From positions 126,001 to 190,000 of IMG/VR virus record IMGVR_UViG_3300045999_010033: 64,000 bases of DNA. One strand, written 5' to 3'. This document shows positions 1 to 64,000 of this stretch, piece after piece. The position numbers and the translations under genes are program-made. The first letter of the stretch is position 1; each line of letters begins with the position of its first letter. The notes below the pieces were generated by a model. That model saw nothing but the letters and a program-made list of their open reading frames with translations. It was not told the origin of the DNA and searched no databases. The DNA comes from a virus.

Positions 1-1124
1 TACTCTAAACCCGGCACCGCAGTTGTAGAATAGTTCATTAAAATTTTTACTATAAATCTTAATGAAACGTATCTATCCAACGATATCACTTCTCCTTTTT
101 GTTCTTTGTTTTCCACTCCCCAATTAAAAAAATCATCTTTCCAATCAGGTTTACCATTTGGTAAAACTCCGGTTATTAACTTGTTAAATATATCAGGATT
201 CAAATCTAAATCGGATATCATTTGATTTTTTGCTATGTTGAAGAAATCTTCGGCAGTTTTAGGAGGTGATTTGGTTTTACCTTTTTTTGGAATAGATGCT
301 TGACTTTTTTGGGATGGTTTAAGTTTTGAGATTGCTAAATTATATTGATTTCCTTGAGATATTTCTAACATAACCGAATATACTCCACCTTCTTCGGACG
401 TGAGTGAATAATCGGTTACCGTTCCTAAACTATTTTCATATGTTCCTAAACTTTTTTCTGCTTTTTCATAATAATTTTTAGTATAATTTTCTTCTCCAAT
501 GGATGCACTAATATATGTTTGTGTAAAATTATCCCAAGATGTGTTGTTTGTAATTAGGGCCTGTTCGGGTTTACTAAAATATTTTGCGTTACCATCATTT
601 ACTTTTTTTGAAAGTAAACTACTATCACCGAATTCAACTAATAAATGCATACCTGGTCTTAGGAAAAAAACCTCAAACATTTCTAATTGTTTTAAGGAAA
701 AGCATTTTACATTTACTCTAGTTGTTTTAAGAGTATTATTTGCACCATCGGTATCAATTTCAATACTTTCTATTATAGGTGTACTAATTCTACGATTTAC
801 TTCCCCGTCAATTGTTATAGGTTTACCTTCCAAATCATACCCCAATAGGGTTTCTCTTAATTGATAATTTTCTTTTATTGAAGTTTTATTGGATATTACA
901 CATCCACGATATATTTCTTTGTTGTTAGTGTTACCTGCTATTAAAGATTCTAATTCCTTTACTCTATCTTCGTTTTTATCTTTACGTTCACCCTTTACAA
1001 CTACTGCAGTAGATACTAAAATTGCATAAGGCATTTTAAATGTAAGAAGATTTGGGTTTTTTTCTCTTTCTTCTAAAACATTAACTACCCAACATTTTAG
1101 TGGAGTTACATATGGAAATGGCAT
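1..1124 (-). CDS. Baseplate-region structural protein, C-terminus cut by window edge
   Basis: An open frame begins at ATG (1124-1122) with residues MPFPYVTPLK and stays open to the left edge, giving about 374 residues without a stop. I do not recognise the family. It is soluble, with no signal peptide or membrane segment. The N-terminal part reads like a structural beta protein, and around residues 155-175 it has an aromatic-rich stretch (FEVFFLRPGMHLLVEFGDSS). A Lys/Ser/Pro-rich linker follows at about residues 290-310. It lies 3 bases after the LysM baseplate gene and downstream of tape measure and tube initiator, so a baseplate hub or wedge role is the natural inference. A gp27-like hub protein is one possibility that I cannot confirm. 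Confidence 0.7.
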   Translation of the reverse strand, partial: MPFPYVTPLKCWVVNVLEEREKNPNLLTFKMPYAILVSTAVVVKGERKDKNEDRVKELESLIAGNTNNKEIYRGCVISNKTSIKENYQLRETLLGYDLEGKPITIDGEVNRRISTPIIESIEIDTDGANNTLKTTRVNVKCFSLKQLEMFEVFFLRPGMHLLVEFGDSSLLSKKVNDGNAKYFSKPEQALITNNTSWDNFTQTYISASIGEENYTKNYYEKAEKSLGTYENSLGTVTDYSLTSEEGGVYSVMLEISQGNQYNLAISKLKPSQKSQASIPKKGKTKSPPKTAEDFFNIAKNQMISDLDLNPDIFNKLITGVLPNGKPDWKDDFFNWGVENKEQKGEVISLDRYVSLRFIVKILMNYSTTAVPGLE

Positions 1125-1127
1125 AAA

Positions 1128-1430
1128 CTATTTATTAATTTTTTCTAAGTTATTTATAATCAAAGATGTATTTGTTGGTATTCTCAACTGCCTGCCCGGT
1201 TCTACTGCTAACGTTGCATCATTTAAGTTGTTAGCGTTTGCAATAATCCACCACATACGAGTATCACCATAATATTTGCTGGCGAGTAAATCTAATCGGT
1301 CTCCTTGTCCACTTATTATATAGATATCATCATCGGTTGGTAATACTTTAGGATAAATAGTTGATTCAAAATATTTAGTTTTTGTTTCTTTTTGCTCCTT
1401 TGAATTTGTGTATATGTATCTGCTGGCCAT
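1128..1430 (-). CDS. LysM-domain baseplate protein, T4 gp53-like
   Basis: This 100-residue protein is almost entirely one LysM-type module. Its core runs from IISGQGDRLDLLASKYYGD through the WWIIANANN stretch to the LRIP ending, at roughly residues 38-86. Small LysM proteins of this size sit in the baseplates of contractile tails, including gp53 of T4 and the LysM proteins of P2-like and contractile injection systems, where they help join the wedges to the central hub. The gene follows the tube-initiator-like gene by 13 bases and precedes the edge-truncated baseplate gene by 3, which matches that role. A peptidoglycan-binding lysin is less likely, because there is no catalytic domain or signal peptide. 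Confidence 0.8.
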   Translation of the reverse strand: MASRYIYTNSKEQKETKTKYFESTIYPKVLPTDDDIYIISGQGDRLDLLASKYYGDTRMWWIIANANNLNDATLAVEPGRQLRIPTNTSLIINNLEKINK

Positions 1431-1443
1431 TTATATTATTTTT

Positions 1444-2931
1444 TTATCTTGTTACAAATTCAGTTCTATTTGATGTTTGTGTTCTAAATGGTGCGTTCGG
1501 TTGCGAATTTTGAGAATTTGCCATTACATAATTTTTTTCAGAAGTTTTTTCTGTTTTTGCTTGGTTCACTTTGGGGTCAGGACGTGGGTAGTCTGATTCT
1601 ATTTCATCAATATTACCACCATTTGTAAAATTATAATTGTATCTATACACGTTTGGTGTACTTTGATCTTTTGTAATTCCAAAATTTGGAATAATTTTAA
1701 ATCCTAAGCTAACGTCAATTACAGTTGGATATGGTGCATCGTTATTTTTTTCAAAACTAGTGAATTCATCATTTTTTCTATCTCTATCATATTGCACTCC
1801 CCAACTGATATTATCATCTATTGTGAATGATAATTCTTCTATGTATGCAAAAAGATTATTGTACAATCCAGTTATTGTAAAATATACTAAATTTGGTGAA
1901 AATGCCAATGAATTAATTTGATTACCATAAGATACTGCAGATAATTCTTCATTAGGAAAGACCCACTGCCTTAAAGCATTTAAATTATCTATCATTGTGG
2001 ATTTACTTATTTGATCGGTATAGTATAATTTTAAATTAAATTTAACATTACGTTCTACACCTGTGTATCTATATACATTGAATGGAGAACCTACATATTT
2101 AAAATTTGTCCATTCGGGAGAAAAATCTTCAGATAATCCAGTAATTGTACCAGGTAAAACTATTTTTTTATCTTTGTTTCCATATTGAGTAATAATAACC
2201 CTTGTTATATTATTTAAATCTTCTCGTTCTCTATACGATAGAATATTTTGTATTATATTATTATTTGCAGTATCCCATGACGCATCATCTTCTCTCTTTT
2301 GAATTTTAGTTCGTGTATGATTAGGCGAACCTGATACTATTTCATAAATTGGAAAATATTCGGTAAACTTTATTGTTTCTTTTTTTGGAGGTTCAGTTCC
2401 TATTTGAGATAGTGTAGCTTGCGCACCATAAGTTGAGTTTTCATTTGGTTTATTTTTTAATGAATTTTTAAGTCTATTAAGTGATTTTGCGGTAGATAGT
2501 GGATTTCGTAAAGCATCTGCCGCAATATTTGCTGCAGTTTGCAATGGATTGCTAGTTCCTTGATTTACTCTTTGAATAAATGAAGCAGGATTTGGTGATT
2601 GTTTTACATAATAATTTTCTTCAGGATTAATTATATCTTTTATTTTTCCTTTTTCTATTGCAATACCGTTGGCTATTGTAATTGGTTTAGTGAATGGTTT
2701 ATTATTCTTAAAAATAGTGTCCGATGGGTGTGTTGCACTACCACCTAATAATCCGGCAACTTGTCCTCCTATTAAATCTGCGATTGAATTTGGAGATGAT
2801 GCTAGAAGTGCAATTTGTCTTGGTATGTTTATTACACCACGCGATTCAATAAAAACAGAACTTTTACCATATATTTCGTTTTCAAGTTTATTTTTAGTTG
2901 CGTTATTATATAAATCCATTATTGTTGCCAT
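1444..2931 (-). CDS. Baseplate tail-tube initiator-like protein (gp48/gp54 type)
   Basis: The protein has 495 residues. Its N-terminal third is low-complexity and probably extended. The middle and C-terminal parts (about residues 240-410) resemble the tail-tube fold, with the stretch GLSEDFSPEWTNFKYVGSP followed by an aromatic segment, a helix NLNALRQWVFP and a further strand pair. This arrangement of a W-containing strand, then GxxRxxxFxxxLYYxD, then a helix is typical of the baseplate proteins gp48/gp54 that start polymerisation of the inner tube. It sits between tape measure and LysM protein, as expected for a baseplate central component. Assignment to gp48 rather than gp54 is not possible by eye. 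Confidence 0.6.
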   Translation of the reverse strand: MATIMDLYNNATKNKLENEIYGKSSVFIESRGVINIPRQIALLASSPNSIADLIGGQVAGLLGGSATHPSDTIFKNNKPFTKPITIANGIAIEKGKIKDIINPEENYYVKQSPNPASFIQRVNQGTSNPLQTAANIAADALRNPLSTAKSLNRLKNSLKNKPNENSTYGAQATLSQIGTEPPKKETIKFTEYFPIYEIVSGSPNHTRTKIQKREDDASWDTANNNIIQNILSYREREDLNNITRVIITQYGNKDKKIVLPGTITGLSEDFSPEWTNFKYVGSPFNVYRYTGVERNVKFNLKLYYTDQISKSTMIDNLNALRQWVFPNEELSAVSYGNQINSLAFSPNLVYFTITGLYNNLFAYIEELSFTIDDNISWGVQYDRDRKNDEFTSFEKNNDAPYPTVIDVSLGFKIIPNFGITKDQSTPNVYRYNYNFTNGGNIDEIESDYPRPDPKVNQAKTEKTSEKNYVMANSQNSQPNAPFRTQTSNRTEFVTR

Positions 2932-2950
2932 CTTTGTATATCTTTATAAA

Positions 2951-5900
2951 TTAACCTACAATTGTATCTACTGCAGTAACTTTATTTATATTTTTACTCA
3001 ATACCCTGCCATCTAATACAAGAGTTGGAGTTCCTCCTGCTTTTTCTACAAGTTGTCCAAGTAATTCAACCATTGCTTCTTGTAAAAATTTCATTTTGTT
3101 TTGCATTGTCAATTGTTGAGATGCTGCCAGCTTCATTTCATTGAGTGTGAATTTTCCTCTTAAATCATCATTTTTTGTTTGTAATTGCATTTCTTTAAAC
3201 ATAGCAATTCCACGCGCATGATCATTATTTTTAATTTCTGTCAAAATCGATTCGGCGGTTGGTATGACTACTTCACTTTTACCACCTTCTACTTTTGGAC
3301 CAGGAGAACCTGCGGCTCCGGCGCTAGGTGCACCACCGGTTGTAGTCCCACCGGTGGTAGTTCCCCCACTTGTTGTAGTTCCGCCGGATGTTGCCATTCC
3401 TGCACCAAAGGCATCATTTTTCATTAAAGAATTATAATCAAAATATATTTTGTTTATTTTTCCCTCTCTATCATATAACCTTTGCAATGATTCTTTATAA
3501 AGTTTTACTTGATTTTCACTACCCTGCTTTGTCCAATACTTTATTTGATCTAGCATATTTTGTTCATATATTTTCGAAGCTTCTGGTAATACTCTTTCTA
3601 CTTTTGTATATTTTCTTACCGATTCTACCTCACTTTTATCATATTTACTTAAATCTTTGTTATATGCTATATCTTGGCTTATTTTACTTAATCTATCATA
3701 TTGATCTTTATTATATTGAACCATTTGTGTGCCAAATTGGGTGTTCATGTACTCTTGCATTCTACCTTCTACACTTACGTTTTTTCCGGCTTTTTTCTCC
3801 TCGGATGCCTGTCTTATTACATCGAATAAACCTGTCATTGATAGAGCAGCGTCCGTGCCTTTTATTTTACCACTTTGTTGAAGCATATCAATACTGCGCA
3901 GCATACCCTCCATTTTGGCGTTTACTGCCGGGATTTCAGAACTGAGGCCGTATCCACTCATTATTTTTGATGTTTGGTTTTTAACATCAGAACCATAATA
4001 TGCGGTAAGGCTTGTTGCAGATTCAACCAATTTATTTGCAGCTTCTAACGCATCTTCTCTACTTTTTTCATACTCCATCGTCCATTTAATTCTCCACGCC
4101 TCTTGATATTTTATACTATCCAACTGCATTGCGTGCTCGGCCATCATCATTACTAGTCTTTGCTGCTGCTCAAATTCTAATAATTTTTTTCTTTGTTGTT
4201 GTTCTAATGCTAATTTTGCACCAGCATTTGCTATCTCTTGCTGTAAAGCGGCGTTTGCTATTGCTTTTCCTGCTTCTTTTTCTGCAGTCAATTCATCTTT
4301 TACTTCACCGGTTCCACCTTGCATTAAATTCATCAAAGATTTCATATCCATACCGGTGGCGTCAGTTAGGGCTTGTTTTTGAAACACGGTTAAAGATTGC
4401 ATATCAACTCCACCTAAAGCAGAGCGCAGTGCTTCGGCTGCCATATCGGTTTCTCCCATTGCAAGTCTTGCTCTAACTTCCGAAAGGTCGACTGATCTAC
4501 CCATTAGCGCTCCAAGACGCATTTCGGCTTTAATACTATCTTTATAGTTTAATACCATTGATTCGGTTGCCTTTAACATGGAAGACATTGACACTCCCAT
4601 CTTTGTCAAAGCAACCGCTTGTTTTACTAATGCCTTTGTTGTAAGATTAGTATATTTGTAGATATCTTCTCCAGATTCTTTTATTTGATTAAATACGGCC
4701 TGTGGGGCTACATCATTAAGATTGGCAAATTTAGTAATACCATTTACTAAATTTGATGCCATATCTGCAGATATATTACTCATTGATTTGAACAATCCAA
4801 CCATTTCCAAAACATCATCTGCACTTCCTCCTAATCTATATCCAACACCTGCAGCGTTTTGTGCTAATTTAAAACTATCTTTTGTAGTTGTACCTAATGC
4901 AATGCTAAACTTACCAACTGCCTCTATTATTTGTTTCGCAGAAGAACCAACCGCTCGTAACGCCCTTTCCGATAGAGTTAAATACTTACTTGCACCGTTT
5001 ATTCCTGCCGCAGATATAGCTTTTCTTCTATCAAGTTCGGCATCTAATGTTTCAGTTTGTTGATTTAATTCGAATTGCAGAGCATCTTTTCTTAGGTCTA
5101 ATTCATATTGTATTTGGTCTTTTACTAAACTTTGTTCGTATTCAAATAAATTAAGAGACCCTTGTTTTCTCCAATCAAATAACTCTTGCTCACGTTGTTG
5201 TTGTATTTGTAGCGGCTTTAGTATTGCATATTCTGCAGTACGTTTTCTAAATGATTCTGTACCTTCAAGCGATTTTTGCATTTCCGCAACACCACTTGGT
5301 CCAAAATCTTGCTTTCCAAATGTCGCCTTAAACGTCGCCAAATCTCTTGCAAAGTTGCCGGAGTTCCAATAGTCGTAAGCCATTTTCAATCCACTTATTA
5401 CTGCTCCAATTGGTCCTGCCAATCTTACAAGACTTCCTGCCATAGTACCCAACCCACCTAACGCCTTGCCCATCATGCCTGCCCCAAAACCACCACCTGC
5501 TCCTGCACCTGCACCTGCTCCTGATTTACCAATAAATCCCGCAAGCTTTGATTCAAATTTTTTTCCAAAAATACTTTGAAGTCCTTTCGTTGCCCTTGGT
5601 CCTAAAATATCTTTTATTTTTTCAACACCTTTGGCAGTTTCTTTTGCTTCTTTATTATTTTTACGTTGTTGCTCACCTATTTTTTTAAATTGCTCATATA
5701 ACTTGCGACCTGCTTCGGTTGATGTATCTATACTATCTATAAAACTCTGATAACCCTCTACGTTTGTTGAAATTATAGAAGAAAGTTGCTCCATTGTTAT
5801 ATTACCCTTTTCAAACTTTGCTTGCGCACTTGCAATGGATGTTTCCATAGCAGCGTATTGTTTCGCTGCTTGTTCGGATTGAGTTCTTAAACGATTATTA

Positions 5901-6271
5901 CCACTTACTAATTCGGATGATATACTTGCGGTTTCTTTTAAATTATCTATTACTCTTTCTTGAGCATTTTGTATTTTTTCGTATGCTTTTGATTGTGTAC
6001 CTAATTTATTACCAACACTTGTTAATAGTTCATCAAAATTACTTGCTTCTTGATTTATTCGGTTTTGTATTGTTTGAATGCGCTTTAATCCACGTTCTTG
6101 TTTTTCAAGTGCAGATATTTGCTTAACTAAACTTTGTAGTTGATCTTCTGATGCATTTATAGAATTATCAAATTCCTTCTTTAATTCTTTTATTTTAGCT
6201 CTTAATTCCCGTAATGATTTACTGGCATTTTCTATCTCATCTACCGATATTTTGGAATCTTTTTTAGGCAT
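2951..6271 (-). CDS. Tail tape measure protein
   Basis: This 1106-residue protein is dominated by alpha-helical, Gln/Glu/Lys/Ala-rich sequence. Residues 1-240 are predicted coiled coil. A Gly/Ala-rich hydrophobic segment follows at about residues 250-300 (FIGKSGAGAGAG, then GPIGAVISGLKMAY), which could insert in a membrane. Long heptad-like stretches follow, with a Gly/Thr/Ser-rich linker near residue 960. Tape measure proteins set tail length and later move into the host envelope. The gene directly follows the chaperone pair at 6314-7340, the standard arrangement in tailed phages, and precedes the tube initiator. Its ATG at 6271 is preceded 35 bases upstream by the recurring ATATTTATA motif. 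Confidence 0.85.
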   Translation of the reverse strand: MPKKDSKISVDEIENASKSLRELRAKIKELKKEFDNSINASEDQLQSLVKQISALEKQERGLKRIQTIQNRINQEASNFDELLTSVGNKLGTQSKAYEKIQNAQERVIDNLKETASISSELVSGNNRLRTQSEQAAKQYAAMETSIASAQAKFEKGNITMEQLSSIISTNVEGYQSFIDSIDTSTEAGRKLYEQFKKIGEQQRKNNKEAKETAKGVEKIKDILGPRATKGLQSIFGKKFESKLAGFIGKSGAGAGAGAGGGFGAGMMGKALGGLGTMAGSLVRLAGPIGAVISGLKMAYDYWNSGNFARDLATFKATFGKQDFGPSGVAEMQKSLEGTESFRKRTAEYAILKPLQIQQQREQELFDWRKQGSLNLFEYEQSLVKDQIQYELDLRKDALQFELNQQTETLDAELDRRKAISAAGINGASKYLTLSERALRAVGSSAKQIIEAVGKFSIALGTTTKDSFKLAQNAAGVGYRLGGSADDVLEMVGLFKSMSNISADMASNLVNGITKFANLNDVAPQAVFNQIKESGEDIYKYTNLTTKALVKQAVALTKMGVSMSSMLKATESMVLNYKDSIKAEMRLGALMGRSVDLSEVRARLAMGETDMAAEALRSALGGVDMQSLTVFQKQALTDATGMDMKSLMNLMQGGTGEVKDELTAEKEAGKAIANAALQQEIANAGAKLALEQQQRKKLLEFEQQQRLVMMMAEHAMQLDSIKYQEAWRIKWTMEYEKSREDALEAANKLVESATSLTAYYGSDVKNQTSKIMSGYGLSSEIPAVNAKMEGMLRSIDMLQQSGKIKGTDAALSMTGLFDVIRQASEEKKAGKNVSVEGRMQEYMNTQFGTQMVQYNKDQYDRLSKISQDIAYNKDLSKYDKSEVESVRKYTKVERVLPEASKIYEQNMLDQIKYWTKQGSENQVKLYKESLQRLYDREGKINKIYFDYNSLMKNDAFGAGMATSGGTTTSGGTTTGGTTTGGAPSAGAAGSPGPKVEGGKSEVVIPTAESILTEIKNNDHARGIAMFKEMQLQTKNDDLRGKFTLNEMKLAASQQLTMQNKMKFLQEAMVELLGQLVEKAGGTPTLVLDGRVLSKNINKVTAVDTIVG

Positions 6272-6305
6272 TATTACTTTTTAAGAAAATTTGATATTTG
6301 TTTAT

Positions 6306-6314
6306 TATAAATAT
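6306..6314 (-). promoter_or_regulatory. ATATTTATA motif before tape measure
   Basis: Perfect 9-mer on the sense strand, 35 bases before the tape measure ATG. It overlaps the stop of the preceding chaperone frame. Function inferred only from recurrence. Confidence 0.4.
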
Positions 6315-6547
6315 CACCTCCTTCTTATTTTGGAAGATGAGCCCGATTTAGAAATACTTTCGTATTGCTTCTTTTCTTCCTCTTTTGCTTTAAGTAATTC
6401 CCTCCAATAAAACTCTCGCAATTTTGTGGGCATATAATATAAATCATGCCAGGTGAATCCACCATTGGCATTATACGTCATTTGAAATATTTTTTGATGT
6501 AGAATTACACTATAATCAATCGGTAGGATAAAAAAAGTCAATACCAA
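6314..6547 (-). CDS. Tail assembly chaperone, frameshifted C-terminal part (GT-like)
   Basis: This 77-codon frame overlaps the end of the 274-residue gp26-like gene by 32 bases, in the frame reached by a +1 or -2 shift. Its only upstream start would be TTG at 6547; the first ATG is 22 codons in (MTYNANGGFTW). The product has the pattern NGGFTWHDLYYMP-LREFYW, followed by a Lys/Glu-rich tail. I recall this pattern from small proteins following gp26-like genes in marine T4-like phages. Sequence upstream of the ATG (PIDYSVILHQKIFQ) looks like part of the same conserved domain. That favours expression as a frameshift extension of the upstream gene. Independent initiation at the ATG remains possible. 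Confidence 0.65.
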   Translation of the reverse strand: MVLTFFILPIDYSVILHQKIFQMTYNANGGFTWHDLYYMPTKLREFYWRELLKAKEEEKKQYESISKSGSSSKIRRR

Positions 6548-7340
6548 ACGGTATCTTTAGTGCCTCCGTTTCACCGGTGAATGGGGATACGTAATCAAAT
6601 GTAAGATCTAAATCGGGAGTTATTTCGGCTACGTATTTTCTTATAGCTCTACTATCTGCCGCCCTTAATTGATTCATAACAAAATTACTGATATATCCAA
6701 TATCACGATTTCCATTAACTTCGGTGATTAAGTGTCTATACCTTGTTGTAATTTCGTTTGATTGTTTTGTTAATTTTTCGCTTGCTTCTATATCTTTGTT
6801 GATGGAGATTTCATCACCATGCGTCAATATTTTACATTTGATAGGTATGCCGGATTGTGGAAGAACAAAATCATATTCGTTTGACCTATTAAGAAGTTCA
6901 AAATTAATTTCTTTTATTTTAATTTTTGTAAGGTCTACTGATACTTCTACCGGCTCTTTTTCATATGGGTCAGTAACTGTAACACTATACTCGGGTCCAA
7001 ACGCTAATATTCTTGATGTAACAAGAATGGCATTTTTATCACCTATTACTAAATCATTAATGTTTACTCCCGGCTCAACTACAATCGATTCTAATAATTT
7101 ATCAAGTTGAATACCTTTCTTTATCAAATTAGTTGATGTTAGAATATCTTCCTCTTTCGCTGTCATTAATTTAATAGTAATTTCACCACTAGAAAGTGGA
7201 TTAGTTTCGGGATAGCACAACCCCTTTGAAGGCAATGAAATTACTTCAGTTGGAAAAGGAAAATCTCTTTTTTGAATTTGCTGCACTTGTGGTTTATTAA
7301 GACCTCTTGAAACTTGTTGCTCTACATTTTGTTCTTGCAT
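6516..7340 (-). CDS. Baseplate hub / tape measure chaperone, T4 gp26-like
   Basis: The 274-residue product has the hallmark of the T4 gp26/gp51 baseplate family. Near residues 33-41 it has the stretch ISLPSKGLCYP, and then SGEITIKLMTAKEEDIL. The C-terminal half carries the helical part and ends in PFGIDFFYPTD. These proteins help load or chaperone the tape measure during hub assembly. The position immediately before the tape measure gene, with an overlapping out-of-frame extension (6314-6547), repeats the G/GT arrangement of siphophage tail chaperones. The ATG at 7340 is preceded at 32 bases by an ATATTTATA motif and has no Shine-Dalgarno sequence. Confidence 0.75.
   Translation of the reverse strand: MQEQNVEQQVSRGLNKPQVQQIQKRDFPFPTEVISLPSKGLCYPETNPLSSGEITIKLMTAKEEDILTSTNLIKKGIQLDKLLESIVVEPGVNINDLVIGDKNAILVTSRILAFGPEYSVTVTDPYEKEPVEVSVDLTKIKIKEINFELLNRSNEYDFVLPQSGIPIKCKILTHGDEISINKDIEASEKLTKQSNEITTRYRHLITEVNGNRDIGYISNFVMNQLRAADSRAIRKYVAEITPDLDLTFDYVSPFTGETEALKIPFGIDFFYPTD
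6530..6536 (-). other. Candidate frameshift site (7-T run) in tail chaperone
   Basis: On the sense strand the end of the gp26-like frame reads GAC TTT TTT TAT. The T7 run lies inside the overlap with the downstream frame, four codons before the in-frame TGA. A +1 or -2 slip on the run leads into the 6314-6547 frame. Confidence 0.45.
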
Positions 7341-7371
7341 ATAATAACTTTATTTTAGTTAACTATTTGTA

Positions 7372-7380
7372 TATAAATAT
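7372..7380 (-). promoter_or_regulatory. ATATTTATA motif before gp26-like gene
   Basis: Perfect copy, 32 bases before the ATG at 7340 and downstream of a strong terminator, so it is well placed to start a new transcript. Confidence 0.45.
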
Positions 7381-7404
7381 ATAATACTTTAATTTTTAGA
7401 CAAT

Positions 7405-7432
7405 AAAAAACCCCAGCCTTACGGGGCTAGGG
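7405..7432 (-). terminator. Rho-independent terminator after tail tube gene
   Basis: On the minus strand an 8-bp stem CCCTAGCC/GGCTGGGG (one G-U pair) with a 6-base loop is followed directly by six T. It lies 27 bases after the tube stop codon and separates sheath/tube from the baseplate genes. Confidence 0.85.
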
Positions 7433-7458
7433 TTAGTTTTAGGGTTTATAGATTATAA

Positions 7459-7947
7459 TTAATACTCAAGAATTGCGTAATCATAGGAAAGCGTCAATTC
7501 AATTGAAACCGGGTCGTTACCTGCCCAATCCATATCACCAAAGTTCGCTGATGATATAAACGCTCCTTTCAAAGTCCATTGTTCAATCTTATCACCAACT
7601 GGTCCAAGTGCGTAGAAGTTTACATCCTTTTTATAGAATGCAGCATATCCATCACGACCGGTTAGAGATTCATGCGATTGGCGAATCCAATCCATTACTT
7701 GCTGCGCTCCACTTGGAACGATGGGGTCGTAAAGTGTGATGTTCACATCATCCCATGTTGATTTTCCCTTTATCTTTCTTTTTACGTTAATGTGATCGAG
7801 TTCAACAACTTCGGATGTTAACGTTGGGCGAGCTGCGGTTTTAACAAGATAGGAATCAATTCCATTTATTTCCATAATGAACCTGTTTGTAAGCTTAGGT
7901 TCAAAATTTCTGAAAAACATCTTGTCGTATTCTAATATTTCTGGCAT
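7459..7947 (-). CDS. Tail tube protein, gp19-like
   Basis: At 162 residues the protein matches the usual length of gp19 (163 in T4). It begins with an aspartate/phenylalanine-rich N-terminus, then NRFIMEINGIDSYLVK, a central strand set with STWDDVNITLYD, and ends with a strand pair around the motif DMDWAGNDPVSIELTLSYDY. The corresponding T4 ending is ELQLDWDSNNEIQTFEVTLALDYWE-like. It polymerises inside the sheath to form the inner tube through which DNA passes. It follows the sheath gene by 44 bases and is followed by a terminator, so sheath and tube probably form one expression unit, with the tube gene nearest the terminator. Confidence 0.93.
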   Translation of the reverse strand: MPEILEYDKMFFRNFEPKLTNRFIMEINGIDSYLVKTAARPTLTSEVVELDHINVKRKIKGKSTWDDVNITLYDPIVPSGAQQVMDWIRQSHESLTGRDGYAAFYKKDVNFYALGPVGDKIEQWTLKGAFISSANFGDMDWAGNDPVSIELTLSYDYAILEY

Positions 7948-7969
7948 CTTATTAAGTTTTTTACTTTAT

Positions 7970-7978
7970 TATAAATAT
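7970..7978 (-). promoter_or_regulatory. ATATTTATA motif before tail tube gene
   Basis: Perfect copy 23 bases before the tube ATG, between the sheath stop and the tube start. It could give extra tube expression. Confidence 0.4.
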
Positions 7979-7991
7979 TCAGTTTTCAAAA

Positions 7992-10250
7992 TTATCCACT
8001 AAAACTTGCACCAGTCGGTAGAATGTTGAAGTCGATTTGAATAAATTCAGCCGTTTTAGTTGGTTGTAGATAGATAGACCCTTTAAGTATATTTCTATCA
8101 ATTACATCCGGTGTGTTATTACTCTCATCCATTACAACTCTGAACGCGTAAAGTCCTTGTCTTTGCTGGATGCCATCAAGGTATGGAGTAACTATATTGA
8201 TAAAGCGGTTTCTTGTTGTAGAAGTATTTTGTTCGAACACCAAATATCTTGAAGTCGAAGCGATATACTTTCTAACAGTCAACAACAATCTTCTAACGTT
8301 AATCCTATCAAGTGCGGATGGTTTATCTTGTAGTGTTTTCTGTCCGAATACTACGATACCTTGTCCAGGAAACTGAACGATTGGGTTTACCTTACCTTCG
8401 TATAGAGTATCTTTTTCAGATTGAGTAAGTCTATTAAGAACCGCAACTGCTCCTACAAGCCCTCCTCTGTTCAAACCAGCGGGCGCGAACCATTCAGCGG
8501 CAACTCTATCGTTTGCTGCGAATACACCTGGTAGAAGTACAGATGGTGGGATGGTTATTAATTTATTTGTATTTACATCTACGGTTTTAATCCAAGGATA
8601 GTAAGATGCCGCGTAGTTAGTATCAACTGCAGATGCATCATTGATTGCTTGTTGAACGGTATCGGTTGGACCTACACCATCATATATGTAGAAGCAATCA
8701 CTTCTTTGTTCAACCATATCAAGTACATCGGTTACAACGTTGGTGTGAAGTCTTCTCACAACACCCGGAGTAACTACCATATTGATATCGAAAAGGTCGC
8801 TTGAAAGGGCCGCTACAACTTTACCATACGCCACCGAGCCACTTGAAGTTGAAGTAGTTAGATCAAATCCTTGTGAGTTTCCAGCTGTCATATCCGAACC
8901 CTTATAGATTGGAGTATATGGAGCCATTCCATCAAATCCTTCTTGGAACGCTACAAGGAATTGTCTTTTTGCCAAATCAACTCCTGAAGATCCGGTTAGT
9001 GGGAGTCCACAAGTTGTATCCAACGAGAATACTGAATTTGAACCCGTCGTAGCTCCGGTTGGAATTGGTCTTAAATATGCTTTATTGGCTTCTTTTACTA
9101 AATTGGTATCCAAATCAATACCACTAAAGAATTTGGAATCGGCTACAGAACCAGTCGTTAGGGTAACTGCCGGAATCAATACTACATCGGCAGTTGAACC
9201 ACTAATGTATGATTTATATGCCGCGTGTGCGTAAGGTACTGCTTGAATTGGAATAAGATCTGCAGATTTAACACTTACTCTTACATATTTTGAATTATTA
9301 ACCCAATCACCTGCTTCGGTTACTTTTCCAAGATTATCAATTGTGATTTTTCTATCACCAATTACTCTTGCGATGTAGTTTGGTGAGTTAGGGTCAAGTG
9401 TTATATTTGCGTAAGTTTCTAATACTACTTTTTTATTATCAGTATCATCGAATCTTCTAACCAAAACTGTAAATGTACCATAATCCGAACCTGCCACCGA
9501 GCCTGCCGGCTTTACATTTGAAATGCCTATTTTTACTTTTGTATTTGCTGCATTTCCTGCTCCGATTGTTTCAAAACGGAAAAGGTCATATCTTTGTCCA
9601 CTTATATCTTGTGATTGAATCCAAGGAGTAAGTGCTTCTTGCGCATCGAATGTGAAGGATTGATCACCTAATTGTACTTTCGATATTGTAGAATCGTTAA
9701 CATCAAATGGTGCACTTTTAACAAACGAAACAACATATCCACCCTTACTACCGAGTGCGGAAGTTCCGAATATAGCCTCTATATTATTAGAATTTTCATA
9801 AACAAGTGAACCTGTGCCATTAAATCCTAATGCACTACCACTAATAATGAAAGAACCACTAATATCATCAGTTATAGTAGTGTCTGAAAGACCACCGGTT
9901 GCGTTTGAAGTTGAAAACAACACCGCAAGTGATGCTGATACTGAACCCGATATTGCTTTGATAAGGATTGGATTTTGTGCGGTATATCCACCAACACCCG
10001 CCACACGACAAATTGTTGCAGTTCCTGCTTCTCTTAAATAATTTTGAACCGCAAGACCGGTATAATATGTATCATCAACAACACCATAATACTCTTCAAA
10101 TTCTGCTTGAGAGTTTACGATGGTTGGAACAAGAGGACCTTCTTTGAATGGTCCAATAAATGCCGCACCTATTTCGGCTACACCTTGTTGTAAAAACGAA
10201 AGGTCGTTTTCTCTAGTAAAAACGCCAGGTGATACAAGTTTTTCTGCCAT
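7992..10250 (-). CDS. Contractile tail sheath protein, gp18-like
   Basis: This 752-residue protein starts with the classic sheath N-terminus SPGVFTRENDLS, followed by AFIGPFKEGP. It ends with the conserved assembly domain: NVRRLLLTVRKYIASTSRYLVF, then FRVVMDESNNTPDVID and a final strand pair. The 100 or so residues before the end form the core that interlocks neighbouring subunits during contraction. The middle (about residues 110-400) is a divergent beta-rich protrusion, longer than in T4 gp18 (659 residues), as is common in large phages. The gene starts a sheath-tube unit. An ATATTTATA motif lies 35 bases upstream. Confidence 0.96.
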   Translation of the reverse strand: MAEKLVSPGVFTRENDLSFLQQGVAEIGAAFIGPFKEGPLVPTIVNSQAEFEEYYGVVDDTYYTGLAVQNYLREAGTATICRVAGVGGYTAQNPILIKAISGSVSASLAVLFSTSNATGGLSDTTITDDISGSFIISGSALGFNGTGSLVYENSNNIEAIFGTSALGSKGGYVVSFVKSAPFDVNDSTISKVQLGDQSFTFDAQEALTPWIQSQDISGQRYDLFRFETIGAGNAANTKVKIGISNVKPAGSVAGSDYGTFTVLVRRFDDTDNKKVVLETYANITLDPNSPNYIARVIGDRKITIDNLGKVTEAGDWVNNSKYVRVSVKSADLIPIQAVPYAHAAYKSYISGSTADVVLIPAVTLTTGSVADSKFFSGIDLDTNLVKEANKAYLRPIPTGATTGSNSVFSLDTTCGLPLTGSSGVDLAKRQFLVAFQEGFDGMAPYTPIYKGSDMTAGNSQGFDLTTSTSSGSVAYGKVVAALSSDLFDINMVVTPGVVRRLHTNVVTDVLDMVEQRSDCFYIYDGVGPTDTVQQAINDASAVDTNYAASYYPWIKTVDVNTNKLITIPPSVLLPGVFAANDRVAAEWFAPAGLNRGGLVGAVAVLNRLTQSEKDTLYEGKVNPIVQFPGQGIVVFGQKTLQDKPSALDRINVRRLLLTVRKYIASTSRYLVFEQNTSTTRNRFINIVTPYLDGIQQRQGLYAFRVVMDESNNTPDVIDRNILKGSIYLQPTKTAEFIQIDFNILPTGASFSG

Positions 10251-10284
10251 TTTATGTTTAATTTAATTGTTTTTGATTTCTTTG

Positions 10285-10293
10285 TATAAATAT
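10285..10293 (-). promoter_or_regulatory. ATATTTATA motif before tail sheath gene
   Basis: Perfect copy 35 bases before the sheath ATG, in an 80-base intergenic gap after the 108-residue gene. Confidence 0.45.
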
Positions 10294-10330
10294 GATTTTT
10301 TAATTCAAAACGAAAAAATAAATAAAGTAA

Positions 10331-10657
10331 TCAACAAGAGAAACTTGTATCAACTGATAAATATACGATATCATTATCCGACACCATTGTGTATGTATAA
10401 GAACATCCATATCCAGTAGATGGGCAAGTATCAGTTGCTCCTGCAATGTAAAAAAGTGAAGTATCTGTAAATTGTATTTGATCTCCTATTTCTAAATTTT
10501 GAATTGTAAAATAATAATCACACGACGTAGTGTTAACTGGTGTATTTAGACCCGATGGCACTGAATTAATACTATATGTAATTTCTGCAGGAGATGTCAC
10601 ATACTTTATATAAACTGTAAGTTTCGGAACTTTTCTTATCCAAACATTATATGCCAT
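10331..10657 (-). CDS. Hypothetical small virion-type beta protein
   Basis: The 108-residue product is not recognised. It is predicted beta-rich, with many Thr, Ser and Tyr and four cysteines (TSCDYYF, DTCPSTGYGCSY and the final SFSC). The last cysteine is the C-terminal residue. There is no signal peptide or membrane segment. It lies 11 bases downstream of the 188-residue gene, which also ends in a Cys-containing strand (YVTGCL), and both follow the S74 fibre. These two small genes may therefore be fibre-associated or decoration proteins, but this is inferred only from position and composition. Confidence 0.6.
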   Translation of the reverse strand: MAYNVWIRKVPKLTVYIKYVTSPAEITYSINSVPSGLNTPVNTTSCDYYFTIQNLEIGDQIQFTDTSLFYIAGATDTCPSTGYGCSYTYTMVSDNDIVYLSVDTSFSC

Positions 10658-10668
10658 ATATTATTTTA

Positions 10669-11235
10669 TTATAAACATCCTGTTACGTAAACTACATATA
10701 AATATTGTCCAACATTAGAATCATAAGTATAATCGTATTGATATGTTGCATTTAAGCTGGTTATTCCAACACTAGATGTTACTAATGTAGAAATAGACGC
10801 GGTATATTGACTTCCATCGTTTTTCCACGGTTTACCATAGTATACTTCTAAATCTCCGGCAGTAGCAACACTACCTGATATATTAATATCAATTAAACCA
10901 TTTTCAGTTCCTAAATCAATAATTACCATTGTTTTTGAATAGCAGTAATCCGATATGTGATATAAAGATGCAGTATTTTGAGATAATGTGTAAGCGCTAT
11001 GGTCATAATCGTACCAATAAGACATTGAGTAATTGAGGCTGTTTGGAGAATTAAATTTTCCTTCGGGAAGTGATATTCCTCCTACGTTTATTGGTGCGTA
11101 TATGTTTGTAGCAGATAACGCCCAATTATTAAGTGCCAACAAAGAACCTTGCAACTCATAATTATTAACTAAACTTTGAGATGTTTCGGTTCTCACCATA
11201 CTCATAGAAATAGGACCACTAGACGGTAAAGCCAT
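10669..11235 (-). CDS. Fibre-associated structural protein with MALPSSGPIS N-terminus
   Basis: The 188-residue protein begins MALPSSGPISMSMVRTE, a short N-terminal pattern that recurs on many phage tail appendage and decoration proteins. The rest is beta-rich and has many Tyr, Ser and Asn residues, ending in strands such as VGQYLYVVYVTG. Its start overlaps the end of the 1394-residue fibre gene by 17 bases, suggesting translational coupling to that fibre. The likely role is a fibre tip or accessory structural protein. No enzymatic motif is visible. Confidence 0.65.
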   Translation of the reverse strand: MALPSSGPISMSMVRTETSQSLVNNYELQGSLLALNNWALSATNIYAPINVGGISLPEGKFNSPNSLNYSMSYWYDYDHSAYTLSQNTASLYHISDYCYSKTMVIIDLGTENGLIDINISGSVATAGDLEVYYGKPWKNDGSQYTASISTLVTSSVGITSLNATYQYDYTYDSNVGQYLYVVYVTGCL

Positions 11236-14200
11236 AATTTCTTAATTTTCTTTTTAAATCATGTATTTGAATCTGCTGCTCCTTAACTGCCTCAATCAAT
11301 AAAGGTATAATCTTTTCGTAACGCACTGAAAGATAACCGGTATCATTCTGTCTTATAGCTTCAGGTAATACCGATTGTATTTCTTGAGCAATCACACCAA
11401 CATCTACGCCATCGTATCCATGTATGGTTTTATATTCCGGCTTCCAATTAAATCGCACACCTGATAATGTATTTACTTTATCTAATGCGTTTTCAATCGG
11501 ACTTATTATATCTTTTAATCTTTCATCCGATGTAGAATATGCTACAATATCGTTACTTGCATCTATTCTACCATCAGTATCACTCGGACTTATATTTCCT
11601 CCAACTGCAAGAGAACCTGCTGTTATTTTAACATCTCCAGTAACAACATTTATTGCATCTCCGTTTGATGTACCAGTCACACTTAATGTGTTTCCATTGA
11701 ATGTCAAATTAGATTCAACTGTAGCGTTTGGTGCACTTCCATTTAATGTTATAACTCCATTATCAGTTGTGCCAGTTAGTGTTAAAGAGCCATTTGCCCC
11801 ACTACTTCCACTACTTCCACTACTACCGCTGCTTCCATTTTGTCCGCTCGTTCCGCTGCTGCCGCGCGTGCCACTAGTACCACTGCTTCCGGCGGTTCCG
11901 CTAGTCCCGCTACTACCTGCTGAACCGCTACTTCCTGCAGTTCCGCTGCTACCACTACTACCTGCAGTTCCGCTGCTTCCTGCAGATCCACTACTGCCAC
12001 TGCTGCCGGTTGAACCGCTACTTCCTGCAGTTCCGCTGCTTCCGCCGGTTCCACTTGTCCCGCTGCTACCGCGCGTACCGCTCGTGCCGCTACTGCCACT
12101 GCTACCCGTTGAACCGCTACTGCCACTACTTCCTGCAGTTCCACTACTACCGGTTGAACCGCTACTTCCGCTACTTCCATTTTGTCCACTGGTCCCGCTG
12201 CTTCCTGCTGTCCCGCTACTTCCGCTGCTACCGCGCGTTCCACTAGTTCCGCTGCTTCCGCTGCTTCCATTTTGTCCGCTGGTCCCGCTGCTTCCTGCAG
12301 TTCCGCTGCTGCCACTACTACCAGTTGAACCACTACTTCCGCTACTTCCGCTGCTTCCATTTTGTCCACTGGTCCCGCTGCTTCCTGCAGTTCCGCTGCT
12401 GCCACTGCTTCCTGCTGTCCCGCTACTTCCGCTGCTTCCGCGCGTTCCACTAGTTCCGCTGCTTCCTGCGGTTCCGCTACTACCACTACTACCGTTTTGT
12501 CCACTGGTCCCACTACTTCCGCTGCTTCCACTACTACCGCTGCTTCCATTTTGTCCGCTCGTTCCACTACTTCCTGCAGTTCCGCTGGTCCCGCTACTTC
12601 CTGCAGTTCCGCTGGTCCCGCTACTTCCTGCAGTTCCGCTGCTGCCGGTTGAACCACTACTTCCACTGCTACCTGCTGTCCCGCTGCTACCACTGCTGCC
12701 GGTTGAACCACTACTTCCGCTGCTGCCACTGCTTCCGGCAGTTCCGCTACTACCACTACTTCCGGCAGTTCCGGATGCACCTCTACGACCCGATATATTT
12801 ATATCCCAATTACTACGATTAGTAGTTACAGTATTAAATGTTATATTTAAAATTAATGTTGTTCCTGAGTAGGAAGTTATATTACCTTCCATGTATTCGT
12901 TAGCATCTAAACCATACGCTACAATTAAAGTTTGTCCATTAGTATATGATAATTCGGCAGATGCTACCGTAAAAGTTTTTGAACCGGTTCCAGTTCCGTG
13001 AGTAGTGGTCGATGTTGTTGCATATCTACCTCCTGAAATTCCTGATGATCCACTACTTCCACTACTTCCACTTGTTCCTGCACTACCGCTGCTTCCACTG
13101 CTTCCGCTACTTCCACTACTTCCTGCAGTTCCGCTCGTTCCGCTACTTCCATTTTGGCCGCTCGTTCCACTACTTCCGCTACTTCCTGCAGATCCACTAC
13201 TGCCGCTGCTACCAGTTGAACCGCTACTACCTGCCGAGCCAGACGTACCACTACTTCCACTACTTCCGGTTGACCCGCTGCTACCGCTCGTTCCACTACT
13301 GCCATTTTGTCCGCTCGTTCCACTGCTTCCGCTACTTCCATTTTGTCCACTCGTTCCACTGGTCCCGCTACTTCCGCTACTTCCGCTGCTTCCACTGCTA
13401 CCTGTCGTTCCGCTGCTTCCTGCGGTTCCGCTGCTTCCACTTATTCCGGCGGTGCCGCTACTTCCACTACTTCCACTGCTTCCATTTTGTCCACTCGTAC
13501 CACTGCTTCCGCTACTTCCACTACTTCCGGTCGTTCCGCTACTTCCTGCAGTTCCGCTACTTCCGCTTATTCCTGCAGTACCGCTGCTTCCGCTGCTTCC
13601 TGCGGTTCCGCTACTTCCGCTGCTTCCATTTTGTCCACTCGTGCCACTACTACCATTTTGTCCGCTGCTTCCGCTGCTTCCACTGGTCCCCGAAGAGCCC
13701 GCAGGACCCGTAGCTCCTCCTAAGTTTACATCCCAACCATCTACGGTGGCGGTACCACTTATAGAATCTACATTTATTGTTAATAAGTTTGCGGCATAGG
13801 TAATGACCGTACCTTCTATTTTGTTTCCCGGATTACCAATGTCTGCTATTAATACCGGTTGTCCGGTTGTATATGAAAGGCCCGGAGTATTAAGGGTAAA
13901 TGAAATATCATCATTTACATTTATTGCCGAAAGTGTAAATTCTGTGTATGATGTTGTTGAGTATTTATCACCACCACTTTGTCCACTAGTACCACTCGAT
14001 CCAGATGATCCTGCTGTCCCACTTTCTCCGCTTGTTCCGCTACTTCCACCCGCACCGCCAATACCCGAAGTTCCATAATAAAGTCTATTATCGGTATCTA
14101 TTACTATTGTTCGGGTAGCACTATTATTTTCAGTTATAGTTGGTAAATAAAACGCACCACTTATAATTATTTCATCGGTATTTGCAATAAATAGGTCACT

Positions 14201-15403
14201 TCTTGCTCCATCATTTGTACCGTCACCTATTATGAAAAGTCCAGTTGTGTTATTTTTTCTATTATATTTTCCTACTACAGTTTGATATGAACCGGATGCA
14301 ATTGTTCCAATGCCTTCTGCGTGAGATGCTTCACCAAGTGCAACCGTGTTTGAACCTTCGGCGTGGGAATATAATCCTCTTGCTTCGGTGTAGTATCCCT
14401 CCGCGTGTGATGCAGTTTGATATGTTTGTGTAGAATATCCTTCCGCATGAGATGCCACTCCGGTTGCGGTAGTTGAACGTCCTTGTGCTACGGAATATAT
14501 CGCAGTTGCATTTGATTGATATCCCATTGCTACTGATGCAGTTCCTGATGCAGTTGTACCTATACCTTGTTCAATTGATGCACTTACTTTTAATTTATTT
14601 TCATTAAATGTTAAGTTTATAGATGCTGTCGCAGCTAATGGATTTGTTCCATCTGCTACCAATACTCTATTAGTGTTTGGTGTATGTATTCCTGTGAAAG
14701 AAACCCCACTACTGCCACTACTACCTGCGGTTCCGCTACTTCCTGCAGTCCCACTGCTACCACTGCTACCCGCGGTTCCGCTACTACCACTGCTTCCGGC
14801 CGAACCACTACTTCCACTACTTCCTGCAGTTCCTGCTACTCCACTACTTCCGCTGCTACCACTTGAGCCGGTATTTCCGCTGGTCCCGCTCGTGCCGCTA
14901 CTTCCGCGCGTTCCGGACGTACCGCTACTTCCACTTGTACTGCTGGTTCCGCTGCTGCCACTACTGCCATCTTTTCCACTACTTCCGCTACTTCCTGCCG
15001 AACCGCTACTTCCACTAACACCACTACTTCCTGCCGAACCGCTACTACCATTTGTCCCACTATTTCCAGATGACCCGCTACTACCGGCCGAACCGCTACT
15101 ACCTGCAGTTCCGGATGTGCCGTTTACTGCAGAAACTGTTGTATATTGTAATAATCCGGTTGTTGTATCTACAACGACGTATGTTGCTATTGAATTGTTA
15201 ATTGTAACTCCGGTTGCATACAACTGAGTTCCTTTCACATTTCCAGTAATTAGAACATTACCGGTTGTTTGTACGTTTAATGGTAATAAAGAAATGGTTG
15301 AACTGCCATCATTTATTTTTAGTACACTACCATCTAAGTAAAATTCACCGTGCGATAGAGATGGTGTTGATCCACCACGTCTAATTTGAAAAATAGATGC
15401 CAT
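11219..15403 (-). CDS. Collagen-like tail fibre with S74 chaperone domain
   Basis: This 1394-residue fibre starts with a virion-attachment type N-terminus (MASIFQIRRGGSTPSLSHGE). Gly-X-Y collagen-like blocks rich in Ser and Thr lie at about residues 96-234, 445-471, 565-786 and 874-1201. Short beta domains separate them. Residues about 281-378 carry YadA-head-like repeats (ASHAEGYS, SHAEGSNT, ASVAMGYQ), a trimeric beta-roll. The C-terminus (about 1288-1391) is an intramolecular chaperone of the S74/endosialidase type: SDERLKDIISPIENAL, GVIAQEIQSVLPEA and a final coiled coil. In that family the domain folds the trimer and cuts itself off at the Ser within the SDER motif. It lies downstream of the glycosyltransferase cassette. 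Confidence 0.9.
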   Translation of the reverse strand: MASIFQIRRGGSTPSLSHGEFYLDGSVLKINDGSSTISLLPLNVQTTGNVLITGNVKGTQLYATGVTINNSIATYVVVDTTTGLLQYTTVSAVNGTSGTAGSSGSAGSSGSSGNSGTNGSSGSAGSSGVSGSSGSAGSSGSSGKDGSSGSSGTSSTSGSSGTSGTRGSSGTSGTSGNTGSSGSSGSSGVAGTAGSSGSSGSAGSSGSSGTAGSSGSSGTAGSSGTAGSSGSSGVSFTGIHTPNTNRVLVADGTNPLAATASINLTFNENKLKVSASIEQGIGTTASGTASVAMGYQSNATAIYSVAQGRSTTATGVASHAEGYSTQTYQTASHAEGYYTEARGLYSHAEGSNTVALGEASHAEGIGTIASGSYQTVVGKYNRKNNTTGLFIIGDGTNDGARSDLFIANTDEIIISGAFYLPTITENNSATRTIVIDTDNRLYYGTSGIGGAGGSSGTSGESGTAGSSGSSGTSGQSGGDKYSTTSYTEFTLSAINVNDDISFTLNTPGLSYTTGQPVLIADIGNPGNKIEGTVITYAANLLTINVDSISGTATVDGWDVNLGGATGPAGSSGTSGSSGSSGQNGSSGTSGQNGSSGSSGTAGSSGSSGTAGISGSSGTAGSSGTTGSSGSSGSSGTSGQNGSSGSSGSSGTAGISGSSGTAGSSGTTGSSGSSGSSGSSGTSGTSGQNGSSGSSGTSGQNGSSGTSGSSGSTGSSGSSGTSGSAGSSGSTGSSGSSGSAGSSGSSGTSGQNGSSGTSGTAGSSGSSGSSGSSGSAGTSGSSGSSGSSGISGGRYATTSTTTHGTGTGSKTFTVASAELSYTNGQTLIVAYGLDANEYMEGNITSYSGTTLILNITFNTVTTNRSNWDINISGRRGASGTAGSSGSSGTAGSSGSSGSSGSTGSSGSSGTAGSSGSSGSTGSSGTAGSSGTSGTAGSSGTSGTAGSSGTSGQNGSSGSSGSSGSSGTSGQNGSSGSSGTAGSSGTSGTRGSSGSSGTAGSSGSSGTAGSSGTSGQNGSSGSSGSSGSTGSSGSSGTAGSSGTSGQNGSSGSSGTSGTRGSSGSSGTAGSSGTSGQNGSSGSSGSTGSSGTAGSSGSSGSTGSSGSSGTSGTRGSSGTSGTGGSSGTAGSSGSTGSSGSSGSAGSSGTAGSSGSSGTAGSSGSAGSSGTSGTAGSSGTSGTRGSSGTSGQNGSSGSSGSSGSSGANGSLTLTGTTDNGVITLNGSAPNATVESNLTFNGNTLSVTGTSNGDAINVVTGDVKITAGSLAVGGNISPSDTDGRIDASNDIVAYSTSDERLKDIISPIENALDKVNTLSGVRFNWKPEYKTIHGYDGVDVGVIAQEIQSVLPEAIRQNDTGYLSVRYEKIIPLLIEAVKEQQIQIHDLKRKLRNYGFTV
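11800..12780 (-). repeat. Collagen-like repeat block, fibre 11219-15403 (distal)
   Basis: About 330 codons of Gly-X-Y triplets, mostly GSS, GTA, GTS, GQN and GTR. The repeats also leave long open frames on the opposite strand. Confidence 0.9.
13045..13710 (-). repeat. Collagen-like repeat block, fibre 11219-15403 (middle)
   Basis: About 220 codons of Gly-X-Y triplets with GQN, GIS and GTT interruptions among GSS and GTS units. Confidence 0.9.
14700..15115 (-). repeat. Collagen-like repeat block, fibre 11219-15403 (proximal)
   Basis: About 138 codons of Gly-X-Y triplets, including GKD, GNS, GTN and GVA variants, near the attachment end of the fibre. Confidence 0.9.
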
Positions 15404-15419
15404 TTATAGTTAGGTTTTC

Positions 15420-15428
15420 TATAAATAT
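15420..15428 (-). promoter_or_regulatory. ATATTTATA motif before S74 fibre gene
   Basis: Perfect copy 17 bases before the fibre ATG, between it and the glycosyltransferase gene. Confidence 0.45.
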
Positions 15429-15459
15429 TACCTAACTCATAAAGATGTCATAAATATTA

Positions 15460-17550
15460 TCAAATGTGCGATTTAAGAGAATCAATCACAATTTTTGCTG
15501 TAATTGATTTAGTGCATTCAAATTGTCGGTCAGTTCCTTTATGAATAGGACACCAATTCCAATCTCCCGCATCTAATCGGTGTGTGTTGAAACAATTTGA
15601 ACACTTATCTTGCGGTGCGGTTATTCTTATTGTGTTTGATTTAGTTTCTGTATAGTCTGCACTAAATCCTGATATTATACACATTCTGGTCCCCACTGCC
15701 CAACTTAACCAACTAAGTCCGCTACTTATTCCTATGAATAATTTTGATTTTTGCAATATTTCTATTACGTTATCAAATGAACTTTCTTCTAATTTTTCTA
15801 TACCGGGCGGATGCCAATTGCCCATGTATCCATTACCTTCTTTTGATAGTAAAACTACACGATATCCTGCCGATTTAAGGTAATCTACAACTTCTTGCCA
15901 ACCCGTTGGATTATTCCAATATTTGGCTTGAGCAGTTGAATGTATTGCTATTGAAACTATATTTTCTTTTTCTATATTTGGTTTTAATTTTATATTTGGT
16001 TTAATTTCTTTAAAATCGAGGCCAAGTATATCAGATGCAGTTTTTTGCAATTCTTGTGGTTTAAAATCTAATGGATTTTTATTATAATCAACATTTCCCT
16101 CTGCATTATAGTACCAACCAATTGTGTACATTGCATACAAATCGTTTACAACATCACCAGGATTTACAAATTCTATCTCAGGGTAGTTTTCCTTAAACAG
16201 ATTATTATGAAAAGTTGAACATATTACATTACAATCGTGCTTCTTTCTAAATTCATCTACATATGGAAACCATGCTAACGTATCTCCTATGGATTTAGAA
16301 TCTAACGCAATATAAACACGCTTACCTTTTAGTGATATTTCATATTTGTATCTCGTTTCACCATCATCTGCTATTACCATCCAATCTACATAATGAGATT
16401 TATTTGTTTTAATCCAACAATTACGGCCTATGATGCCTGAATGTTCTATTCTTCCAGTTTTTTTATCAATAAATTGTACGTTATATCTTTTATCCGGTCC
16501 ACCTTTTATTTCAAAAAACGCACTTTGTATAAAATTAATATTAAAAGATGGTCTTTCTTTTAAAGATGGTTTTGGATTTATTTTTGTAAGATTATAATTT
16601 TTTATTAAAATTTCTCGCATAGAATCTGAATTAATATAATATTTTATTAATTTTTTTGTTATGTTTTTCCAAGATAGTTCATTTGCCTGCGATAACGCAT
16701 CCGATTTATACTCTACGTATGTAAAATTATGCATTAAATATTCAATTGCTTGCACAATTAAATCTACATCACGTTCAACATACACCATACCCTTTATTGA
16801 GTTATCGGATTCAAATGTACCAATTACGGGTAATCCGCATGCCATTGCTTCCAATAGTGTAAGGTTTGGATGCCCTGCTTCTAATACCGATGGATGTAAG
16901 AATATAGTATGTTGCTTATATAAATCTCTCAACTCTTCTTCCGAAACGTCATATAATATTGTTAATTTATCATAATCACTTGGGTACTTTTGGAAATAAT
17001 TTTTGTTGTTTGATGGCCCTGCAATGGTTATTGGTAATCCCATTCGTTTTGCCGCTTCTATTGCAAATCCAAACCCTTTACGGTCTTCGGTTTGGTCAAA
17101 AGCAAACCCATTGTTGGCTACACAAAGTAATCGGTGTTCCGTTGTTTCACCCGGAGTAAACCAATCAGTATTAACACCATGTGAAAGGTATTCAGGTATT
17201 CCATCAAAGTATTCAATAAGGTATTTTGCAGGAACAAATGCACGTTTGGCATTACGAATAGCTTTTAGATTTTCCTTATACAATTCCGAATCCTTACCAT
17301 ATAAAAATGTATGGTGGTCATGTAATGTAAAGTAGTATGGGATACCACGTTCATACGCCATATTGGCCAAGTTTGCTACATGGATATGAACGATATCTTC
17401 ACTACCATCTATATCATCTAAATATTTTATTTGGGAATCGTATCCTAAATCCAATAGGTTATTATGAATTTCCCAAATTATTTTTTCAACAGCTCCCCAT
17501 CCATTTGGAGGTATTGGCAGTAACCCCGGAGTGACATTAACTATTTTCAT
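15460..17550 (-). CDS. GT4 glycosyltransferase fused to Aah/TibC-like protein O-heptosyltransferase
   Basis: The 696-residue protein has two parts. Residues 1-325 are a GT4/GT-B glycosyltransferase: Gly-rich N-terminal loop (PPNGWGAVEK), SHGVNTDWF, and the nucleotide-sugar site EAGHPNLTLLEAMACGLPVIG with E224 and E234. Residues about 340-696 match the autotransporter strand-loop-strand O-heptosyltransferase family: SKSIGDTLAWFPYVDEF, AQAKYWNNPTGWQEVVDYLK, GISSGLSWLSWAVGT. A Cys finger follows with C650, C653, C667 (WCPIHKGTDRQFEC) and C679. In that family the finger binds iron and the enzyme adds heptose to Ser of repeat adhesins. The gene sits between Ser/Thr-rich fibre genes, so virion fibres are plausible substrates. 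The sugar donor is unknown. Confidence 0.85.
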   Translation of the reverse strand: MKIVNVTPGLLPIPPNGWGAVEKIIWEIHNNLLDLGYDSQIKYLDDIDGSEDIVHIHVANLANMAYERGIPYYFTLHDHHTFLYGKDSELYKENLKAIRNAKRAFVPAKYLIEYFDGIPEYLSHGVNTDWFTPGETTEHRLLCVANNGFAFDQTEDRKGFGFAIEAAKRMGLPITIAGPSNNKNYFQKYPSDYDKLTILYDVSEEELRDLYKQHTIFLHPSVLEAGHPNLTLLEAMACGLPVIGTFESDNSIKGMVYVERDVDLIVQAIEYLMHNFTYVEYKSDALSQANELSWKNITKKLIKYYINSDSMREILIKNYNLTKINPKPSLKERPSFNINFIQSAFFEIKGGPDKRYNVQFIDKKTGRIEHSGIIGRNCWIKTNKSHYVDWMVIADDGETRYKYEISLKGKRVYIALDSKSIGDTLAWFPYVDEFRKKHDCNVICSTFHNNLFKENYPEIEFVNPGDVVNDLYAMYTIGWYYNAEGNVDYNKNPLDFKPQELQKTASDILGLDFKEIKPNIKLKPNIEKENIVSIAIHSTAQAKYWNNPTGWQEVVDYLKSAGYRVVLLSKEGNGYMGNWHPPGIEKLEESSFDNVIEILQKSKLFIGISSGLSWLSWAVGTRMCIISGFSADYTETKSNTIRITAPQDKCSNCFNTHRLDAGDWNWCPIHKGTDRQFECTKSITAKIVIDSLKSHI

Positions 17551-18343
17551 TTATATAATTTAATATCTTTTCGTTTTCTAACTTATCTTTTGTACCATGA
17601 TAAAAATATACACGACTGGAATCTTCACATTGTTCGTACATATTTTCATCTATAAAACTTTTTTTAATATTATAGTTTTTTTCACACAATTTAAATGTAG
17701 TAAATTTATGCGTATTTACAAAAATTCTATCATATTTTTCATTTAAATTATTTTTCCATAATAAAACATTTGCAGCGGTTTCATCTCTAAATGGAAAATA
17801 TGATGTGTGATTTTTTAAAAGATATTTATTTTCACAAATAGATTTCCATTCTTCTAAAAAATCAATTGAGTGTTTATCAAACGTAAAAAAACAAGCCATA
17901 ACATAAAACATAGATCTGTCTACTACTCCAAAGTATTTCATTAATTTTGTTTCATCAAATAAAATTGTTTCAGTATCACTTTTCCAAAAAGTAAATGGAT
18001 ATTCTATAACTCCCTCCGAAAAGCAAGGATATCCTAAATTTGATTTTATTTGAAATTGATTAAATCTTTTAGAAAGTATTATATCAGAGTCAAAATAACA
18101 AAAATCACCGTCAGTTCTATTCAACGCATCTAAAGAAATGGATGGTTTATAAAAATCAAATTTAGGTAAATAATTAATTTTTGGCCAAGGTATTTTTATT
18201 AAATTTTTGTGCTGTAAATTCGAATTGTATCCAATTGTATAATAGAATATATTATCCGGCTCAAAATTCGCGTATTGAAACGATTTTAAAAGATTTGAGA
18301 CCTGATATTCATAATTTATATCCGATAATACTACTATATTCAT
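17537..18343 (-). CDS. GT-A-fold glycosyltransferase with DxD motif
   Basis: Starting at ATG 18343 the product has 268 residues; a TTG six bases upstream is unlikely to be the start. It is a GT-A-type nucleotide-sugar transferase. The metal-binding DxD motif is D85-S86-D87 in GDFCYFDSDIILS, and a C-terminal H249-G-x-K resembles the second metal ligand of GT8-like enzymes. A conserved acidic segment FRDETAANVLLW lies near residues 185-197. The ATG overlaps the TGA of the 1220-residue gene by 4 bases, and its own stop overlaps the next glycosyltransferase by 14 bases, so the three are translationally coupled. Acceptor and donor are unknown; a role in the same glycan pathway is inferred. Confidence 0.8.
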   Translation of the reverse strand: MNIVVLSDINYEYQVSNLLKSFQYANFEPDNIFYYTIGYNSNLQHKNLIKIPWPKINYLPKFDFYKPSISLDALNRTDGDFCYFDSDIILSKRFNQFQIKSNLGYPCFSEGVIEYPFTFWKSDTETILFDETKLMKYFGVVDRSMFYVMACFFTFDKHSIDFLEEWKSICENKYLLKNHTSYFPFRDETAANVLLWKNNLNEKYDRIFVNTHKFTTFKLCEKNYNIKKSFIDENMYEQCEDSSRVYFYHGTKDKLENEKILNYINENS

Positions 18344-21300
18344 TTCCAAAAATTATATATTCTAAGTGTTCCATCTCCTAAAAAAAGTTGAAATGTAGAA
18401 AACCCAGTCGATGTCATTCTATCCATTATATATTTTGAATCATCTTCATTTAATATATTTCCATGAAATTCCAAAGAAACTTTTTTAACTTTAGATAAAT
18501 TTTCATCCGATATTCCTTCTAATACTTTTCTTTCATAGCCTTCTACATCGATTTTTAGAAAATCAATTTTTTCAAAAACATTATTTTCAAATAATGAATC
18601 TAATGTAGTAACTGGTACAAATTCGGATATTTGTCCTTCATTTGCAAAAGTTCCACACATTGTATCATCCGTTGAGTTTAAAAATATATTTTCAAATCCA
18701 TTTTTATTTGAAACACCCATTTTAAATATTTCACTATTTATAGGCTTGTTTCTTATTAGGCATTCAAACGCAATTTTACTCGGTTCAAAACTATATATTT
18801 TAGAAGCACCCTTGTAATACGCTGAGTTTGAAAATACCCCAACATTTGCCCCCAAATCAACAACAATATCACCATCTTCTATTTTACAATCAAATCTTTC
18901 ATATATACATCCATTTGTATATTCATCATAAGTAAAATGCATTTCTTTAAACATATGGTTACTTCCATCCATAAGTCCTATCCACATTTTATCCCATGTA
19001 AAATCTTCACTAAAATTATACAAATCGTAAAGCTTTATTTGTTGGTTTTTATTTAACCAATAATTTTTTTTTATTTTTGATGCATAAATAAATTTAGTAT
19101 TTTTTACTGTAGATTGTTCAACCTTAAATCCTAATTCTTTTAATTTTTTAATCATATTTTCTACTTTACCCATACCATTTTCAAAGTAAAAATCATGATA
19201 TTCAATTAAAAAGCTATCTATTTTTTCTACAATTTCTTTTGAAAGAGTATCTATTATACCAAATTCTGCTCCTTCTACATCAATTTTTATTAAATCTATT
19301 TTTTCTTCGTTAGAATTTTTTATAGCTTCTTCTAATGTAATAGCACTTACATCATACGATGGAGAGTGACCGGATTCTGCTATAAGAGATGAAATCAAAG
19401 AGTTTTCTTCATTTATGTAAAATTTTAGTGATGCGTTTTCCTTGTAAATTGCTTTATCAATTATTGTTATATTTTTATCATTTTTTAATGATTTTTCTAA
19501 ATGAAGTAACGCTTTTTTATTTGGCTCAAAGCAATATACCTTTTTTGCATTTCTAGATAAAATGTATTTTGTCCAAAGTCCAACGTTTGCACCAATATCA
19601 AATACAACTTTACAATTATCTAAATCATATGAATCATATATTCCATCTATAAAAAATTCTTCATAATTTAGAAAAATAGGTTCAGTATTTGATATATTTA
19701 ATTCTGGTTTTTTTATGGGGATATCTTTTAATTTCAATTCCTTAAACTCCAATAGTTGTTCATTTTCATTGTAGTATTCTATTAAAAATCCTGAAAAATT
19801 TGGATGATTTTTAAAATCAATTACATGCTTTGGCAGTGGGATAGTCCAAAACCAAGCTCCAGAATTAGCAGGAGGTAAAGACATTGAGTATATGCATGCT
19901 TTCGAATCTACATCTTTAATACATAATTTTAAATGTTTATCTATGTTTTCTAAATATACTATATTGAATTTGTTTTCATTTTCATCAAATTTTAAATCTA
20001 TTGGTAATTTCATTTTTTCTTTGTTATCCCGATTATTAAATTTTATTTGTCCTGCGTTTGAATACAATTGGATATCATTAGAATTGTATTCAATTACTTT
20101 TGTTTCAAGTAAACTTTTATTTACAAATGTTTTAATTTTTATAGTGCAACTATCGTTTAATTTTACAATTTTATATTTTTTATTATTTTGATATAAAAAT
20201 GAATCAACTTTTTTATCTGAAAGTTGAATTTCAAAATCATATTCAATTAAATCATTTGTTGTAATTATAAGGTATGCAGTTTTTTCTTCATCTAAAAGTA
20301 TTTCATACTTAATACTCTGATATGATGATATATTTATTTGGCTATCAAAAAAATAATCTTTAACATAGTTTTTTATTAAAAGTACTTTATTTTGATTAAA
20401 ACACTTATAAAAAAAATACTCTAAACAATTAGGAAATTGTGAAGCAAAATTTTGATTATAAATTTCCAAATCAATCGGAAAATATGAATTAAATTGATTT
20501 AAAAATGATTCCGTCTTTCCAATAAAAAAGCTTGTTTCATAATATTGGCCAACGATATCGCCAAATACTGCTTTTGGTGGATAAAAGAAAACAAACTCTT
20601 TTTCTTCTTTAATCATTTCATTTTCTAATAATTGTATTTGTTCTATTCCTTTTTTCGAATATTTGTGATCAAACTCACAAAAATAGAAATGGTCATATCC
20701 TAAACTTTTAGCAGAATTTAATGCTAATCGCATAGAACGTATGATTGGAAATTCATGCGAATAATTTAAATTTTGTAAAATACTAAAATCTTCATTTATA
20801 TCATACGCGTAATTATGGCTAACGTTAAATCTATTATCCGAATCATATAAATGATAATCTACCGATGAAACTATATCTCCTGGCAATGTGCAATGTGATA
20901 CAATCATAATTGGGCATCGCATTGGTTTTATAGATTTTATACAATCTCTAAGAAGATTTAATTTAACATCAGTAGTTGCATATGTATCTATTATAAAAAT
21001 TTTATTTTTACTATTTGTTTCTATATTTTCATTTTTTTTTAATCCCAATATTTCTACAATCTTTTCCGAATTAACATCGGAATCGATATTGTTCAAATAC
21101 TGAATATTTTCATACTTATCAAAATATCCCAAATAAACATCTAAATTGTAAATTAAACTAGGTATGTTCCAACCAATTGCTTCTCTAATAACAAGTGGCA
21201 TGGTTTCTTTATCAGTAGAATGACCACGAGATGTAAACAAAAATAAATCTGCCATTTCATAAAACGTATCTACATCACTACGTTCTCCCCACCATTTACA

Positions 21301-22002
21301 ATTTGATGGAAAATCCCGCATAATCGGCTCCCAATAGTGCCTAAAATTATCCGCTTGGTTACCTATAAAGTGAAATTGAATTGGATATCCTTTTAACTTT
21401 CTTGCATATTCAATAACTTCTGCTTGATTTTTTCTTGGTGTAAAAAGACCCACATTTATAACGTGCCTAACATTCGGGTCTAAACCTAATCCGATTAGTA
21501 TTTCTTCCCTACTACGTGTTTTTGTTTTAGATTCAATTGGATATTCTACCAATTCAGTTGGAATACCCAATACTTTAAATTTATTTACCTGATAATCTGA
21601 AACCATTAAGAATCTATCAGGAAAATGCAATTTACCATTAATATCAAATCCGGAATCGTGAGATGTTTCTATAATTTTATACTTCCTATCTTCTTTATAA
21701 ATTCTGAGAGCAAGTTCGTATGGAATAAAATATTCGGGTAATTCTTGAAAATGAATTATATCGGGGTTTATACCAACTATTTCATTTAGTATCCAATTTT
21801 TATCTTCACCCAATGTAATCAATCGTTTTCCAAGTATAGATTCGATACGATTTCGTTGAACTACTAATTTTCCACCGGTATGATTATCCCATTCAATACA
21901 ATATATCTCATAATCATTTATGAGAGATTCTATTTGTTTATAAAGATATTGAGGTTGCCCACCGGTTGATAAATGTGGCGTTATAAAAAGTAACTTTTGC
22001 AT
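18340..22002 (-). CDS. Multidomain glycosyltransferase with two FkbM methyltransferase domains
   Basis: The protein has 1220 residues and at least four modules. Residues 1-325 are a GT4-like glycosyltransferase (FITPHLSTGGQPQYLY; E267-x7-E274 region in DKETMPLVIREAIGW). Residues about 333-560 look like a GT-A/GT2-like domain (IFIIDTYATTD, FYFCEFDHKYSK). Residues about 565-770 are a beta-rich linker. Two FkbM-type SAM-dependent methyltransferases follow: 785-980 (FDIGANVG at 801-808, KIDVEGAE at 906-913) and 1020-1215 (VDLGANVG, KIDVEGYE at 1150-1157). FkbM domains usually O-methylate sugars or natural products. The protein could build and cap a methylated glycan. An N-terminal TGGQPQYL loop fits a GT-B donor site. 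Confidence 0.82.
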   Translation of the reverse strand: MQKLLFITPHLSTGGQPQYLYKQIESLINDYEIYCIEWDNHTGGKLVVQRNRIESILGKRLITLGEDKNWILNEIVGINPDIIHFQELPEYFIPYELALRIYKEDRKYKIIETSHDSGFDINGKLHFPDRFLMVSDYQVNKFKVLGIPTELVEYPIESKTKTRSREEILIGLGLDPNVRHVINVGLFTPRKNQAEVIEYARKLKGYPIQFHFIGNQADNFRHYWEPIMRDFPSNCKWWGERSDVDTFYEMADLFLFTSRGHSTDKETMPLVIREAIGWNIPSLIYNLDVYLGYFDKYENIQYLNNIDSDVNSEKIVEILGLKKNENIETNSKNKIFIIDTYATTDVKLNLLRDCIKSIKPMRCPIMIVSHCTLPGDIVSSVDYHLYDSDNRFNVSHNYAYDINEDFSILQNLNYSHEFPIIRSMRLALNSAKSLGYDHFYFCEFDHKYSKKGIEQIQLLENEMIKEEKEFVFFYPPKAVFGDIVGQYYETSFFIGKTESFLNQFNSYFPIDLEIYNQNFASQFPNCLEYFFYKCFNQNKVLLIKNYVKDYFFDSQINISSYQSIKYEILLDEEKTAYLIITTNDLIEYDFEIQLSDKKVDSFLYQNNKKYKIVKLNDSCTIKIKTFVNKSLLETKVIEYNSNDIQLYSNAGQIKFNNRDNKEKMKLPIDLKFDENENKFNIVYLENIDKHLKLCIKDVDSKACIYSMSLPPANSGAWFWTIPLPKHVIDFKNHPNFSGFLIEYYNENEQLLEFKELKLKDIPIKKPELNISNTEPIFLNYEEFFIDGIYDSYDLDNCKVVFDIGANVGLWTKYILSRNAKKVYCFEPNKKALLHLEKSLKNDKNITIIDKAIYKENASLKFYINEENSLISSLIAESGHSPSYDVSAITLEEAIKNSNEEKIDLIKIDVEGAEFGIIDTLSKEIVEKIDSFLIEYHDFYFENGMGKVENMIKKLKELGFKVEQSTVKNTKFIYASKIKKNYWLNKNQQIKLYDLYNFSEDFTWDKMWIGLMDGSNHMFKEMHFTYDEYTNGCIYERFDCKIEDGDIVVDLGANVGVFSNSAYYKGASKIYSFEPSKIAFECLIRNKPINSEIFKMGVSNKNGFENIFLNSTDDTMCGTFANEGQISEFVPVTTLDSLFENNVFEKIDFLKIDVEGYERKVLEGISDENLSKVKKVSLEFHGNILNEDDSKYIMDRMTSTGFSTFQLFLGDGTLRIYNFWK

Positions 22003-22039
22003 AACAATTTAAATTTATGTATTCAAATATACATATAAT

Positions 22040-22061
22040 ATTTTATTTTTTGAAATAAAAT
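22040..22061. other. A/T-only hairpin before glycosyltransferase cassette
   Basis: Perfect 9-bp inverted repeat ATTTTATTT/AAATAAAAT with a 4-base loop, in the 81-base gap between the small paralogue gene and the 1220-residue gene. It has no G/C pair, so it may be a weak terminator or simply chance in A/T-rich DNA. Confidence 0.3.
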
Positions 22062-22083
22062 AAAAATAATTATATTTAAAATT

Positions 22084-22335
22084 TTATACATATGGTGATG
22101 GTGGTTTCCACTCATCGGTTAATAGTATGTCAGATATCTCTTCTATTGTATATGGGCCTTCTTTAGTTTCCAACAAATCTAAAAACCAAGGTTCTATCTC
22201 AGTATTCCACTTTACAAAAGTTTTAGTTCCATTTATAGATTTTCTGATTGTGTATTGAGATTCTTCGCAGACTACACTAAAATCTACTTTAGGTAGTTCT
22301 TGCACATTAAATATTATATATTTTTTTAATTCCAT
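22084..22335 (-). CDS. Small fibre-accessory protein, paralogue of 30027-30284
   Basis: Starting at the ATG 22335 gives 83 residues (MELKKYIIFNVQEL). An upstream ATG at 22368 would overlap the LamG gene by 29 bases and has no support from the paralogue. It shares the layout of the 85-residue protein at 30027: YIIFNVxEL-KxDFS, a central TKTFVKW, then TKEGPYT-EE/SE, and a final TEW. Both genes follow directly after a LamG gene. I do not know the function. Small proteins in this position often assist fibre assembly or act as fibre chaperones, so that role is possible. Confidence 0.75.
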   Translation of the reverse strand: MELKKYIIFNVQELPKVDFSVVCEESQYTIRKSINGTKTFVKWNTEIEPWFLDLLETKEGPYTIEEISDILLTDEWKPPSPYV

Positions 22336-22339
22336 ATCT

Positions 22340-23098
22340 TTATAATCCAAATCTTGTTTTATCAGCATCGTAGTTTTGTGTCAACTCTGCATCTGTCAAT
22401 GCTCTATTATATACCCTAAATATGTACATATTTCCTTTAAAATATTCAGCGTCAGCAGGAATGGCTGCTAGAAGAACCGGATTAGCGTTTAAAGTCATTG
22501 TATTAGGTATATTAGTGTCAGCCGCTCTCTGTACTGAGTTTCTAATAATCTGTCTATAAGGGGATGTTCCTGTTCTTCTTCTAAATACAAAATATGCATT
22601 TTGATTTATCAACCCGCTATCTGTAAATTGTATCCTTTGGTTAACACTATCAAAATAATACGTGTCAAAATATGGAGTATGAGCAAATAAACCACGTATA
22701 TTTTCAGTTGCTGTAAATCTAAAACTAGTACCTCCTACCGCTTGTGTCGGTTTTATTACCATTTCTATTGTACAGTCTGCTGTTATACCAAATGTGTTTG
22801 AATTAGGTCCTGTAGCATGATCATTAGTACCATCAAAAACTATCGCTCCTCCACTCTCAGTACTGTAGGTAGGTCCATTTACAAGAGTAAAATTATTACC
22901 ATAACCACTTATATCAGTCCAAGTAGTTCCTGATCCGGGATAAGAAGATGCATTTCCTGCATCTAAATATAATCTAAGTCCATCTGTTACTATTGAAGAT
23001 ATTGGTGGTATGGGTAAACTGCCTAATCTACTTGTATCCGTTCTCGGATATAATCTATCTCCAAAACTTCCACTTTTTTCTTGAAACGCTCTAAACAT
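22340..23098 (-). CDS. LamG/ConA-like lectin-domain virion protein (copy 1)
   Basis: The 252-residue protein carries one concanavalin A-like/LamG domain. The motif IVTDGLRLYLDAGN is at residues 36-49, VFDGTNDHATG at about 87-97, and a C-terminal strand MYIFRVYNRALTDAEL. It ends in QNYDADKTRFGL. It differs from the other six copies by a longer N-terminus of about 35 residues. LamG domains bind glycans or proteins, and such phage proteins are usually receptor-binding or fibre-tip subunits. It lies after the 892-residue fibre and the 134-residue protein and is followed after 4 bases by the small accessory gene. Confidence 0.8.
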   Translation of the reverse strand: MFRAFQEKSGSFGDRLYPRTDTSRLGSLPIPPISSIVTDGLRLYLDAGNASSYPGSGTTWTDISGYGNNFTLVNGPTYSTESGGAIVFDGTNDHATGPNSNTFGITADCTIEMVIKPTQAVGGTSFRFTATENIRGLFAHTPYFDTYYFDSVNQRIQFTDSGLINQNAYFVFRRRTGTSPYRQIIRNSVQRAADTNIPNTMTLNANPVLLAAIPADAEYFKGNMYIFRVYNRALTDAELTQNYDADKTRFGL

Positions 23099-23107
23099 AA
23101 GTATTTT

Positions 23108-23512
23108 TTAGAAATCTCCTTGCATTGCAAATACACTACAAGACACACTCGATGATAGTGCGGTTACACCTACTTGTACGCGTGAGCCCGAATTAATTTG
23201 AAAATCCGAATAAGATGTTACCACTCTATAAGAACCAGTAACTGCAGTTACGGTAAATACAGGAATTGGTATTTCATCGAATATTCTAGGGCTCGCTCCT
23301 GCGGTATTTGTTACAAACACCATTAACGATCCAGTAATTGTGTTTCCTGTAAATTTAACTCCTATTTGAGTAATCTTAGACCCGCTCGCTCCGGCTGTAA
23401 CTAAAGTTGTTAATCCTGCAGTAACTCCGGTTCTATCTGTATATGTACCCGAAAGATATGCTTGTGCCAAATTCGGTGTTAATGCAAAAATTGGTGATGT
23501 GTTTTGTGGCAT
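23108..23512 (-). CDS. Hypothetical beta-rich fibre-linked protein
   Basis: The 134-residue product is predicted to be all-beta, with many Thr, Ser, Val and Gly residues and few charges (for example KITQIGVKFTGNTITGSLMVFV). It has no membrane helix or signal peptide. It sits between the 892-residue collagen-like fibre (27 bases away) and LamG copy 1 (9 bases away). This suggests a connector or decoration protein of that fibre. No family was recognised by eye, and no catalytic motif is visible. Confidence 0.65.
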   Translation of the reverse strand: MPQNTSPIFALTPNLAQAYLSGTYTDRTGVTAGLTTLVTAGASGSKITQIGVKFTGNTITGSLMVFVTNTAGASPRIFDEIPIPVFTVTAVTGSYRVVTSYSDFQINSGSRVQVGVTALSSSVSCSVFAMQGDF

Positions 23513-23527
23513 AAAAATTGTGTTTTA

Positions 23528-23536
23528 TATAAATAT
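23528..23536 (-). promoter_or_regulatory. ATATTTATA motif before 134-residue fibre-linked gene
   Basis: Perfect copy 16 bases before the ATG at 23512, after the stop of the 892-residue fibre gene. Confidence 0.4.
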
Positions 23537-23539
23537 ATA

Positions 23540-26218
23540 TTAATAATTGTAGAACATATATAGTTTTGCTCCTGCAGGTATAGGTTCTGCACCTATTATA
23601 CTACCAGTTATTGTCAGGCTCCCACTTATATCTAATTGGGAATTAAGTGCAGTTTCTTTTCCAATTCCAACACGAGATTGTGATACAAATAATGCACGTG
23701 TTCCGTATTGTCCGATTCGGACCGTATTATCGGAAAACGCTTCCATTATAGGAAGACCTGCTATTGTATTAACACTAAATAGAGATCCGGTAAAGCTATC
23801 ACTAACACTAAATAGTCTTCCCGAAACACCATCAACCGTCAATACATTAGAACCACTGCCTATAAATGCCGATGCGGTAGATGAGGCCGACACTATTAGA
23901 CTACCGGTTATAATCGCTCTACCAACATATGGAAATGTAGCCCCAGCACCACCCGGCGCCCAAGAGGCAGATACTGCAAATGATGCAGTACCGAACAATG
24001 AACCGGTTATGCTTCCACTTACACTTAAACTACCAGTTACGGTGTGTACGTCGGAAACTACATTACCTATTCTAACCCCGGTGTTAAGTACTTGGAGTTC
24101 AATTGAACTACCGGTAATAACAGTGAGTGAACCGGTGATGATTGTATTGCCGTTCACATCGAGTTTTGCGTTGGGAGATGTTGTTCCTATACCTAAGTTA
24201 CCTGTACTAGAAAAGATATAGTTAGCATTATTACTATTACCTGCTAGGAAATATAAAGGTATGCTAGTACCTATCGAACTTATATAGTTACTGGTTGGCC
24301 CGCCACCTCCTGCTAATAAAAGGCCGTAGCCAGAATCTGTTATTTTAATTGTTCTATTTCCTGCTGTGCTGACGCTTCCTATCTGCAAATTACTATCGGG
24401 TGATGTAGTTCCTATACCTACGTTTCCTTCTATAATCATACCGGATGTTGGTGGAGCAGTATCACCATAAACGGATCCCACTGAAACACTTGCCACCGAT
24501 AATCCGGTATATCCGTTGCCTGAGTTAAGCATTCCAAATCTGGAAAATCCGGTGGTACTATATTGTACTCTATTTTGTCCAGTATCTCCTCCGATAGAAA
24601 ACGCATTAGTACCTGTAAACCTGCCGATTCCTGCTACTTCTAGTTTTTGATTAGGAGTCGTTGTACCAATACCAACGTTTCCGCTTCCACTTATGAAAAA
24701 GTATTCAGCTCCAGCAGAACTTTGAACTCTCATTAAATTATCGGAAGCTACACTACCACTAATATGCAAAGAAGCAGTAGGAAATCTAGTACCAATGCCT
24801 ACTCTGGCAGACCCCACGGTTCCTCCTACTGAATCTATTGTTAATACCGCATCGGTAACTGCGGTAGCAGATGTGTTAGAATTATTATTTAATAAAATGT
24901 GTATCTTTCCACTAGCATTCGCTCCTTGTCCATGTCCATCCGTTCTTTCAAAAACAAGTGCAGATTTTCTATAATTGGAATTTGCAGGCTCAACGTACCC
25001 AAAAGATATTCCTGCTATTTGAGTGTTTGCTATTTGAGATCCAAAACTAGAGACTACCCCCGCAGCTCCTCCATTTACATCTAATTTATATTGAGGAGTT
25101 GTAGTGCTTATACCGACGTTTCCATTTGTTCTTAATATAGTCATTCTATCGGTCAAAGTCCCATCTCCTGTAGAAAAAACTAACCCCGAAATAGCAGAAG
25201 ACTCAGCAGTAATTGCTGCTTGTTTTACCGTGCCCCCAGTGCTCAATATAATATGAGGAGTTGCTGTTGTTGGATTTGTTGTATACGCAATCTCTAGCTT
25301 TGCCCCAGGACTTGTTGTACCGATACCAACATTACTACTTGAACTTATGAATATATTAGTCGCACCCGATGCACCTTGATCCTGAATAGATCCAGTTGCA
25401 ATTGTCGTTGTACTATTGAATTTAGAAACAAAGTTAGTTACACCTGTCGTAGATACCGATGTTCCACTACTGCCACTGCTGCCACTACTGCCGGTTGAAC
25501 CACTACTTCCACTACTTCCTGCTGTCCCGCTACTTCCTGCAGTTCCGCTGCTGCCGGTTGAACCGCTACTTCCGCTACTTCCTGCAGTTCCGCTGGTCCC
25601 GCTACTACCACGCGTGCCACTAGTTCCGCTACTTCCGCTGCTGCCGGTCGAACCACTGCTTCCGCTGCTTCCTGCAGTTCCACTGCTGCCGGTTGACCCG
25701 CTACTTCCACTACTTCCTGCAGTCCCGCTGCTGCCGCTACTGCCGGTTGAACCACTGCTTCCGCTGCTTCCTGCAGTTCCACTGCTGCCGGTTGACCCGC
25801 TACTTCCACTACTTCCTGCAGTTCCGCTACTGCCGCTACTGCCGGTTGAACCACTACTTCCGCTGCTACCTGCAGTTCCACTAGTACCGGATGTTGCGGC
25901 AGTATACGATGTTCCATTTATTATTAGTGAACCTGATATATTAACAGATCCGGTAAATTGGTGTGTATTGGATACTATTGTTCCAAACTTTGTAGAACCA
26001 CTTACATATTCAGTTGATGAACTTATTATTTGTGTTACGATAGTTTGCGCTGTGAGTGTTCCACGAACCGTAAAATTGTCCGCAGAAGATGCGGTTAACG
26101 CAACAGATGCAGTTCCTAAGAGAGAACCAGTAATACCCGCACTTACATTAAGAGAGCCGGTTATTTGTGAGCTATTAAGAGCTATTACACCATTTCTGGC
26201 TATAAATTCATTTGGCAT
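23540..26218 (-). CDS. Collagen-like tail fibre with repeated VGIGTTxP modules
   Basis: The 892-residue protein starts with beta-rich modules (NSSQITGSLNVSAGITGSL, TGSVNISGSL). One collagen-like Gly-X-Y block follows at about residues 110-254. Repeats of the form NVGIGTTSPxxKLxV occur from about residue 290 to 690, each followed by a short beta strand set. The C-terminal part has ITGSL-type strands and ends in LYMFYNY, without an S74 chaperone domain. This architecture is typical of long trimeric phage side fibres. It is followed by the 134-residue protein, LamG copy 1 and the small accessory gene, which parallels the downstream neighbourhood of the 2301-residue fibre. Confidence 0.85.
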   Translation of the reverse strand: MPNEFIARNGVIALNSSQITGSLNVSAGITGSLLGTASVALTASSADNFTVRGTLTAQTIVTQIISSSTEYVSGSTKFGTIVSNTHQFTGSVNISGSLIINGTSYTAATSGTSGTAGSSGSSGSTGSSGSSGTAGSSGSSGSTGSSGTAGSSGSSGSTGSSGSSGTAGSSGSSGSTGSSGTAGSSGSSGSTGSSGSSGTSGTRGSSGTSGTAGSSGSSGSTGSSGTAGSSGTAGSSGSSGSTGSSGSSGSSGTSVSTTGVTNFVSKFNSTTTIATGSIQDQGASGATNIFISSSSNVGIGTTSPGAKLEIAYTTNPTTATPHIILSTGGTVKQAAITAESSAISGLVFSTGDGTLTDRMTILRTNGNVGISTTTPQYKLDVNGGAAGVVSSFGSQIANTQIAGISFGYVEPANSNYRKSALVFERTDGHGQGANASGKIHILLNNNSNTSATAVTDAVLTIDSVGGTVGSARVGIGTRFPTASLHISGSVASDNLMRVQSSAGAEYFFISGSGNVGIGTTTPNQKLEVAGIGRFTGTNAFSIGGDTGQNRVQYSTTGFSRFGMLNSGNGYTGLSVASVSVGSVYGDTAPPTSGMIIEGNVGIGTTSPDSNLQIGSVSTAGNRTIKITDSGYGLLLAGGGGPTSNYISSIGTSIPLYFLAGNSNNANYIFSSTGNLGIGTTSPNAKLDVNGNTIITGSLTVITGSSIELQVLNTGVRIGNVVSDVHTVTGSLSVSGSITGSLFGTASFAVSASWAPGGAGATFPYVGRAIITGSLIVSASSTASAFIGSGSNVLTVDGVSGRLFSVSDSFTGSLFSVNTIAGLPIMEAFSDNTVRIGQYGTRALFVSQSRVGIGKETALNSQLDISGSLTITGSIIGAEPIPAGAKLYMFYNY
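25455..25890 (-). repeat. Collagen-like repeat block, fibre 23540-26218
   Basis: About 145 codons of GSS/GTA/GST triplets with a single GTR. The DNA is made of closely related short units. Confidence 0.9.
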
Positions 26219-26264
26219 ACGGGTATTATTTTAGTTCCACTATCCCTAAAAATAATGTGTCAGA

Positions 26265-26273
26265 TATAAATAT
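26265..26273 (-). promoter_or_regulatory. ATATTTATA motif before 892-residue fibre gene
   Basis: Perfect copy 47 bases before the ATG at 26218, the greatest distance among the copies noted. Confidence 0.35.
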
Positions 26274-26285
26274 AAAATTCCGAAG

Positions 26286-26462
26286 TTAAACCTCTGCAAT
26301 ACGATATTTTCTGCCACTTGTATCTGCGGAATCTAATTCTTCCATTTTTTGTTGGGCTTCTTCTAAAGTATCAAATTCCCATATAGGGTCATTTATTTCT
26401 AATTTTTGAACCCAAATTTGCTCGTTGTCGGGAATGAATTGCATTTGTATTTGATAAATCAT
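26286..26462 (-). CDS. Small conserved-looking protein of 58 residues
   Basis: A 58-codon frame starts at ATG 26462 (MIYQIQMQFIPDNEQIW) and ends at TAA 26286. Codon choice matches its neighbours. It contains a helix DTLEEAQQKMEELD and ends in TSGRKYRIAEV. The same layout (short strand, LEEAQxKM helix, GRKYRI strand) is familiar to me from small phage proteins near fibre genes, but no function is known. It fills the gap between LamG copy 2 and the 892-residue fibre, with 27 bases to the former, so it probably belongs to the fibre operon. Confidence 0.7.
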   Translation of the reverse strand: MIYQIQMQFIPDNEQIWVQKLEINDPIWEFDTLEEAQQKMEELDSADTSGRKYRIAEV

Positions 26463-26489
26463 ATTAGTTATTTTTTTCGTTTATAGATA

Positions 26490-27176
26490 TTATGATAGTC
26501 CGAATCGGGATTTTAGAGCGTTGTAGTTTTGAAGGATTTGTGATGCAGATAATCCTACATTATATAGTTTAACTATTGATATTCGTCCTGTGATATATGT
26601 GTGAAACCCTGCAAAACCAACAGTAATAGCTTCATTTGATGCTGTCCACGGTCCGGATGCAGTCGATGTTCCAATACTAATTGTATTTAGGTAAAGTGAG
26701 TGTGTCGTACCCGATGTGGTCGCACATATATGATTCCATCTATTTAATTCTAACAATGGAGTTGTTGGATATATTGATGGATCGGTTCCTCCATATCTTT
26801 GCCATAATAATCGTCTATCGGCTGCGTACCATAATCCGAACGTTCTGTTATTACCACCATTACCACCGGTGCCCACTATTCTAACCCAATCAGATGGACT
26901 TGAGGTAACATATATCCAAGATTCAACTGTTATGTCGGTTGTAAATTGAGAAGAAATTGATGTTGAGTTAATGTAATCGTTAGTTCCATCGAAAGAAATA
27001 CTGCCTCCATTTCCACTATCAAACGTAGGACCATTTATCAAAGTTCCATTATTTTGATTAATCGTTATATCATTCCAAATCGTATCTGTTCCGATATAAC
27101 TATTTTTATCCGCAGCATCAAGCGCCAAAACTAGTCCGTTTGTGATAACTTGTTCAGGTCCAGCTATTTTTCCCAT
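26490..27176 (-). CDS. LamG/ConA-like lectin-domain virion protein (copy 2)
   Basis: The 228-residue protein is one LamG domain: VITNGLVLALDAADKNSY near the N-terminus, ISFDGTNDYINS at about residues 60-71, WIYVTSSPSDWVRIVGTGG and a strand set ending VKLYNVGLSASQIL. It ends in QNYNALKSRFGLS. The front edge is preceded by the 27187 LamG gene at 10 bases. Residues of the FDGTNDY turn are conserved with the other copies, while the loops after residue 75 differ strongly. That pattern fits a shared scaffold with variable binding loops. Confidence 0.8.
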   Translation of the reverse strand: MGKIAGPEQVITNGLVLALDAADKNSYIGTDTIWNDITINQNNGTLINGPTFDSGNGGSISFDGTNDYINSTSISSQFTTDITVESWIYVTSSPSDWVRIVGTGGNGGNNRTFGLWYAADRRLLWQRYGGTDPSIYPTTPLLELNRWNHICATTSGTTHSLYLNTISIGTSTASGPWTASNEAITVGFAGFHTYITGRISIVKLYNVGLSASQILQNYNALKSRFGLS

Positions 27177-27186
27177 TTTTTATTTT

Positions 27187-27849
27187 TTAAGTTAATCCGA
27201 ATCGGGATTTTTGTGCATTATAGTTTTGTAAAACTTCGGCATCTGTTAATTGTCTATTATAAAATTGAATACATGATATTGAACCACCCATACCATTGCC
27301 TATATTGAACGTGCTTGCTTGTCCTGAAGGTGTACTTGTATTATTGGGACCATTGGCATTTCCATTTTCAATACCGTTTTTCCATATTGTTCGGTATCCA
27401 TTTGAATTTTTGAATCTAAATGCTAAATGTGTCCATCCTGTCCCCTCAATATTACCAGATCCATATGTATAATAATCATTAGCACCTGAATTTAAATATA
27501 AAAGTGGTGCAACATCAAAATAACTAGCAAAAAGACCCGAATTTAATCCATCAACTAAATACCCCGCACCACCTGCGTTTACACTTACATTAACCCAAGC
27601 AAGAACAGACCATTCTTGTGTTAAATTTGATTGATTTAGTGGATTCGATACTGATGCCAAATCATTTGTTGCATCAAAAACCATTGCATTATTTGAAAAA
27701 CTAGCACCATTAGTTAATGTTGCATTTTTACCATTACCACTCACATCAAACCAAGTAGTCCCACTACCAGGATAACTATTTCTATCGGCTGCATCTAAGT
27801 TCAACACTAATCCATTGGTTACTATTGTTGGTCCGTGATAAAAACTCAT
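27187..27849 (-). CDS. LamG/ConA-like lectin-domain virion protein (copy 3)
   Basis: The 220-residue protein is the shortest copy. It begins with VTNGLVLNLDAADRNSYPGSGTTW and has MVFDATNDLASV at about residues 55-66, with Ala replacing Gly in the usual FDGTNDY turn. It ends QNYNAQKSRFGLT. Its start overlaps the end of copy 4 by 4 bases (27846-27849), so the pair is translationally coupled. The central part, including LNSGANDYYTYGSGNIEGTGW, differs from the neighbouring copies. Confidence 0.8.
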   Translation of the reverse strand: MSFYHGPTIVTNGLVLNLDAADRNSYPGSGTTWFDVSGNGKNATLTNGASFSNNAMVFDATNDLASVSNPLNQSNLTQEWSVLAWVNVSVNAGGAGYLVDGLNSGLFASYFDVAPLLYLNSGANDYYTYGSGNIEGTGWTHLAFRFKNSNGYRTIWKNGIENGNANGPNNTSTPSGQASTFNIGNGMGGSISCIQFYNRQLTDAEVLQNYNAQKSRFGLT

Positions 27850-28571
27850 AATCCAAATCTTGTTTTTTGTGCATTGTAATTTTGTAAAACTTCTGCAGCA
27901 GTTAATCCTTTTCCCTTATAAACCGATACGTTCGCAATCCATCCATTATTTGCTTCGGTGGCGTTATCACCATCTATTCCAATATTTAAGTTTCCAAGAG
28001 TTTGCCCCCAACTTCCAGAATCTGTAGCCGTTCCTAAACTAACACCATTAGCATATAGTGTTACGGTTGTACCTATCCTTGATACCGCAAAATTTATCCA
28101 AGTATCAGTAGGTAATCCCGTTGATGTGTTAAAGAAAAGCCATCCTGCACCGTATCCTACCCGATAAACATATATGCTGCTTGTACCTGTATTATTTGTA
28201 CTACCATCTGCTACCTGCCATTGTCCGGTTACCTCTGTGGCTCCAGTATAATAATCACCAATTATGTTGCCCGAAAATATTCCTGTATTAGGTCTTCTAA
28301 ACCATCCGGTTATAGTAAAGTTTCCAGTACCTAATTGATTTATTCCGGTTCCAATTCCTACATTAACGTAATCGTTGCTTCCATCAAACGCTATATATCC
28401 TCCAAAATTTGAATTGTAGGTTGGCCCATTTGTTAATGTTCCGTTGTATCCATTTCCGCTTATATCTCGCCAAGTAGTACCGGCACCCGCATAAGAATTT
28501 CTATCTGCCGCGTTTAACATGAAAACCAATCCATCAGTTACTACTCTTCCTGTTGCGTATTCTACTGCCAT
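27846..28571 (-). CDS. LamG/ConA-like lectin-domain virion protein (copy 4)
   Basis: This 241-residue copy begins VVTDGLVFMLNAADRNSY and has IAFDGSNDYVNVG at about residues 66-78. It then has an extra glycine-rich loop and FTITGWFRRPNTG, followed by the conserved strand TVTLYANGVSLGTA. It ends in QNYNAQKTRFGL. An ATATTTATA motif 32 bases upstream suggests that a transcript for copies 4, 3 and 2 may start here. Confidence 0.8.
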   Translation of the reverse strand: MAVEYATGRVVTDGLVFMLNAADRNSYAGAGTTWRDISGNGYNGTLTNGPTYNSNFGGYIAFDGSNDYVNVGIGTGINQLGTGNFTITGWFRRPNTGIFSGNIIGDYYTGATEVTGQWQVADGSTNNTGTSSIYVYRVGYGAGWLFFNTSTGLPTDTWINFAVSRIGTTVTLYANGVSLGTATDSGSWGQTLGNLNIGIDGDNATEANNGWIANVSVYKGKGLTAAEVLQNYNAQKTRFGL

Positions 28572-28602
28572 TTTTTGATAACTCCTTTTAATTTGTTATA
28601 GA

Positions 28603-28611
28603 TATAAATAT
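28603..28611 (-). promoter_or_regulatory. ATATTTATA motif before LamG copy 4
   Basis: Perfect copy 32 bases before the ATG at 28571, in the only sizeable gap (42 bases) inside the LamG array. Confidence 0.45.
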
Positions 28612-28613
28612 TT

Positions 28614-29324
28614 TTATAGTCCAAAACGTGATTTTTGCGCGTTGTAGTTTTGCAGAATTTCTGAATCGGATAATTCACGATTATAGCATTTAACTATTGA
28701 TATATCCGTATTCGTTGCGTATGCTTGAGGTGGTCCACCGGATGGAATGCCTCCTATATAAAAAGTATCCCCATATCCAAAAAAATCGTATGATGATTTA
28801 TTAAATGTACTTGTTGTTATATACTGTCCATTTGAATACGATTTAATAACACCATTTGAATTATATGTCATAACACTGTGATATATTGTATTGGTTACCA
28901 TCGTAACTACACCATAGTGAACCGCACCAACCCAACATTCATTTGTTTTAATTGCATGGTAAATACCATTATTTGAATATAAATAAATTCCACCATGACA
29001 ACCTGCCCTACCTATAACGATAGACTCATCTGATGATGGTATTGATATATATTTGAAAAATGTTTCTATTGTCCAACTTGTTGAGTCAGTTTTTAACACA
29101 CCCTCATTAAATGTGCACACAGCATGGCCAGATGTTGATGATGCTGCTCTAAATTGTATTGCACCATTTGAAAAAGTTGGTGAATTTATCAATGTTGCGT
29201 TATACCCTTTACCACTTAAATCATTCCAAATAGTGCCAGTACCTGAGTAACTATCTTTATTTCCCGCATCTAAGTATAATACTAATCCATCATTGATAAT
29301 ATTTGGTCCACTATTCCCTGCCAT
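28614..29324 (-). CDS. LamG/ConA-like lectin-domain virion protein (copy 5)
   Basis: The 236-residue protein begins IINDGLVLYLDAGNKDSYSGTG. It lacks the usual FDGTNDY turn and has IQFRAASSTSGHAV instead at about residues 56-69. It retains WTIETFFKYISIPS and the C-terminal ISIVKCYNRELSDSEIL, ending in QNYNAQKSRFGL. The departure in the turn makes this the most divergent copy by eye. It directly follows copy 6 with one base between genes. Confidence 0.78.
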   Translation of the reverse strand: MAGNSGPNIINDGLVLYLDAGNKDSYSGTGTIWNDLSGKGYNATLINSPTFSNGAIQFRAASSTSGHAVCTFNEGVLKTDSTSWTIETFFKYISIPSSDESIVIGRAGCHGGIYLYSNNGIYHAIKTNECWVGAVHYGVVTMVTNTIYHSVMTYNSNGVIKSYSNGQYITTSTFNKSSYDFFGYGDTFYIGGIPSGGPPQAYATNTDISIVKCYNRELSDSEILQNYNAQKSRFGL

Positions 29325-29325
29325 A

Positions 29326-30030
29326 TCATAATAAATTAAAACGTGATTTTAGGGCATTGTAGTTTTGTAAAACTTCAGTTGCCGAAATTGCTCTATTATA
29401 TATTCTTACTACGCTTATATCGCCGGGGAAAAAATTAATACTATTGGTCGCAGATTCATCCCATCTTCGACCTATTCTAATTTCTCCACCCGATTGGGAT
29501 GTACCTGTATATGATAATTGTGTGTTTAATATTCCATTGTTATATTGTATAACTGTTGCACCATTGTATGTTCCAACAACGTGATACCACACATTCAAAG
29601 ATGGTGCAAACCCATCAGTATTTCTCCAAGCACCATTAAAAAACCCAACACAAATATTATACGAGGATGCGGCTCTATTTGTACCGATACTAAAATTTAA
29701 ATTAGATACTAAATCGTATTGCCCGCCCACAACCATTGTAACTTGACCAGTCAAAGATCCAGTAACTCTAAAAAACGCCTCAATACTCCAATTAGATAAA
29801 CTACCGGGATTAGTTGCGGTTGCGTATTCATATACGGTTTTATCAAAGTTAAAATAACCTGCATTTGCGGTATTATATGTTGGTGTATTGAATAGTGTTG
29901 CATTATTTTTACTTACACTTAAATCCGTCCAAGTTGCCCCAGTTCCGATATAACTTTTTTTGTTGGCAGTATCCAAATGCAATATCAATCCACTATTTAC
30001 AATATCCGGTCCGCCGTTTGTTGTACTCAT
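29326..30030 (-). CDS. LamG/ConA-like lectin-domain virion protein (copy 6)
   Basis: The 234-residue protein begins IVNSGLILHLDTANKKSYIGTG and has FNFDKTVYEYATA where other copies have FDGTNDY. It contains WSIEAFFRVTGSL and VWYHVVGTYNGATVI, then IRIGRRWDES. It ends in QNYNALKSRFNLL, a slight change from the RFGL ending of its neighbours. Its start overlaps the end of the small accessory gene at 30027 by 4 bases, which couples the lectin-type protein to that gene. Confidence 0.78.
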   Translation of the reverse strand: MSTTNGGPDIVNSGLILHLDTANKKSYIGTGATWTDLSVSKNNATLFNTPTYNTANAGYFNFDKTVYEYATATNPGSLSNWSIEAFFRVTGSLTGQVTMVVGGQYDLVSNLNFSIGTNRAASSYNICVGFFNGAWRNTDGFAPSLNVWYHVVGTYNGATVIQYNNGILNTQLSYTGTSQSGGEIRIGRRWDESATNSINFFPGDISVVRIYNRAISATEVLQNYNALKSRFNLL

Positions 30031-30284
30031 GCTCCAGGCATTTGTAGTTCATGCGTCCATTCAGTTCCTGCAAGTATTTCAATCATTTCGGAATAAGTAT
30101 ACGGACCTTCTTTGGTCGTTAATTGAGATACACACATTGGTTCAACTCCGTCCCATTTGATAAAAGTTTTAGTTTCATCTACCGATTTTTTTACTGTCTC
30201 TACTGAAGTTTCAAGAACTTGAGAAAAATCTATTTTATGTAATTCTGATACATTAAAGATTATAAAATTTCTATTTTCGTACAT
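30027..30284 (-). CDS. Small fibre-accessory protein, paralogue of 22084-22335
   Basis: This 85-residue protein (MYENRNFIIFNVSELHKIDFS) shares a layout with the protein at 22084: FIIFNVxELxKxDFS, a central TKTFIKW, and TKEGPYT-S/E-E near the end with TEWTHE. The two copies have similar lengths and both lie just downstream of a LamG gene (here copy 7, 20 bases away). Function unknown. Duplication as part of a fibre-lectin-accessory module is the simplest reading. Confidence 0.75.
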   Translation of the reverse strand: MYENRNFIIFNVSELHKIDFSQVLETSVETVKKSVDETKTFIKWDGVEPMCVSQLTTKEGPYTYSEMIEILAGTEWTHELQMPGA

Positions 30285-30304
30285 AGTTTTCGTTTTTATT
30301 TTAA

Positions 30305-31018
30305 TTAAATTCCAAATCTTGATTTTATGGCATTATAATTTTGTAATGCTTCTGTTGATGTTAATACTCTATTATATACCTTAGCCAAATAAATATTACC
30401 CGTAAATAACTCTCCAACTGGTGATGAACCAAATCCGGCACCAATTAATAATGGTTGCGTACCATATGTTATTGCTGTCCCTGTTGATGTACTGCTATTA
30501 ACAACATTACTCCCATTCAAGTAAAAAAAACACGCTCCTGTTGTTAAATTATATGTAACAATAATATGATATATTGTATTTGTTTGATAACTGAATGTAT
30601 GATTAACAAAACTATATGTGGAATCTCTATTAAATCCAAATTGTAACTCATTTGTTTGTACTCTCAACATATATGATAAAAATGGTGATGACCAAGGAGC
30701 ATTACTTGCGGGTTTACAAATTATAGTATTATATACGCCTTTTGTTGTCATTTTAAAACATGCTTCCAATGTTAATGTGGTTGCAGGTCTTAAACTTGTA
30801 CTATCAGATATTGACACGTAATCATTAGTACCATCAAAGACAATAGAACCCATATTATCATTCGTAAATGATGGTGAATTAACTAAAGTACCATTATTAT
30901 TTTGCTTACTTAAATCAATTAAAGATGTTCCACTGCCAATATAAGATTTTTTATTAGCACCATCATAATAAAATTGCAAGCCATCGGTTATTGTTTTTGG
31001 TGAATAATTAAATGCCAT
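30305..31018 (-). CDS. LamG/ConA-like lectin-domain virion protein (copy 7)
   Basis: The 237-residue protein begins TITDGLQFYYDGANKKSYIGSGT and has IVFDGTNDYVSIS at about residues 58-70. It then has LTLEACFKMTT and YLNGSNVVNSS, closing with IYLAKVYNRVLTSTEAL. It ends in QNYNAIKSRFGI. It lies one base downstream of the stop of the 2301-residue fibre gene, and so is probably co-expressed with it and may bind at or near its tip. Confidence 0.8.
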   Translation of the reverse strand: MAFNYSPKTITDGLQFYYDGANKKSYIGSGTSLIDLSKQNNNGTLVNSPSFTNDNMGSIVFDGTNDYVSISDSTSLRPATTLTLEACFKMTTKGVYNTIICKPASNAPWSSPFLSYMLRVQTNELQFGFNRDSTYSFVNHTFSYQTNTIYHIIVTYNLTTGACFFYLNGSNVVNSSTSTGTAITYGTQPLLIGAGFGSSPVGELFTGNIYLAKVYNRVLTSTEALQNYNAIKSRFGI

Positions 31019-31019
31019 A

Positions 31020-34000
31020 TTATATTGTTCTAATTATGAATTTGCCAGTCCAAGTTCCTGCTGATGCAGAACCTGTCATTACCATATTTGACCCGGATAT
31101 TATTGATGTAAAGGCTACGCCTGATGTGTTTCCAAAATCAACCGTAGATACATCACTAACAACAGTTGATGCCCCAGACCACATCGCTATAAATTGTCCC
31201 ATTCTTGCATTAGAACCACTCCTAATTGTGTATTCAACAAACATTCCATCGTAAGAACCGGTACTCATACTATAAATTGTAGTTGAACCTGTTATAGATA
31301 CACGCTTAGTTGTATTCAATACGGGTGCAATACTATCTCCCATCAATACCGTATCATCCGAAAATACTTCCAATATCGGAAGACCCGAAATATCATTCAC
31401 AGAGAATAGTGAACCCGAAAGGTTATCAGTAACTGAAAATAGTTCACCTTGGCTGCCTAATACACTAAATATAGATTGAGAAGAACCTGAACCATGTATG
31501 ATTGCACGTTGTACTCCGGAGCCGGATACTAATAGTGTGGATGATGTAAGTGATGTTGCAATTACGCTACCCGTTACATTTAATACACTACCATTAAAAT
31601 TAAGATTTGCTTCCGCAACTGCACTATTTACACTACCATCCGATGTTAATACTCTATTATCTGCAGGTGTCGCTATTGTGGTAAATCCGGTACCACTTGT
31701 TCCTGCAGTTCCGCTGCTTCCTGCTGTCCCGCTGCTGCCACTACTGCCGGTTGAACCGCTACTTCCACTGCTTCCTGCTGTCCCGCTGCTGCCACTACTG
31801 CCGGTTGAACCGCTACTTCCACTGCTTCCTGCTGTCCCGCTGCTGCCACTACTGCCGGTTGAACCACTACTTCCACTGCTTCCTGCCGTGCCGCTGCTGC
31901 CACTACTTCCAGCGGTTCCGCTACTGCCGCTGCTACCGGTTGAACCACTACTGCCCGCACTACCACTGCTTCCTGCAGTTCCGCTGCTTCCGCTACTACC
32001 GCTTGTTCCCGAAGAACCTGCTGTCAATAGATTTGTTCCTACACCTGCTGCTGCTTCTGTTAAATCTATATATGCACCCCTTGCTGCACCTCCTTGTTCA
32101 AAAAATCTTAATTTATTTTGATAAGAATCGATAGTTATACCACTACCAGTGAGTGAGTTATTAGTAGCTGATTTATTTAGTAATATTTCACCACCCTCGT
32201 CACCCGATTGATATAATATACTTAATTTAGTACCATCAAATGTTAAAAGTGATTCTGCGTTCGCTTCCCCTTGAGTTCCCGTTGCGGTTAATATTCTATC
32301 ATTAGCATTGTTTAATATGTTTGCAACACCACTCGTACCGCTGCTTCCGCTGCTTCCTGCAGTTCCGCTGCTGCCACTACTGCCGGTTGAACCGCTACTT
32401 CCACTGCTTCCTGCAGTTCCGCTGCTGCCACTACTGCCGGTTGAACCGCTACTTCCACTGCTTCCTGCAGTTCCGCTGCTGCCACTACTGCCACTGCTTC
32501 CTGCTGTCCCGCTGCTGCCACTGCTGCCGGTTGAACCGCTACTTCCACTGCTTCCTGCAGTTCCGCTGCTGCCGCTACTGCCGGTTGAACCACTGCTTCC
32601 GCTACTTCCACTGCTTCCTGCCGTCCCCGATGTGCCCGAAGTTGCTGCAGTATAAGATGTACCGTTTATTATCAGTGAACCGGATATACTAACAGAGCCG
32701 GTAAATTGATGTGTATTTGATACCAATGTTCCGAATTGTGTGGAACCGGTAATCAATTCGGTCGAAGAAGTAATAATTTGCGAAACTATTCTTTGTGCAA
32801 CTAATGTATCTCTTACCGTAAAGTTATCCGCAGAAGATGCGGTTAGCGCCAGTACCGCGAGTGATGCGGTTTGTGCAAATGATGCGGATGTGGCATTAAG
32901 TGGTGTACCATTTATCCAAACCCCACCATTGTAAACTAATGCCTGTCCATTTGTAGGAGTTGTAATATTTACATCCGATAAATCATCCAGAGTTTGTGTT
33001 ATATTTGTAGCAGCTGAAGACCCACCCGATGTATTTCTAAAAGAACCCGCTTGTATAAAAATTGCTTGTGATGTATTTGTTAAATCACTAGCATTTCCCT
33101 GAACTAATAGGTATCCCGCAAAAATTAATGATTTAGCGGTAAACTCACCTTCTACAAAACTATCAGAAAGTAACGCAGATAAAGCGTTTGCTATTGATGT
33201 ATATGAATTATGTCCGTAGTATATTACTGCACGCTTAGATTCGGGACTATAAAATATTCTTTGAATAGTAACGTTAGGACCAGATACACTTGATAATCCA
33301 TTTCCGTTATCATATTTTGTAGGATCCACTACGGTGTAATAGTTGCCATTATTACTGTCCAAATATATTCCAGATCCAGTTCTATACGCCCTAGCCATAG
33401 ATGCAGTAAGAGCAGGTGTAGCAGTATAATGTGATGGACTATTAGGATTTTGTGAATAATATCCACCTAAAAAGAATCCCGTACCATCTCCTATATTGAT
33501 TCTTAGCGAACCACTTTGGCCCGATGGTGTGAATCCATTTACTTTTATCGGTCCGAATGACCTAATAAAATCATTTTGTTGTGTATCACTATTATATGTA
33601 GTTTGTACACTACTTGCGTATCCTGTTATACTTGAATAGTTTGGATGTGTAACTAATCCAAGAGGTATTGCCTCCTCGTATTGAGTTTCATCAAAATAAG
33701 AAGTTTGTTGGAAGATTACTCCTGTCCCATCAACGTATAAATAAGTCGTTTGTGATGAAGTTATGTATTGTGCAGATGCAGTATAATCATTCCAATTAAC
33801 GTAAGTAATAATAGGATTGATTTCCGACCCGCTGGTGGCATTCATATTATTAATGATACCACTACCTTTTTTAACATATATTACACTGCCACTAAAAGAA
33901 ATACCTCCACCATATAATATTCCCGAACTTAATCCACCTTCTAACCATTTGAATTTGGTTAAGTTACCATTTTGACGATAATATAAATCATATCCGGTAG

Positions 34001-37000
34001 CTGTGTTAGAAGCAGATGTAAATAAGTACGATGCAGTTATGTTATTGGGTCCTGGATCTTGACCTGGATCTAATCTTAAATGTCCTTGTAATGTAAAGTT
34101 AGCAGTTGCATTTAATGATCCAGATACATTAACACTACCCGATAGTACACTTATTCCTATTAAGGTATTAGACCCACTTGTTATTAAACTACCGGTAACT
34201 ATTTGGTTTCCTACACTAACTGATGTTCCTATAAATGTCTGAGACCCCGATACGTTTATGCTGCCGGTTATGGTTTGCGTTCCTATAATCGTACTTGAAC
34301 CCGTCAATCCATAAGAACCCGTTAATTGTTTAGAGTTTATCCAAACACTACCACTTCTAACTAAAAGGTCTCCCGATGTTATTCCATTAATTTTAACATC
34401 ATGCAGTTCATCTAATTCGTAACCATTATCTATTTTTACATATATCGAACCAACAGTCGCACTTACTCTTTCTACATATCCTAGTCTAACGGAATGTAGT
34501 GGCGCTTGTGGTGTGGTTTGTGTGTATTGTCCTGCCGAACTACTTAAATATACAAGTCCGCCGGCAGTTAATCCTAATGTGTTTAATTCATTGAGTGGAC
34601 CTTCGGTTTGTACGAATCCCTCCTCTCCCGAAAGTATTTGTTCTGCTACAAATCCTAATGTATTTGCCGAACCCAATTCAGCTGTCGCAGACGCACGTTT
34701 TACTGAAACACGATTTCCTTGTGAACCAAAAATATAAACTACAGTTCCTTTTGTTAATGTTGTCGCTTCTGCGTTAAATGCACGTATGAATAATTCTTCA
34801 CCAATTGCCAAGTTTACATTTCCACCTTTCAGTCCGAGATTCAATGTTCCGTATCCATCATCCCACCCCAATCTACCTTCTGCCTTTGGTTGGTCAGAAC
34901 CGGTAACAAAATTAATTACACTTGCGTTATTAATTGAGCCTGATATTTGAAGATTTTCAGAATACGATGCGGACACCGCTCGTAATGCCCAACTTGCAGT
35001 ACCATATAATGAGCTTGTAATATTTGTCGCATTTATAGACCCGGTTACATTTAAAACCGAACCATCAAATGTTAAGTTAGCTTCGGCATTAGCACTATTT
35101 GCACTACCATCCGATGTTAGTATTCGATTATCTAAAGGATTTGATATTGTATTAAATCCTGTACCGCTGGTGCCTGCACTTCCACTACTTCCTGCAGTTC
35201 CGCTGCTTCCTGCTGTCCCACTGCTTCCGCTGCTTCCACTGCTTCCTGCCGTTCCGCTGCTCCCTGCTGTCCCACTGCTTCCACTGCTTCCTGCCGTTCC
35301 GCTGCTTCCGCTGCTTCCATCGGTTCCGCTACTTCCACTGCTTCCTGCCGTTCCGCTGCTTCCGCTGCTTCCATCGGTTCCGCTACTTCCACTGCTTCCT
35401 GCCGTTCCACTGCTTCCGCTGCTTCCATCGGTTCCGCTGCTTCCACTGCTTCCACTGCTTCCATCGGTTCCGCTACTTCCACTGCTTCCTGCAGTTCCGC
35501 TGCTTCCACTGCTTCCTGCCGTTCCGCTGCTTCCGCTGCTTCCATCGGTTCCGCTGCTCCCTGCTGTTCCGCTGCTTCCACTGCTTCCTGCAGTTCCGCT
35601 ACTCCCTGCTGTCCCACTGCTTCCGCTGCTTCCGCTACTTCCATCGGTTCCGCTGCTTCCACTGCTTCCTGCCGTTCCGCTGCTCCCTGCTGTCCCACTG
35701 CTTCCGCTACTTCCATCGGTTCCGCTGCTTCCACTGCTTCCTGCCGTTCCGCTGCTTCCGCTGCTCCCTGCAGTTCCGCTGCTGCCGGTTGCTCCTACTG
35801 CTGCTATCCATTGAGTTCCATCCCAACGATATATGTCGGTATCGGATGTATTATAATATAAAGAGCCACTTTTGAATGAACCGGTCGGACTTGAACTATA
35901 ATTGGGTAATTTAAATTGCGTTTCTGCATCAATAGCAGATGCTGTCAAACTTCCTGAAAGTGAAAGTGAGCTTGTAAATATTATTGTATTTACATTTACA
36001 GAAAATTCAGCTCCACCCGATATAGATACTGATCCGGTAAATTGATGTAAATCACTCCCACTTACTCCGAATTTAGATGAACCCGTAACAAAACTGATAG
36101 ATGATGTAATAGTTTGGACATGTATTCTTTGAGCAACTATTGTATCACTAACATTTATCGAACCGGTTACCACTAATGTATTACCATCAAATGTTAAATT
36201 GGATTCGGCAACCGCAGTATTGGTAGTTCCATCCGATGTAAGTATTCTATTATTTGCTGGATTTGAAATTGTATTAAATCCTGTCCCACTCGTACCACTA
36301 CTTCCGCTGCTTCCGCTGCTTCCACTACTTCCTGCAGTTCCGCTGCTCCCTGCTGTCCCACTGCTTCCGCTGCTTCCATCGGTTCCGCTGCTTCCACTAC
36401 TTCCTGCAGTTCCGCTGCTTCCACTACTTCCTGCAGTTCCGCTGCTCCCTGCTGTCCCACTGCTTCCGCTGCTTCCTGCAGTTCCACTGCTTCCTGCAGT
36501 TCCGCTGCTTCCGCTGCTTCCTGCAGTTCCGCTGCTTCCTGCAGTTCCGCTGCTTCCTGCAGTTCCTGCCGCTGCTATCCATTGAGTTCCATTCCAACGA
36601 TATATGTTTGTATCACCTATATTATAATATAATGAACCGGTGCTAAATGATCCCGATGGGTTAGAGTTGTAAGTTGGTAAAGTAAATCCGGTTGCAGCAC
36701 CAATATAAGATGATGTGAAACTTCCACTAATTAACATTGAACCGGTAAAGGAAATACTATCAATATTTGCAGTGAACACATTCCCAACACTACCCGATAT
36801 ATTTATCGAACCAGTTACTTCGAGTCCTCCACTAATTTGAGTATTCGTGTTTACTTTGAATCCATATGCAGGGTCTACCGAGGCAGTAACACTGCCTGAT
36901 GATATTCTTGAAAGGTTTAATCCTACTACACTTGATGCGGATATGTTTGTTATTCCTGCACCATTTCCTATAAATGAACCAGAGAATGAACCACTAAATA

Positions 37001-37925
37001 TGCCATTACCGGTTTGCGCAAAAGATGCAGAATCGGACCAACTTGCAGTTCCATATACACGTTTGTTACTACTATCTACATATATGTCACCTCTAATATG
37101 GGTTTTAGTTATATTTGTGTTTCCAATTGTAGTCGTATTAGAACCTTTACCAATTGTGTTATATCCTATTACAATTTGATTGGTCTCCGAACTTGCGCTT
37201 GGTTTTGTATTTGCTCCAATAAAAACCGATTGATTAGAATCTATGTTGTTTCCTGCTTCAGCAGCCTTTCCGGCATTTACACCAACCGCGACGTTGTAAT
37301 CGCCCGTTTCCATAGCAATCAGTGCTTCAGACCCAATTGCTACATTGTAGTTTGTATAGCTAGATGAATGTAATGTATAAGACCCTATTGCAGTGTTACC
37401 ATCACCTGTGTTTTCATTTAATGCGTATGAGCCTATTGCTGTGTTTTGTTGTCCGGTATTTAGTGATAGTGCGTTATTACCAACTACGGTATTAGTTGTG
37501 AAACTTCCATCCCCACGGCCGATTCTGACACCATGTACATATATGTCGTTATTTGTAGTTAGTGAGCCAGAAACATCTACAGAACCACTAAATTGTGAAT
37601 TAAAATTTACCTTAAAGCCAAGTATAGAATCTACCGATGCGGTCACACTACCCGATGATATACTAGAAAGATTTAATCCAACTACACTCGATGCCGATAT
37701 ATTTGTTAATCCTGAACCGTTTCCAAAAAAGGAGCCGGAAAATGAGCCACTAAATGCAGATACCGTTGATCCAATCTCAATTATTTTTTCACCACTAGAA
37801 CCACTGGTTTTCATAAACAACTTACCATCGTAAGTGTTTATTGCCAATTCACCATAATCCAATGAAGATGTGGTTGGTACACGACCGGGTACTGCACTTC
37901 TACGCAGTTTTATTATTTGACTCAT
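31020..37925 (-). CDS. Giant collagen-like tail fibre, 2301 residues
   Basis: The largest gene in the window. The N-terminus SQIIKLRRSAVPGRVPTTSSLDYGELAIN is a typical phage fibre attachment start. Residues about 142-248 form a YadA-like beta-roll (NTAIGSYALNENTGDGNTAIG). Four collagen-like blocks lie at about 450-545, 712-920, 1762-1865 and 1969-2080. Repeated short beta modules of the form GSFxGNGxGITNISASSVVGLNLSxISSGSV and ISGSLxxSG separate them. Residues about 1000-1750 hold a long beta-rich stretch with a possible globular part. The C-terminus is beta-rich without an S74 domain. LamG copy 7 follows at once. Confidence 0.88.
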   Translation of the reverse strand: MSQIIKLRRSAVPGRVPTTSSLDYGELAINTYDGKLFMKTSGSSGEKIIEIGSTVSAFSGSFSGSFFGNGSGLTNISASSVVGLNLSSISSGSVTASVDSILGFKVNFNSQFSGSVDVSGSLTTNNDIYVHGVRIGRGDGSFTTNTVVGNNALSLNTGQQNTAIGSYALNENTGDGNTAIGSYTLHSSSYTNYNVAIGSEALIAMETGDYNVAVGVNAGKAAEAGNNIDSNQSVFIGANTKPSASSETNQIVIGYNTIGKGSNTTTIGNTNITKTHIRGDIYVDSSNKRVYGTASWSDSASFAQTGNGIFSGSFSGSFIGNGAGITNISASSVVGLNLSRISSGSVTASVDPAYGFKVNTNTQISGGLEVTGSINISGSVGNVFTANIDSISFTGSMLISGSFTSSYIGAATGFTLPTYNSNPSGSFSTGSLYYNIGDTNIYRWNGTQWIAAAGTAGSSGTAGSSGTAGSSGSSGTAGSSGTAGSSGSSGTAGSSGTAGSSGSSGTAGSSGSSGTDGSSGSSGTAGSSGTAGSSGSSGSSGSSGTSGTGFNTISNPANNRILTSDGTTNTAVAESNLTFDGNTLVVTGSINVSDTIVAQRIHVQTITSSISFVTGSSKFGVSGSDLHQFTGSVSISGGAEFSVNVNTIIFTSSLSLSGSLTASAIDAETQFKLPNYSSSPTGSFKSGSLYYNTSDTDIYRWDGTQWIAAVGATGSSGTAGSSGSSGTAGSSGSSGTDGSSGSSGTAGSSGTAGSSGSSGTDGSSGSSGSSGTAGSSGTAGSSGSSGTAGSSGTDGSSGSSGTAGSSGSSGTAGSSGSSGTDGSSGSSGSSGTDGSSGSSGTAGSSGSSGTDGSSGSSGTAGSSGSSGTDGSSGSSGTAGSSGSSGTAGSSGTAGSSGSSGSSGTAGSSGTAGSSGSAGTSGTGFNTISNPLDNRILTSDGSANSANAEANLTFDGSVLNVTGSINATNITSSLYGTASWALRAVSASYSENLQISGSINNASVINFVTGSDQPKAEGRLGWDDGYGTLNLGLKGGNVNLAIGEELFIRAFNAEATTLTKGTVVYIFGSQGNRVSVKRASATAELGSANTLGFVAEQILSGEEGFVQTEGPLNELNTLGLTAGGLVYLSSSAGQYTQTTPQAPLHSVRLGYVERVSATVGSIYVKIDNGYELDELHDVKINGITSGDLLVRSGSVWINSKQLTGSYGLTGSSTIIGTQTITGSINVSGSQTFIGTSVSVGNQIVTGSLITSGSNTLIGISVLSGSVNVSGSLNATANFTLQGHLRLDPGQDPGPNNITASYLFTSASNTATGYDLYYRQNGNLTKFKWLEGGLSSGILYGGGISFSGSVIYVKKGSGIINNMNATSGSEINPIITYVNWNDYTASAQYITSSQTTYLYVDGTGVIFQQTSYFDETQYEEAIPLGLVTHPNYSSITGYASSVQTTYNSDTQQNDFIRSFGPIKVNGFTPSGQSGSLRINIGDGTGFFLGGYYSQNPNSPSHYTATPALTASMARAYRTGSGIYLDSNNGNYYTVVDPTKYDNGNGLSSVSGPNVTIQRIFYSPESKRAVIYYGHNSYTSIANALSALLSDSFVEGEFTAKSLIFAGYLLVQGNASDLTNTSQAIFIQAGSFRNTSGGSSAATNITQTLDDLSDVNITTPTNGQALVYNGGVWINGTPLNATSASFAQTASLAVLALTASSADNFTVRDTLVAQRIVSQIITSSTELITGSTQFGTLVSNTHQFTGSVSISGSLIINGTSYTAATSGTSGTAGSSGSSGSSGSTGSSGSSGTAGSSGSSGSTGSSGSSGTAGSSGSSGSSGTAGSSGSSGSTGSSGSSGTAGSSGSSGSTGSSGSSGTAGSSGSSGTSGVANILNNANDRILTATGTQGEANAESLLTFDGTKLSILYQSGDEGGEILLNKSATNNSLTGSGITIDSYQNKLRFFEQGGAARGAYIDLTEAAAGVGTNLLTAGSSGTSGSSGSSGTAGSSGSAGSSGSTGSSGSSGTAGSSGSSGTAGSSGSSGSTGSSGSSGTAGSSGSSGSTGSSGSSGTAGSSGSSGSTGSSGSSGTAGSSGTAGTSGTGFTTIATPADNRVLTSDGSVNSAVAEANLNFNGSVLNVTGSVIATSLTSSTLLVSGSGVQRAIIHGSGSSQSIFSVLGSQGELFSVTDNLSGSLFSVNDISGLPILEVFSDDTVLMGDSIAPVLNTTKRVSITGSTTIYSMSTGSYDGMFVEYTIRSGSNARMGQFIAMWSGASTVVSDVSTVDFGNTSGVAFTSIISGSNMVMTGSASAGTWTGKFIIRTI
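31685..32020 (-). repeat. Collagen-like repeat block with 54-bp DNA units, giant fibre
   Basis: About 112 codons of GSS/GTA/GST triplets. Three nearly identical 54-base units start at about 31721, 31775 and 31829. Confidence 0.9.
32330..32640 (-). repeat. Collagen-like repeat block, giant fibre (third)
   Basis: About 104 codons, again built of near-identical 54-base units. A variant unit near 32490 breaks the register. Confidence 0.9.
35165..35790 (-). repeat. Collagen-like repeat block, giant fibre (second, longest)
   Basis: About 208 codons of GSS/GTA/GTD/GSS triplets. The GTD units are peculiar to the two N-terminal blocks of this fibre. Confidence 0.9.
36290..36575 (-). repeat. Collagen-like repeat block, giant fibre (first)
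   Basis: About 95 codons of GTA/GSS triplets with one GTD, next to a repeated beta module. Confidence 0.9.
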
Positions 37926-37927
37926 TT

Positions 37928-37978
37928 AGGTATATACCTTTAGTTAGTAATAGAATATGCTATATAGCACTTACTAAC
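37928..37978. other. Leader with stacked palindromes before giant fibre
   Basis: Three symmetric elements lie within 51 bases: a 12-base palindrome AGGTATATACCT (37928-37939), an 8-bp inverted repeat GTTAGTAA/TTACTAAC (37943-37950 and 37971-37978), and inside it the 10-base palindrome GCTATATAGC (37959-37968). They sit between an ATATTTATG-like motif and the fibre ATG. Confidence 0.55.
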
Positions 37979-37985
37979 ATAAATA

Positions 37986-38270
37986 TTAAAACTCCCCTAA
38001 ATCAATTACATTTCCATAAAGACTACCCGATATAATTGGGTCAGATGGTGCGTTTGAACCGGATTGCATCCATATCATAGCAGGAACTACTGAACCCGAT
38101 TCCGAATCCAAGCTAGCCGATATATCGTATGAGGTTGCATCTACAACCGCAATTGCACCACTAACAATAAGAGAATATTGGTCATCGGTTAAAGTGGTGA
38201 TAGTTACATTTTTAAGTGTGGCTCCATCCAAATCTAATTCAAGTTGTTTTGTTCTTATTCTTGTGGCCAT
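37986..38270 (-). CDS. Hypothetical small structural protein (94 residues)
   Basis: The protein begins MATRIRTKQLELDLDG and is beta-rich, with ISASLDSESGSVVPAMIWM and ISGSLYGNVIDLGEF near the end. It resembles the short strand modules of the fibre proteins (ISGSL), so a fibre collar, adaptor or decoration role is plausible. It lies 60 bases upstream of the giant fibre and 1 base after the 217-residue gene. It has no membrane segment, signal peptide or catalytic motif, and I do not recognise the family. Confidence 0.65.
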   Translation of the reverse strand: MATRIRTKQLELDLDGATLKNVTITTLTDDQYSLIVSGAIAVVDATSYDISASLDSESGSVVPAMIWMQSGSNAPSDPIISGSLYGNVIDLGEF

Positions 38271-38271
38271 T

Positions 38272-38925
38272 TTATACGGGTTTTATTTTTCCAAATATTT
38301 TAATATCTTGTGGTGGAACTCTATTATCTATTAACCAATAATCGTTAATTTTTATTTCAATATTAGAGCCACTTTGACTTATACTAAATATTCCCGGCAT
38401 ATGCAATCCATCAATAAATACTTCAAAGTTTTCAGGGCCGATGGTTTCCGTACCATAATCTAATGTTCTATTATTTATGATTAATCTATTTAATACGGAC
38501 TCATCTGCGGTGGCAGGTGTTTTATCTATCACACTTGCACTAACATAAATATATCTTGCACTATATTGTAGGATTTCTTTATGAAAGTCGTTTGTTATGT
38601 TATTGGTAAAAATATATGTAGTCGGCGATTCTGACACTTTTGTATTTGCCTGAAATGCTTTTGGTGCAGAAATCCCATCATTAATAATTTCTTGAATACT
38701 TCCGGTTGCCGAATTTAAATTAGGTACATTATTTATATTTACTTTTGAAACCGATTGTTTCAATTTTTTTGTATTGGCTTGAAAATTTTTTGGTGAAGCA
38801 ATGCCATCATTAATAATTTCTTGAATACTTGCAGTTGCAGAAAGTACATCTGGCAAATTATTAAAATTTATCTTTGATACAACTCGATTGAGTTTTTTTG
38901 TATTCGATGTGAATCGGTTAAGCAT
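38272..38925 (-). CDS. Structural protein with duplicated N-terminal unit (217 residues)
   Basis: The first 90 residues hold two copies of a roughly 34-residue unit, with TxxxKKLxxxVSKxNxNNxPxxxSATxSIQEIINDGIxxPKxFQANTK as the shared pattern. The second half is beta-rich (YIYVSASVIDKTPA, NFEVFIDGLHMPGIFSI) and ends in IKIFGKIKPV. Its end overlaps the 109-residue gene by 8 bases at its start. The duplication may give two binding sites for a ring neighbour. Position between neck and fibre genes suggests a neck, whisker or adaptor protein. No known family identified. Confidence 0.65.
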   Translation of the reverse strand: MLNRFTSNTKKLNRVVSKINFNNLPDVLSATASIQEIINDGIASPKNFQANTKKLKQSVSKVNINNVPNLNSATGSIQEIINDGISAPKAFQANTKVSESPTTYIFTNNITNDFHKEILQYSARYIYVSASVIDKTPATADESVLNRLIINNRTLDYGTETIGPENFEVFIDGLHMPGIFSISQSGSNIEIKINDYWLIDNRVPPQDIKIFGKIKPV

Positions 38926-39247
38926 ATTTTTCTAAGTCTCCTCCAACTACAATTTCATCCAAAGTATCTAATGGATATTCAAATCTTGATTTAATAAATT
39001 TAACTAAAAGTCCATCCGATGCCATTTCAGTAATATAATCTCTTGGATTGATATTTTGTGTATTAATTCTTATTCTTAATCGGTCTTGCTTAGTACGATA
39101 TTCTACCTCTCGTAATATTGGTGCAAACCGCCAACCTTTTGCAATCCAAATCCAATATGTAGAATCATTTAAATTATATGGAGTTAGAATTACTCTTGGA
39201 ACATTTCGACTAATTACGTTTGTAATATCTAAAAGTGTTCGTTTCAT
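38918..39247 (-). CDS. Hypothetical neck/tail-completion region protein (109 residues)
   Basis: The product begins MKRTLLDITNVISRNVPRVILTPYNLND, contains aromatic strands (STYWIWIAKGWRFAP) and ends in a charged segment DEIVVGGDLEKYA. Its ATG overlaps the end of the gp15-like gene by 4 bases, and its end overlaps the next gene by 8 bases. This tight packing links it to the tail-completion operon. A tail terminator or connector role is possible but not shown by any motif. Confidence 0.6.
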   Translation of the reverse strand: MKRTLLDITNVISRNVPRVILTPYNLNDSTYWIWIAKGWRFAPILREVEYRTKQDRLRIRINTQNINPRDYITEMASDGLLVKFIKSRFEYPLDTLDEIVVGGDLEKYA

Positions 39248-40341
39248 ATCAATTCAATATATTTTCCGGTTATTGTTACTTCATCAGTATTTACAACATT
39301 CCATCCCAAAGTTATATTATTGAATGTAACCGTTAATGTACTTCCACTCATAGAATATGTATAATGTGTAGTTTCGTAATATCTGACACCATTTATGTAT
39401 ATTTTTATATCGTATTGCGTCGCTATTACCGATGAAAATGCTGCGGGTGTTTTTATTAATTTTACATTTGTCAAATTAAATATATTATCCGAAACATAAT
39501 TCATAAAATCCGAACTATTTAACGATAGATAATCCACAAGGTCTTTATTATCGTAGTATGGTGATTGTGTAGTGAGCATTGCTTCTAATCTGCCATCTGC
39601 TGTCAAATCCGTTTCAGATGTAACAACCACACGATTAATTGATTGAGATTTCCTCGTTGTATTTTCTGATGCGAATTTTTCAGGTAGAAGATATGCCTTT
39701 ACACTTAATGTAAACTCTAATCTATTTATGCGTTCTTGATTATCATTTACTTCATTTACTACATTGTAATCCGCAACACTGGCATAAAACTTAAATCGGG
39801 CCTTATCACCCCAATATTCATCTGATGCGAAGTTTAATGCCTCAATTACAACGTTCATATGTTCGGTAAAACTTGTCCATGCCATGCAATCGTAGTTTAC
39901 TTCGACATAATCCGGCATAGTTATATTATATAAATCATAAGCAGGAGTTATGCCATTTAGAATACTAAACCTGTCGTATCGGTTTCTTTTACTCCACTTT
40001 GTTACGGTTGAATATGATACGTGTCTATTAAGCATTGGTATTGCATCATTTTTGGCAACAGTTGTCCTTCGTATCATCATTATAGGTAGCTGTATTCTAC
40101 CTTTATTATCTCTATATATACCCTGACGTCTTGCTCCATTCCATCTTTCAGAATTACCATAAATTACTGGTATCTTTATATTTGTATTTTGTGAATCGGA
40201 TAGATTTGGCAATGCCACATCTTCTAAATATGACATGATGGCGTAATCTACATCATATAGAGTTACCGATGGGTTAATATCCCCACCTTCCCATTTTCTT
40301 TGAAGTATTCTATCTGATTGTCTTAGTGGATTCTCTGCCAT
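39244..40341 (-). CDS. Tail sheath terminator/completion protein, gp15-like
   Basis: The 365-residue protein resembles T4 gp15, which caps the tail tube and sheath and joins the tail to the head. Shared features by eye are KIPVIYGNSERWNG followed by RIQLPIMMIRRTTVA, the segment PDYVEVNYDCMAWTSFTEHMN, a helix VIEALNF, and the closing strands NRLEFTLSVKAYLLPE. It is longer than T4 gp15 (272 residues), with a C-terminal extension of beta strands. It follows the gp14-like gene by one shared base and belongs to the neck operon. Confidence 0.7.
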   Translation of the reverse strand: MAENPLRQSDRILQRKWEGGDINPSVTLYDVDYAIMSYLEDVALPNLSDSQNTNIKIPVIYGNSERWNGARRQGIYRDNKGRIQLPIMMIRRTTVAKNDAIPMLNRHVSYSTVTKWSKRNRYDRFSILNGITPAYDLYNITMPDYVEVNYDCMAWTSFTEHMNVVIEALNFASDEYWGDKARFKFYASVADYNVVNEVNDNQERINRLEFTLSVKAYLLPEKFASENTTRKSQSINRVVVTSETDLTADGRLEAMLTTQSPYYDNKDLVDYLSLNSSDFMNYVSDNIFNLTNVKLIKTPAAFSSVIATQYDIKIYINGVRYYETTHYTYSMSGSTLTVTFNNITLGWNVVNTDEVTITGKYIELI

Positions 40342-40796
40342 TATTCAATTCTTTTTTCTATGTTAAGATCACTTATTCTACTCATAAATGCGGTACACAC
40401 AATACTGTAATTGTTATACTCCTGTCCTCCTATGAATTGAACTTCATTTGTATTATTGATTTCGTAATAAGATGTATCAAAATAAATGAAATCACCAACT
40501 TCGGGATATATTCCTTTTTCTTGACACCTTTCTCTATCCAACTTGAATGTTATGGTTTGTGTAGTATCTGGTCCAAATCCTTCGTATGTTCTTTCAATAC
40601 CATCTTTATCAATTAGGGCGTATATGGATACTCCACGATAGTATGTTTTATCAAGAGATTCACCATACAAGTTTACCTTTGATTGATAGATATTAAGTTT
40701 GTAGAGTATTATTTCAACTTGTATTACTTCATCTACCAACTCTCTAGCAATCCCTCTAAAAAATGTTACGTCACGTGGAGATATGAATTTTGGCAT
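40341..40796 (-). CDS. Neck protein, gp14-like
   Basis: The 151-residue protein (MPKFISPRDVTFFRGIARELVDEV) is shorter than T4 gp14 (256 residues) but sits exactly between gp13-like and gp15-like genes. The segment YPEVGDFIYFDTSYYEINNTNEVQF is typical of head-completion neck proteins: a GDxIYF strand, then YEIxxV, then a Q-F turn. Its stop shares a base with the gp15-like start. The neck joins the DNA-filled head to the finished tail. Confidence 0.6.
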   Translation of the reverse strand: MPKFISPRDVTFFRGIARELVDEVIQVEIILYKLNIYQSKVNLYGESLDKTYYRGVSIYALIDKDGIERTYEGFGPDTTQTITFKLDRERCQEKGIYPEVGDFIYFDTSYYEINNTNEVQFIGGQEYNNYSIVCTAFMSRISDLNIEKRIE

Positions 40797-40797
40797 T

Positions 40798-41985
40798 TCA
40801 ACCTATATAAATTGTGAGTGGAATTTTTTTCAACATCTCTTGATGGTAATCGGCTTCGTTCTTTTTATATTCAAATTGCTTTGTACGTCCGAGTTCATCT
40901 AAATTTTCGCGTAGTTGAGTGATTAGTGTATCCTTTTCGGTTTGAGCTTCGGAACGAAGTGCCGCACCATCAAGTGATACTTCACCATCGGGTATCGGAA
41001 TTGTACTATATTTTTCACGAATAGCACCAAGTAATTCTTTAGCAAGGGCTAATGTGTATTTTCGTATCCATTGTTTTCCAACATCGTTTATGGAATCATA
41101 TGAAATAAAATCATATTTAATATCCGAATAGTCCGATACCTTATTATCTTTTATAGTTATCGCGTTTTTATCAAATTCATTACTTGAAAAATATTCAAAA
41201 TAAATTCGTTTTGGGGTTCGAACCGTTGGGATTGGAAATACTTTTATTTTATCATTTACAATATTAAAAGTATATGCAGATTTACGAATTTGGTCGTTTA
41301 ACTCAATGTGTTGAATTCTAAGTGCATCCTCAAATAGTGGCATCAATAGGAATTGTGCCGCAGGTGAATACTGTCCAAATCCAAATTCATCCAATAAGTT
41401 TAGAGTACCTTGCGCACCAACTGAATATGGGTCAAAGAATCTTTGTATCGCAGGTGTTGATTCAAAAAATACTTTTGTAATTTCAAATTTAGATGCCGTG
41501 TTGAATAGAGTTGAAAACGATTGTGATGTGGCAGCATCCTTTGCCAATGAGGCGATATCGTATTCTTGCTTACCTACTTCCATATCAATATACGCCTTCT
41601 TAATATCCGTGTCACCACCAACATACGCAAGTGTTCCATATGCCTGCGACATTCTGAATATCGTAGGAACAAATGAGCCATCTACAAGTGTCTGACTAAA
41701 GTTTTTGTTTTCTGATTTCGGATAACCACGGAGTATATTTAGATTATTTCTTATATTAAATTGATTAACTTGTGCCGAATATTCCGAAACGGCTTCTTCA
41801 AAGCAGGCATAAAATTGTGTATCTATCATTTCGATATCAACTGTTGGATATCCAAGACGAGTTGCACACCAAACTGCAGTTCTGGGTCCATCGGTTTGAA
41901 AATCCGCATCTGCATCATACAATGCGTATGGGGTTGAACCTGATATTGCCGAACCTGAACCGGGCCATTTTACGTTAAGAGACAT
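40798..41985 (-). CDS. Neck protein, gp13-like
   Basis: The 395-residue protein carries the typical neck-protein start: RLGYPTVDIEMIDTQFYACFEEAVSEYS, a helix pair preceding a beta domain, near residues 42-70. It ends with a long helical, charged segment (KFEYKKNEADYHQEMLKK). T4 gp13 (309 residues) binds the portal after DNA packaging and prepares the head for tail joining. This gene starts a new unit directly after the capsid terminator, with an ATATTTATA motif 15 bases before its ATG. Confidence 0.75.
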   Translation of the reverse strand: MSLNVKWPGSGSAISGSTPYALYDADADFQTDGPRTAVWCATRLGYPTVDIEMIDTQFYACFEEAVSEYSAQVNQFNIRNNLNILRGYPKSENKNFSQTLVDGSFVPTIFRMSQAYGTLAYVGGDTDIKKAYIDMEVGKQEYDIASLAKDAATSQSFSTLFNTASKFEITKVFFESTPAIQRFFDPYSVGAQGTLNLLDEFGFGQYSPAAQFLLMPLFEDALRIQHIELNDQIRKSAYTFNIVNDKIKVFPIPTVRTPKRIYFEYFSSNEFDKNAITIKDNKVSDYSDIKYDFISYDSINDVGKQWIRKYTLALAKELLGAIREKYSTIPIPDGEVSLDGAALRSEAQTEKDTLITQLRENLDELGRTKQFEYKKNEADYHQEMLKKIPLTIYIG

Positions 41986-41999
41986 AGTTAGTTATTTAC

Positions 42000-42008
42000 T
42001 ATAAATAT
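42000..42008 (-). promoter_or_regulatory. ATATTTATA motif before neck operon
   Basis: Perfect copy 15 bases before the gp13-like ATG and just downstream of the capsid terminator. Confidence 0.5.
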
Positions 42009-42015
42009 AAAAAAT

Positions 42016-42040
42016 AAAAAAGGGGAGAATTAATCTCCCC
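42016..42040 (-). terminator. Rho-independent terminator after major capsid gene
   Basis: On the minus strand a perfect 7-bp stem GGGGAGA/TCTCCCC with a 5-base loop is followed by six T. It lies 29 bases after the capsid stop codon. Confidence 0.9.
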
Positions 42041-42069
42041 TAATTTATTTTTGGTTATCTAATCGGTGA

Positions 42070-43704
42070 TTAGAGAGTATGTAGACCCTCAACCACAATC
42101 TTGCCATAGAATTCCGGACGGACTATCTTCTTAGCGTATCTCGTCATAACTCCACGACGTGGTGTGAAGTTAGTCGGGTCATACACAAGCGGAGTCATAA
42201 TCAAAGGCACATATGGTGCGTAGACAGCTCCAGTTTCGAAGAAGTTAGAACCTTTGAAACCAAGAAGGATAACGTTCTCAGTCATGTATGGGTTTTTGTA
42301 AACATCATACCTGTTAGAGATTGAACCTACATTGGTTACACCAGCTGCAAATTGAAGAGCATCTTTACCAGGGTTAGCTGAGAAGCCATTCATTGATTCG
42401 AGGATAGTACATACATCCGGGCTAGCCACGATGAAGTTTGCACCACCACGCATTGTCAACTGATGGATTTTGTTTGATACCTTTTGAAGTTTGATACCAA
42501 GTGTTTGATACCAAGTGTTCTTTTGGTAAGCGTTTGCAGATATAGTAGCAGAATCAGGTGCGAAAAGACCGGTTGTTGAATTGTAGTCGTATCCTACTCT
42601 TGCAGACCAGTAATCAGTAGTCAATGCGTTAGCCTGAAGCATCTCAAGAATTTCCAAATCAATCTCAAGAGAGATGTATTCAGAAAGCATCTGAGTCAAT
42701 TCAGCTTCTGCGTCGATACTGTGGTATGCGTTAAGGTCTTGCGCCAATTCAGGAGTCCAAACTGCTTTCAACTTACGAGTTTTAGCAACGATTGGTTCTG
42801 ATTTGAGTTCAAGCTCAATTTCAGGAATACCAACATCAGCACCAGTTCTATCTTCAAAATCACCTCTTGAAGTAGCGGTTGGTTGTTTGTGATAAGATAC
42901 TGTTGCAGTTGCACCATCGGAAAGGAATGCAGCAGTAGATCCAGTTACAAAGAATTCAACAAAGTTTCCGTTGATATTTGTGTATTGTGGATATAGTGTG
43001 ACAGAGCCAGATGTAAGTACAAACGCTCTAACACCATTGAAATCCATTTCGGAAAGAATTGATGAAGATACTGCTACCTTCTTAATACCACCTGCTGCAA
43101 CGGATGCTGAAAGTGCGTTTGAATAATCGGTATCTGCCCAAGATGCACTTGTTACAGTTACTCCTGCACCTATACTTCCTGTACCGATTGTTACACTAAC
43201 ATCGTTGATGGAATATCCGAAACGACCAGGGCCATAAAGACCTTCTTCTGCTACTTGAGTAGAACCAAGTTTGTTACCTGCAGGTGAAAGAGAATCTTTA
43301 CCAACGGTACCACCTTTACCGAACATTGAAGAACCAGAGAATGCTGGCTTACCTGCTTGGTCGGTTGAATACTTGAAGTCCATGTAGAAGATAAGACCTG
43401 AAGGTAAGTTCATCGGCTGTACAGAAACGAATTCTTTTGCAGCGATGCTACCAAAGATACGTCTTACAAGCGGAAGAGCTACACCTGCCCATTCTTCAGA
43501 ACCAGCTGCGAAGCCAGTCTTTGTTGCTTCATCAAGAAGCTGCTTAGCTTGGTTTTCAAGCAATACTGCCATACCATGCTTTTGTGATTCAGAACCTGCT
43601 CCTTCAAGAAGGCCTGTTTTTTCCCATTTGGATTTCAAACCCCTAGTTTGCTCAAGCATAATGCTTTGCGGGTTTGCACCATTCATTAATTTTTTTAAGT
43701 CCAT
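42070..43704 (-). CDS. Major capsid protein, gp23-like
   Basis: Starting at ATG 43704 the precursor has 544 residues (T4 gp23: 521); an upstream ATG at 43773 would overlap the scaffold gene and adds atypical sequence. Shared features with gp23 are WEKTGLLEG near residue 30, the VSVQPMNLPSGLIFYM strand, LKAVWTPELAQDLNAYHSIDAEAELT, and the ending APYVPLIMTPLVYDPTNFTPRRGVMTRYA. The prohead protease site is probably LLDE59-A60, with LLE34-G35 as another candidate; both fit [L/I]xE. The gene is the last before a terminator and directly follows the scaffold. Confidence 0.96.
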   Translation of the reverse strand: MDLKKLMNGANPQSIMLEQTRGLKSKWEKTGLLEGAGSESQKHGMAVLLENQAKQLLDEATKTGFAAGSEEWAGVALPLVRRIFGSIAAKEFVSVQPMNLPSGLIFYMDFKYSTDQAGKPAFSGSSMFGKGGTVGKDSLSPAGNKLGSTQVAEEGLYGPGRFGYSINDVSVTIGTGSIGAGVTVTSASWADTDYSNALSASVAAGGIKKVAVSSSILSEMDFNGVRAFVLTSGSVTLYPQYTNINGNFVEFFVTGSTAAFLSDGATATVSYHKQPTATSRGDFEDRTGADVGIPEIELELKSEPIVAKTRKLKAVWTPELAQDLNAYHSIDAEAELTQMLSEYISLEIDLEILEMLQANALTTDYWSARVGYDYNSTTGLFAPDSATISANAYQKNTWYQTLGIKLQKVSNKIHQLTMRGGANFIVASPDVCTILESMNGFSANPGKDALQFAAGVTNVGSISNRYDVYKNPYMTENVILLGFKGSNFFETGAVYAPYVPLIMTPLVYDPTNFTPRRGVMTRYAKKIVRPEFYGKIVVEGLHTL

Positions 43705-43723
43705 TTTGTTTTGTTTTGTTTTA

Positions 43724-44872
43724 TTACTTAATAATACCAGCCAACTTCTTAAATCTATTTGCGAAGTCAGCATTTTCAGAAATTACTTGCTTTTGTTGAG
43801 CAGCGGTAGGTTTTGTTGATTTAACCGCTCTACTTGCAATACCTTCAGCGATAGCCTTTTTAGCAACTTTAGATACTGATGTGTACTTAAAGTTTTCTGC
43901 CAATGTAGAATATACTAATTTGACTTCTCTAACTGATTTTGTTCTATCCAAAGTTTCGATAACTTTAACCTTTTGCTCGTTGGTCATGTTATGTGCTCTG
44001 AACAATTTGTTTGCGAAAAGAAGTTTAGCGTTTAGAAGATTTACTTCATTGATAGTGCCCTGAAGTGATTTGATTGCCTTGTATGCTTGGTTAAGTTCGG
44101 ATTTCAACTTTTTGTTTTCTTCCACTTTCTTTTCCATTTCATCATCATCTGCATCGGTCATATCAGCTTCCATTTCACGAAGAATTTCTTCTAAGTCAAT
44201 GGTATCATCATCTTTTGCAGTATCATCTTCATCTTCTTCACTAACAACTACTTTTGGGTCTTCACCTTTATCGGTGCCGGCCTCTTCACCATCGGCTAGG
44301 GATTCCATAGCCATCTGGTCATCATCTTCATCTTCAGTTGATTCTTCTTCTGCGAGTGATGATTCCAATTCTCTAATGATTGATTCAAGATCCATATCAT
44401 CTTCATCATCATACGCTTCTTCTTCATCTCCGGTGATTTCGTATTCCTCATCATTATCGGAATCAGTGTCATCGTCACCGAAATCCATATCATCGTCGCC
44501 GAAATCCATATCATCGGTATCATCTGTGTCTTCTTCTTCAGTAAGATCTTTTACTTTAGAATAGTCATCAAGTTCAGAACCGGGTTCGCCGGATTCGGTT
44601 TCAGTAGAACCACCTTCGAATTCGGTATCGGCATCATAACCCGAAGGTTCTTTCATGTCACCTGCACCGATTTCAGATGAATCTAATTCCTCGGTCTTCA
44701 TTTCTTCTTCATCATCGCTCATTTCGGCTTCTGCTCTCAATTTTTGAGATAGAATTGATTGGAGGCGTGGAGTGAAGGCTTCTTCAAGAGCGAGTTTAGC
44801 ATTTGCCAAAGCAGTTTCTTTAACGGCTTTAGCATCAGCAATTGCTTGCTTTAACAATTTTGAATTTGCCAT
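43724..44872 (-). CDS. Prohead core scaffold protein, gp22-like
   Basis: The 382-residue protein has a helical N-terminus (SKLLKQAIADAKAVKETALANAKLALEE), an extremely acidic middle (residues about 50-240, Asp/Glu runs), and a helical C-terminus (KVEENKKLKSELNQAYKAIKSLQG). It ends in FANRFKKLAGIIK, a C-terminal signature I associate with gp22-like scaffolds that bind the capsid protein. Several [L/I]xE sites (for example LAEE, ILRE and IIRE) would allow it to be degraded by the gp21-like protease during maturation. It is 19 bases upstream of the capsid gene, with which it is surely co-transcribed. Confidence 0.85.
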   Translation of the reverse strand: MANSKLLKQAIADAKAVKETALANAKLALEEAFTPRLQSILSQKLRAEAEMSDDEEEMKTEELDSSEIGAGDMKEPSGYDADTEFEGGSTETESGEPGSELDDYSKVKDLTEEEDTDDTDDMDFGDDDMDFGDDDTDSDNDEEYEITGDEEEAYDDEDDMDLESIIRELESSLAEEESTEDEDDDQMAMESLADGEEAGTDKGEDPKVVVSEEDEDDTAKDDDTIDLEEILREMEADMTDADDDEMEKKVEENKKLKSELNQAYKAIKSLQGTINEVNLLNAKLLFANKLFRAHNMTNEQKVKVIETLDRTKSVREVKLVYSTLAENFKYTSVSKVAKKAIAEGIASRAVKSTKPTAAQQKQVISENADFANRFKKLAGIIK

Positions 44873-44994
44873 AATTTTTTACTTTTTTGATTTGTGAAGT
44901 TATTGTAGGGGAACTTCAATAGAATTTAGTTAGTTGTTCGGTCACCACTTATAGGGAAGGGTATTCATTAACTAACGAAGTTTAATCACATAAT
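44873..44994. promoter_or_regulatory. Leader region of scaffold-capsid unit
   Basis: This non-coding stretch lies between the terminator of the upstream transcript and the scaffold start. It contains an inverted pair GTTAGTT/AACTAAC about 45 bases apart, and no ORF of note. A start site for the highly expressed scaffold-capsid transcript is expected here, but no ATATTTATA copy is present near the scaffold ATG. Confidence 0.35.
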
Positions 44995-45026
44995 AAAAAA
45001 TGTGATATTTGAGTATAAATATCACA
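44995..45026 (-). terminator. Hairpin terminator after membrane-protein gene
   Basis: A perfect 10-bp stem TGTGATATTT/AAATATCACA with a 6-base loop is followed on the minus strand by six T. It also contains one ATATTTATA copy (45014-45022), so it may overlap a regulatory element. Confidence 0.75.
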
Positions 45027-45050
45027 TTTTATAAAAAACATAAAATTAAT

Positions 45051-45485
45051 TTACCAATTTATATTATCTACTTTATTTTTTATAGTTGTTGCAACTCCAC
45101 GTTCTTTTGCTTCTTCGTTCATTGCCTTTGTTAACACCTTTCTTAACTCACGTATAAGTTCATCGTAATTTATATCAGTATTATTTTCGTAAGATGTAAG
45201 TTGTGCCTTTGTTTCTGGTAGTTCCATTATATAATCTATAAGGTGTGTTCCTGCACCATTTTTTTCAACATATTTATCAATTTTTTTTAAAAAACTATTT
45301 GTGTTACTAAAGTTTTTTAATATTTTTTTAAGTGCCCTTTGAACTTCAACACTTCTTCCGTTATAATATGCATCTATATTATCTGCAAGTTTACTAAACA
45401 AACCGGTTACCCAAGCTAGTATCAGTATTCCACCTAAAATAGCCACCAATGAAAATTCGTTCAATTGTTTTTTATTTGTTTTCAT
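45051..45485 (-). CDS. Tagged head-cluster membrane protein with N-terminal LNE site
   Basis: Starting at ATG 45485 gives 144 residues; an in-frame ATG at 45509 would overlap the ferritin-like gene and break the tag. Residues 1-10 (MKTNKKQLNE) end in an LNE site, then F. Residues about 11-35 form a hydrophobic membrane helix (LVAILGGILILAWVTGLF). The remainder is helical and charged (VQRALKKILKNF, YDELIRELRKVLTKA). A membrane segment in a head-cargo protein could serve genome entry. It is also possible that the LNE resemblance is chance for this gene. Confidence 0.6.
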   Translation of the reverse strand: MKTNKKQLNEFSLVAILGGILILAWVTGLFSKLADNIDAYYNGRSVEVQRALKKILKNFSNTNSFLKKIDKYVEKNGAGTHLIDYIMELPETKAQLTSYENNTDINYDELIRELRKVLTKAMNEEAKERGVATTIKNKVDNINW

Positions 45486-45486
45486 T

Positions 45487-46017
45487 TTATTTGAAATATA
45501 TTTCTTCAAAGTGAAGTATATCCAATAGGTTTGTTGGGTCTATTAATTGTGCCGCATTTAGAAGGTCTGAAAATTCTGTTATTGATTCGAATTGTCCTTT
45601 TCTAAATTCTTCTAGAAAATCAAACGTTGTAATATCTTTTTGCATAATCTCAACTGAATCCGCATTGTATTTTGTGAATAGGTCGTATTCCAATGCGTAA
45701 GATTTATTTACTATATCAATCAATCCTGTGAAATTAATGTTTGGTTTTACGGCCGGCATAGTTGGATTTATATTCCAATCTACAAGGTATTGTTGAAGTT
45801 TTTCGGCATGTCCCAATTCATTGGCTGCTTCTTTTTCAAAGAATGCTGCAGCATTGTTATATCCAACACCTTTGCACCAATTCGATGCAATACGATAAAA
45901 GAAGTGTGCAGTATATTCATCTACCAATCTATCGTTGATAATCTTTACCGATGCTGGGTTAAGCTCTTTTGGATTTAGAGCCTTTGCCATTGTCAATGCT
46001 TTGATATTTGTTGCCAT
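45487..46017 (-). CDS. Ferritin-like diiron protein
   Basis: Starting at ATG 46017 gives 176 residues (MATNIKALTMAKALNPK). The ferritin four-helix pattern is clear: RLVDEYTAHFFYRIASNWCK, FEKEAANELGHAEKLQQYL, ALEYDLFTKY and FLEEFRKGQFESITEF. Candidate diiron ligands are E34, E67, H70, E110 and Q142, in spacing close to bacterial non-haem ferritin (E17, E50, H53, E94, Q127). Ferritins oxidise and store iron. The gene sits inside the head cluster, so it may act in the virion or protect DNA during infection. It lies 1 base upstream of the membrane-protein gene. Confidence 0.85.
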   Translation of the reverse strand: MATNIKALTMAKALNPKELNPASVKIINDRLVDEYTAHFFYRIASNWCKGVGYNNAAAFFEKEAANELGHAEKLQQYLVDWNINPTMPAVKPNINFTGLIDIVNKSYALEYDLFTKYNADSVEIMQKDITTFDFLEEFRKGQFESITEFSDLLNAAQLIDPTNLLDILHFEEIYFK

Positions 46018-46021
46018 AAAC

Positions 46022-46270
46022 TTAATGTAATTTTTGTTTTTCTCCTTTAATATAAGAAATAAATGCATTCATTGATGATGAATCTCTAAATACTATTTGT
46101 TTCTTATCTTTATCGTAACTTTTTATATCTCTTTGAATTTGTGCCAACGCAGGATTTTGATACATTGTAGATAGTGTTTTCCATACTCTTTCCCATACTT
46201 GCGGGTTTTGAATTGTTAGTGTACTATCGGTTGCCCCATCATTTGCGTTATAATCAAATTCTTCTTTTAT
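46022..46270 (-). CDS. Frameshifted C-terminal extension of tagged head protein
   Basis: In the -1 frame after a 10-A run there are 82 coding codons and a TAA at 46022. The product, from IKEEFDYNAND to KGEKQKLH, has normal composition and no early ATG (the first is 34 codons in). So it probably continues the 138-residue tagged protein through a shift at 46270-46279. It could also be a real gene broken by a sequencing error in the homopolymer. The ferritin-like gene starts 5 bases further. Confidence 0.65.
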   Translation of the reverse strand: MKEEFDYNANDGATDSTLTIQNPQVWERVWKTLSTMYQNPALAQIQRDIKSYDKDKKQIVFRDSSSMNAFISYIKGEKQKLH

Positions 46271-46683
46271 TTTTTTTTTAGTCCAAGCCTTTCTTGCATT
46301 TGCTCATGTGAAATATCGGCGATTTCAAAATATCTTCCGAGAACGTGTCCCATATCTTCATATAGGGCTTCAAGTCTTTGTTCTTGCTGATGTGCTATAC
46401 TTGATTCTTTTTCAAACTTTTCTTGTAAGGATTTTAATTCTTTCATATTACGTTTGATAGTAACACGGTCAAACCAATCTCCACCCTCTCTCAATGTGTA
46501 TTCTTGTGCAGCATCTGCAATAGCACCAAGTGTTTCGGCAATTTGACGAATATCAGATTTACGATTAATACTTTCTCTATGTGTGCCGAATGTAGATATT
46601 ATTTCCAAAAAGTGTTTTTTAACTTCGGAAGGTAATTGTTGAAACTCTTCGGATTCTTTCAGTAAATCTTTTAATCGTATCAT
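46267..46683 (-). CDS. Tagged head-cargo protein with frameshift-type end
   Basis: The 138-residue in-frame product begins with the tag MIRLKDLLKE (E10), then S11. The body is helical and charged (ETLGAIADAAQEYTLREGGDWFD, NMKELKSLQEKFEKE). It ends MQERLGLKKK just before TAA, exactly where a 10-A run occurs on the sense strand (46270-46279). A -1 slip there adds 82 residues of plausible protein, for about 220 in total. The ATG at 46683 is 21 bases downstream of the previous stop. Confidence 0.7.
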   Translation of the reverse strand: MIRLKDLLKESEEFQQLPSEVKKHFLEIISTFGTHRESINRKSDIRQIAETLGAIADAAQEYTLREGGDWFDRVTIKRNMKELKSLQEKFEKESSIAHQQEQRLEALYEDMGHVLGRYFEIADISHEQMQERLGLKKK

Positions 46684-46704
46684 TGTTTATATTTAATATA
46701 TTAA

Positions 46705-47259
46705 TTAAAACTCATCATTACCGTACGCCTTAATAAGTTGCATCAATCCATCGTAAGTTTTAGAAGAACCCTCTGGCTTATATTCACCATATCTACTATT
46801 AAACTTTACTTTGACGGAATCTTTATCAGGATGACTTAACCAAACATTTTGTGTTGTATTTGATGTTTTTACAACAACTCCATTTTTATATTTTTTTGTA
46901 TCAAACGCTTTCCACTCTCGGCCGGCTGGCTTTGGCTGTGATTTTGGTCTTTCAAATTTTTGGTATGGCTTATCACCCTTTCCGTACTCGCCGGCTGCAA
47001 ATTTATTAACAAGATTATTTAAACCGGTTACATCACCACGATATCCATCTGCGTTTGCAGGAGTTCTCCATCTATCAGTTGCTGCTCCATCTTTTTTGAA
47101 CTGCATAGTTCCATATTTTGGATGGCTTAAAGTTACATACTTATCGGCGGTTCTTACTGATACCCCATTTTTGAAATTTAATACACTTTCATTAATGGTG
47201 GAGATTTTTTTAATCTCCTCACGAATTATTTGTCTTAATTGTGATACTGTGATTTTCAT
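46705..47259 (-). CDS. Tagged head-cargo protein with two internal LSHP repeats
   Basis: The 184-residue protein starts MKITVSQLRQIIRE (E14 in the tag). The rest consists of two related units: the first around FKNGVSVRT-KYVTLSHPKYGTMQFKK, the second around YKNGVVVKT-NVWLSHPDKDSVKVKF. Each is followed by a short helix (GLNNLVNKFA; GLMQLIKAYG) and separated by a Lys/Pro-rich linker near residues 95-112. The duplicated small domain suggests a DNA- or protein-binding module, but no known family was recognised. It is 21 bases upstream of the frameshift-type protein. Confidence 0.68.
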   Translation of the reverse strand: MKITVSQLRQIIREEIKKISTINESVLNFKNGVSVRTADKYVTLSHPKYGTMQFKKDGAATDRWRTPANADGYRGDVTGLNNLVNKFAAGEYGKGDKPYQKFERPKSQPKPAGREWKAFDTKKYKNGVVVKTSNTTQNVWLSHPDKDSVKVKFNSRYGEYKPEGSSKTYDGLMQLIKAYGNDEF

Positions 47260-47285
47260 TGTTTTTTTTTTTGATTAATAAAAAT

Positions 47286-47753
47286 TTATTTTTTATGAGA
47301 TTGGTATCCTTTATTTTTCATCCAATTAGTTAATGCGTATGGATTATCAATGCCCGGCTTATCTTTCATTGCTTTAACGGTTCCTTCCCATCCTTCGGGT
47401 GCCTTTTCGGAAATATTTTCTCCTCTAAATCCACTCATTCCATCTCCTTTCGTATTTCCTTGAAACCCAGCACCTACATCATTTTTTTTTTGACCGCCGA
47501 ATGCATCTGCTTGCTTAATCTTTTGGATAGCCCTCATTACTTCTTGCTTATCCATATTAAGGCCATCAATTATTTTTGCAATTACAAGTACTTCTTTTTT
47601 ACGAGGAAGATTGTAAGTTTTTAATTGAGATGTAAGTTTTTCTAAAAATCGGTTTACAGCCGTTGGAAGATTAACATCCAAATCATCAAGTGCTTCTTTT
47701 TGAATTGGTTTTTTATTTTCTTTTATAAGGCCTTTTAGTTTTATTGGTTTCAT
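47286..47753 (-). CDS. Tagged head-cargo protein ending in NPYALTNWMKNKGY module
   Basis: The 155-residue product starts MKPIKLKGLIKE (E12), then N13. The middle is helical (DLDVNLPTAVNRFLEKLTSQLKTY, VMRAIQKIKQAD), followed by a Gly-rich linker and the C-terminal module APEGWEGTVKAMKDK-IDNPYALTNWMKNKGY. That C-terminal module is familiar from many phage virion-associated proteins of unknown function. It may be a packaging or interaction tag. It is one of a series of tagged genes read in the same direction. Confidence 0.7.
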   Translation of the reverse strand: MKPIKLKGLIKENKKPIQKEALDDLDVNLPTAVNRFLEKLTSQLKTYNLPRKKEVLVIAKIIDGLNMDKQEVMRAIQKIKQADAFGGQKKNDVGAGFQGNTKGDGMSGFRGENISEKAPEGWEGTVKAMKDKPGIDNPYALTNWMKNKGYQSHKK

Positions 47754-47773
47754 ATTTTTTGATTATTATTTTA

Positions 47774-48046
47774 TTAGTTAACAACTATATCCCAATACTT
47801 AGAAGTTTCTTTTTTTGGCATTGATGTGTTTGTATATTTTGGACTAAGACTGTATATACGACGTCCTCCATTAATAGTACGAGAATATGTATAGTATTTC
47901 GGATTTGGTAGATCATTTGTTCCATCAACTTCAAGTGGTAGCATGCCTCGTTTACGTCTTTGCCTATGTAGCGGATTATGCTTTTCGGCTTCATTCAGTT
48001 TTTGTATTCTATTAGGAATGAGTTTCATTAATTGCATGCTAATCAT
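47774..48046 (-). CDS. Small tagged head-cargo protein (90 residues)
   Basis: The protein starts MISMQLMKLIPNRIQKLNE with an LNE site at E19, then A. Two other Met residues (M4, M7) could be alternative starts and would give a shorter tag (MKLIPNRIQKLNE). The remainder is basic and polar, with HRQRRKRGMLPLEV and a Tyr/Arg-rich stretch, YYTYSRTINGG. The basic stretch suggests nucleic acid contact. It lies directly downstream of the prohead protease, with an ATATTTATA motif 20 bases before its start. Confidence 0.62.
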   Translation of the reverse strand: MISMQLMKLIPNRIQKLNEAEKHNPLHRQRRKRGMLPLEVDGTNDLPNPKYYTYSRTINGGRRIYSLSPKYTNTSMPKKETSKYWDIVVN

Positions 48047-48065
48047 TTTATTTTTCTTTATATAG

Positions 48066-48074
48066 TATAAATAT
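48066..48074 (-). promoter_or_regulatory. ATATTTATA motif downstream of prohead protease
   Basis: Perfect copy 20 bases before the ATG at 48046. Confidence 0.4.
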
Positions 48075-48077
48075 ACG

Positions 48078-48668
48078 TTAGTTCAATTCAACAATTATTT
48101 CACGCATTAGGTCTTGTGCTTTACACCACTTACCACATTCGTCTGCAATTTTCTGCCATTGCTTACTCTCATTCATTGGTGCCATAAATGCTCCATGCGT
48201 AGACGGGTTCGATACGAAGTCCCAGCCAACCAATTCGAAGTCGTCTTGCACCATTACCGTGCCATCCCTTTGCTCATTAACTGAACCAAGTCCACGTGAA
48301 CTAATACCAAGACGTATATTATTTTTAAGCAATTCTTTTAAGATATTGCCCGATGGTGTTGAAAGAATTTCTACCACTCCACAAACATCATCCCCTTCCC
48401 ACCATATTTCACGAATATTGTGTGATACATTTTTAAGCTCGATTACTGGAGAATCCGGATGGTCTAATTCACCAAGTGCACGTCTTTCCTTAATCAATTG
48501 CTTATATTTTTCACACTCACGCTCTAATATCTCTTTTGGATAACGGCGATTGTTTTGATTGGGTGCACCTGCTCTTTGCAAAACGCCTTTAACAAGAAAA
48601 GTACCATTAGATTCTTCTTTGAGTTTTGCTTCGAATAGGTGGGTTTCTATTAATAGTTTTTTATTCAT
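48078..48668 (-). CDS. Prohead protease, gp21-like
   Basis: The 196-residue protein has the T4-type prohead protease layout. It shows GVLQRAGAPNQNNRRYPKEIL near residues 28-48, the catalytic His in GELDHP (H70), a strand set GVVEILSTPSGNIL, the nucleophile in GISSRG (S123 or S124), and a C-terminal Asp-containing segment VQDDFELVGWDFV. It cuts scaffold and capsid after [L/I]xE sites during head maturation. It is followed 31 bases on by a tagged gene and preceded by a 64-residue one. It would be the enzyme that trims the tagged proteins described here. Confidence 0.93.
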   Translation of the reverse strand: MNKKLLIETHLFEAKLKEESNGTFLVKGVLQRAGAPNQNNRRYPKEILERECEKYKQLIKERRALGELDHPDSPVIELKNVSHNIREIWWEGDDVCGVVEILSTPSGNILKELLKNNIRLGISSRGLGSVNEQRDGTVMVQDDFELVGWDFVSNPSTHGAFMAPMNESKQWQKIADECGKWCKAQDLMREIIVELN

Positions 48669-48669
48669 T

Positions 48670-48864
48670 TTACATTCTTAATCTACCTTCAGACTTTGCT
48701 TGATATGCTTTGTCTACGGCATTAAAAAATTTCTTTTTTTCTTCGTCACTCATTGAGTTAATATCTTTCCCAGTTTTATCAAGCATAGTTTTGAACAATT
48801 CTTGATAATCCTGCTCTTCTTTAATTACTTCTCTAACGAGTTCTTTTAGTTGTTGTAAGTTCAT
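48670..48864 (-). CDS. Small tagged head-cargo protein (64 residues)
   Basis: The protein begins MNLQQLKELVREVIKEEQ, with VRE at E12 and IKE at E16 as candidate cleavage points. The remainder is a compact helical unit of the form MLDKTGKDINSMSDEEKKKFFNAVD, which I have seen repeated in other phage virion-associated proteins. It is one base upstream of the protease start, so both are translated from the same message. Confidence 0.65.
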   Translation of the reverse strand: MNLQQLKELVREVIKEEQDYQELFKTMLDKTGKDINSMSDEEKKKFFNAVDKAYQAKSEGRLRM

Positions 48865-48876
48865 TTTATTGTGGTT

Positions 48877-49287
48877 TTATTCTGATATTTTTCTAATATG
48901 TTGTTCTAACTTAATCAACCTTTCTTTTATTTTCAAAATGTTTCCATTTGTACGTTTCCAAAATTGGTCATTAGATACTCCGTTTTCTTGCTTCAATTTA
49001 CCATACCAATTTAGAAATTTTTCCATTTCTGCCAATTGCTTATTGATGTTAGAAACGCCTTTACCGATTTTTCGGTGAGCAGGGATATCTTCATTTTTTA
49101 GTTCTAACCAACGATTTTCTTTTACAACGGTATACCCAGTTAGGTCAGCTTGTTGTTTCGCACTTTGCTTTGTATCTCCTCTTTTTTTGAATGCGTTTGG
49201 TGACTGGTATCCTTGAACGTTCCCTGTCACATTCATTTCTCTTACAACCTTTCTTATAAATTCTTTTAATTTACTTTTGTGTTGCAT
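48877..49287 (-). CDS. Tagged head-cargo protein, VRE-MNVTGNVQGYQ type
   Basis: The 136-residue protein starts MQHKSKLKEFIRKVVRE (E17), then MNVTGNVQGYQSPNAFKK. The stretch right after the site (xVTGNVxGYxxPxAF) is a pattern I associate with phage structural proteins next to prohead proteases. The rest is helical and basic, for example KQLAEMEKFLNWYGKLKQE and a closing KIKERLIKLEQHIRK. Its start overlaps the 290-residue gene by 17 bases. Confidence 0.65.
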   Translation of the reverse strand: MQHKSKLKEFIRKVVREMNVTGNVQGYQSPNAFKKRGDTKQSAKQQADLTGYTVVKENRWLELKNEDIPAHRKIGKGVSNINKQLAEMEKFLNWYGKLKQENGVSNDQFWKRTNGNILKIKERLIKLEQHIRKISE

Positions 49288-50143
49288 TTTTCAATTCTTT
49301 TATTAGTTCGTATGCCATCATAAGCGCGGATACGTGTTGCTCTTTAACACGTTTATTCTGCTTTATTTTTTTTATCTGCCCTATCGTTTCTACTAATTTT
49401 ATTTTTGTAACTTTATCGGTAATCTTCTTTCCAATTTCATTTAGGGATTGTGTAATTTTATTTACTTCACTTTGAATGTGATTTGAAAAGCCGGAACTAT
49501 TAGTCATTCCATTAATATATTCTCGTAGTAAAACCTTTTGCTCATTACTTAGGTCTTTATACTTTGTATTAAAACTTTCTATTAAAATTTTATACGAAAG
49601 AGCCCTTACAGTTTCATCTTGTTTTTTGAATTGTTCCAATACGGCATCTTTTATTTTTGCATCTTTATTCTGTATTGATTTATTTATTATGTTTTCTGCA
49701 ATTGTAAATCTTGAAGATACCACATCGGTTGGATCTAAAATTTCGGATTCATTTATTGATTCAAAAATTTTATAAATTGATGCAAGAACTTTGTAGTTTG
49801 AAACCGATGATTTTAATAAATCTTCTATATTATACGATTCTCTTATTTTTTTTACTAAATTATATTTTTCTTTTGTCAATTTAGCTTCATCAAGACGTTT
49901 GCGTGCTTCACAAACGGTATCAATAAACTTTTCTGCTTTTGCTTCAGAATTATATTTTTCGTTTATAAGATACTGATATAATTTTAATTCTTTTGAAAGT
50001 TCTTTTTTAGAATTAAAAAATTCTTGTAGGATTTTTTCTGCTTTAGATTTATTTTCCGACATAATTTCGGAGGTGATTTGTCTAAGCAGTAATTCAAAAA
50101 TGAATCCTGTATTTTTGAACTTAGAATGTTTAATTTTTTTCAT
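49271..50143 (-). CDS. Conserved helical head-cluster protein, KHSKFKNTGFIFE type
   Basis: The real start is ATG 50143 (290 residues); the TTG directly before it is unlikely. The N-terminus KKIKHSKFKNTGFIFELLLRQITSE recalls proteins of marine T4-like phages located next to the portal gene. The protein is helical and highly charged throughout (RLDEAKLTKEKYNLVKKIRESYN, LNEIGKKITDKVTKIK), resembling a scaffold or core protein. It lacks the [L/I]xE tag of its small neighbours. It lies between portal and tagged genes, with an ATATTTATA copy 22 bases upstream. Confidence 0.65.
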   Translation of the reverse strand: MKKIKHSKFKNTGFIFELLLRQITSEIMSENKSKAEKILQEFFNSKKELSKELKLYQYLINEKYNSEAKAEKFIDTVCEARKRLDEAKLTKEKYNLVKKIRESYNIEDLLKSSVSNYKVLASIYKIFESINESEILDPTDVVSSRFTIAENIINKSIQNKDAKIKDAVLEQFKKQDETVRALSYKILIESFNTKYKDLSNEQKVLLREYINGMTNSSGFSNHIQSEVNKITQSLNEIGKKITDKVTKIKLVETIGQIKKIKQNKRVKEQHVSALMMAYELIKELKNATQK

Positions 50144-50164
50144 CAAAGGGATAATTTATCTCTT

Positions 50165-50173
50165 TATAAATAT
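50165..50173 (-). promoter_or_regulatory. ATATTTATA motif after portal gene
   Basis: Perfect copy 22 bases before the ATG at 50143. Confidence 0.4.
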
Positions 50174-50182
50174 ATTTATTGA

Positions 50183-51931
50183 TTATTTAACAGCAGATTT
50201 GGTATCTGTTAGTATTATTTTTTTACCACCAAGCATATCTTTGTATATTTCTTTATAACTTACTTTACGTGGTTTGTATTTTACAGAACCTTCTTTTTGT
50301 TTTAGAGTTTTAATCCCAAGTGGGTCGCGACCAAGTGGATGATCATCTTTACCATATCTAACCGGGTCTTTTGGTCTTCCAACTTTTCCTTCTTCTTCTA
50401 ATTCATCTTTAATTTTTTGAATTTCTTCTTCAACATTGGTTGGTTCTTCTGTTCCGGTTTCTTTAGCAGGATCAGTTCCTTGTGTTTCAATTTGTGTCAA
50501 TCTGAACGCTTGCTTTGTATCTTCCAATACATCAATTGTCATGTCATCTTGTTCATCTTGCGCAAATTTCATAATATTTTCATACATCCACTTTTTAGAA
50601 AACAATTTTGTTTGTTGCATAGATTGTATAAGAGATACCTTTGATGTATATAATTCTATTTGCTCTTGCTCATATATTTTTGATGGAATAGTAAGTTCTA
50701 ATTGAAAATCCAAATCTGCCGCGTTATCCATACCCTGCGCATATAAATGAACTATTGCTATCTTTGTCAATTCGGAAATAAGAACTTTTTGTATTCTTTC
50801 GATGGTTTTGGCGAACCTTACATCTTGCGCTGCCAATGTTGCTTTTCCGTTTACATCTTCTTCATATCCCAAATGTGATTTTGGAATTTTAAGAGCTGCG
50901 AACATTTTTCCTTTTAGGTAGTTGATATCATCTATTGCCTGATATTCCATGCCCTTCAAAGTATCTATGCTCGTACCACTATCGCTACCGCGGACAGGAA
51001 GATAATAATCCTCAATAATATTTTGAATATTATATTTAAGATTGTAATCTCCGGTTTTTTCATCTACAAATGGTGTTTTTTTACTGCTGTTAATGATTCG
51101 TTGCATATAATTATCAACTTCAGTTGGTGGTATATTACCAACATCAACTTTGAATATACGTTTTTCGGGAGCACGCATAATACGATGTATTAACATAGCA
51201 TCCTCCATAAGAGTTAGTTGTTTCCAAACCCGTCTTGCACCTTCTATCATTGATTTTCCATAAGGAAGAAAATTAGAATCAGAATGCATTCTGAAATGCG
51301 CAATTTCATAATTTTCATATTCTTTTTTATTAGAAGCAGAAGACCCTCCGTATGGGTTTGTGTATGGTGCATATACAAACTTTACACGTTGTGGATTTTC
51401 TATATCAAAGTTTTCAACACGTGTAACTTCATATACCGATATGGGAATTACATTAACAATTCCAAGTTCAGGTGCTACTTCTAATTGTAAAAAGAAATCA
51501 CCATACTTTACCAAGTTTCTTGTCCAAGGCCAAAGTGTGAATTCTATGTTTACAATATCATAAAATAAGTTATGAAGAATTTGTTTTACATTTTCATCTG
51601 AACAATGTATTTTCAGTACATCTCCATGTTCATTTTTTGTTGTACTTTCATCTGCGTAAATATCTAATGCCGCAGCAAGAATAGGGTCATGATCCATTGA
51701 ATCATAATCTCTAAATAGGTCAGCACGAACTTGCTGATACGACATTGCCGATTCCAACATTCCACCACTATATTGTGGGGTCTTCAATTTCATAAAACGG
51801 TCTACAAGGTTAGTCGTCATTGATTGATATTCATCAGTATCAATGACCCTTACGCCCTTTTTAGTTCTACGAATAATTGTGTTTGTAGAAAATAGTTTTT
51901 GTAACCTTCCAAAAATGGTTTTATCTGCCAT
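50183..51931 (-). CDS. Portal protein, gp20-like
   Basis: The 582-residue protein has the T4-type portal body: residues 80-95 DHDPILAAALDIYADE, then TLWPWTRNLVKYGDFFLQLEV, a wing segment MIEGARRVWKQLTLMEDAMLIHRIMRAPEKRIF, and the helical core KGMEYQAIDDINYLKGKMFAALKIPKSHLGYEED. The C-terminal 100 residues are acidic and end in a Lys-rich tail. The portal forms the dodecameric ring through which the terminase packages DNA and to which the neck binds. It is 40 bases upstream of the helical head protein, and 30 bases downstream of the 369-residue gene. Confidence 0.95.
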   Translation of the reverse strand: MADKTIFGRLQKLFSTNTIIRRTKKGVRVIDTDEYQSMTTNLVDRFMKLKTPQYSGGMLESAMSYQQVRADLFRDYDSMDHDPILAAALDIYADESTTKNEHGDVLKIHCSDENVKQILHNLFYDIVNIEFTLWPWTRNLVKYGDFFLQLEVAPELGIVNVIPISVYEVTRVENFDIENPQRVKFVYAPYTNPYGGSSASNKKEYENYEIAHFRMHSDSNFLPYGKSMIEGARRVWKQLTLMEDAMLIHRIMRAPEKRIFKVDVGNIPPTEVDNYMQRIINSSKKTPFVDEKTGDYNLKYNIQNIIEDYYLPVRGSDSGTSIDTLKGMEYQAIDDINYLKGKMFAALKIPKSHLGYEEDVNGKATLAAQDVRFAKTIERIQKVLISELTKIAIVHLYAQGMDNAADLDFQLELTIPSKIYEQEQIELYTSKVSLIQSMQQTKLFSKKWMYENIMKFAQDEQDDMTIDVLEDTKQAFRLTQIETQGTDPAKETGTEEPTNVEEEIQKIKDELEEEGKVGRPKDPVRYGKDDHPLGRDPLGIKTLKQKEGSVKYKPRKVSYKEIYKDMLGGKKIILTDTKSAVK

Positions 51932-51960
51932 AGTTAATCTTTATTATATATATACTATTT

Positions 51961-53070
51961 TTACCACTTTCTGCATGACCAGTAACGCGCTTTCCATCTT
52001 GGGCCAGGATTATCACAGTTGTGTCTAGCTCTGAATGATTTGCGTCTTTCAGGATTTGATTTTTTAATACGCATATTTGGGTCTCCGAAGTTTACTTTAA
52101 CAACGTTACCTTTATCATTTTTAACGTACACTTTAAATTTTTTAACATCACCCTGCATTGGTTTGCCGAGCTTTACTTTTCTACCCTGATATTCTGCTTC
52201 AAAAACGCAACCGCATCCTGCTTCATTTAGTGTTCGGTTATATTCTCTCATAAAGACAATAAAGTCTTTGTAGTCATCATAGTTTTCAACATCGTATTCT
52301 ACGGGTTGAACTCTTCCGTAATTAATTTCGGAATCTTTATCTCTACGTTCGGGATGATCTGGATATTCTTCTTTCATAGCTTTTTGTTTTGATATTTCGA
52401 TAGCAGCCAATTGTTTTTGCGCTGCAGATTTACTTGAATGTGTTCCTAATCGGTCTCCACCTTTCTTTGGATATACTGCGTACTTATCTCCTACTTTCTT
52501 AATAGTTTCTTTAACCGGCTCATATCCTTTTCTCTGATTATCTTTTGTATCGGATTGATATCCTGGCTCTACTTCTCTATCATCATCAAAATCATATGTA
52601 TCTAATTCGGCAGGATATCCATAATCGGGTGTATATGAAGAACTCTTATGATGATGCAAAAAATTACCATCACCGGTCCCATGTGGTATGTGATTGCGGG
52701 AGTTAATTGCTTCAGAAACCGGTACACAATTTGGAACTTCTTTACCATTTTTGTCTTTCATTCCAACTTGCTTATATCCATCCCAGCATGGCCCTTCCAA
52801 TAACTCATCATCATCTTTATCTAATGGATTTTCGACTGGAATACGTCCACTTGGCTGTACCCATCCACCTGCGGAAGGGTCGTATCCTTCATTACAAGTA
52901 CGCCATCCACCACCCTTTGATTTATAGTTTTTTGCAGCCCATCCATTTGCATATGCACTTGGGTAAACATCAAATTTACGTTTTGCCGCAGCCTTTGATG
53001 CTGACCATTTTGCTGGGTCAGTCGGGCAATTCTTTTCTAAAAATAATTCTAATCTTTCTTCTATTGTCAT
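51961..53070 (-). CDS. Cys-rich head-cluster protein ending in NPGPRWKARYWSC
   Basis: The 369-residue protein starts MTIEERLELFLEK; an imperfect tag (P3 is Phe, so FLE rather than [L/I]xE). Residues about 28-75 have the pattern KFDVYPSAYANGWAAKNYKSKGGGWRT, a module found in phage and other viral proteins of unknown function. A Pro-rich, Cys-containing middle follows with PCWDGYKQVGM. The C-terminus reads RRKSFRARHNCDNPGPRWKARYWSCRKW, a Cys/Arg-rich ending likely to bind metal or nucleic acid. Position between portal and tagged genes suggests a head-associated protein. Confidence 0.6.
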   Translation of the reverse strand: MTIEERLELFLEKNCPTDPAKWSASKAAAKRKFDVYPSAYANGWAAKNYKSKGGGWRTCNEGYDPSAGGWVQPSGRIPVENPLDKDDDELLEGPCWDGYKQVGMKDKNGKEVPNCVPVSEAINSRNHIPHGTGDGNFLHHHKSSSYTPDYGYPAELDTYDFDDDREVEPGYQSDTKDNQRKGYEPVKETIKKVGDKYAVYPKKGGDRLGTHSSKSAAQKQLAAIEISKQKAMKEEYPDHPERRDKDSEINYGRVQPVEYDVENYDDYKDFIVFMREYNRTLNEAGCGCVFEAEYQGRKVKLGKPMQGDVKKFKVYVKNDKGNVVKVNFGDPNMRIKKSNPERRKSFRARHNCDNPGPRWKARYWSCRKW

Positions 53071-53071
53071 T

Positions 53072-53713
53072 TTAGTTTACGGATTTAGATTTAGTATCAC
53101 GACCCGCCTGTCGGGCTTTTCTACCTGCACAGTGTGCTTTTTGGCTGAATCCTTTGGGGTTATCGCAATCAATTGATTTTTTGTAGCCTTTTGTCCATTT
53201 TTCATTTAGTCGGTTTTCGTGCTTTATGATTAACTCACCCAATACTTCTATTAGTCCGACCAATCTTTGAAACCCGATTTGGTCCATTTGAACTTTACCA
53301 CCACATATTTCTTCCATATAACCATTAAATTCTTCACGAGCATCTTCTAAATTAAAACCGCCTTCGGCTGCTTTTTTATAGTGTGGAAGTTTTACAACAA
53401 AATGATGATAGGTAAGAATTGCTACTCCACCCTTTTCTTTTGCATCTTTAGTTATTTTAGTAGCACCTTCTAATCTTTTCTTTGCAAAATCTTCAAAACT
53501 TTCTATTTTTGGAGAGTTTGATTTAACTAGATTTGCGGAAGTTTTTTTCTTTTCATCACCATAGGATTTACCCATAGCCTGCCCAGCGGTAGTTTCTCTT
53601 CCAGCTATCGTCACTTTTGTAGATGGACGTATATCATGCTGCTTTGCATAAGCATCAAATTCGGCTTGAGATTTAAATTCTAATTCGTTCAATATATCTT
53701 TAAGTCTAATCAT
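53072..53713 (-). CDS. Tagged head-cargo protein ending in GFSQKAHC motif
   Basis: Starting at ATG 53713 gives 213 residues; an in-frame ATG upstream (53770) would overlap the next gene. The tag is MIRLKDILNE (E10), then L. The middle is helical (ESFEDFAKKRLEGATKITKD, EEFNGYMEEICGG). The C-terminus reads WTKGYKKSIDCDNPKGFSQKAHCAG, a recurrent Cys-containing motif in phage virion proteins, followed by a basic tail (RKARQAGRDTKSKS). The motif could bind DNA or a metal. Confidence 0.7.
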   Translation of the reverse strand: MIRLKDILNELEFKSQAEFDAYAKQHDIRPSTKVTIAGRETTAGQAMGKSYGDEKKKTSANLVKSNSPKIESFEDFAKKRLEGATKITKDAKEKGGVAILTYHHFVVKLPHYKKAAEGGFNLEDAREEFNGYMEEICGGKVQMDQIGFQRLVGLIEVLGELIIKHENRLNEKWTKGYKKSIDCDNPKGFSQKAHCAGRKARQAGRDTKSKSVN

Positions 53714-53714
53714 T

Positions 53715-53954
53715 TTATTTAATGGCTTTACCAAACTCTTGTGAAAAGTCCGTATCTTGTGATAAATCAATTGTTTGAACTCGGCACTTTTTACATTCGT
53801 GTTTTTGTGTAAGTATTTCTATTACTTGTTTAGCTTCACTCATTGATTTAGCTTTTGTAAAAAGTATTTGTTCATCCTTTTTGCCAGGAGGAACACCCCA
53901 AATAATATATTCAGTTTTAGTGGTTTCTTTTAATATATCTTTAAGTCTAATCAT
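53715..53954 (-). CDS. Small tagged head-cargo protein (79 residues)
   Basis: The protein starts MIRLKDILKE (E10), then TTKTEYIIWGVPPGKKDEQILF. A strand, a helix (SMSEAKQVIEILTQKHEC) and a CKKC pair (residues about 54-57) follow, with an acidic end. Its tag is almost identical to that of the 53072 protein. It lies between the latter (1 base away) and the basic protein at 53951, whose end it overlaps by 4 bases. Confidence 0.68.
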   Translation of the reverse strand: MIRLKDILKETTKTEYIIWGVPPGKKDEQILFTKAKSMSEAKQVIEILTQKHECKKCRVQTIDLSQDTDFSQEFGKAIK

Positions 53955-54295
53955 GTCGGCGGATTATATTTTTTATCACTTCCCTTTTTATCCCAACTAA
54001 CTCTTACTGGCTTTTTACCTTTACTGCCATCACCTTTATCGCCACGTCCTGCTTTGTTTTGTTTTGCACGTTTACGTCTTACGAAACTTGCTCTACCTTT
54101 TTTTCCAAGCTTTTTTGCCGCTGCCGATGAAAGACATGCCGCATATGCTTCACCTTCTTCGCCGGCTCCACACTTTCCAACACGTTTACCACTGGAATCA
54201 TATCTATCCCAGCCACCACCTCCTTTACCTCCCCATTTGCCCTTTCCGAACCACTTACGGAGGTCTTCGTCTAAAAGGTCAAATAGTTTAATCAT
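53951..54295 (-). CDS. Basic tagged head-cargo protein (DUF6321-like)
   Basis: The 114-residue protein starts MIKLFDLLDE (E10). The body is very Gly/Lys/Arg-rich (WFGKGKWGGKGGGGWDRY, then a Cys pair in GKCGAGEEGEAYAACLSSAA, then RASFVRRKRAKQNK). The WGGKGGGGW and RRKRA arrangement is one I associate with a family of small basic phage and viral proteins (DUF6321). The strong basic charge suggests DNA binding inside the head or after injection. It overlaps the 107-residue gene by 1 base at its start. Confidence 0.7.
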   Translation of the reverse strand: MIKLFDLLDEDLRKWFGKGKWGGKGGGGWDRYDSSGKRVGKCGAGEEGEAYAACLSSAAAKKLGKKGRASFVRRKRAKQNKAGRGDKGDGSKGKKPVRVSWDKKGSDKKYNPPT

Positions 54296-54618
54296 TAGAA
54301 TACGGAATTGATTTGAGATGAAACCTCTTTACCATACTTTGATTGACATTGTTTCATCAATTCATTATAGATATTTGTTCTCAAATCTATAAGCTCTTTT
54401 GGAGTATGTCCAAACTCTTTCTGCATATCCAACATACTATTCAAAATGTTTTCAAATGCTCCCATTTTCATAAATTTGGCGAACTCAAGTACCGCTTCGG
54501 TATGCGCATTTCTATCGGTTAATTTTTCTATCTTTTTAACGATAGGGTCTACATTGATCGCTTCTTTTAATCCGGTAACTACCTTTGTTTCTGATAGTAT
54601 ATTAGTTAGTTTAATCAT
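54295..54618 (-). CDS. Tagged head-cargo protein, helical (107 residues)
   Basis: The product starts MIKLTNILSE (E10), then TKVVTGLKEAI. The rest is helical and acidic-basic, for example TEAVLEFAKFMKMGAFENILN and TNIYNELMKQCQSKYGKE. It is the first tagged gene after the terminase gene, with an ATATTTATA motif 27 bases upstream. No known domain was recognised. Confidence 0.68.
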   Translation of the reverse strand: MIKLTNILSETKVVTGLKEAINVDPIVKKIEKLTDRNAHTEAVLEFAKFMKMGAFENILNSMLDMQKEFGHTPKELIDLRTNIYNELMKQCQSKYGKEVSSQINSVF

Positions 54619-54644
54619 GCTATTTTATTTTAAGTGTTTCAATC

Positions 54645-54653
54645 TATAAATAT
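54645..54653 (-). promoter_or_regulatory. ATATTTATA motif before first tagged gene
   Basis: Perfect copy 27 bases before the ATG at 54618, just after the terminase stop codon. Confidence 0.45.
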
Positions 54654-54657
54654 ACAA

Positions 54658-56262
54658 TTATCCTAATAACCATCTTATATCTTCAATCTCTCCGTTATTT
54701 CCATAAGAAATTTCATATGGGTTATTTTGTAAGTGGTTTTTAGTATAAACACTTTCGTATTGTTGTATTTTAGCCGAACTTAACATAGACTTTGTAAGGT
54801 CTACTCCTTCATTTCTAAGCCTCAATGCAGTATTTCTAACCCACAGTCCTATCGCCATAGCCATTGTCAAGTCATCGTTGTAGCCCTTCATTGCTTCCGC
54901 TCTACCATTAAACCAAATAAATGTAAATAATTCTTCTATCATACGAGAAGACCGTATTAATATCTCTTTTTCTCTAAGATACGTATCTAATGCAGAAATA
55001 ATAAGTGGTCGCGTCCTTTGTGTTACCGAAAATCCAGCAACCATCTTGCGTTCCTCACGATAATATTTGTTGGTCATTTGCCTTTCTACATCAATGTATT
55101 TCAAGTCATTACTCATGTAAAATAGATTACCATATCCACGATTAATGATTTGTTGTATGGCGGCCCAACCTACGTTTGAGTTTTCCACAACTAATAGGGC
55201 ATTATTGTATTCGGTAGCAAGTGAAACTAATAGGTTTCCAAAATCTTTTGTATTGATTTTACCACGATATTCTGCAACTTGTGAGCAATTATCTAAATCT
55301 ATAACTTGTGCAGTTGAAAAGTCATTTGAATCACCACGTGAAACGTCCGCAGCAACCATATAGTTTCTTGTATAATCCGGATGTTCCCATCTCCATAGGT
55401 TTCCATCGAAACCAGTTTTTTCAATTGGATCGATTACCCAAGTTTGCTTATACCACATTAGAAGTTGTGGGTCTATCACAGTATCACCGGAACTTACAAA
55501 ATCACAATCACACTCTTGCGCAGCTCCTTTTACACCAAGAACACGTGTTTGATCATCTCTCCACGTTTGATTTCTTTCAGGGTGCTCTGTCCAATGAAGC
55601 ATTATATTATTGAATCCATTTATTCCACTTTCTCCATCTACCCACATTTTATGAAACCAATTACCAACACCATTTGGAGTTGATAGTACAATAGCAGAAC
55701 CACCAGTTGAAAGTGTAGATTGCGCCGATAGCCAAATTTCATCAATATCTCTAATGAACGCTGCCTCATCAATTACAAGCAATGATAGGGCTTCAGAACG
55801 TCCTGCATCAGGAGATGATGTGATTGCTTTAACTTGCGAACCATTTTTTAGTTTAAGAGATAATTTATTATCTTCAACTGATGCGGATGAGCCATCTCTC
55901 AACCAAATTGGCAAAAGATCGTGCATCACTCTTACTTTTTCTACAAGGTTTTTTGCAACTGTTACTTTTGTAGCAATAACAAGTGCGTTAAAATCCGCAT
56001 TGAATATCATTTTCCATAAAATAAATCCTGCGGATAACGTGGATAATCCAAGTTGTCTACTCTTTAAAATTATATTATAACGATTATCTTTAAAATCAGT
56101 AATACATTTTTCTTGAAATGGAAAAAGGTGAAATGGAATTTTACCACGAGTAGGGTGCTGAATGACACAATACTTTTTCATAAAGTATATTGGGTCTAAT
56201 GCACATTTTTTATACTCATCGGCAATTAGGTCTTTCAGGCTTCTATTTGGATTTATTGGCAT
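54658..56262 (-). CDS. Terminase large subunit, gp17-like
   Basis: The 534-residue protein has both terminase parts. The ATPase has a Walker A-like SRQLGLST (residues 68-75), Walker B LLVIDEAAF (161-169) and a motif III region (IVLSTPNGVG at 191-200). The nuclease has acidic residues D306 in AADVSRGD, E360 in LLVVENSN and D463/D464 in GYNDDLTMAMAI. It drives DNA into the prohead through the portal and cuts the genome. It lies between the membrane-protein gene (sharing one base) and the tagged genes. The small terminase subunit was not identified in this window. Confidence 0.96.
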   Translation of the reverse strand: MPINPNRSLKDLIADEYKKCALDPIYFMKKYCVIQHPTRGKIPFHLFPFQEKCITDFKDNRYNIILKSRQLGLSTLSAGFILWKMIFNADFNALVIATKVTVAKNLVEKVRVMHDLLPIWLRDGSSASVEDNKLSLKLKNGSQVKAITSSPDAGRSEALSLLVIDEAAFIRDIDEIWLSAQSTLSTGGSAIVLSTPNGVGNWFHKMWVDGESGINGFNNIMLHWTEHPERNQTWRDDQTRVLGVKGAAQECDCDFVSSGDTVIDPQLLMWYKQTWVIDPIEKTGFDGNLWRWEHPDYTRNYMVAADVSRGDSNDFSTAQVIDLDNCSQVAEYRGKINTKDFGNLLVSLATEYNNALLVVENSNVGWAAIQQIINRGYGNLFYMSNDLKYIDVERQMTNKYYREERKMVAGFSVTQRTRPLIISALDTYLREKEILIRSSRMIEELFTFIWFNGRAEAMKGYNDDLTMAMAIGLWVRNTALRLRNEGVDLTKSMLSSAKIQQYESVYTKNHLQNNPYEISYGNNGEIEDIRWLLG

Positions 56263-56918
56263 TATTTTTTCAATTTTATTTTCCAGTAAACTGAACCATT
56301 TACATATGGTGTGATTGTAGAGCCATTTTGTAATCCAACACCTAATCCAAATATTTTATTTTTTGGAGTTTGGTACATTAGACTTAATCCAATCGTATTT
56401 GGTAATTGGTTTTTTGTAAATCCACCATTTATTCCGAAATACAAAGTTGAAGTTGGTACCGGAGTTAACCACGTTGTATCGTGAATTTCTTTTTGATTGA
56501 TATTAGATAAATATGTTCTATACCAAATACGATTTTCTTTTATAGTATCAGTTAAAGTTACATATCCCAATGAATCTTTTAATTCAAGTGTATCAATAGA
56601 AACTTTCTTTGCAAAATAGTCTTTAAGAATTTCTGCGGTATCCACATTTTCATATTGAACCGCAGTATCGTATTCAACTATAAATGTGTATATTTGTTCT
56701 TTACTACGATATTCAGTAAAACGATTTGGAATGTATTTAGTACTTGTTGTTTTTTTATTTACTTTATAAAGTTCTCCATCAATTACAACCGTATTTGATT
56801 TATCATATTTAGATTGTTGACATTGCATAAATGTCAAAAAAATTAAGAATATAACAAGTAATACTCCTTTCCAATCGAGTAGTGATTTGAAATTAAAATT
56901 TAACGATGAGTTCGGCAT
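56262..56918 (-). CDS. Small membrane-anchored protein with beta-rich C-terminus
   Basis: The 218-residue protein has a single N-terminal membrane helix (LLDWKGVLLVIFLIFLTFM, about residues 13-31) followed by CQQSKYDKS, reminiscent of a lipoprotein-like junction. The extracellular part has strands such as NTVVIDGELYKVN, then a helical stretch with DTAEILKDYF. The C-terminal part has repeated short strands ending YWKIKLKK. This layout is common in phages of Bacteroidota, where related proteins often have unknown roles; a spanin-like role in lysis or a membrane-anchored accessory is possible. It shares 26 bases with the next gene. Confidence 0.55.
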   Translation of the reverse strand: MPNSSLNFNFKSLLDWKGVLLVIFLIFLTFMQCQQSKYDKSNTVVIDGELYKVNKKTTSTKYIPNRFTEYRSKEQIYTFIVEYDTAVQYENVDTAEILKDYFAKKVSIDTLELKDSLGYVTLTDTIKENRIWYRTYLSNINQKEIHDTTWLTPVPTSTLYFGINGGFTKNQLPNTIGLSLMYQTPKNKIFGLGVGLQNGSTITPYVNGSVYWKIKLKK

Positions 56919-57570
56919 GATTTAGTTTAATAAATTCTTCTTCTAATAATCGTTTTCTTTCTATTAATAATTCTATCACTTCTCCCGCATCGGTTACTTC
57001 TTGCTCTAAATCTGCTTTTACTTTATTTATATCAATATCCCACGTCCATTTTTGTAAAGAACCATCTTCCATAACAATAGTAAAATCATCTTTTACTGAT
57101 GCCAATGCTTCTTCAAATCTTTGCTTCATTTCTTTTGAAAACGCTAATTTATTACGAGTTAGTTTGTAATCAACATATAAATCATAAACACCATCAATTC
57201 TCAATTGTGTTTCAAATTCAGCAAGGCAATTAATACATTTGCCAGTTTTCCTCAATACCTTTTTATCGGCATGGGAATACTTAATTGTTTTACAACTTTC
57301 GTTTGAGCAAGTGTTTAGTTTTTGTAGATATTGTCTTACATCATCAAAATCCGAAACTGATTCTTTGAATCCATCTTGTTGCTTCCATGTCTTTCCATCC
57401 TTATCGGTCCAAACTTCTCCAACTTCTCTTTTTACAATTTCTTCTTTTTCTCCATCATAACCAAATACTCTTTTTGTATTATCTTCTCTACCGAAAACGG
57501 TATCAATTATTTTTTTACGAGATTTGTGAATGTACTTGTTTTTTTCATCCCAACTTTTCCTTTTTTGCAT
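56893..57570 (-). CDS. Zinc-ribbon-like conserved protein upstream of terminase
   Basis: The 225-residue protein has a conserved pattern: GEVWTDKDGKTWKQQDGF, then two Cys pairs (C-x4-C near residues 87-92 in TCSNESCK and CINC near residue 112) typical of a zinc ribbon. A helical part with ETQLRIDGVYDLYVDYKL and a Glu-rich end (ELLIERKRLLEEEF) follow. I recall similar sequences beside terminase genes of marine T4-like phages, but no function is known. A small-terminase or DNA-binding role is possible. It is followed by the membrane-protein gene with a 26-base overlap. Confidence 0.6.
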   Translation of the reverse strand: MQKRKSWDEKNKYIHKSRKKIIDTVFGREDNTKRVFGYDGEKEEIVKREVGEVWTDKDGKTWKQQDGFKESVSDFDDVRQYLQKLNTCSNESCKTIKYSHADKKVLRKTGKCINCLAEFETQLRIDGVYDLYVDYKLTRNKLAFSKEMKQRFEEALASVKDDFTIVMEDGSLQKWTWDIDINKVKADLEQEVTDAGEVIELLIERKRLLEEEFIKLNHAELIVKF

Positions 57571-57599
57571 AGTTTGTTTTTTTGTAACTGTTAATAAAA

Positions 57600-60500
57600 T
57601 TATTCATAAAATATTCCTAAAAGCTGATTTAATGGAGCGAATGTGCCTGTAAGTTTATAAGTCTTTCCGTTATAAACAAATACAATACCTTCTGCTGCTA
57701 CTATTTTATCTACCCCACCCAATGAGTTTAATCTTTCTAATTCGTTTTTGAATTTTTTAATTATAGATGTGTCTCCGGTTTGTTTTACTTTTTGTGCAAC
57801 TGAATCCAATTTCGTTTTCATAGCACGAATGGCAGTATCGGGGTGCACAGTTATTACTGATGTTACAAATTGTAAAACTTCAGAACCTACTCCCAAAAAT
57901 ATTTCTTCAAACGGTTTTATATTATCACGTTGTTGTTTTGGAACATTTATCTTATCGTGCTCTATTGTCCAATTTTGCAATGTTTTATCTGATATTGTAT
58001 TTAACCTAAAAGATTTTTCTCCAAATCCCCATCTGCGGATTAGTGCTTCTTTTGTAAGTTTATCGGGCTTAACGGGTGATTGCTTATCTATAAAATCTGC
58101 CCACCATGCGTAGTGATAATCCGAAACGGAAGCAGAATCAGAAAGTCCAAATTTAGATTGTAGTTTGTTTAATTTTCCAAACCAATATCCTTGCTTCGAT
58201 GAAAGCTCTTTACTTTTTGGAAGTTCTAAAACCGGAGGACCTGCTATCGTATATTTGGATTGCACATTTGCGTTGATTTGTTTTATCATGCCTGCCAATA
58301 CTCTTGCGCTAGATTGGTCGGCGCTTATTGCCTTACCCGCATCATCATAACACACCGTTCCATGAAATACTAATAATGCCTGTCCGTATGGTATTACGTT
58401 TACTGATTCTGGCCATATAACTTCAAGATTCATAAAACATTTCCCATTATTAAATATCTTTTCTTTTTGTTTTTCTGAAAGCCCACCTATTGCGGCGTTA
58501 AGGTCTTTCATTGCAAAATTATACGCATCGGTTAATCCACCACGACCTGCAAATTTAGATGCTACATCTTCTATACCCATTGCGTTTGCTCCTGCATTTG
58601 CAAGATGTCCTTTGTTACGTGCGGCAATCAATCTTCCATTCTTCCAACTTATTGCCAAAGCCTGTCCGTCGGTTTTTTCACGAGCCAATTCCAAACGACC
58701 ACTTAGTGCGCCAGATATAATACGTTTAAGGTCACCAAACGTAAGCCCCATATCATCAAATGGATGTGACATGTGTCCATACGCACCACCTTCTTGTAAT
58801 AGAGAAACTATACGATGCTCATATCCTCTTTCACGAATTACATCAACCGGTCTAATTGCCTTTGGTTTTACATATACATCTGGATAAGAGTATGGGTTTG
58901 GTCTTGAATTAAATGGATACATTTCCCATTTATCTGCTTTATCTTTTGCATATGCATCTCCTTTAGATGGATGAATTGTACGTTTAGCAGGTCCGTTTTC
59001 CTCTCTTGGATTATTAACCGGTATATTTTTTGCTGCCTTTTTAGCATCACGTTTTGAACTATATTCTAATACATCATATCCTACTATTTCAGCGTGCTTT
59101 TTTCCATATTTATCGTGCTTTTCCCAATCAGGAGAATATGGAGATCTGAAACTTTCCCCATTACTTGTCCCATCTACTACGGCTTCATTTACAAAATTCT
59201 TTTTATTGAATTTAGTTGGTTTAAAATCAGTACGTGGTAAGTTCTTAACACGCCAAATTACATATGGTTGGTCTTGCTCATCATCACCGAATATAGTATC
59301 CGCAGTTGGGAAATCAATTTGAATATATCCGCCATTAGTAAACCACTCATCGGATTTATTTATACCATCATTGTTACCCAATTTTCTTTTATATCCTTTT
59401 GGTAAAAACATACCATCGGGTTGGTCATCATTAAATGCACCCTGAATACTTGTTGCTTCGTTTATAATTCCCTCTTGGAATATCTTTTTATTAATCTTAC
59501 CATATTCACGCATTAGTATTCCGGCCACCGCATGGGCTTTATTTTCAACAGAAGAGCCAGTCTTACCATCCTCTGCCCTATCTTTAATAATGCCCATTTC
59601 ATCTTGCTTACGATGTACCATTTCATGCGCAATCGTTCTTAAAATATCGGCAGTTAGGCGACCTTCGGTTGAAACGAATATTTCTTTTGTATTATCATCG
59701 TATCCACCAAGAGATGTTTGTGATTCTGCGAACTCACCACCACCTACTAAATTGATTTTAGGTCTTTCATTTAGTTTCAATCGCTTTGTAGCATATTCAA
59801 CGAAATGATTTATTGATTCGGTTTTACTATCCAATGCATCTTCGGTTTCTCCGGTTTCGGGATTGTGATGTGAAAACGTTTTGTGCCAAATTTTAGATTT
59901 TTCTATTGCCCTTGCAGGATTAAGTTTATCTATTTTTTGTTGTGGTGATAATCTTCTATTAAACATTCCGGTAGCAGGAACATAATGTTCTTCATTCAAT
60001 AAATCTGCTGCGTTTCTTTTTGGTTCTTCTTTTTTATAACTTTTTATAGATTGTAATAATTGCGCATCGGTTAATTTGTATGTTTCTACACGTTTAATAA
60101 CTTTTTCTAAAAAGTTTATTATAAATTTATTGTTACCATCTTGGGTTGATGAAATTTCGAACAAACCCATTGTTGCAGTAGATAGTGCCGCACCACCACC
60201 CGCTGCTTGCGCACCACCAAATCCCAATGTTTCAAGTGCAGCATGCTTCACAATATCTTTTCCCAAATGAATACCAAACCCACCAAATCCATGTGTAAAA
60301 ACACCAACTGAACCTTGTGCTGCTGCACTTGCAACTCCTAACGCACCTTGACCAGCGCTAACCGCTTTGGCCGCCGCTACACCTGCGCCACCTAACATCA
60401 TAGACCCCATTAACAATCCAACATCAATTGCAAAATGTTTGACATGATGTAATTGTTCTTTTCGTTTTTCATCGGAATAATCCCACTTTCCGGTTTGCTT

Positions 60501-61895
60501 ATTTTTTACAGAACCAATCTTTTGTCCATTAGCCAATGCTTTAACTGCATCAACAGTTCCACCAATCATTTCTTTTTTGTGATGCGCCCACTTTTTTATT
60601 CCTTTACCAAAACCTTTAATGGCAGATTTTAATCTGGTCATCATTCCTTTTCTCTCCGGTGATTGTGGATTATTTATTTGTTCTATTGTTTTAGTTTCTT
60701 CATCAGATAACTTACTTTTTTCCGAATCCAATTGAGTTTTAATTTCTTCTTTTTCTTTTTCTGATTCCGGCTTTTCGGCATTTGTTTTAAAATCAGAACC
60801 TGATAGTTTATTAGGGTCTTCAGTTGGCTCTTCTGCTCCTGTCGTTTTTGGCTCTGAATCACTTGTGGGCTTTTCTGAAGCCGGTTTCTTTTCTTGATTG
60901 GTAGAGGCAGATGGTTCTTCTTTTGATGATGTCTTTTTATCTTTGCCAGTAAGCTTTTCTGCCTCTACGTGAGCTGGATGATCTTTGGCTAATCTAAGAG
61001 CTGCTCTTACTTTTATTTTTTTCTTTTCTCCTGCGGCGTTTGTATATTCAATTTCTTTATCCATTATAGGATTTTCCGATTCTGCCTCACCTAAATAATT
61101 TGAAATAAAATCATTAAATATATCTTCGGCGGCAGCTCTTTCTATAATTGAAAAAATTGGATTGTATAATTCTGTCTCATCAATTGTTCTAAATGTAGTT
61201 GCCTGCTTTCCGTTTATGGTTGGCATTCCATGAGAATCTGATGATATATCTTTTACTTTCACCTTTTTGTTTTTGAATTTACCCATAAGAACGTTATCTC
61301 CGACATCAACTCCTACTTTAATATTTTCACCGATTAATCGTTTTCTAATTAGGTCAAAAATACCTTTATCAAATTTTGAATATACTTTTTTAAAGTATTC
61401 TATGGCAGTTTTTTCATCTGCGCCACCAATATTTTTTCTTACATCAGTTCCACTAATTGCTTCTGCTTGTGGCGGCACTAAATACGTGTATCCAATTTCT
61501 TTATAACCATAGCCCGCTTTACCACGATATGGTTTAAAATATGAACCACCTAATCTTTCTGCATCTTTTTCTCCAACTGCTGCAACGTATTGTGTAGTAT
61601 CGGCATCAAACTTACTTAATATTTCAACTGGATTGTATGGATTTTTAACCATAACAAATCTATTAGCTGGAATATCAAACATTGTAGTTGCTATCTTTTT
61701 CTTTTCTTTAAAGTTAAAAGGAGATTTAGGTTGGGAAGTCGTATTTGAAGACCCAATGAAAACGTTACCAGCACCAAACTTACTAACTAAATTTTTATAT
61801 GCTGCATAATGCCCTTTGTGGAATGGTTGAAATCTACCACTATATACTACTATTGTTTTTTTTACTTTTGGTTTATCTACTTCTGTTATATTCAT
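57600..61895 (-). CDS. Multidomain protein: NMNAT-like, HExxH peptidase and ligase-like domains
   Basis: The 1431-residue protein has several modules. Residues 10-180 are an NMNAT/cytidylyltransferase-like domain with GRFQPFHKGH (20-29) and ISGTDVR (147-153). A Lys/Glu/Ser/Pro-rich linker covers about 310-410, and a Gly/Ala-rich hydrophobic stretch about 490-575. A zinc peptidase signature HEMVH is at 757-761. Residues about 1055-1420 carry nucleotidyltransferase/ligase-like motifs: K1074-TDG, RNKG (1093-1096), NLEV (1156-1159), EGIV (1402-1405) and YKL (1413-1415). [L/I]xE sites at E190, E270, E635, E813 and E1035, plus a VNE site at E904, lie near domain borders, so the gp21-like protease may cut it. 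Confidence 0.8.
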   Translation of the reverse strand: MNITEVDKPKVKKTIVVYSGRFQPFHKGHYAAYKNLVSKFGAGNVFIGSSNTTSQPKSPFNFKEKKKIATTMFDIPANRFVMVKNPYNPVEILSKFDADTTQYVAAVGEKDAERLGGSYFKPYRGKAGYGYKEIGYTYLVPPQAEAISGTDVRKNIGGADEKTAIEYFKKVYSKFDKGIFDLIRKRLIGENIKVGVDVGDNVLMGKFKNKKVKVKDISSDSHGMPTINGKQATTFRTIDETELYNPIFSIIERAAAEDIFNDFISNYLGEAESENPIMDKEIEYTNAAGEKKKIKVRAALRLAKDHPAHVEAEKLTGKDKKTSSKEEPSASTNQEKKPASEKPTSDSEPKTTGAEEPTEDPNKLSGSDFKTNAEKPESEKEKEEIKTQLDSEKSKLSDEETKTIEQINNPQSPERKGMMTRLKSAIKGFGKGIKKWAHHKKEMIGGTVDAVKALANGQKIGSVKNKQTGKWDYSDEKRKEQLHHVKHFAIDVGLLMGSMMLGGAGVAAAKAVSAGQGALGVASAAAQGSVGVFTHGFGGFGIHLGKDIVKHAALETLGFGGAQAAGGGAALSTATMGLFEISSTQDGNNKFIINFLEKVIKRVETYKLTDAQLLQSIKSYKKEEPKRNAADLLNEEHYVPATGMFNRRLSPQQKIDKLNPARAIEKSKIWHKTFSHHNPETGETEDALDSKTESINHFVEYATKRLKLNERPKINLVGGGEFAESQTSLGGYDDNTKEIFVSTEGRLTADILRTIAHEMVHRKQDEMGIIKDRAEDGKTGSSVENKAHAVAGILMREYGKINKKIFQEGIINEATSIQGAFNDDQPDGMFLPKGYKRKLGNNDGINKSDEWFTNGGYIQIDFPTADTIFGDDEQDQPYVIWRVKNLPRTDFKPTKFNKKNFVNEAVVDGTSNGESFRSPYSPDWEKHDKYGKKHAEIVGYDVLEYSSKRDAKKAAKNIPVNNPREENGPAKRTIHPSKGDAYAKDKADKWEMYPFNSRPNPYSYPDVYVKPKAIRPVDVIRERGYEHRIVSLLQEGGAYGHMSHPFDDMGLTFGDLKRIISGALSGRLELAREKTDGQALAISWKNGRLIAARNKGHLANAGANAMGIEDVASKFAGRGGLTDAYNFAMKDLNAAIGGLSEKQKEKIFNNGKCFMNLEVIWPESVNVIPYGQALLVFHGTVCYDDAGKAISADQSSARVLAGMIKQINANVQSKYTIAGPPVLELPKSKELSSKQGYWFGKLNKLQSKFGLSDSASVSDYHYAWWADFIDKQSPVKPDKLTKEALIRRWGFGEKSFRLNTISDKTLQNWTIEHDKINVPKQQRDNIKPFEEIFLGVGSEVLQFVTSVITVHPDTAIRAMKTKLDSVAQKVKQTGDTSIIKKFKNELERLNSLGGVDKIVAAEGIVFVYNGKTYKLTGTFAPLNQLLGIFYE

Positions 61896-61966
61896 ATTAA
61901 TAAATATCTTTTTTTATTGAAATATTATTATTACTATTTTTTTAATCGAACATACGAAATTTTTTT

Positions 61967-64000
61967 CTAATTACCAATTTTATTTTGTAACTCTTCTACT
62001 TTTTGAGTAAGTTCTTGTACAGCTTTCCATAAAACAAATACTAAATCGGATGTACTAATATTATCTATCTTTCCATCCATTACACCAACAAATTCTGGTA
62101 AGCCAATATCATGTAGTTCTTCGGCTATAATACCAATCATTTTCGCATCTCCATCGGATTGAGATTTAAAATTATATTCACGTATAGGTAATTCGTTAAC
62201 CATAGATAATACAGATTTATCCCAATTTTTAATATTTTTTTTATATTTTTTACTAGATGTTCTCCTAACAATGTATCCAGTATCTGCTCCATTTTGAACC
62301 CATTGTACATCAACAAATGGATTCACTCCCGGTGATGAAACATCGGATGTTCTTAACATATTAGGTAAAAACAATGTTGGTCTAGTACTTTTGTGAGTTA
62401 ATATTCCGATGTTTGCAGTTCCCCATGATATTGTGTTATCAACTGCAATTGATGAATAATTTGCTACTGCTCCTGCCGGCAAAATTATTTTTCCATCGTT
62501 TAATCTTATATTTCCTTTTTGTATTACTAATGCATCTTTATTGGCATCATCAACCGTGTGTATAACCTTCCCGGCAATTCTAGCTGATACCAAATCAGAA
62601 CCGTCAGTATCATCTCTTTTTATTCTGAAATATTTGTTTTCATTTTTCAACATCTGAAACCCATCATTTGTTAATTCTATTAAATCAATTTCAGATGTTG
62701 CAGTAAAATTGGCGTTATCCCAAATTGTTGAATTTATGTTTATACTCGGCTCTTGTGTTGTATTATTATTAGACCAAAAAGGACCGGATATAGTATAAAA
62801 AGTATATAATGTATACACGTTATTCGGTGGGGTCGCAGTTGGAAAAGTTAATAATACATTTGAAGCAAATGTATTATCTATGGATACTACTTGGTTTGAT
62901 CCAGATACAGTTACACCATTTCCAAATAGAGTAAAAATTGGTATATCGGCCGAATCTCTTATTTGAATTCCCCTATCAAAGCTTACATATCCTTCAAACG
63001 TATCGTTTGTTTCTATTAAAGGATTGCCAATGGAATCCCATCCAATTGTTAAATAGTAAGTTAGAGCACCATTGGGATTAATTGTTATCGTATCATACGT
63101 TGGTGAATAATTAAAAGTACCATCAAAATAGTCAGTACCGGTCTTAGTTTCACCTTGTATTGTTATAGCAGGTGTACTTCCACTAATTGTATTAGTATTC
63201 GCAGATATAGATGATAACTCGCCATAACGTATATCTACACGCTTTTTAGAATTTTCATCAAATAATCCAATTGAAGGTATTTTGGGATTTAATACAATTT
63301 TACTAGAACTATCTCTCAAAGAATCCCTATCGATAATCCATCCAGCAATTCTACCATCAGTTGCTACAACACTTCCGGATATTGTTAAATTTGCTCCATC
63401 CCAAAGAAGTGCGTTACTACCATTACGAATTGACATCTTTGGACTACCACTATCGAATCCTAAAAATATTCCATCGGTATTGTACGCAGAAGCGCTTATT
63501 TTTATACTTGGATTTTTACGTGTAGGATGATCGGAATCTAAAGCAATGACAGGAGTTCCACCTTTTGCACCTATATTAATTGTTCGGTTTGCATAAACAT
63601 CTTGAGCAAAAAGAATATCAGTTGCTACCGAATCAAATTGTGCACTAAAATTATCCCAACTAGCAGACCATTGAGAGCCAACACTATTTCCCGTATTATC
63701 ATCGGATGGACGTGTACCAATTGTTGATGTATGACTTACTGCGCATAAATAATATCTATCAATCAAACTTGAGCCATTCCAATATTTTCCCAATACAACA
63801 TCACGTCGGGTATCGGTTCTATAATAATCGGTACTTGCCGACCATTCACCCCTATACACTACTCCTGGTCCGGTTTGTCCTACTTTACCTTCATTGAGTC
63901 TAAAAACTGTAGCGTATCTCTCAATGCCATCGGCAGACGCAGTATATGTTATACTACCAACCTTATATCCAGTTAATGACCCCGAAAAACTTTGCGATGT
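61967..64000 (-). CDS. Tail fibre/spike with S74 chaperone domain, N-terminus cut by window edge
   Basis: The frame stays open to the right edge, giving 677 residues, the GTG at 63859 being internal. It contains a possible carbohydrate-binding part (YRGEWSASTDYYRTDTRRDVV, YYLCAVSHTS), then long beta modules (GSVVATDGRIAGWIIDRDSL and others). The C-terminus is an S74-type intramolecular chaperone: SSKKYKKNIKNWDKSVL, MIGIIAEELHDIGLPEFVG, then a coiled coil VQELTQKVEELQNKIGN. In S74 fibres this domain drives trimer folding and removes itself by autoproteolysis. The true N-terminus lies beyond the window. Confidence 0.85.
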   Translation of the reverse strand, partial: TSQSFSGSLTGYKVGSITYTASADGIERYATVFRLNEGKVGQTGPGVVYRGEWSASTDYYRTDTRRDVVLGKYWNGSSLIDRYYLCAVSHTSTIGTRPSDDNTGNSVGSQWSASWDNFSAQFDSVATDILFAQDVYANRTINIGAKGGTPVIALDSDHPTRKNPSIKISASAYNTDGIFLGFDSGSPKMSIRNGSNALLWDGANLTISGSVVATDGRIAGWIIDRDSLRDSSSKIVLNPKIPSIGLFDENSKKRVDIRYGELSSISANTNTISGSTPAITIQGETKTGTDYFDGTFNYSPTYDTITINPNGALTYYLTIGWDSIGNPLIETNDTFEGYVSFDRGIQIRDSADIPIFTLFGNGVTVSGSNQVVSIDNTFASNVLLTFPTATPPNNVYTLYTFYTISGPFWSNNNTTQEPSININSTIWDNANFTATSEIDLIELTNDGFQMLKNENKYFRIKRDDTDGSDLVSARIAGKVIHTVDDANKDALVIQKGNIRLNDGKIILPAGAVANYSSIAVDNTISWGTANIGILTHKSTRPTLFLPNMLRTSDVSSPGVNPFVDVQWVQNGADTGYIVRRTSSKKYKKNIKNWDKSVLSMVNELPIREYNFKSQSDGDAKMIGIIAEELHDIGLPEFVGVMDGKIDNISTSDLVFVLWKAVQELTQKVEELQNKIGN

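Follow-up and report, generated by a model that had tools for sequence, protein, structure and literature searches.

The closest described counterparts of the enzyme analyzed here are TibC (ETEC) and AAH (DAEC), members of family TIGR04414 with a repeat-protein partner nearby. In the literature searched, these BAHT enzymes have been described for bacterial autotransporters only. TibC carries a four-Cys iron finger, and its Arg286 makes contact with the ADP-heptose adenine and is required for activity, the R286A substitution having abolished or strongly reduced it (eLife 03714). Thr226 and Lys230 of TibC provide phosphate contacts, Trp305 a sugar contact, and position 300, which is Ser in AAH, determines heptose stereochemistry. 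Phage glycosyltransferases (GTs) encoded beside fibers are usually read as modifiers of host LPS or DNA. The locus studied here lies in a window of 64,000 nucleotides (the whole stretch of DNA analyzed) that corresponds to positions 126001-190000 of a 221,095-bp IMG/VR virus record and contains the myovirus head and tail genes for sheath, major head protein, portal, terminase, and maturation protease. The features relevant to this work are as follows:

11219..15403, minus strand: collagen-like fiber 1, 1394 aa (PF01391, 318 bits; PF13884)
15460..17550, minus strand: GT4 + BAHT (Aah/TibC-type) fusion protein, 696 aa (TIGR04414, TibC, and Pfam matches)
15463..16503, minus strand: BAHT domain, residues 350-696 of the 696-aa protein (alignment with TibC and 78 relatives)
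15514..15603, minus strand: four-Cys iron-finger segment of the BAHT domain (C650, C653, C667, C679)
17537..18349, minus strand: putative GT-A-fold glycosyltransferase, 270 aa (DxD at 87-89; AlphaFold2/Foldseek)
18340..22002, minus strand: multidomain protein, 1220 aa (GT4, GT-A-fold, two FkbM domains)
22340..23098, minus strand: LamG/ConA-like protein between the cassette and fiber 2 (PF13385, E=2.7e-9; phrog_8510, a virion-structural PHROG)
23540..26218, minus strand: collagen-like fiber 2, 892 aa (PF01391; 48 Gly-x-y triplets and no Pro residue)
31020..37925, minus strand: fiber 3, 2301 aa (tail-fiber PHROGs, best E=8e-79)

The three cassette ORFs overlap in series, by 14 bp and then by 10 bp. 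The GT4 domain of the 696-aa protein spans residues 1 to ~320, with GT4-type Glycos_transf_1 Pfam matches at 155-275 that agree with the fusion recognized in a preliminary description of this DNA. The coupling to a GT-A enzyme and an FkbM giant reported there was also borne out by the overlapping ORFs and their domains. Specifically, the 1220-aa protein consists of GT4 (1-330), a GT-A-fold domain (about 335-565), a spacer, and two FkbM methyltransferase domains (799-961 and about 1032-1185), whereas assignment of the 270-aa protein relies on an alignment with an invariant DxD motif (D87, D89) and on a low-confidence AlphaFold2 model (pLDDT 60) of which the GT-A core alone is usable, with BoGT6a as the top Foldseek match and GT6 enzymes as the nearest solved structures. 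The LamG/ConA-like protein is a possible glycan-binding neighbor of the cassette.

The C-terminal half of the 696-aa protein had been attributed to the autotransporter O-heptosyltransferase family. Indeed, residues 352-693 matched TIGR04414 (hepto_Aah_TibC) with E=3.6e-85 and 286 bits, above the curated cut-off of 200 bits, and the TibC crystal chains 4rap/4rb4 aligned across nearly the whole BAHT domain (E about 1e-55), with the same domain order and core as in TibC/AAH. The alignment begins at TibC residue 37, and no match to the N-terminal beta-barrel PF21129 was reported in the window protein, while its counterpart in Microcystis phage Mel-JY01 gave a weak one. Both sequence blocks pointed out previously are present, AQAKYWNNPTGWQ beginning at residue 540 and SGLSWLSWA at 610, and the four claimed finger positions are all Cys, C650, C653, C667, and C679 being equivalent to TibC C339, C342, C358, and C370. 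Likewise, D423 corresponds to the catalytic D110 of TibC, T539 to T226, K543 to K230, and W614 to W305. S609 stands at TibC P300, a Ser as in AAH, and the thumb tip is Tyr-Met where TibC has Phe-Val. V595 replaces R286.

Aah/TibC homologues are not restricted to this phage. The search for them in other phages, suggested in the preliminary description, retrieved BAHT-domain relatives from at least 332 IMG/VR stretches, so the enzyme is not the novelty of a single phage that it was taken for. Four relatives were found among 50,697 phage records, one of them in a cultured phage, Mel-JY01. The BAHT domain either stands alone (about 385 aa) or is joined to various GT4 and FkbM partners, which suggests that partners were exchanged while BAHT was kept. 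In a maximum-likelihood tree and alignment of 79 sequences, two clades separated with 100/100 support: a classical clade (22 rows) of TibC, Burkholderiaceae, Bacillota, and some Methylococcales sequences, and a phage clade (57 rows) grouping every sampled phage enzyme with nine Methylococcales loci, Polaromonas, and two MAG contigs. The two MAG contigs resemble phage DNA. As judged from these alignments, the phage-clade BAHTs are a real and widespread sister group of the known BAHTs.

Neither clade has lost the catalytic Asp110, Lys230, Trp305, or any of the four Cys of the iron finger. At TibC position 226, the phage clade has Thr without exception, and classical sequences have Thr or Ser. 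Arg286, present in 22/22 classical rows, occurs in 0/57 phage-clade rows. The donor need not therefore be heptose, and the label "heptosyl" that the enzyme had received does not hold as stated. With the catalytic, phosphate, sugar-site, and Cys residues kept and Arg286 lost, the core chemistry has probably been preserved in the phage clade, and the nucleotide sugar may differ. Because the window enzyme lacks both Arg286 and an autotransporter partner, we do not class it as an autotransporter heptosyltransferase proper; by sequence, it is a variant inside the BAHT superfamily and outside that group. The universal absence of Arg286 from the phage clade, along with the effect of R286A in TibC, could also be taken to mean that activity was lost or changed, the protein making no use of ADP-heptose and serving as a scaffold or with another donor or acceptor. 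We regard this as very improbable given the clade-wide retention of the catalytic Asp, Thr226, Lys230, Trp305, and finger Cys, a pattern more in keeping with an altered preference for nucleotide or sugar than with an inactive enzyme.

Genes for donor synthesis were of little help in this regard. Elsewhere in the record, a second cluster of sugar genes encodes a galE-like epimerase and a 141-aa rfaE_dom_II-like protein, the gene of which (G000:C1:90841-91209) scored 94 bits, below the 181.5 cut-off. Since just 3 of 18 BAHT phage records carry an rfaE_dom_II-like gene, it does not constitute strong donor evidence, and a phage-encoded ADP-heptose supply was discarded as a general rule. A cytidyltransferase-like protein (57600-61895) was similarly dismissed as a heptose adenylyltransferase, as it matches NMN adenylyltransferase-type models and not rfaE.

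Consistently with the earlier account, the cassette is flanked by collagen-like fibers, with fiber 1 on one side, 57 bp from the enzyme ORF, and fibers 2 and 3 on the other. Fiber 1, which ends in a trimerizing S74 intramolecular chaperone (PF13884), has 241 Gly-x-y triplets (127 GSS, 32 GTS, and 28 GTA) with 1 Pro, and fiber 3 has 172 triplets over four tracts with none. Together, the tracts of the three fibers amount to 461 triplets, with about 610 Ser and 1 Pro. They make up 52% of fiber 1 but 16% of fiber 2 and 23% of fiber 3; thus, the description of these fibers as mostly Ser, Thr, and Gly applies to the first and fails for the other two. No match to the TIGR04415 strand-loop-strand/AIDA-type repeat was obtained in the 221-kb record, so the repeated adhesin strands invoked previously are the wrong acceptor model.

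A more plausible acceptor emerged from the phage-clade enzymes encoded by bacteria. At 10 of their 11 loci, the BAHT gene directly adjoins an ORF for a secreted protein or lipoprotein with (Gly-Thr/Ser-Ser/Thr/Ala)n repeats, compared with 0/145 of the other ORFs there (Fisher 1.8e-10, a value that overstates independence because the eleven loci include several close relatives). The exception is G227. The partner triplets GTS, GTA, and GSS are common to the phage fibers, and Pro is nearly absent. The partners of Polaromonas and G623 (102 and 112 aa) comprise little beyond a lipobox and the repeat, an indication that the repeat is what the enzyme modifies. Three loci have the partner encoded on the strand opposite to BAHT, and the partners are unlike one another outside the repeat; hence, their link is not just that of a frozen operon. 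In contrast, none of 17 classical-clade loci has a Gly-Thr/Ser repeat neighbor, whereas 9/17 have an AIDA-type repeat neighbor, with 39 TIGR04415 stretches in that of L105. The occurrence of both clades within the order Methylococcales provides a natural control. Collagen-like genes are common in Methylococcales even where no BAHT is encoded (116/301 genomes); BAHT is thus not required for repeats of this kind. These genes rarely adjoin any given gene. The bacterial pairing (10/11 versus 0/17 loci) lends strong comparative support, independent of the phage genomes, to the fiber-repeat acceptor claimed at the outset; accepting the gene neighborhoods as a guide, the Gly-Ser/Thr-Ser/Thr fiber repeat is probably what phage-clade enzymes modify.

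Phage neighborhoods agree with this assignment, with exceptions. PF01391 collagen repeats occur in 20 of 22 long BAHT phage records, and a Gly-x-y ORF was seen at 18 of 25 distinct, well-flanked BAHT loci, i.e., those with at least 6 kb of sequence on both sides of BAHT. In a test of seven long records, BAHT was at a shorter distance from a Gly-x-y ORF than the majority of genes (combined P=3.9e-5), with no such closeness in G001 and G009. The phage evidence is weaker than the bacterial pairing, as BAHT and Gly-x-y genes are both components of tail modules, which by itself would bring them together. Terminase relatives, tried as a background for co-occurrence, were dropped because they lie mostly on short contigs. 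Gly-x-y ORFs are few or absent in the phage subclade with stand-alone BAHTs (L032, L034, L052, and kin), and the acceptor may differ there. Some of its members (L029 and L056) have a Thr-rich, mucin-like ORF instead.

BAHT phages devoid of Gly-x-y fibers would be compatible with the cassette glycosylating other virion proteins, such as head, sheath, LamG, or baseplate components, in which case adjacency to fibers would reflect module co-location only. Major capsid, sheath, and LamG genes all lie within the window, and mycobacteriophage GTs act on virion proteins, as proposed here, yet with capsid and tail-tube proteins rather than fiber repeats as acceptors (Freeman et al. 2023, as cited in PMC12619734). 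We nonetheless deem this alternative decidedly unlikely, for it leaves unexplained the Gly-Thr-Ser pairing in bacteria, where no virion exists. A different target, the host envelope (LPS, O-antigen, or capsule), altered by the cassette to block superinfection, is suggested by the pelagimyophages, whose multi-GT clusters at the host-recognition region and tail fibers are read as envelope modifiers (PMC7029224), and by the second sugar cluster with its epimerase and rfaE_dom_II-like genes. Several observations make it an improbable explanation, albeit not a negligible one: BAHTs are a family of protein glycosyltransferases, the bacterial phage-clade enzymes pair with repeat proteins and not with O-antigen genes, the cassette is joined to fiber genes, and no O-antigen polymerase, flippase, or acyltransferase appeared among the scanned proteins, which represent part of the ORFs.

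We therefore favor, as the likely though by no means assured reading of these genomic patterns, that the BAHT sister clade glycosylates proline-free collagen-like repeats of the type (Gly-[Ser/Thr]-[Ser/Thr/Ala])n and that phages use it on their own tail fibers. BAHT would place the first sugar on Ser of the Gly-x-y tracts by O-glycosylation, in the host cytoplasm at the time of virion assembly. Extension would then be the task of the two GT4 domains (the fused one and that of the 1220-aa protein) and the GT-A enzymes, and the FkbM methyltransferases might methylate the chain, a plausible way of capping it. The glycan could stabilize a collagen-like rod devoid of Pro/Hyp and shield or tune the fiber surface. 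We infer the acceptor residue, the order of steps, and the benefit from domain content and gene context. One mapped TibC site has an S-G context (N-S313-G-G in TibA), but known BAHTs modify a beta-helix and not a collagen-like rod (eLife 03714), which counts against a fiber-repeat acceptor. The suggested stabilizing role draws on an analogy: galactosyl-threonine fills the role of the scarce hydroxyproline in the cuticle collagen of Riftia (as cited in PMC10141479), with the difference that this collagen is an animal protein modified by an unrelated enzyme. A broader version, in which an enzyme clade shared by aquatic phages and some, mostly methanotrophic, bacteria uses a donor that is not ADP-heptose to O-glycosylate Pro-free repeats, the sugars replacing Hyp, is tentative and rather doubtful as a whole; if Hyp-replacing sugars did stabilize the triple helix, prokaryotic collagens of the Pro-free type would be obligate glycoproteins.

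Proline-free collagen-like fibers are common among aquatic phages. A GT clade coupled to the Pro-free repeat in phages and methanotrophs offers a testable answer to how such fibers maintain their fold, for which Mel-JY01 and Methylobacter luteus IMV-B-3098 are cultured systems. If our proposal is correct, the range of BAHTs would grow from pathogen adhesins to phage fibers and bacterial collagen-like lipoproteins, and the enzymes could serve as tools to glycosylate collagen-like repeats. The cultured phage encodes a close equivalent: Mel-JY01 protein WWT39291, annotated as "methyltransferase FkbM," has a BAHT 50% identical to that of the window, a GT4 in the same protein, and a Gly-x-y ORF 4.3 kb away, but its BAHT ends a 1226-aa protein and forms the deepest branch of the phage clade. 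The BAHT and (Gly-Thr-Ser)n pairs of Methylococcales and Polaromonas, of which no description was found in the literature searched, share with the phage the clade and the Pro-free triplets and show direct gene adjacency; unlike the phage locus, they are chromosomal, with a stand-alone BAHT and a secreted partner rather than a phage fiber. Compared with TibC/AAH, finally, the window BAHT belongs to a separate clade, has lost Arg286, is fused to GT4, and is phage encoded, and the partner of its clade is a Gly-x-y repeat in place of the strand-loop-strand repeat of the autotransporter systems.

In Methylococcales, Polaromonas, and one further gammaproteobacterium (L093, L094, L095, L098, L226-L229, and L224), the gene for the Aah/TibC-type glycosyltransferase (BAHT) immediately adjoins one whose product is a (Gly-Thr-Ser)n protein, either secreted or a lipoprotein. 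BAHT and its (Gly-Thr-Ser)n partner constitute a two-gene system, apparently without earlier description. Some bacteria (L102, L105, L099, and L100) carry two divergent classical BAHT genes, either beside a single autotransporter or in tandem.

Two phage loci with stand-alone BAHT, L029 and L056, are devoid of collagen-like fibres near this gene. Upstream of it, their virion modules encode Thr-rich, mucin-like ORFs (L029, 3670-4992; L056, 4161-5528), in which Ser and Thr reach up to 76% per 100 aa and which are a possible alternative BAHT acceptor. Contigs L092 and L096, assigned to a Rickettsiaceae MAG and a Bacteroidetes MAG, are phage-like in appearance, with multidomain GT/FkbM/BAHT genes adjoining collagen-like fibres; their MAG placement probably reflects binning errors.

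The record of the window phage holds a second sugar cluster (L086, 4009-15417; record positions 84009-95417), encoding:

B12-type radical SAM protein, galE-like epimerase, and Gfo/Idh and FAD oxidoreductases
rfaE_dom_II-like nucleotidyltransferase, GT-A enzyme, and two GT4 enzymes

LamG/ConA-like virion proteins of ∼230 aa each form a tandem series among the window fibres (22340-23098 and 26490-31018), the PHROG match being checked on three of them. Close to the terminase, a 1431-aa protein (window 57600-61895) bears an NMN-adenylyltransferase-like domain at its N terminus; Microcystis phage Mel-JY01 encodes a shorter relative in the same region.

Follow-up and report, generated by a model that had tools for sequence, protein, structure and literature searches.

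The capsid-targeting sequence of bacteriophage T4 and the internal proteins IPI-IPIII were reportedly treated by Mullaney and Black in 1996, and one leader serving many cargo proteins is an established kind of system, known from T4. According to the T4 literature, the conserved leader brings highly diverse proteins into the capsid (PMC9026906; PMC3012670), with residues 4 and 7 serving targeting and residues 8 and 10 serving processing (PMC9026906). The three internal proteins of T4 block GmrSD restriction enzymes, a different one in each case (PMC12373910). The ejection proteins of SPN3US and phiKZ are likewise numerous head proteins with propeptides cut by the prohead protease; the SPN3US propeptides are mostly 111-254 residues long, with two short ones of 20 and 24 (PMC10052503), whereas the tags described here have ten. 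No literature description of this tag lexicon, its scale or its polyprotein form was found.

The tags were detected in a 64,000-nt stretch of IMG/VR virus record IMGVR_UViG_3300045999_010033, the whole of which is hereafter called the window. Like the leader of T4 IPI-IPIII, they are ten-residue N-terminal sequences with hydrophobic residues at 4, 7 and 8 and glutamate at 10, set before unrelated bodies, and as in T4 there is an S77 protease and the same head gene order. The core tags are in register with the leaders of T4 IPII and IPIII (MKTYQEFIAE) and gp24 (MAKINELLRE), which align with them residue for residue. Of the T4 leaders, the gp24 propeptide, presumably cut after E10, is nearest in sequence to MI[KR]LKDLLxE. 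Unlike internal cargo, gp24 is a vertex shell protein; it is cleaved according to the literature. The present system differs from that of T4 in its leader sequence, in the several leader types within one lineage, in the number of body clusters (at least 75, enzymes included), in leader swaps seen at the cut point and in its mosaic fusions; moreover, the T4 leaders are proven, whereas the tags are predicted from sequence. The tag looks like the T4 capsid-loading signal used on a far larger scale, and the short N-termini are probably T4-type capsid-targeting propeptides that the S77 protease removes.

Tags and leaders of the head module

Five genes of the window, all on the minus strand, begin with MI[KR]Lx[DN][IL]LxE, their 5' ends lying at 46683, 53713, 53954, 54295 and 54618, exactly as the earlier note had claimed. 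The genes of the region are as follows, a slash marking the candidate or aligned cut.

57600..61895, minus strand: putative polyprotein of 1431 aa with candidate cuts, beyond the finding of the earlier note
54295..54618, minus strand: tagged protein, 107 aa, MIKLTNILSE/TKVV
53951..54295, minus strand: tagged protein, 114 aa, net charge +20, MIKLFDLLDE/DLRKWF
53715..53954, minus strand: tagged protein, 79 aa, MIRLKDILKE/TTKT
53072..53713, minus strand: tagged protein, 213 aa, MIRLKDILNE/LEFK
51961..53070, minus strand: mosaic protein, 369 aa, internal DELLE/GPCWDGY
50183..51931, minus strand: portal protein, T4 gp20 type, PHROG 213
48877..49287, minus strand: head-module protein, 136 aa, amphipathic leader MQHKSKLKEFIRKVVRE/MNVTG, weaker tag
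48670..48864, minus strand: head-module protein, 64 aa, MNLQQLKELVREVIKE/E, weaker tag
48078..48668, minus strand: S77 prohead protease, T4 gp21 type, 196 aa, PF03420 E=3e-29, PHROG 207 E=5e-54
47774..48046, minus strand: basic protein, 90 aa, leader MISMQLMKLIPNRIQKLNE/A
47286..47753, minus strand: basic protein, 155 aa, leader MKPIKLKGLIKE/N
46705..47259, minus strand: basic protein, 184 aa, two repeats, leader MKITVSQLRQIIRE/E, weaker tag
46267..46683, minus strand: tagged protein, 138 aa, MIRLKDLLKE/SEEF
45051..45485, minus strand: 144-aa protein, leader MKTNKKQLNE/F, hydrophobic segment directly after
43724..44872, minus strand: probable prohead scaffold at the T4 gp22 position, from position and acidic composition (family search gave no match)
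42070..43773, minus strand: major capsid protein (MCP), PHROG 138, LDE/A aligned to T4 gp23 LTE/A

The core motif stands far above chance. Together with a sixth tag outside the window, on a 275-aa gene at position 3044 of the 221-kb record, 6 of 247 genes match, whereas N-terminal composition predicts about 7e-5, and none of 2000 column shuffles gave a match. Six-frame translation of the whole window yielded no match beyond the five gene starts. As tagged genes occur far outside 45051-54618, the system is not limited to that interval.

Support was uneven for the six further genes with looser leaders. The [LI]xE pattern fits 45485 (QLNE/F, where relatives keep [LI]NE), 47753 (GLIKE/N; homologs start MAKLINLIPGRE...) and 48046 (QKLNE/A); 47259, 48864 and 49287, whose longer amphipathic leaders end in [IV][KR]E, are less convincing. 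More generally, 29 genes carry [LIVF][LIV]xE near the N-terminus, where internal stretches gave 13.2 +/- 3.2. Of the 16 head-module genes 12 have it, a count that takes in the protease, a 291-aa gene and others never put forward as tagged. Hydrophobic-x-E by itself is a common motif, which counts against the propeptide reading.

The protease lies among the tagged genes, and the order of portal, MCP and TerL is T4-like; its S77 identity by both family matches bears out the claim that tagged genes flank a gp21-like protease. An [LI]xE-like cut motif is also present at the conserved maturation site of the MCP, as placed by alignment: LDE/A, VSE/A and ISE/A align with LTE/A of T4 gp23. An alternative MCP site, GLLE/G, was dropped because the gp23 cut aligns with the later LDE/A column. 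The ferritin gene was likewise rejected as tagged, since its homologs begin MGTNIKALT and have no leader.

Bodies behind the tag and exchange of leaders

A search of other phages, which the earlier note had suggested, gave at least 120 occurrences of the tag on diverse bodies in the whole IMG/VR viral collection, against 2 for a scrambled control. For 20 large contigs, 26 tag matches were found among the matches listed, against 0 for the reversed pattern. Of 20 tag-bearing contigs, S77 was detected in 10; nine of the other ten are fragments that also lack MCP, and the tenth apparently ends within its head module. Against the propeptide reading, the strict tag was not found in two near relatives (G023 and G026, both fragment records) with almost the same protease. 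A near-identity DNA search among phage records gave no match.

The 125 complete tagged ORFs among the IMG/VR matches listed fell into 75 body clusters; the tag heads at least 75 unrelated bodies. Pfam matches among them include NUDIX, zeta-toxin-like kinase, ATP-grasp, exonuclease, lysozyme and M23, of which lysozyme and M23 are odd for injected cargo. The family of the gene at record position 3044 (FHVT/STFT, L094) was considered as a possible ADP-ribosyltransferase; its model reached pLDDT 69, with no PDB match below E=0.001. Within the window the bodies are mutually unrelated (best BLASTP E of any pair 0.09), six have a net charge of +10 to +20 and one hydrophobic segment is present, in agreement with the earlier description except for the Cys-rich body: no tagged protein of the window has more than three Cys.

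Homologous bodies were found under different leaders with the joint at the glutamate, as for a P-loop kinase, a HAD protein, a ParB-like protein and the DLRKWF body. Homologs of this last protein (54295) have other E-ending leaders or the tagless start MNE/DLNKWF, and at about 40 of the loci seen the homolog begins MNEDL[ND]KWF without the tag, which also counts against the propeptide reading. The 53713 body recurs under other leaders, such as MRLLELLRE in Flavobacterium phage vB_FspM_immuto, where candidate leader sites are MRLLELLRE/AKEA and MKKVMGNLADLLLE/ESDF; immuto and Microcystis phage Mel-JY01 are cultured relatives that share this head module. Few homologs exist for 54618, some under another leader (MAKLINLLP..., MAKLISLIPVNLQE), and 53954 has one other locus only. 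The Cys module of the 369-aa mosaic protein is elsewhere a leader-bearing protein (MIKLKELLNE, MRLINLIPLKE).

The 1431-aa neighbour looks like a mosaic cleavable polyprotein. It carries candidate cuts after residues 5, 190, 270, 635, 813, 904 and 1035, tag-type sites common to single-domain tagged proteins and located at domain junctions (LIGE/N, YLGE/A and LLQE/G among them), and its counterparts in relatives are mosaics of 891-1835 aa. The sole family match was an N-terminal cytidylyltransferase-like domain; a C-terminal ligase, suggested by a KTDGQ motif, is not claimed because neither Pfam nor PDB sequences gave a match for this part. The putative polyprotein may resemble the polyvalent proteins, large multidomain effectors that are associated with virions and include metallopeptidase and ParB-type domains; these were proposed to process themselves or to stay unprocessed (Iyer et al. 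2017, PMC5512222), in contrast to the prohead-protease-type junction sites predicted here.

Proposed targeting and processing, and the nature of the bodies

The shared N-termini are very improbably a translation-start element in the DNA or the trace of recent duplication. The neighbours 53713 and 53954 have nearly identical tag DNA, as such an origin would predict; however, codons for identical tag residues differ in 49 of 91 pairwise comparisons, indicating conservation at the level of protein and leading us to reject a DNA-level element, and tags recur in distant phages. Common ancestry of the bodies was dismissed on the best E of 0.09. It is also improbable, though less so, that the tag is a leader for protein binding or localisation with no connection to the capsid (for a membrane or replication compartment, for example), E10 being incidental. 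Its presence on lysozyme, M23 and HAD proteins and on genes outside the head module would agree with localisation, but the exact register with the T4 leaders, the variable residues directly after the glutamate, the swaps joined there and the hydrophobic-x-E at the MCP site and polyprotein junctions speak against it.

A more serious alternative, which we consider possible but doubtful, is that the leaders are S77 substrates while most bodies here are prohead core or assembly proteins that are not injected. T4 gp67 and gp68 are prohead core components, encoded between portal and scaffold, and the present genes occupy the same position. Five of the eleven bodies (46683, 47753, 48864, 49287 and 45485) are conserved head-module genes in many relatives, 48864 over its whole length and 46683 on the capsid side of the protease; because of this conservation, about five of the eleven may be core components like gp67 and gp68 rather than injected cargo. 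In the 46683 family (n=41), gathered through similarity of the protease and not through the tag, L4 and E10 are invariant, L occupies position 8 in 39 members and position 11 is the most variable; its predicted structure (pLDDT 57) was too poor for fold reading. Against this, other tagged bodies occur sporadically and have enzymatic character, and several genes with the tag are distant from the head module. Modular loading of cargo into the capsid, as originally proposed, is supported in part by the T4-register leaders, the S77 surroundings, the diverse bodies and the cut-point swaps, with reservation for the five bodies that may belong to the core.

The motif and its statistics, the T4 register, gene context, swaps and junction sites are observed in the sequences, and the binding, cutting, packaging and injection of the propeptide model are inferred. 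During head assembly, the leader would anchor its protein in the prohead core through hydrophobic residues (those at 4 and 7 in T4 terms). Cutting by the S77 protease after [LI]xE would then take the leader off and leave the mature body loose within the head, and bodies other than core components would accompany the DNA out of the head and into the host. Being short and self-contained, the leader could be joined to any body, and leaders and bodies would be exchanged between phages at the cut point. Part of the cargo would be made as long fusions, separated by the same protease. Whether a large uncultured T4-like lineage generally loads fast-changing effectors by interchangeable leaders and mosaic polyproteins, trimmed and separated by the prohead protease before injection, we judge to be evenly balanced.

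Injected phage proteins are hard to spot because their bodies have no common sequence. A leader recognisable on 75 or more kinds of body, enzymes among them, would let candidate injected effectors be listed from sequence alone. If the lineage-wide reading is true, the leader would be a sequence handle for cataloguing injected effectors across phages, and a real polyprotein form would add another route for delivering several effector domains encoded by one gene.

Tags and their setting in the head module

Five small proteins had been described in the earlier note as sharing the N-terminal tag MI[K/R]Lx[D/N][I/L]LxE (gene 5' ends 46683, 53713, 53954, 54295 and 54618). All five tags were confirmed as exact, and no other occurrence of the motif was detected in the six-frame translation of the window; a sixth strict tag was located beyond it, at record position 3044. 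The number of strict tags expected from N-terminal composition was 7e-5, and 2000 column shuffles produced no match at all. Since different codons were used for identical tag residues in 49 of 91 comparisons, the sequences argue that selection acts on the tag peptide. The six looser leaders, counted with these five as one family of eleven, were uneven: [LI]xE is present at 45485, 47753 and 48046, while 47259, 48864 and 49287 have longer leaders, amphipathic helices that end in [IV][KR]E. Leader-like starts were also observed outside the window (arrow, proposed cut):

record position 58873: P-loop protein (kinase-like), MAILLKPLLNE↓G
record position 67559: ParB-like protein, MNKIERKLYNIINE↓D
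record position 77789: HAD-like protein, MNLRSLLKE↓S

The labels ParB-like and HAD-like are based on motifs and homologs rather than on family searches with the two proteins themselves. Homologs of all three proteins elsewhere bear the MIKLKD-type tag.

The virus record is 221,095 bases long, of which the window represents bases 126001-190000, and all genes discussed lie on the minus strand in the following order:

54658-56262, minus: large terminase (family match)
between large terminase and 369-aa protein, minus: small tagged genes
between small tagged genes and portal, minus: 369-aa protein
50183-51931, minus: portal (family match)
between portal and S77 protease, minus: a 291-aa gene, then two small genes
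48078-48668, minus: S77 prohead protease (family match)
between S77 protease and ferritin, minus: further small genes
45487-46068, minus: ferritin-like gene (PF00210; family match), inside the head module
43724-44872, minus: probable scaffold
42070-43773, minus: major capsid protein (family match)

As the order of T4 head genes is portal, 67, 68, protease 21, scaffold 22 and capsid 23, this cluster is identified by gene order as a T4-like head module. Among cultured relatives, Microcystis phage Mel-JY01 (54%) and Flavobacterium phage immuto (53%) have the closest capsid proteins.

Homologs of the ferritin-like protein begin MGTNIKALT, and thus this gene seems to be without a leader, its annotated start being probably too early. 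Relatives of the capsid protein are without the first 23 residues of the ORF, and translation probably begins at the internal MDLKKLMNGANPQS. Most homologs of 48877-49287 (loci L137, L150, L241 and others) have an additional N-terminal domain, beginning MPAVSKAQQRFMGMVHA, fused before the body. A near-tandem run of seven paralogous genes, about 240 aa each, is located at 22340-31018.

Leader exchange and register with T4 leaders

Sequence comparison indicated different leaders on homologous bodies, with the junction at E. The P-loop body (beginning GVF, GVY or GLY) is preceded by MAILLKPLLNE or MIKLKDILNE, by MIPFILKE in Pelagibacter phage HTVC008M, and by MKTFAELQE in Methylophilales phage Melnitz. 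The DLRKWF body, that of gene 54295, follows MIKLFDLLDE, MTKLKSILSE, MAQLTDILKE or MDNNIKLTNLIKE, and the ParB-like body DDIVKNKKTGNVY carries MNKIERKLYNIINE in this record versus MIKLKDLLRE in locus L028. For the PCWKGY module, the leader is MRLINLIPLKE, MNLSKIIKE or MIKLKELLNE; in the 369-aa protein of the window the module is internal, preceded by DELLE. M[KR]LINLIPxKE represents an additional leader type, common among near relatives.

Other observations do not fit this pattern. The DLNKWF body starts MNEDL in about 40 loci with a stop codon immediately upstream, and therefore bears no leader there. The strict tag was not found in two close relatives, and those of the eleven that are conserved head genes may encode core proteins. 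Predicted structures gave no indication of what the bodies do.

T4 IPII and IPIII begin MKTYQEFIAE, and gp24 begins MAKINELLRE (T4 record). A gapless alignment with MIRLKDLLKE places a hydrophobic or aromatic residue at positions 4, 7 and 8 of every sequence, one of D, N or E at position 6, and E at position 10. In T4, targeting relies on leader residues 4 and 7, and processing on residues 8 and 10 (PMC9026906). The 46683 family was gathered via protease similarity, and hence provides a test independent of the search motif. Its 41 distinct sequences all have L4 and E10, with L at position 8 in 39 of them and either I or L at position 7. Variability over the first 40 positions peaks at position 11, the residue that would directly follow the cut. 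Because LDE↓A of the capsid protein shares an alignment column with the T4 maturation site LTE↓A, homology, not assay, suggests T4-like specificity of the local S77 protease. VSE↓A and ISE↓A occupy this column in capsid proteins of relatives.

Distribution among viral contigs and the 1431-aa protein

A profile search with the tag over related phages had been proposed as a check in the earlier note. Here, at least 120 viral-contig stretches match a degenerate DNA pattern for MI[KR]LKD[IL]LxE, against 2 matches in the whole viral collection for the same residues scrambled. Among the matches listed, nearly all are gene starts, and 125 complete tagged ORFs form at least 75 body clusters. Pfam search of 82 tagged ORFs detected, among other families, NUDIX, zeta toxin/AAA, RimK-type ATP-grasp, RNase T exonuclease, phage lysozyme, M23 peptidase and FMN reductase; a HAD-type body was recognised by motif. 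S77 is present in 10 of 20 large tag-bearing contigs. Nine of the ten without S77 are also without capsid protein, as expected of fragments missing the head module, and the tenth starts within that module. A wider pattern gave 26 matches among those listed for 20 large contigs (reversed control, 0). The six strict tags of this record exceed the number in most of these contigs. Locus L046 carries at 175-2016 four consecutive tagged genes, a putative cargo island, the last encoding a NUDIX-like hydrolase.

Sites of the same type were found in one large protein:

57600-61895, minus: 1431-aa protein with a cytidylyltransferase-like N-terminus and an HEMVH metallopeptidase-like motif

This protein is likely a polyprotein. 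Hydrophobic-x-E is present at several of its domain junctions, and its relatives (891-1835 aa) have conserved ends and a mosaic middle. In all 33 distinct relatives, E directly precedes the conserved C-terminal part, with L or I two residues ahead of it, and the surrounding residues vary. Hydrophobic-x-E is also conserved within a few residues of the N-terminus and at YLGE↓A. Of 598 insertion boundaries, 171 lie within 2 residues of [LIVFM]xE, compared with 70 +/- 8 when positions are drawn at random from that region, an enrichment that is supportive but not a clean probability, because the related sequences are non-independent. Stand-alone tagged proteins from other loci match two internal segments of the protein, one (L027) in register across LIGE↓N and the other (L121) after IINE↓A. 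Wide conservation is lacking for three of the window protein's own candidate sites, namely 635, 904 and, less certainly, 813.

Relation to known systems

In the open-access literature, we found no description of this leader or its use on so many bodies, nor of sites of the prohead-protease type where the parts of such fusions meet. Polyvalent proteins are a known class of injected multidomain effectors (PMC5512222; PMC9503650), and T4 internal proteins, once injected, block distinct GmrSD enzymes (PMC12373910). The principle of one leader on diverse proteins is already known from T4-like phages, in which a single conserved leader encapsidates diverse proteins (PMC3012670; PMC9026906).
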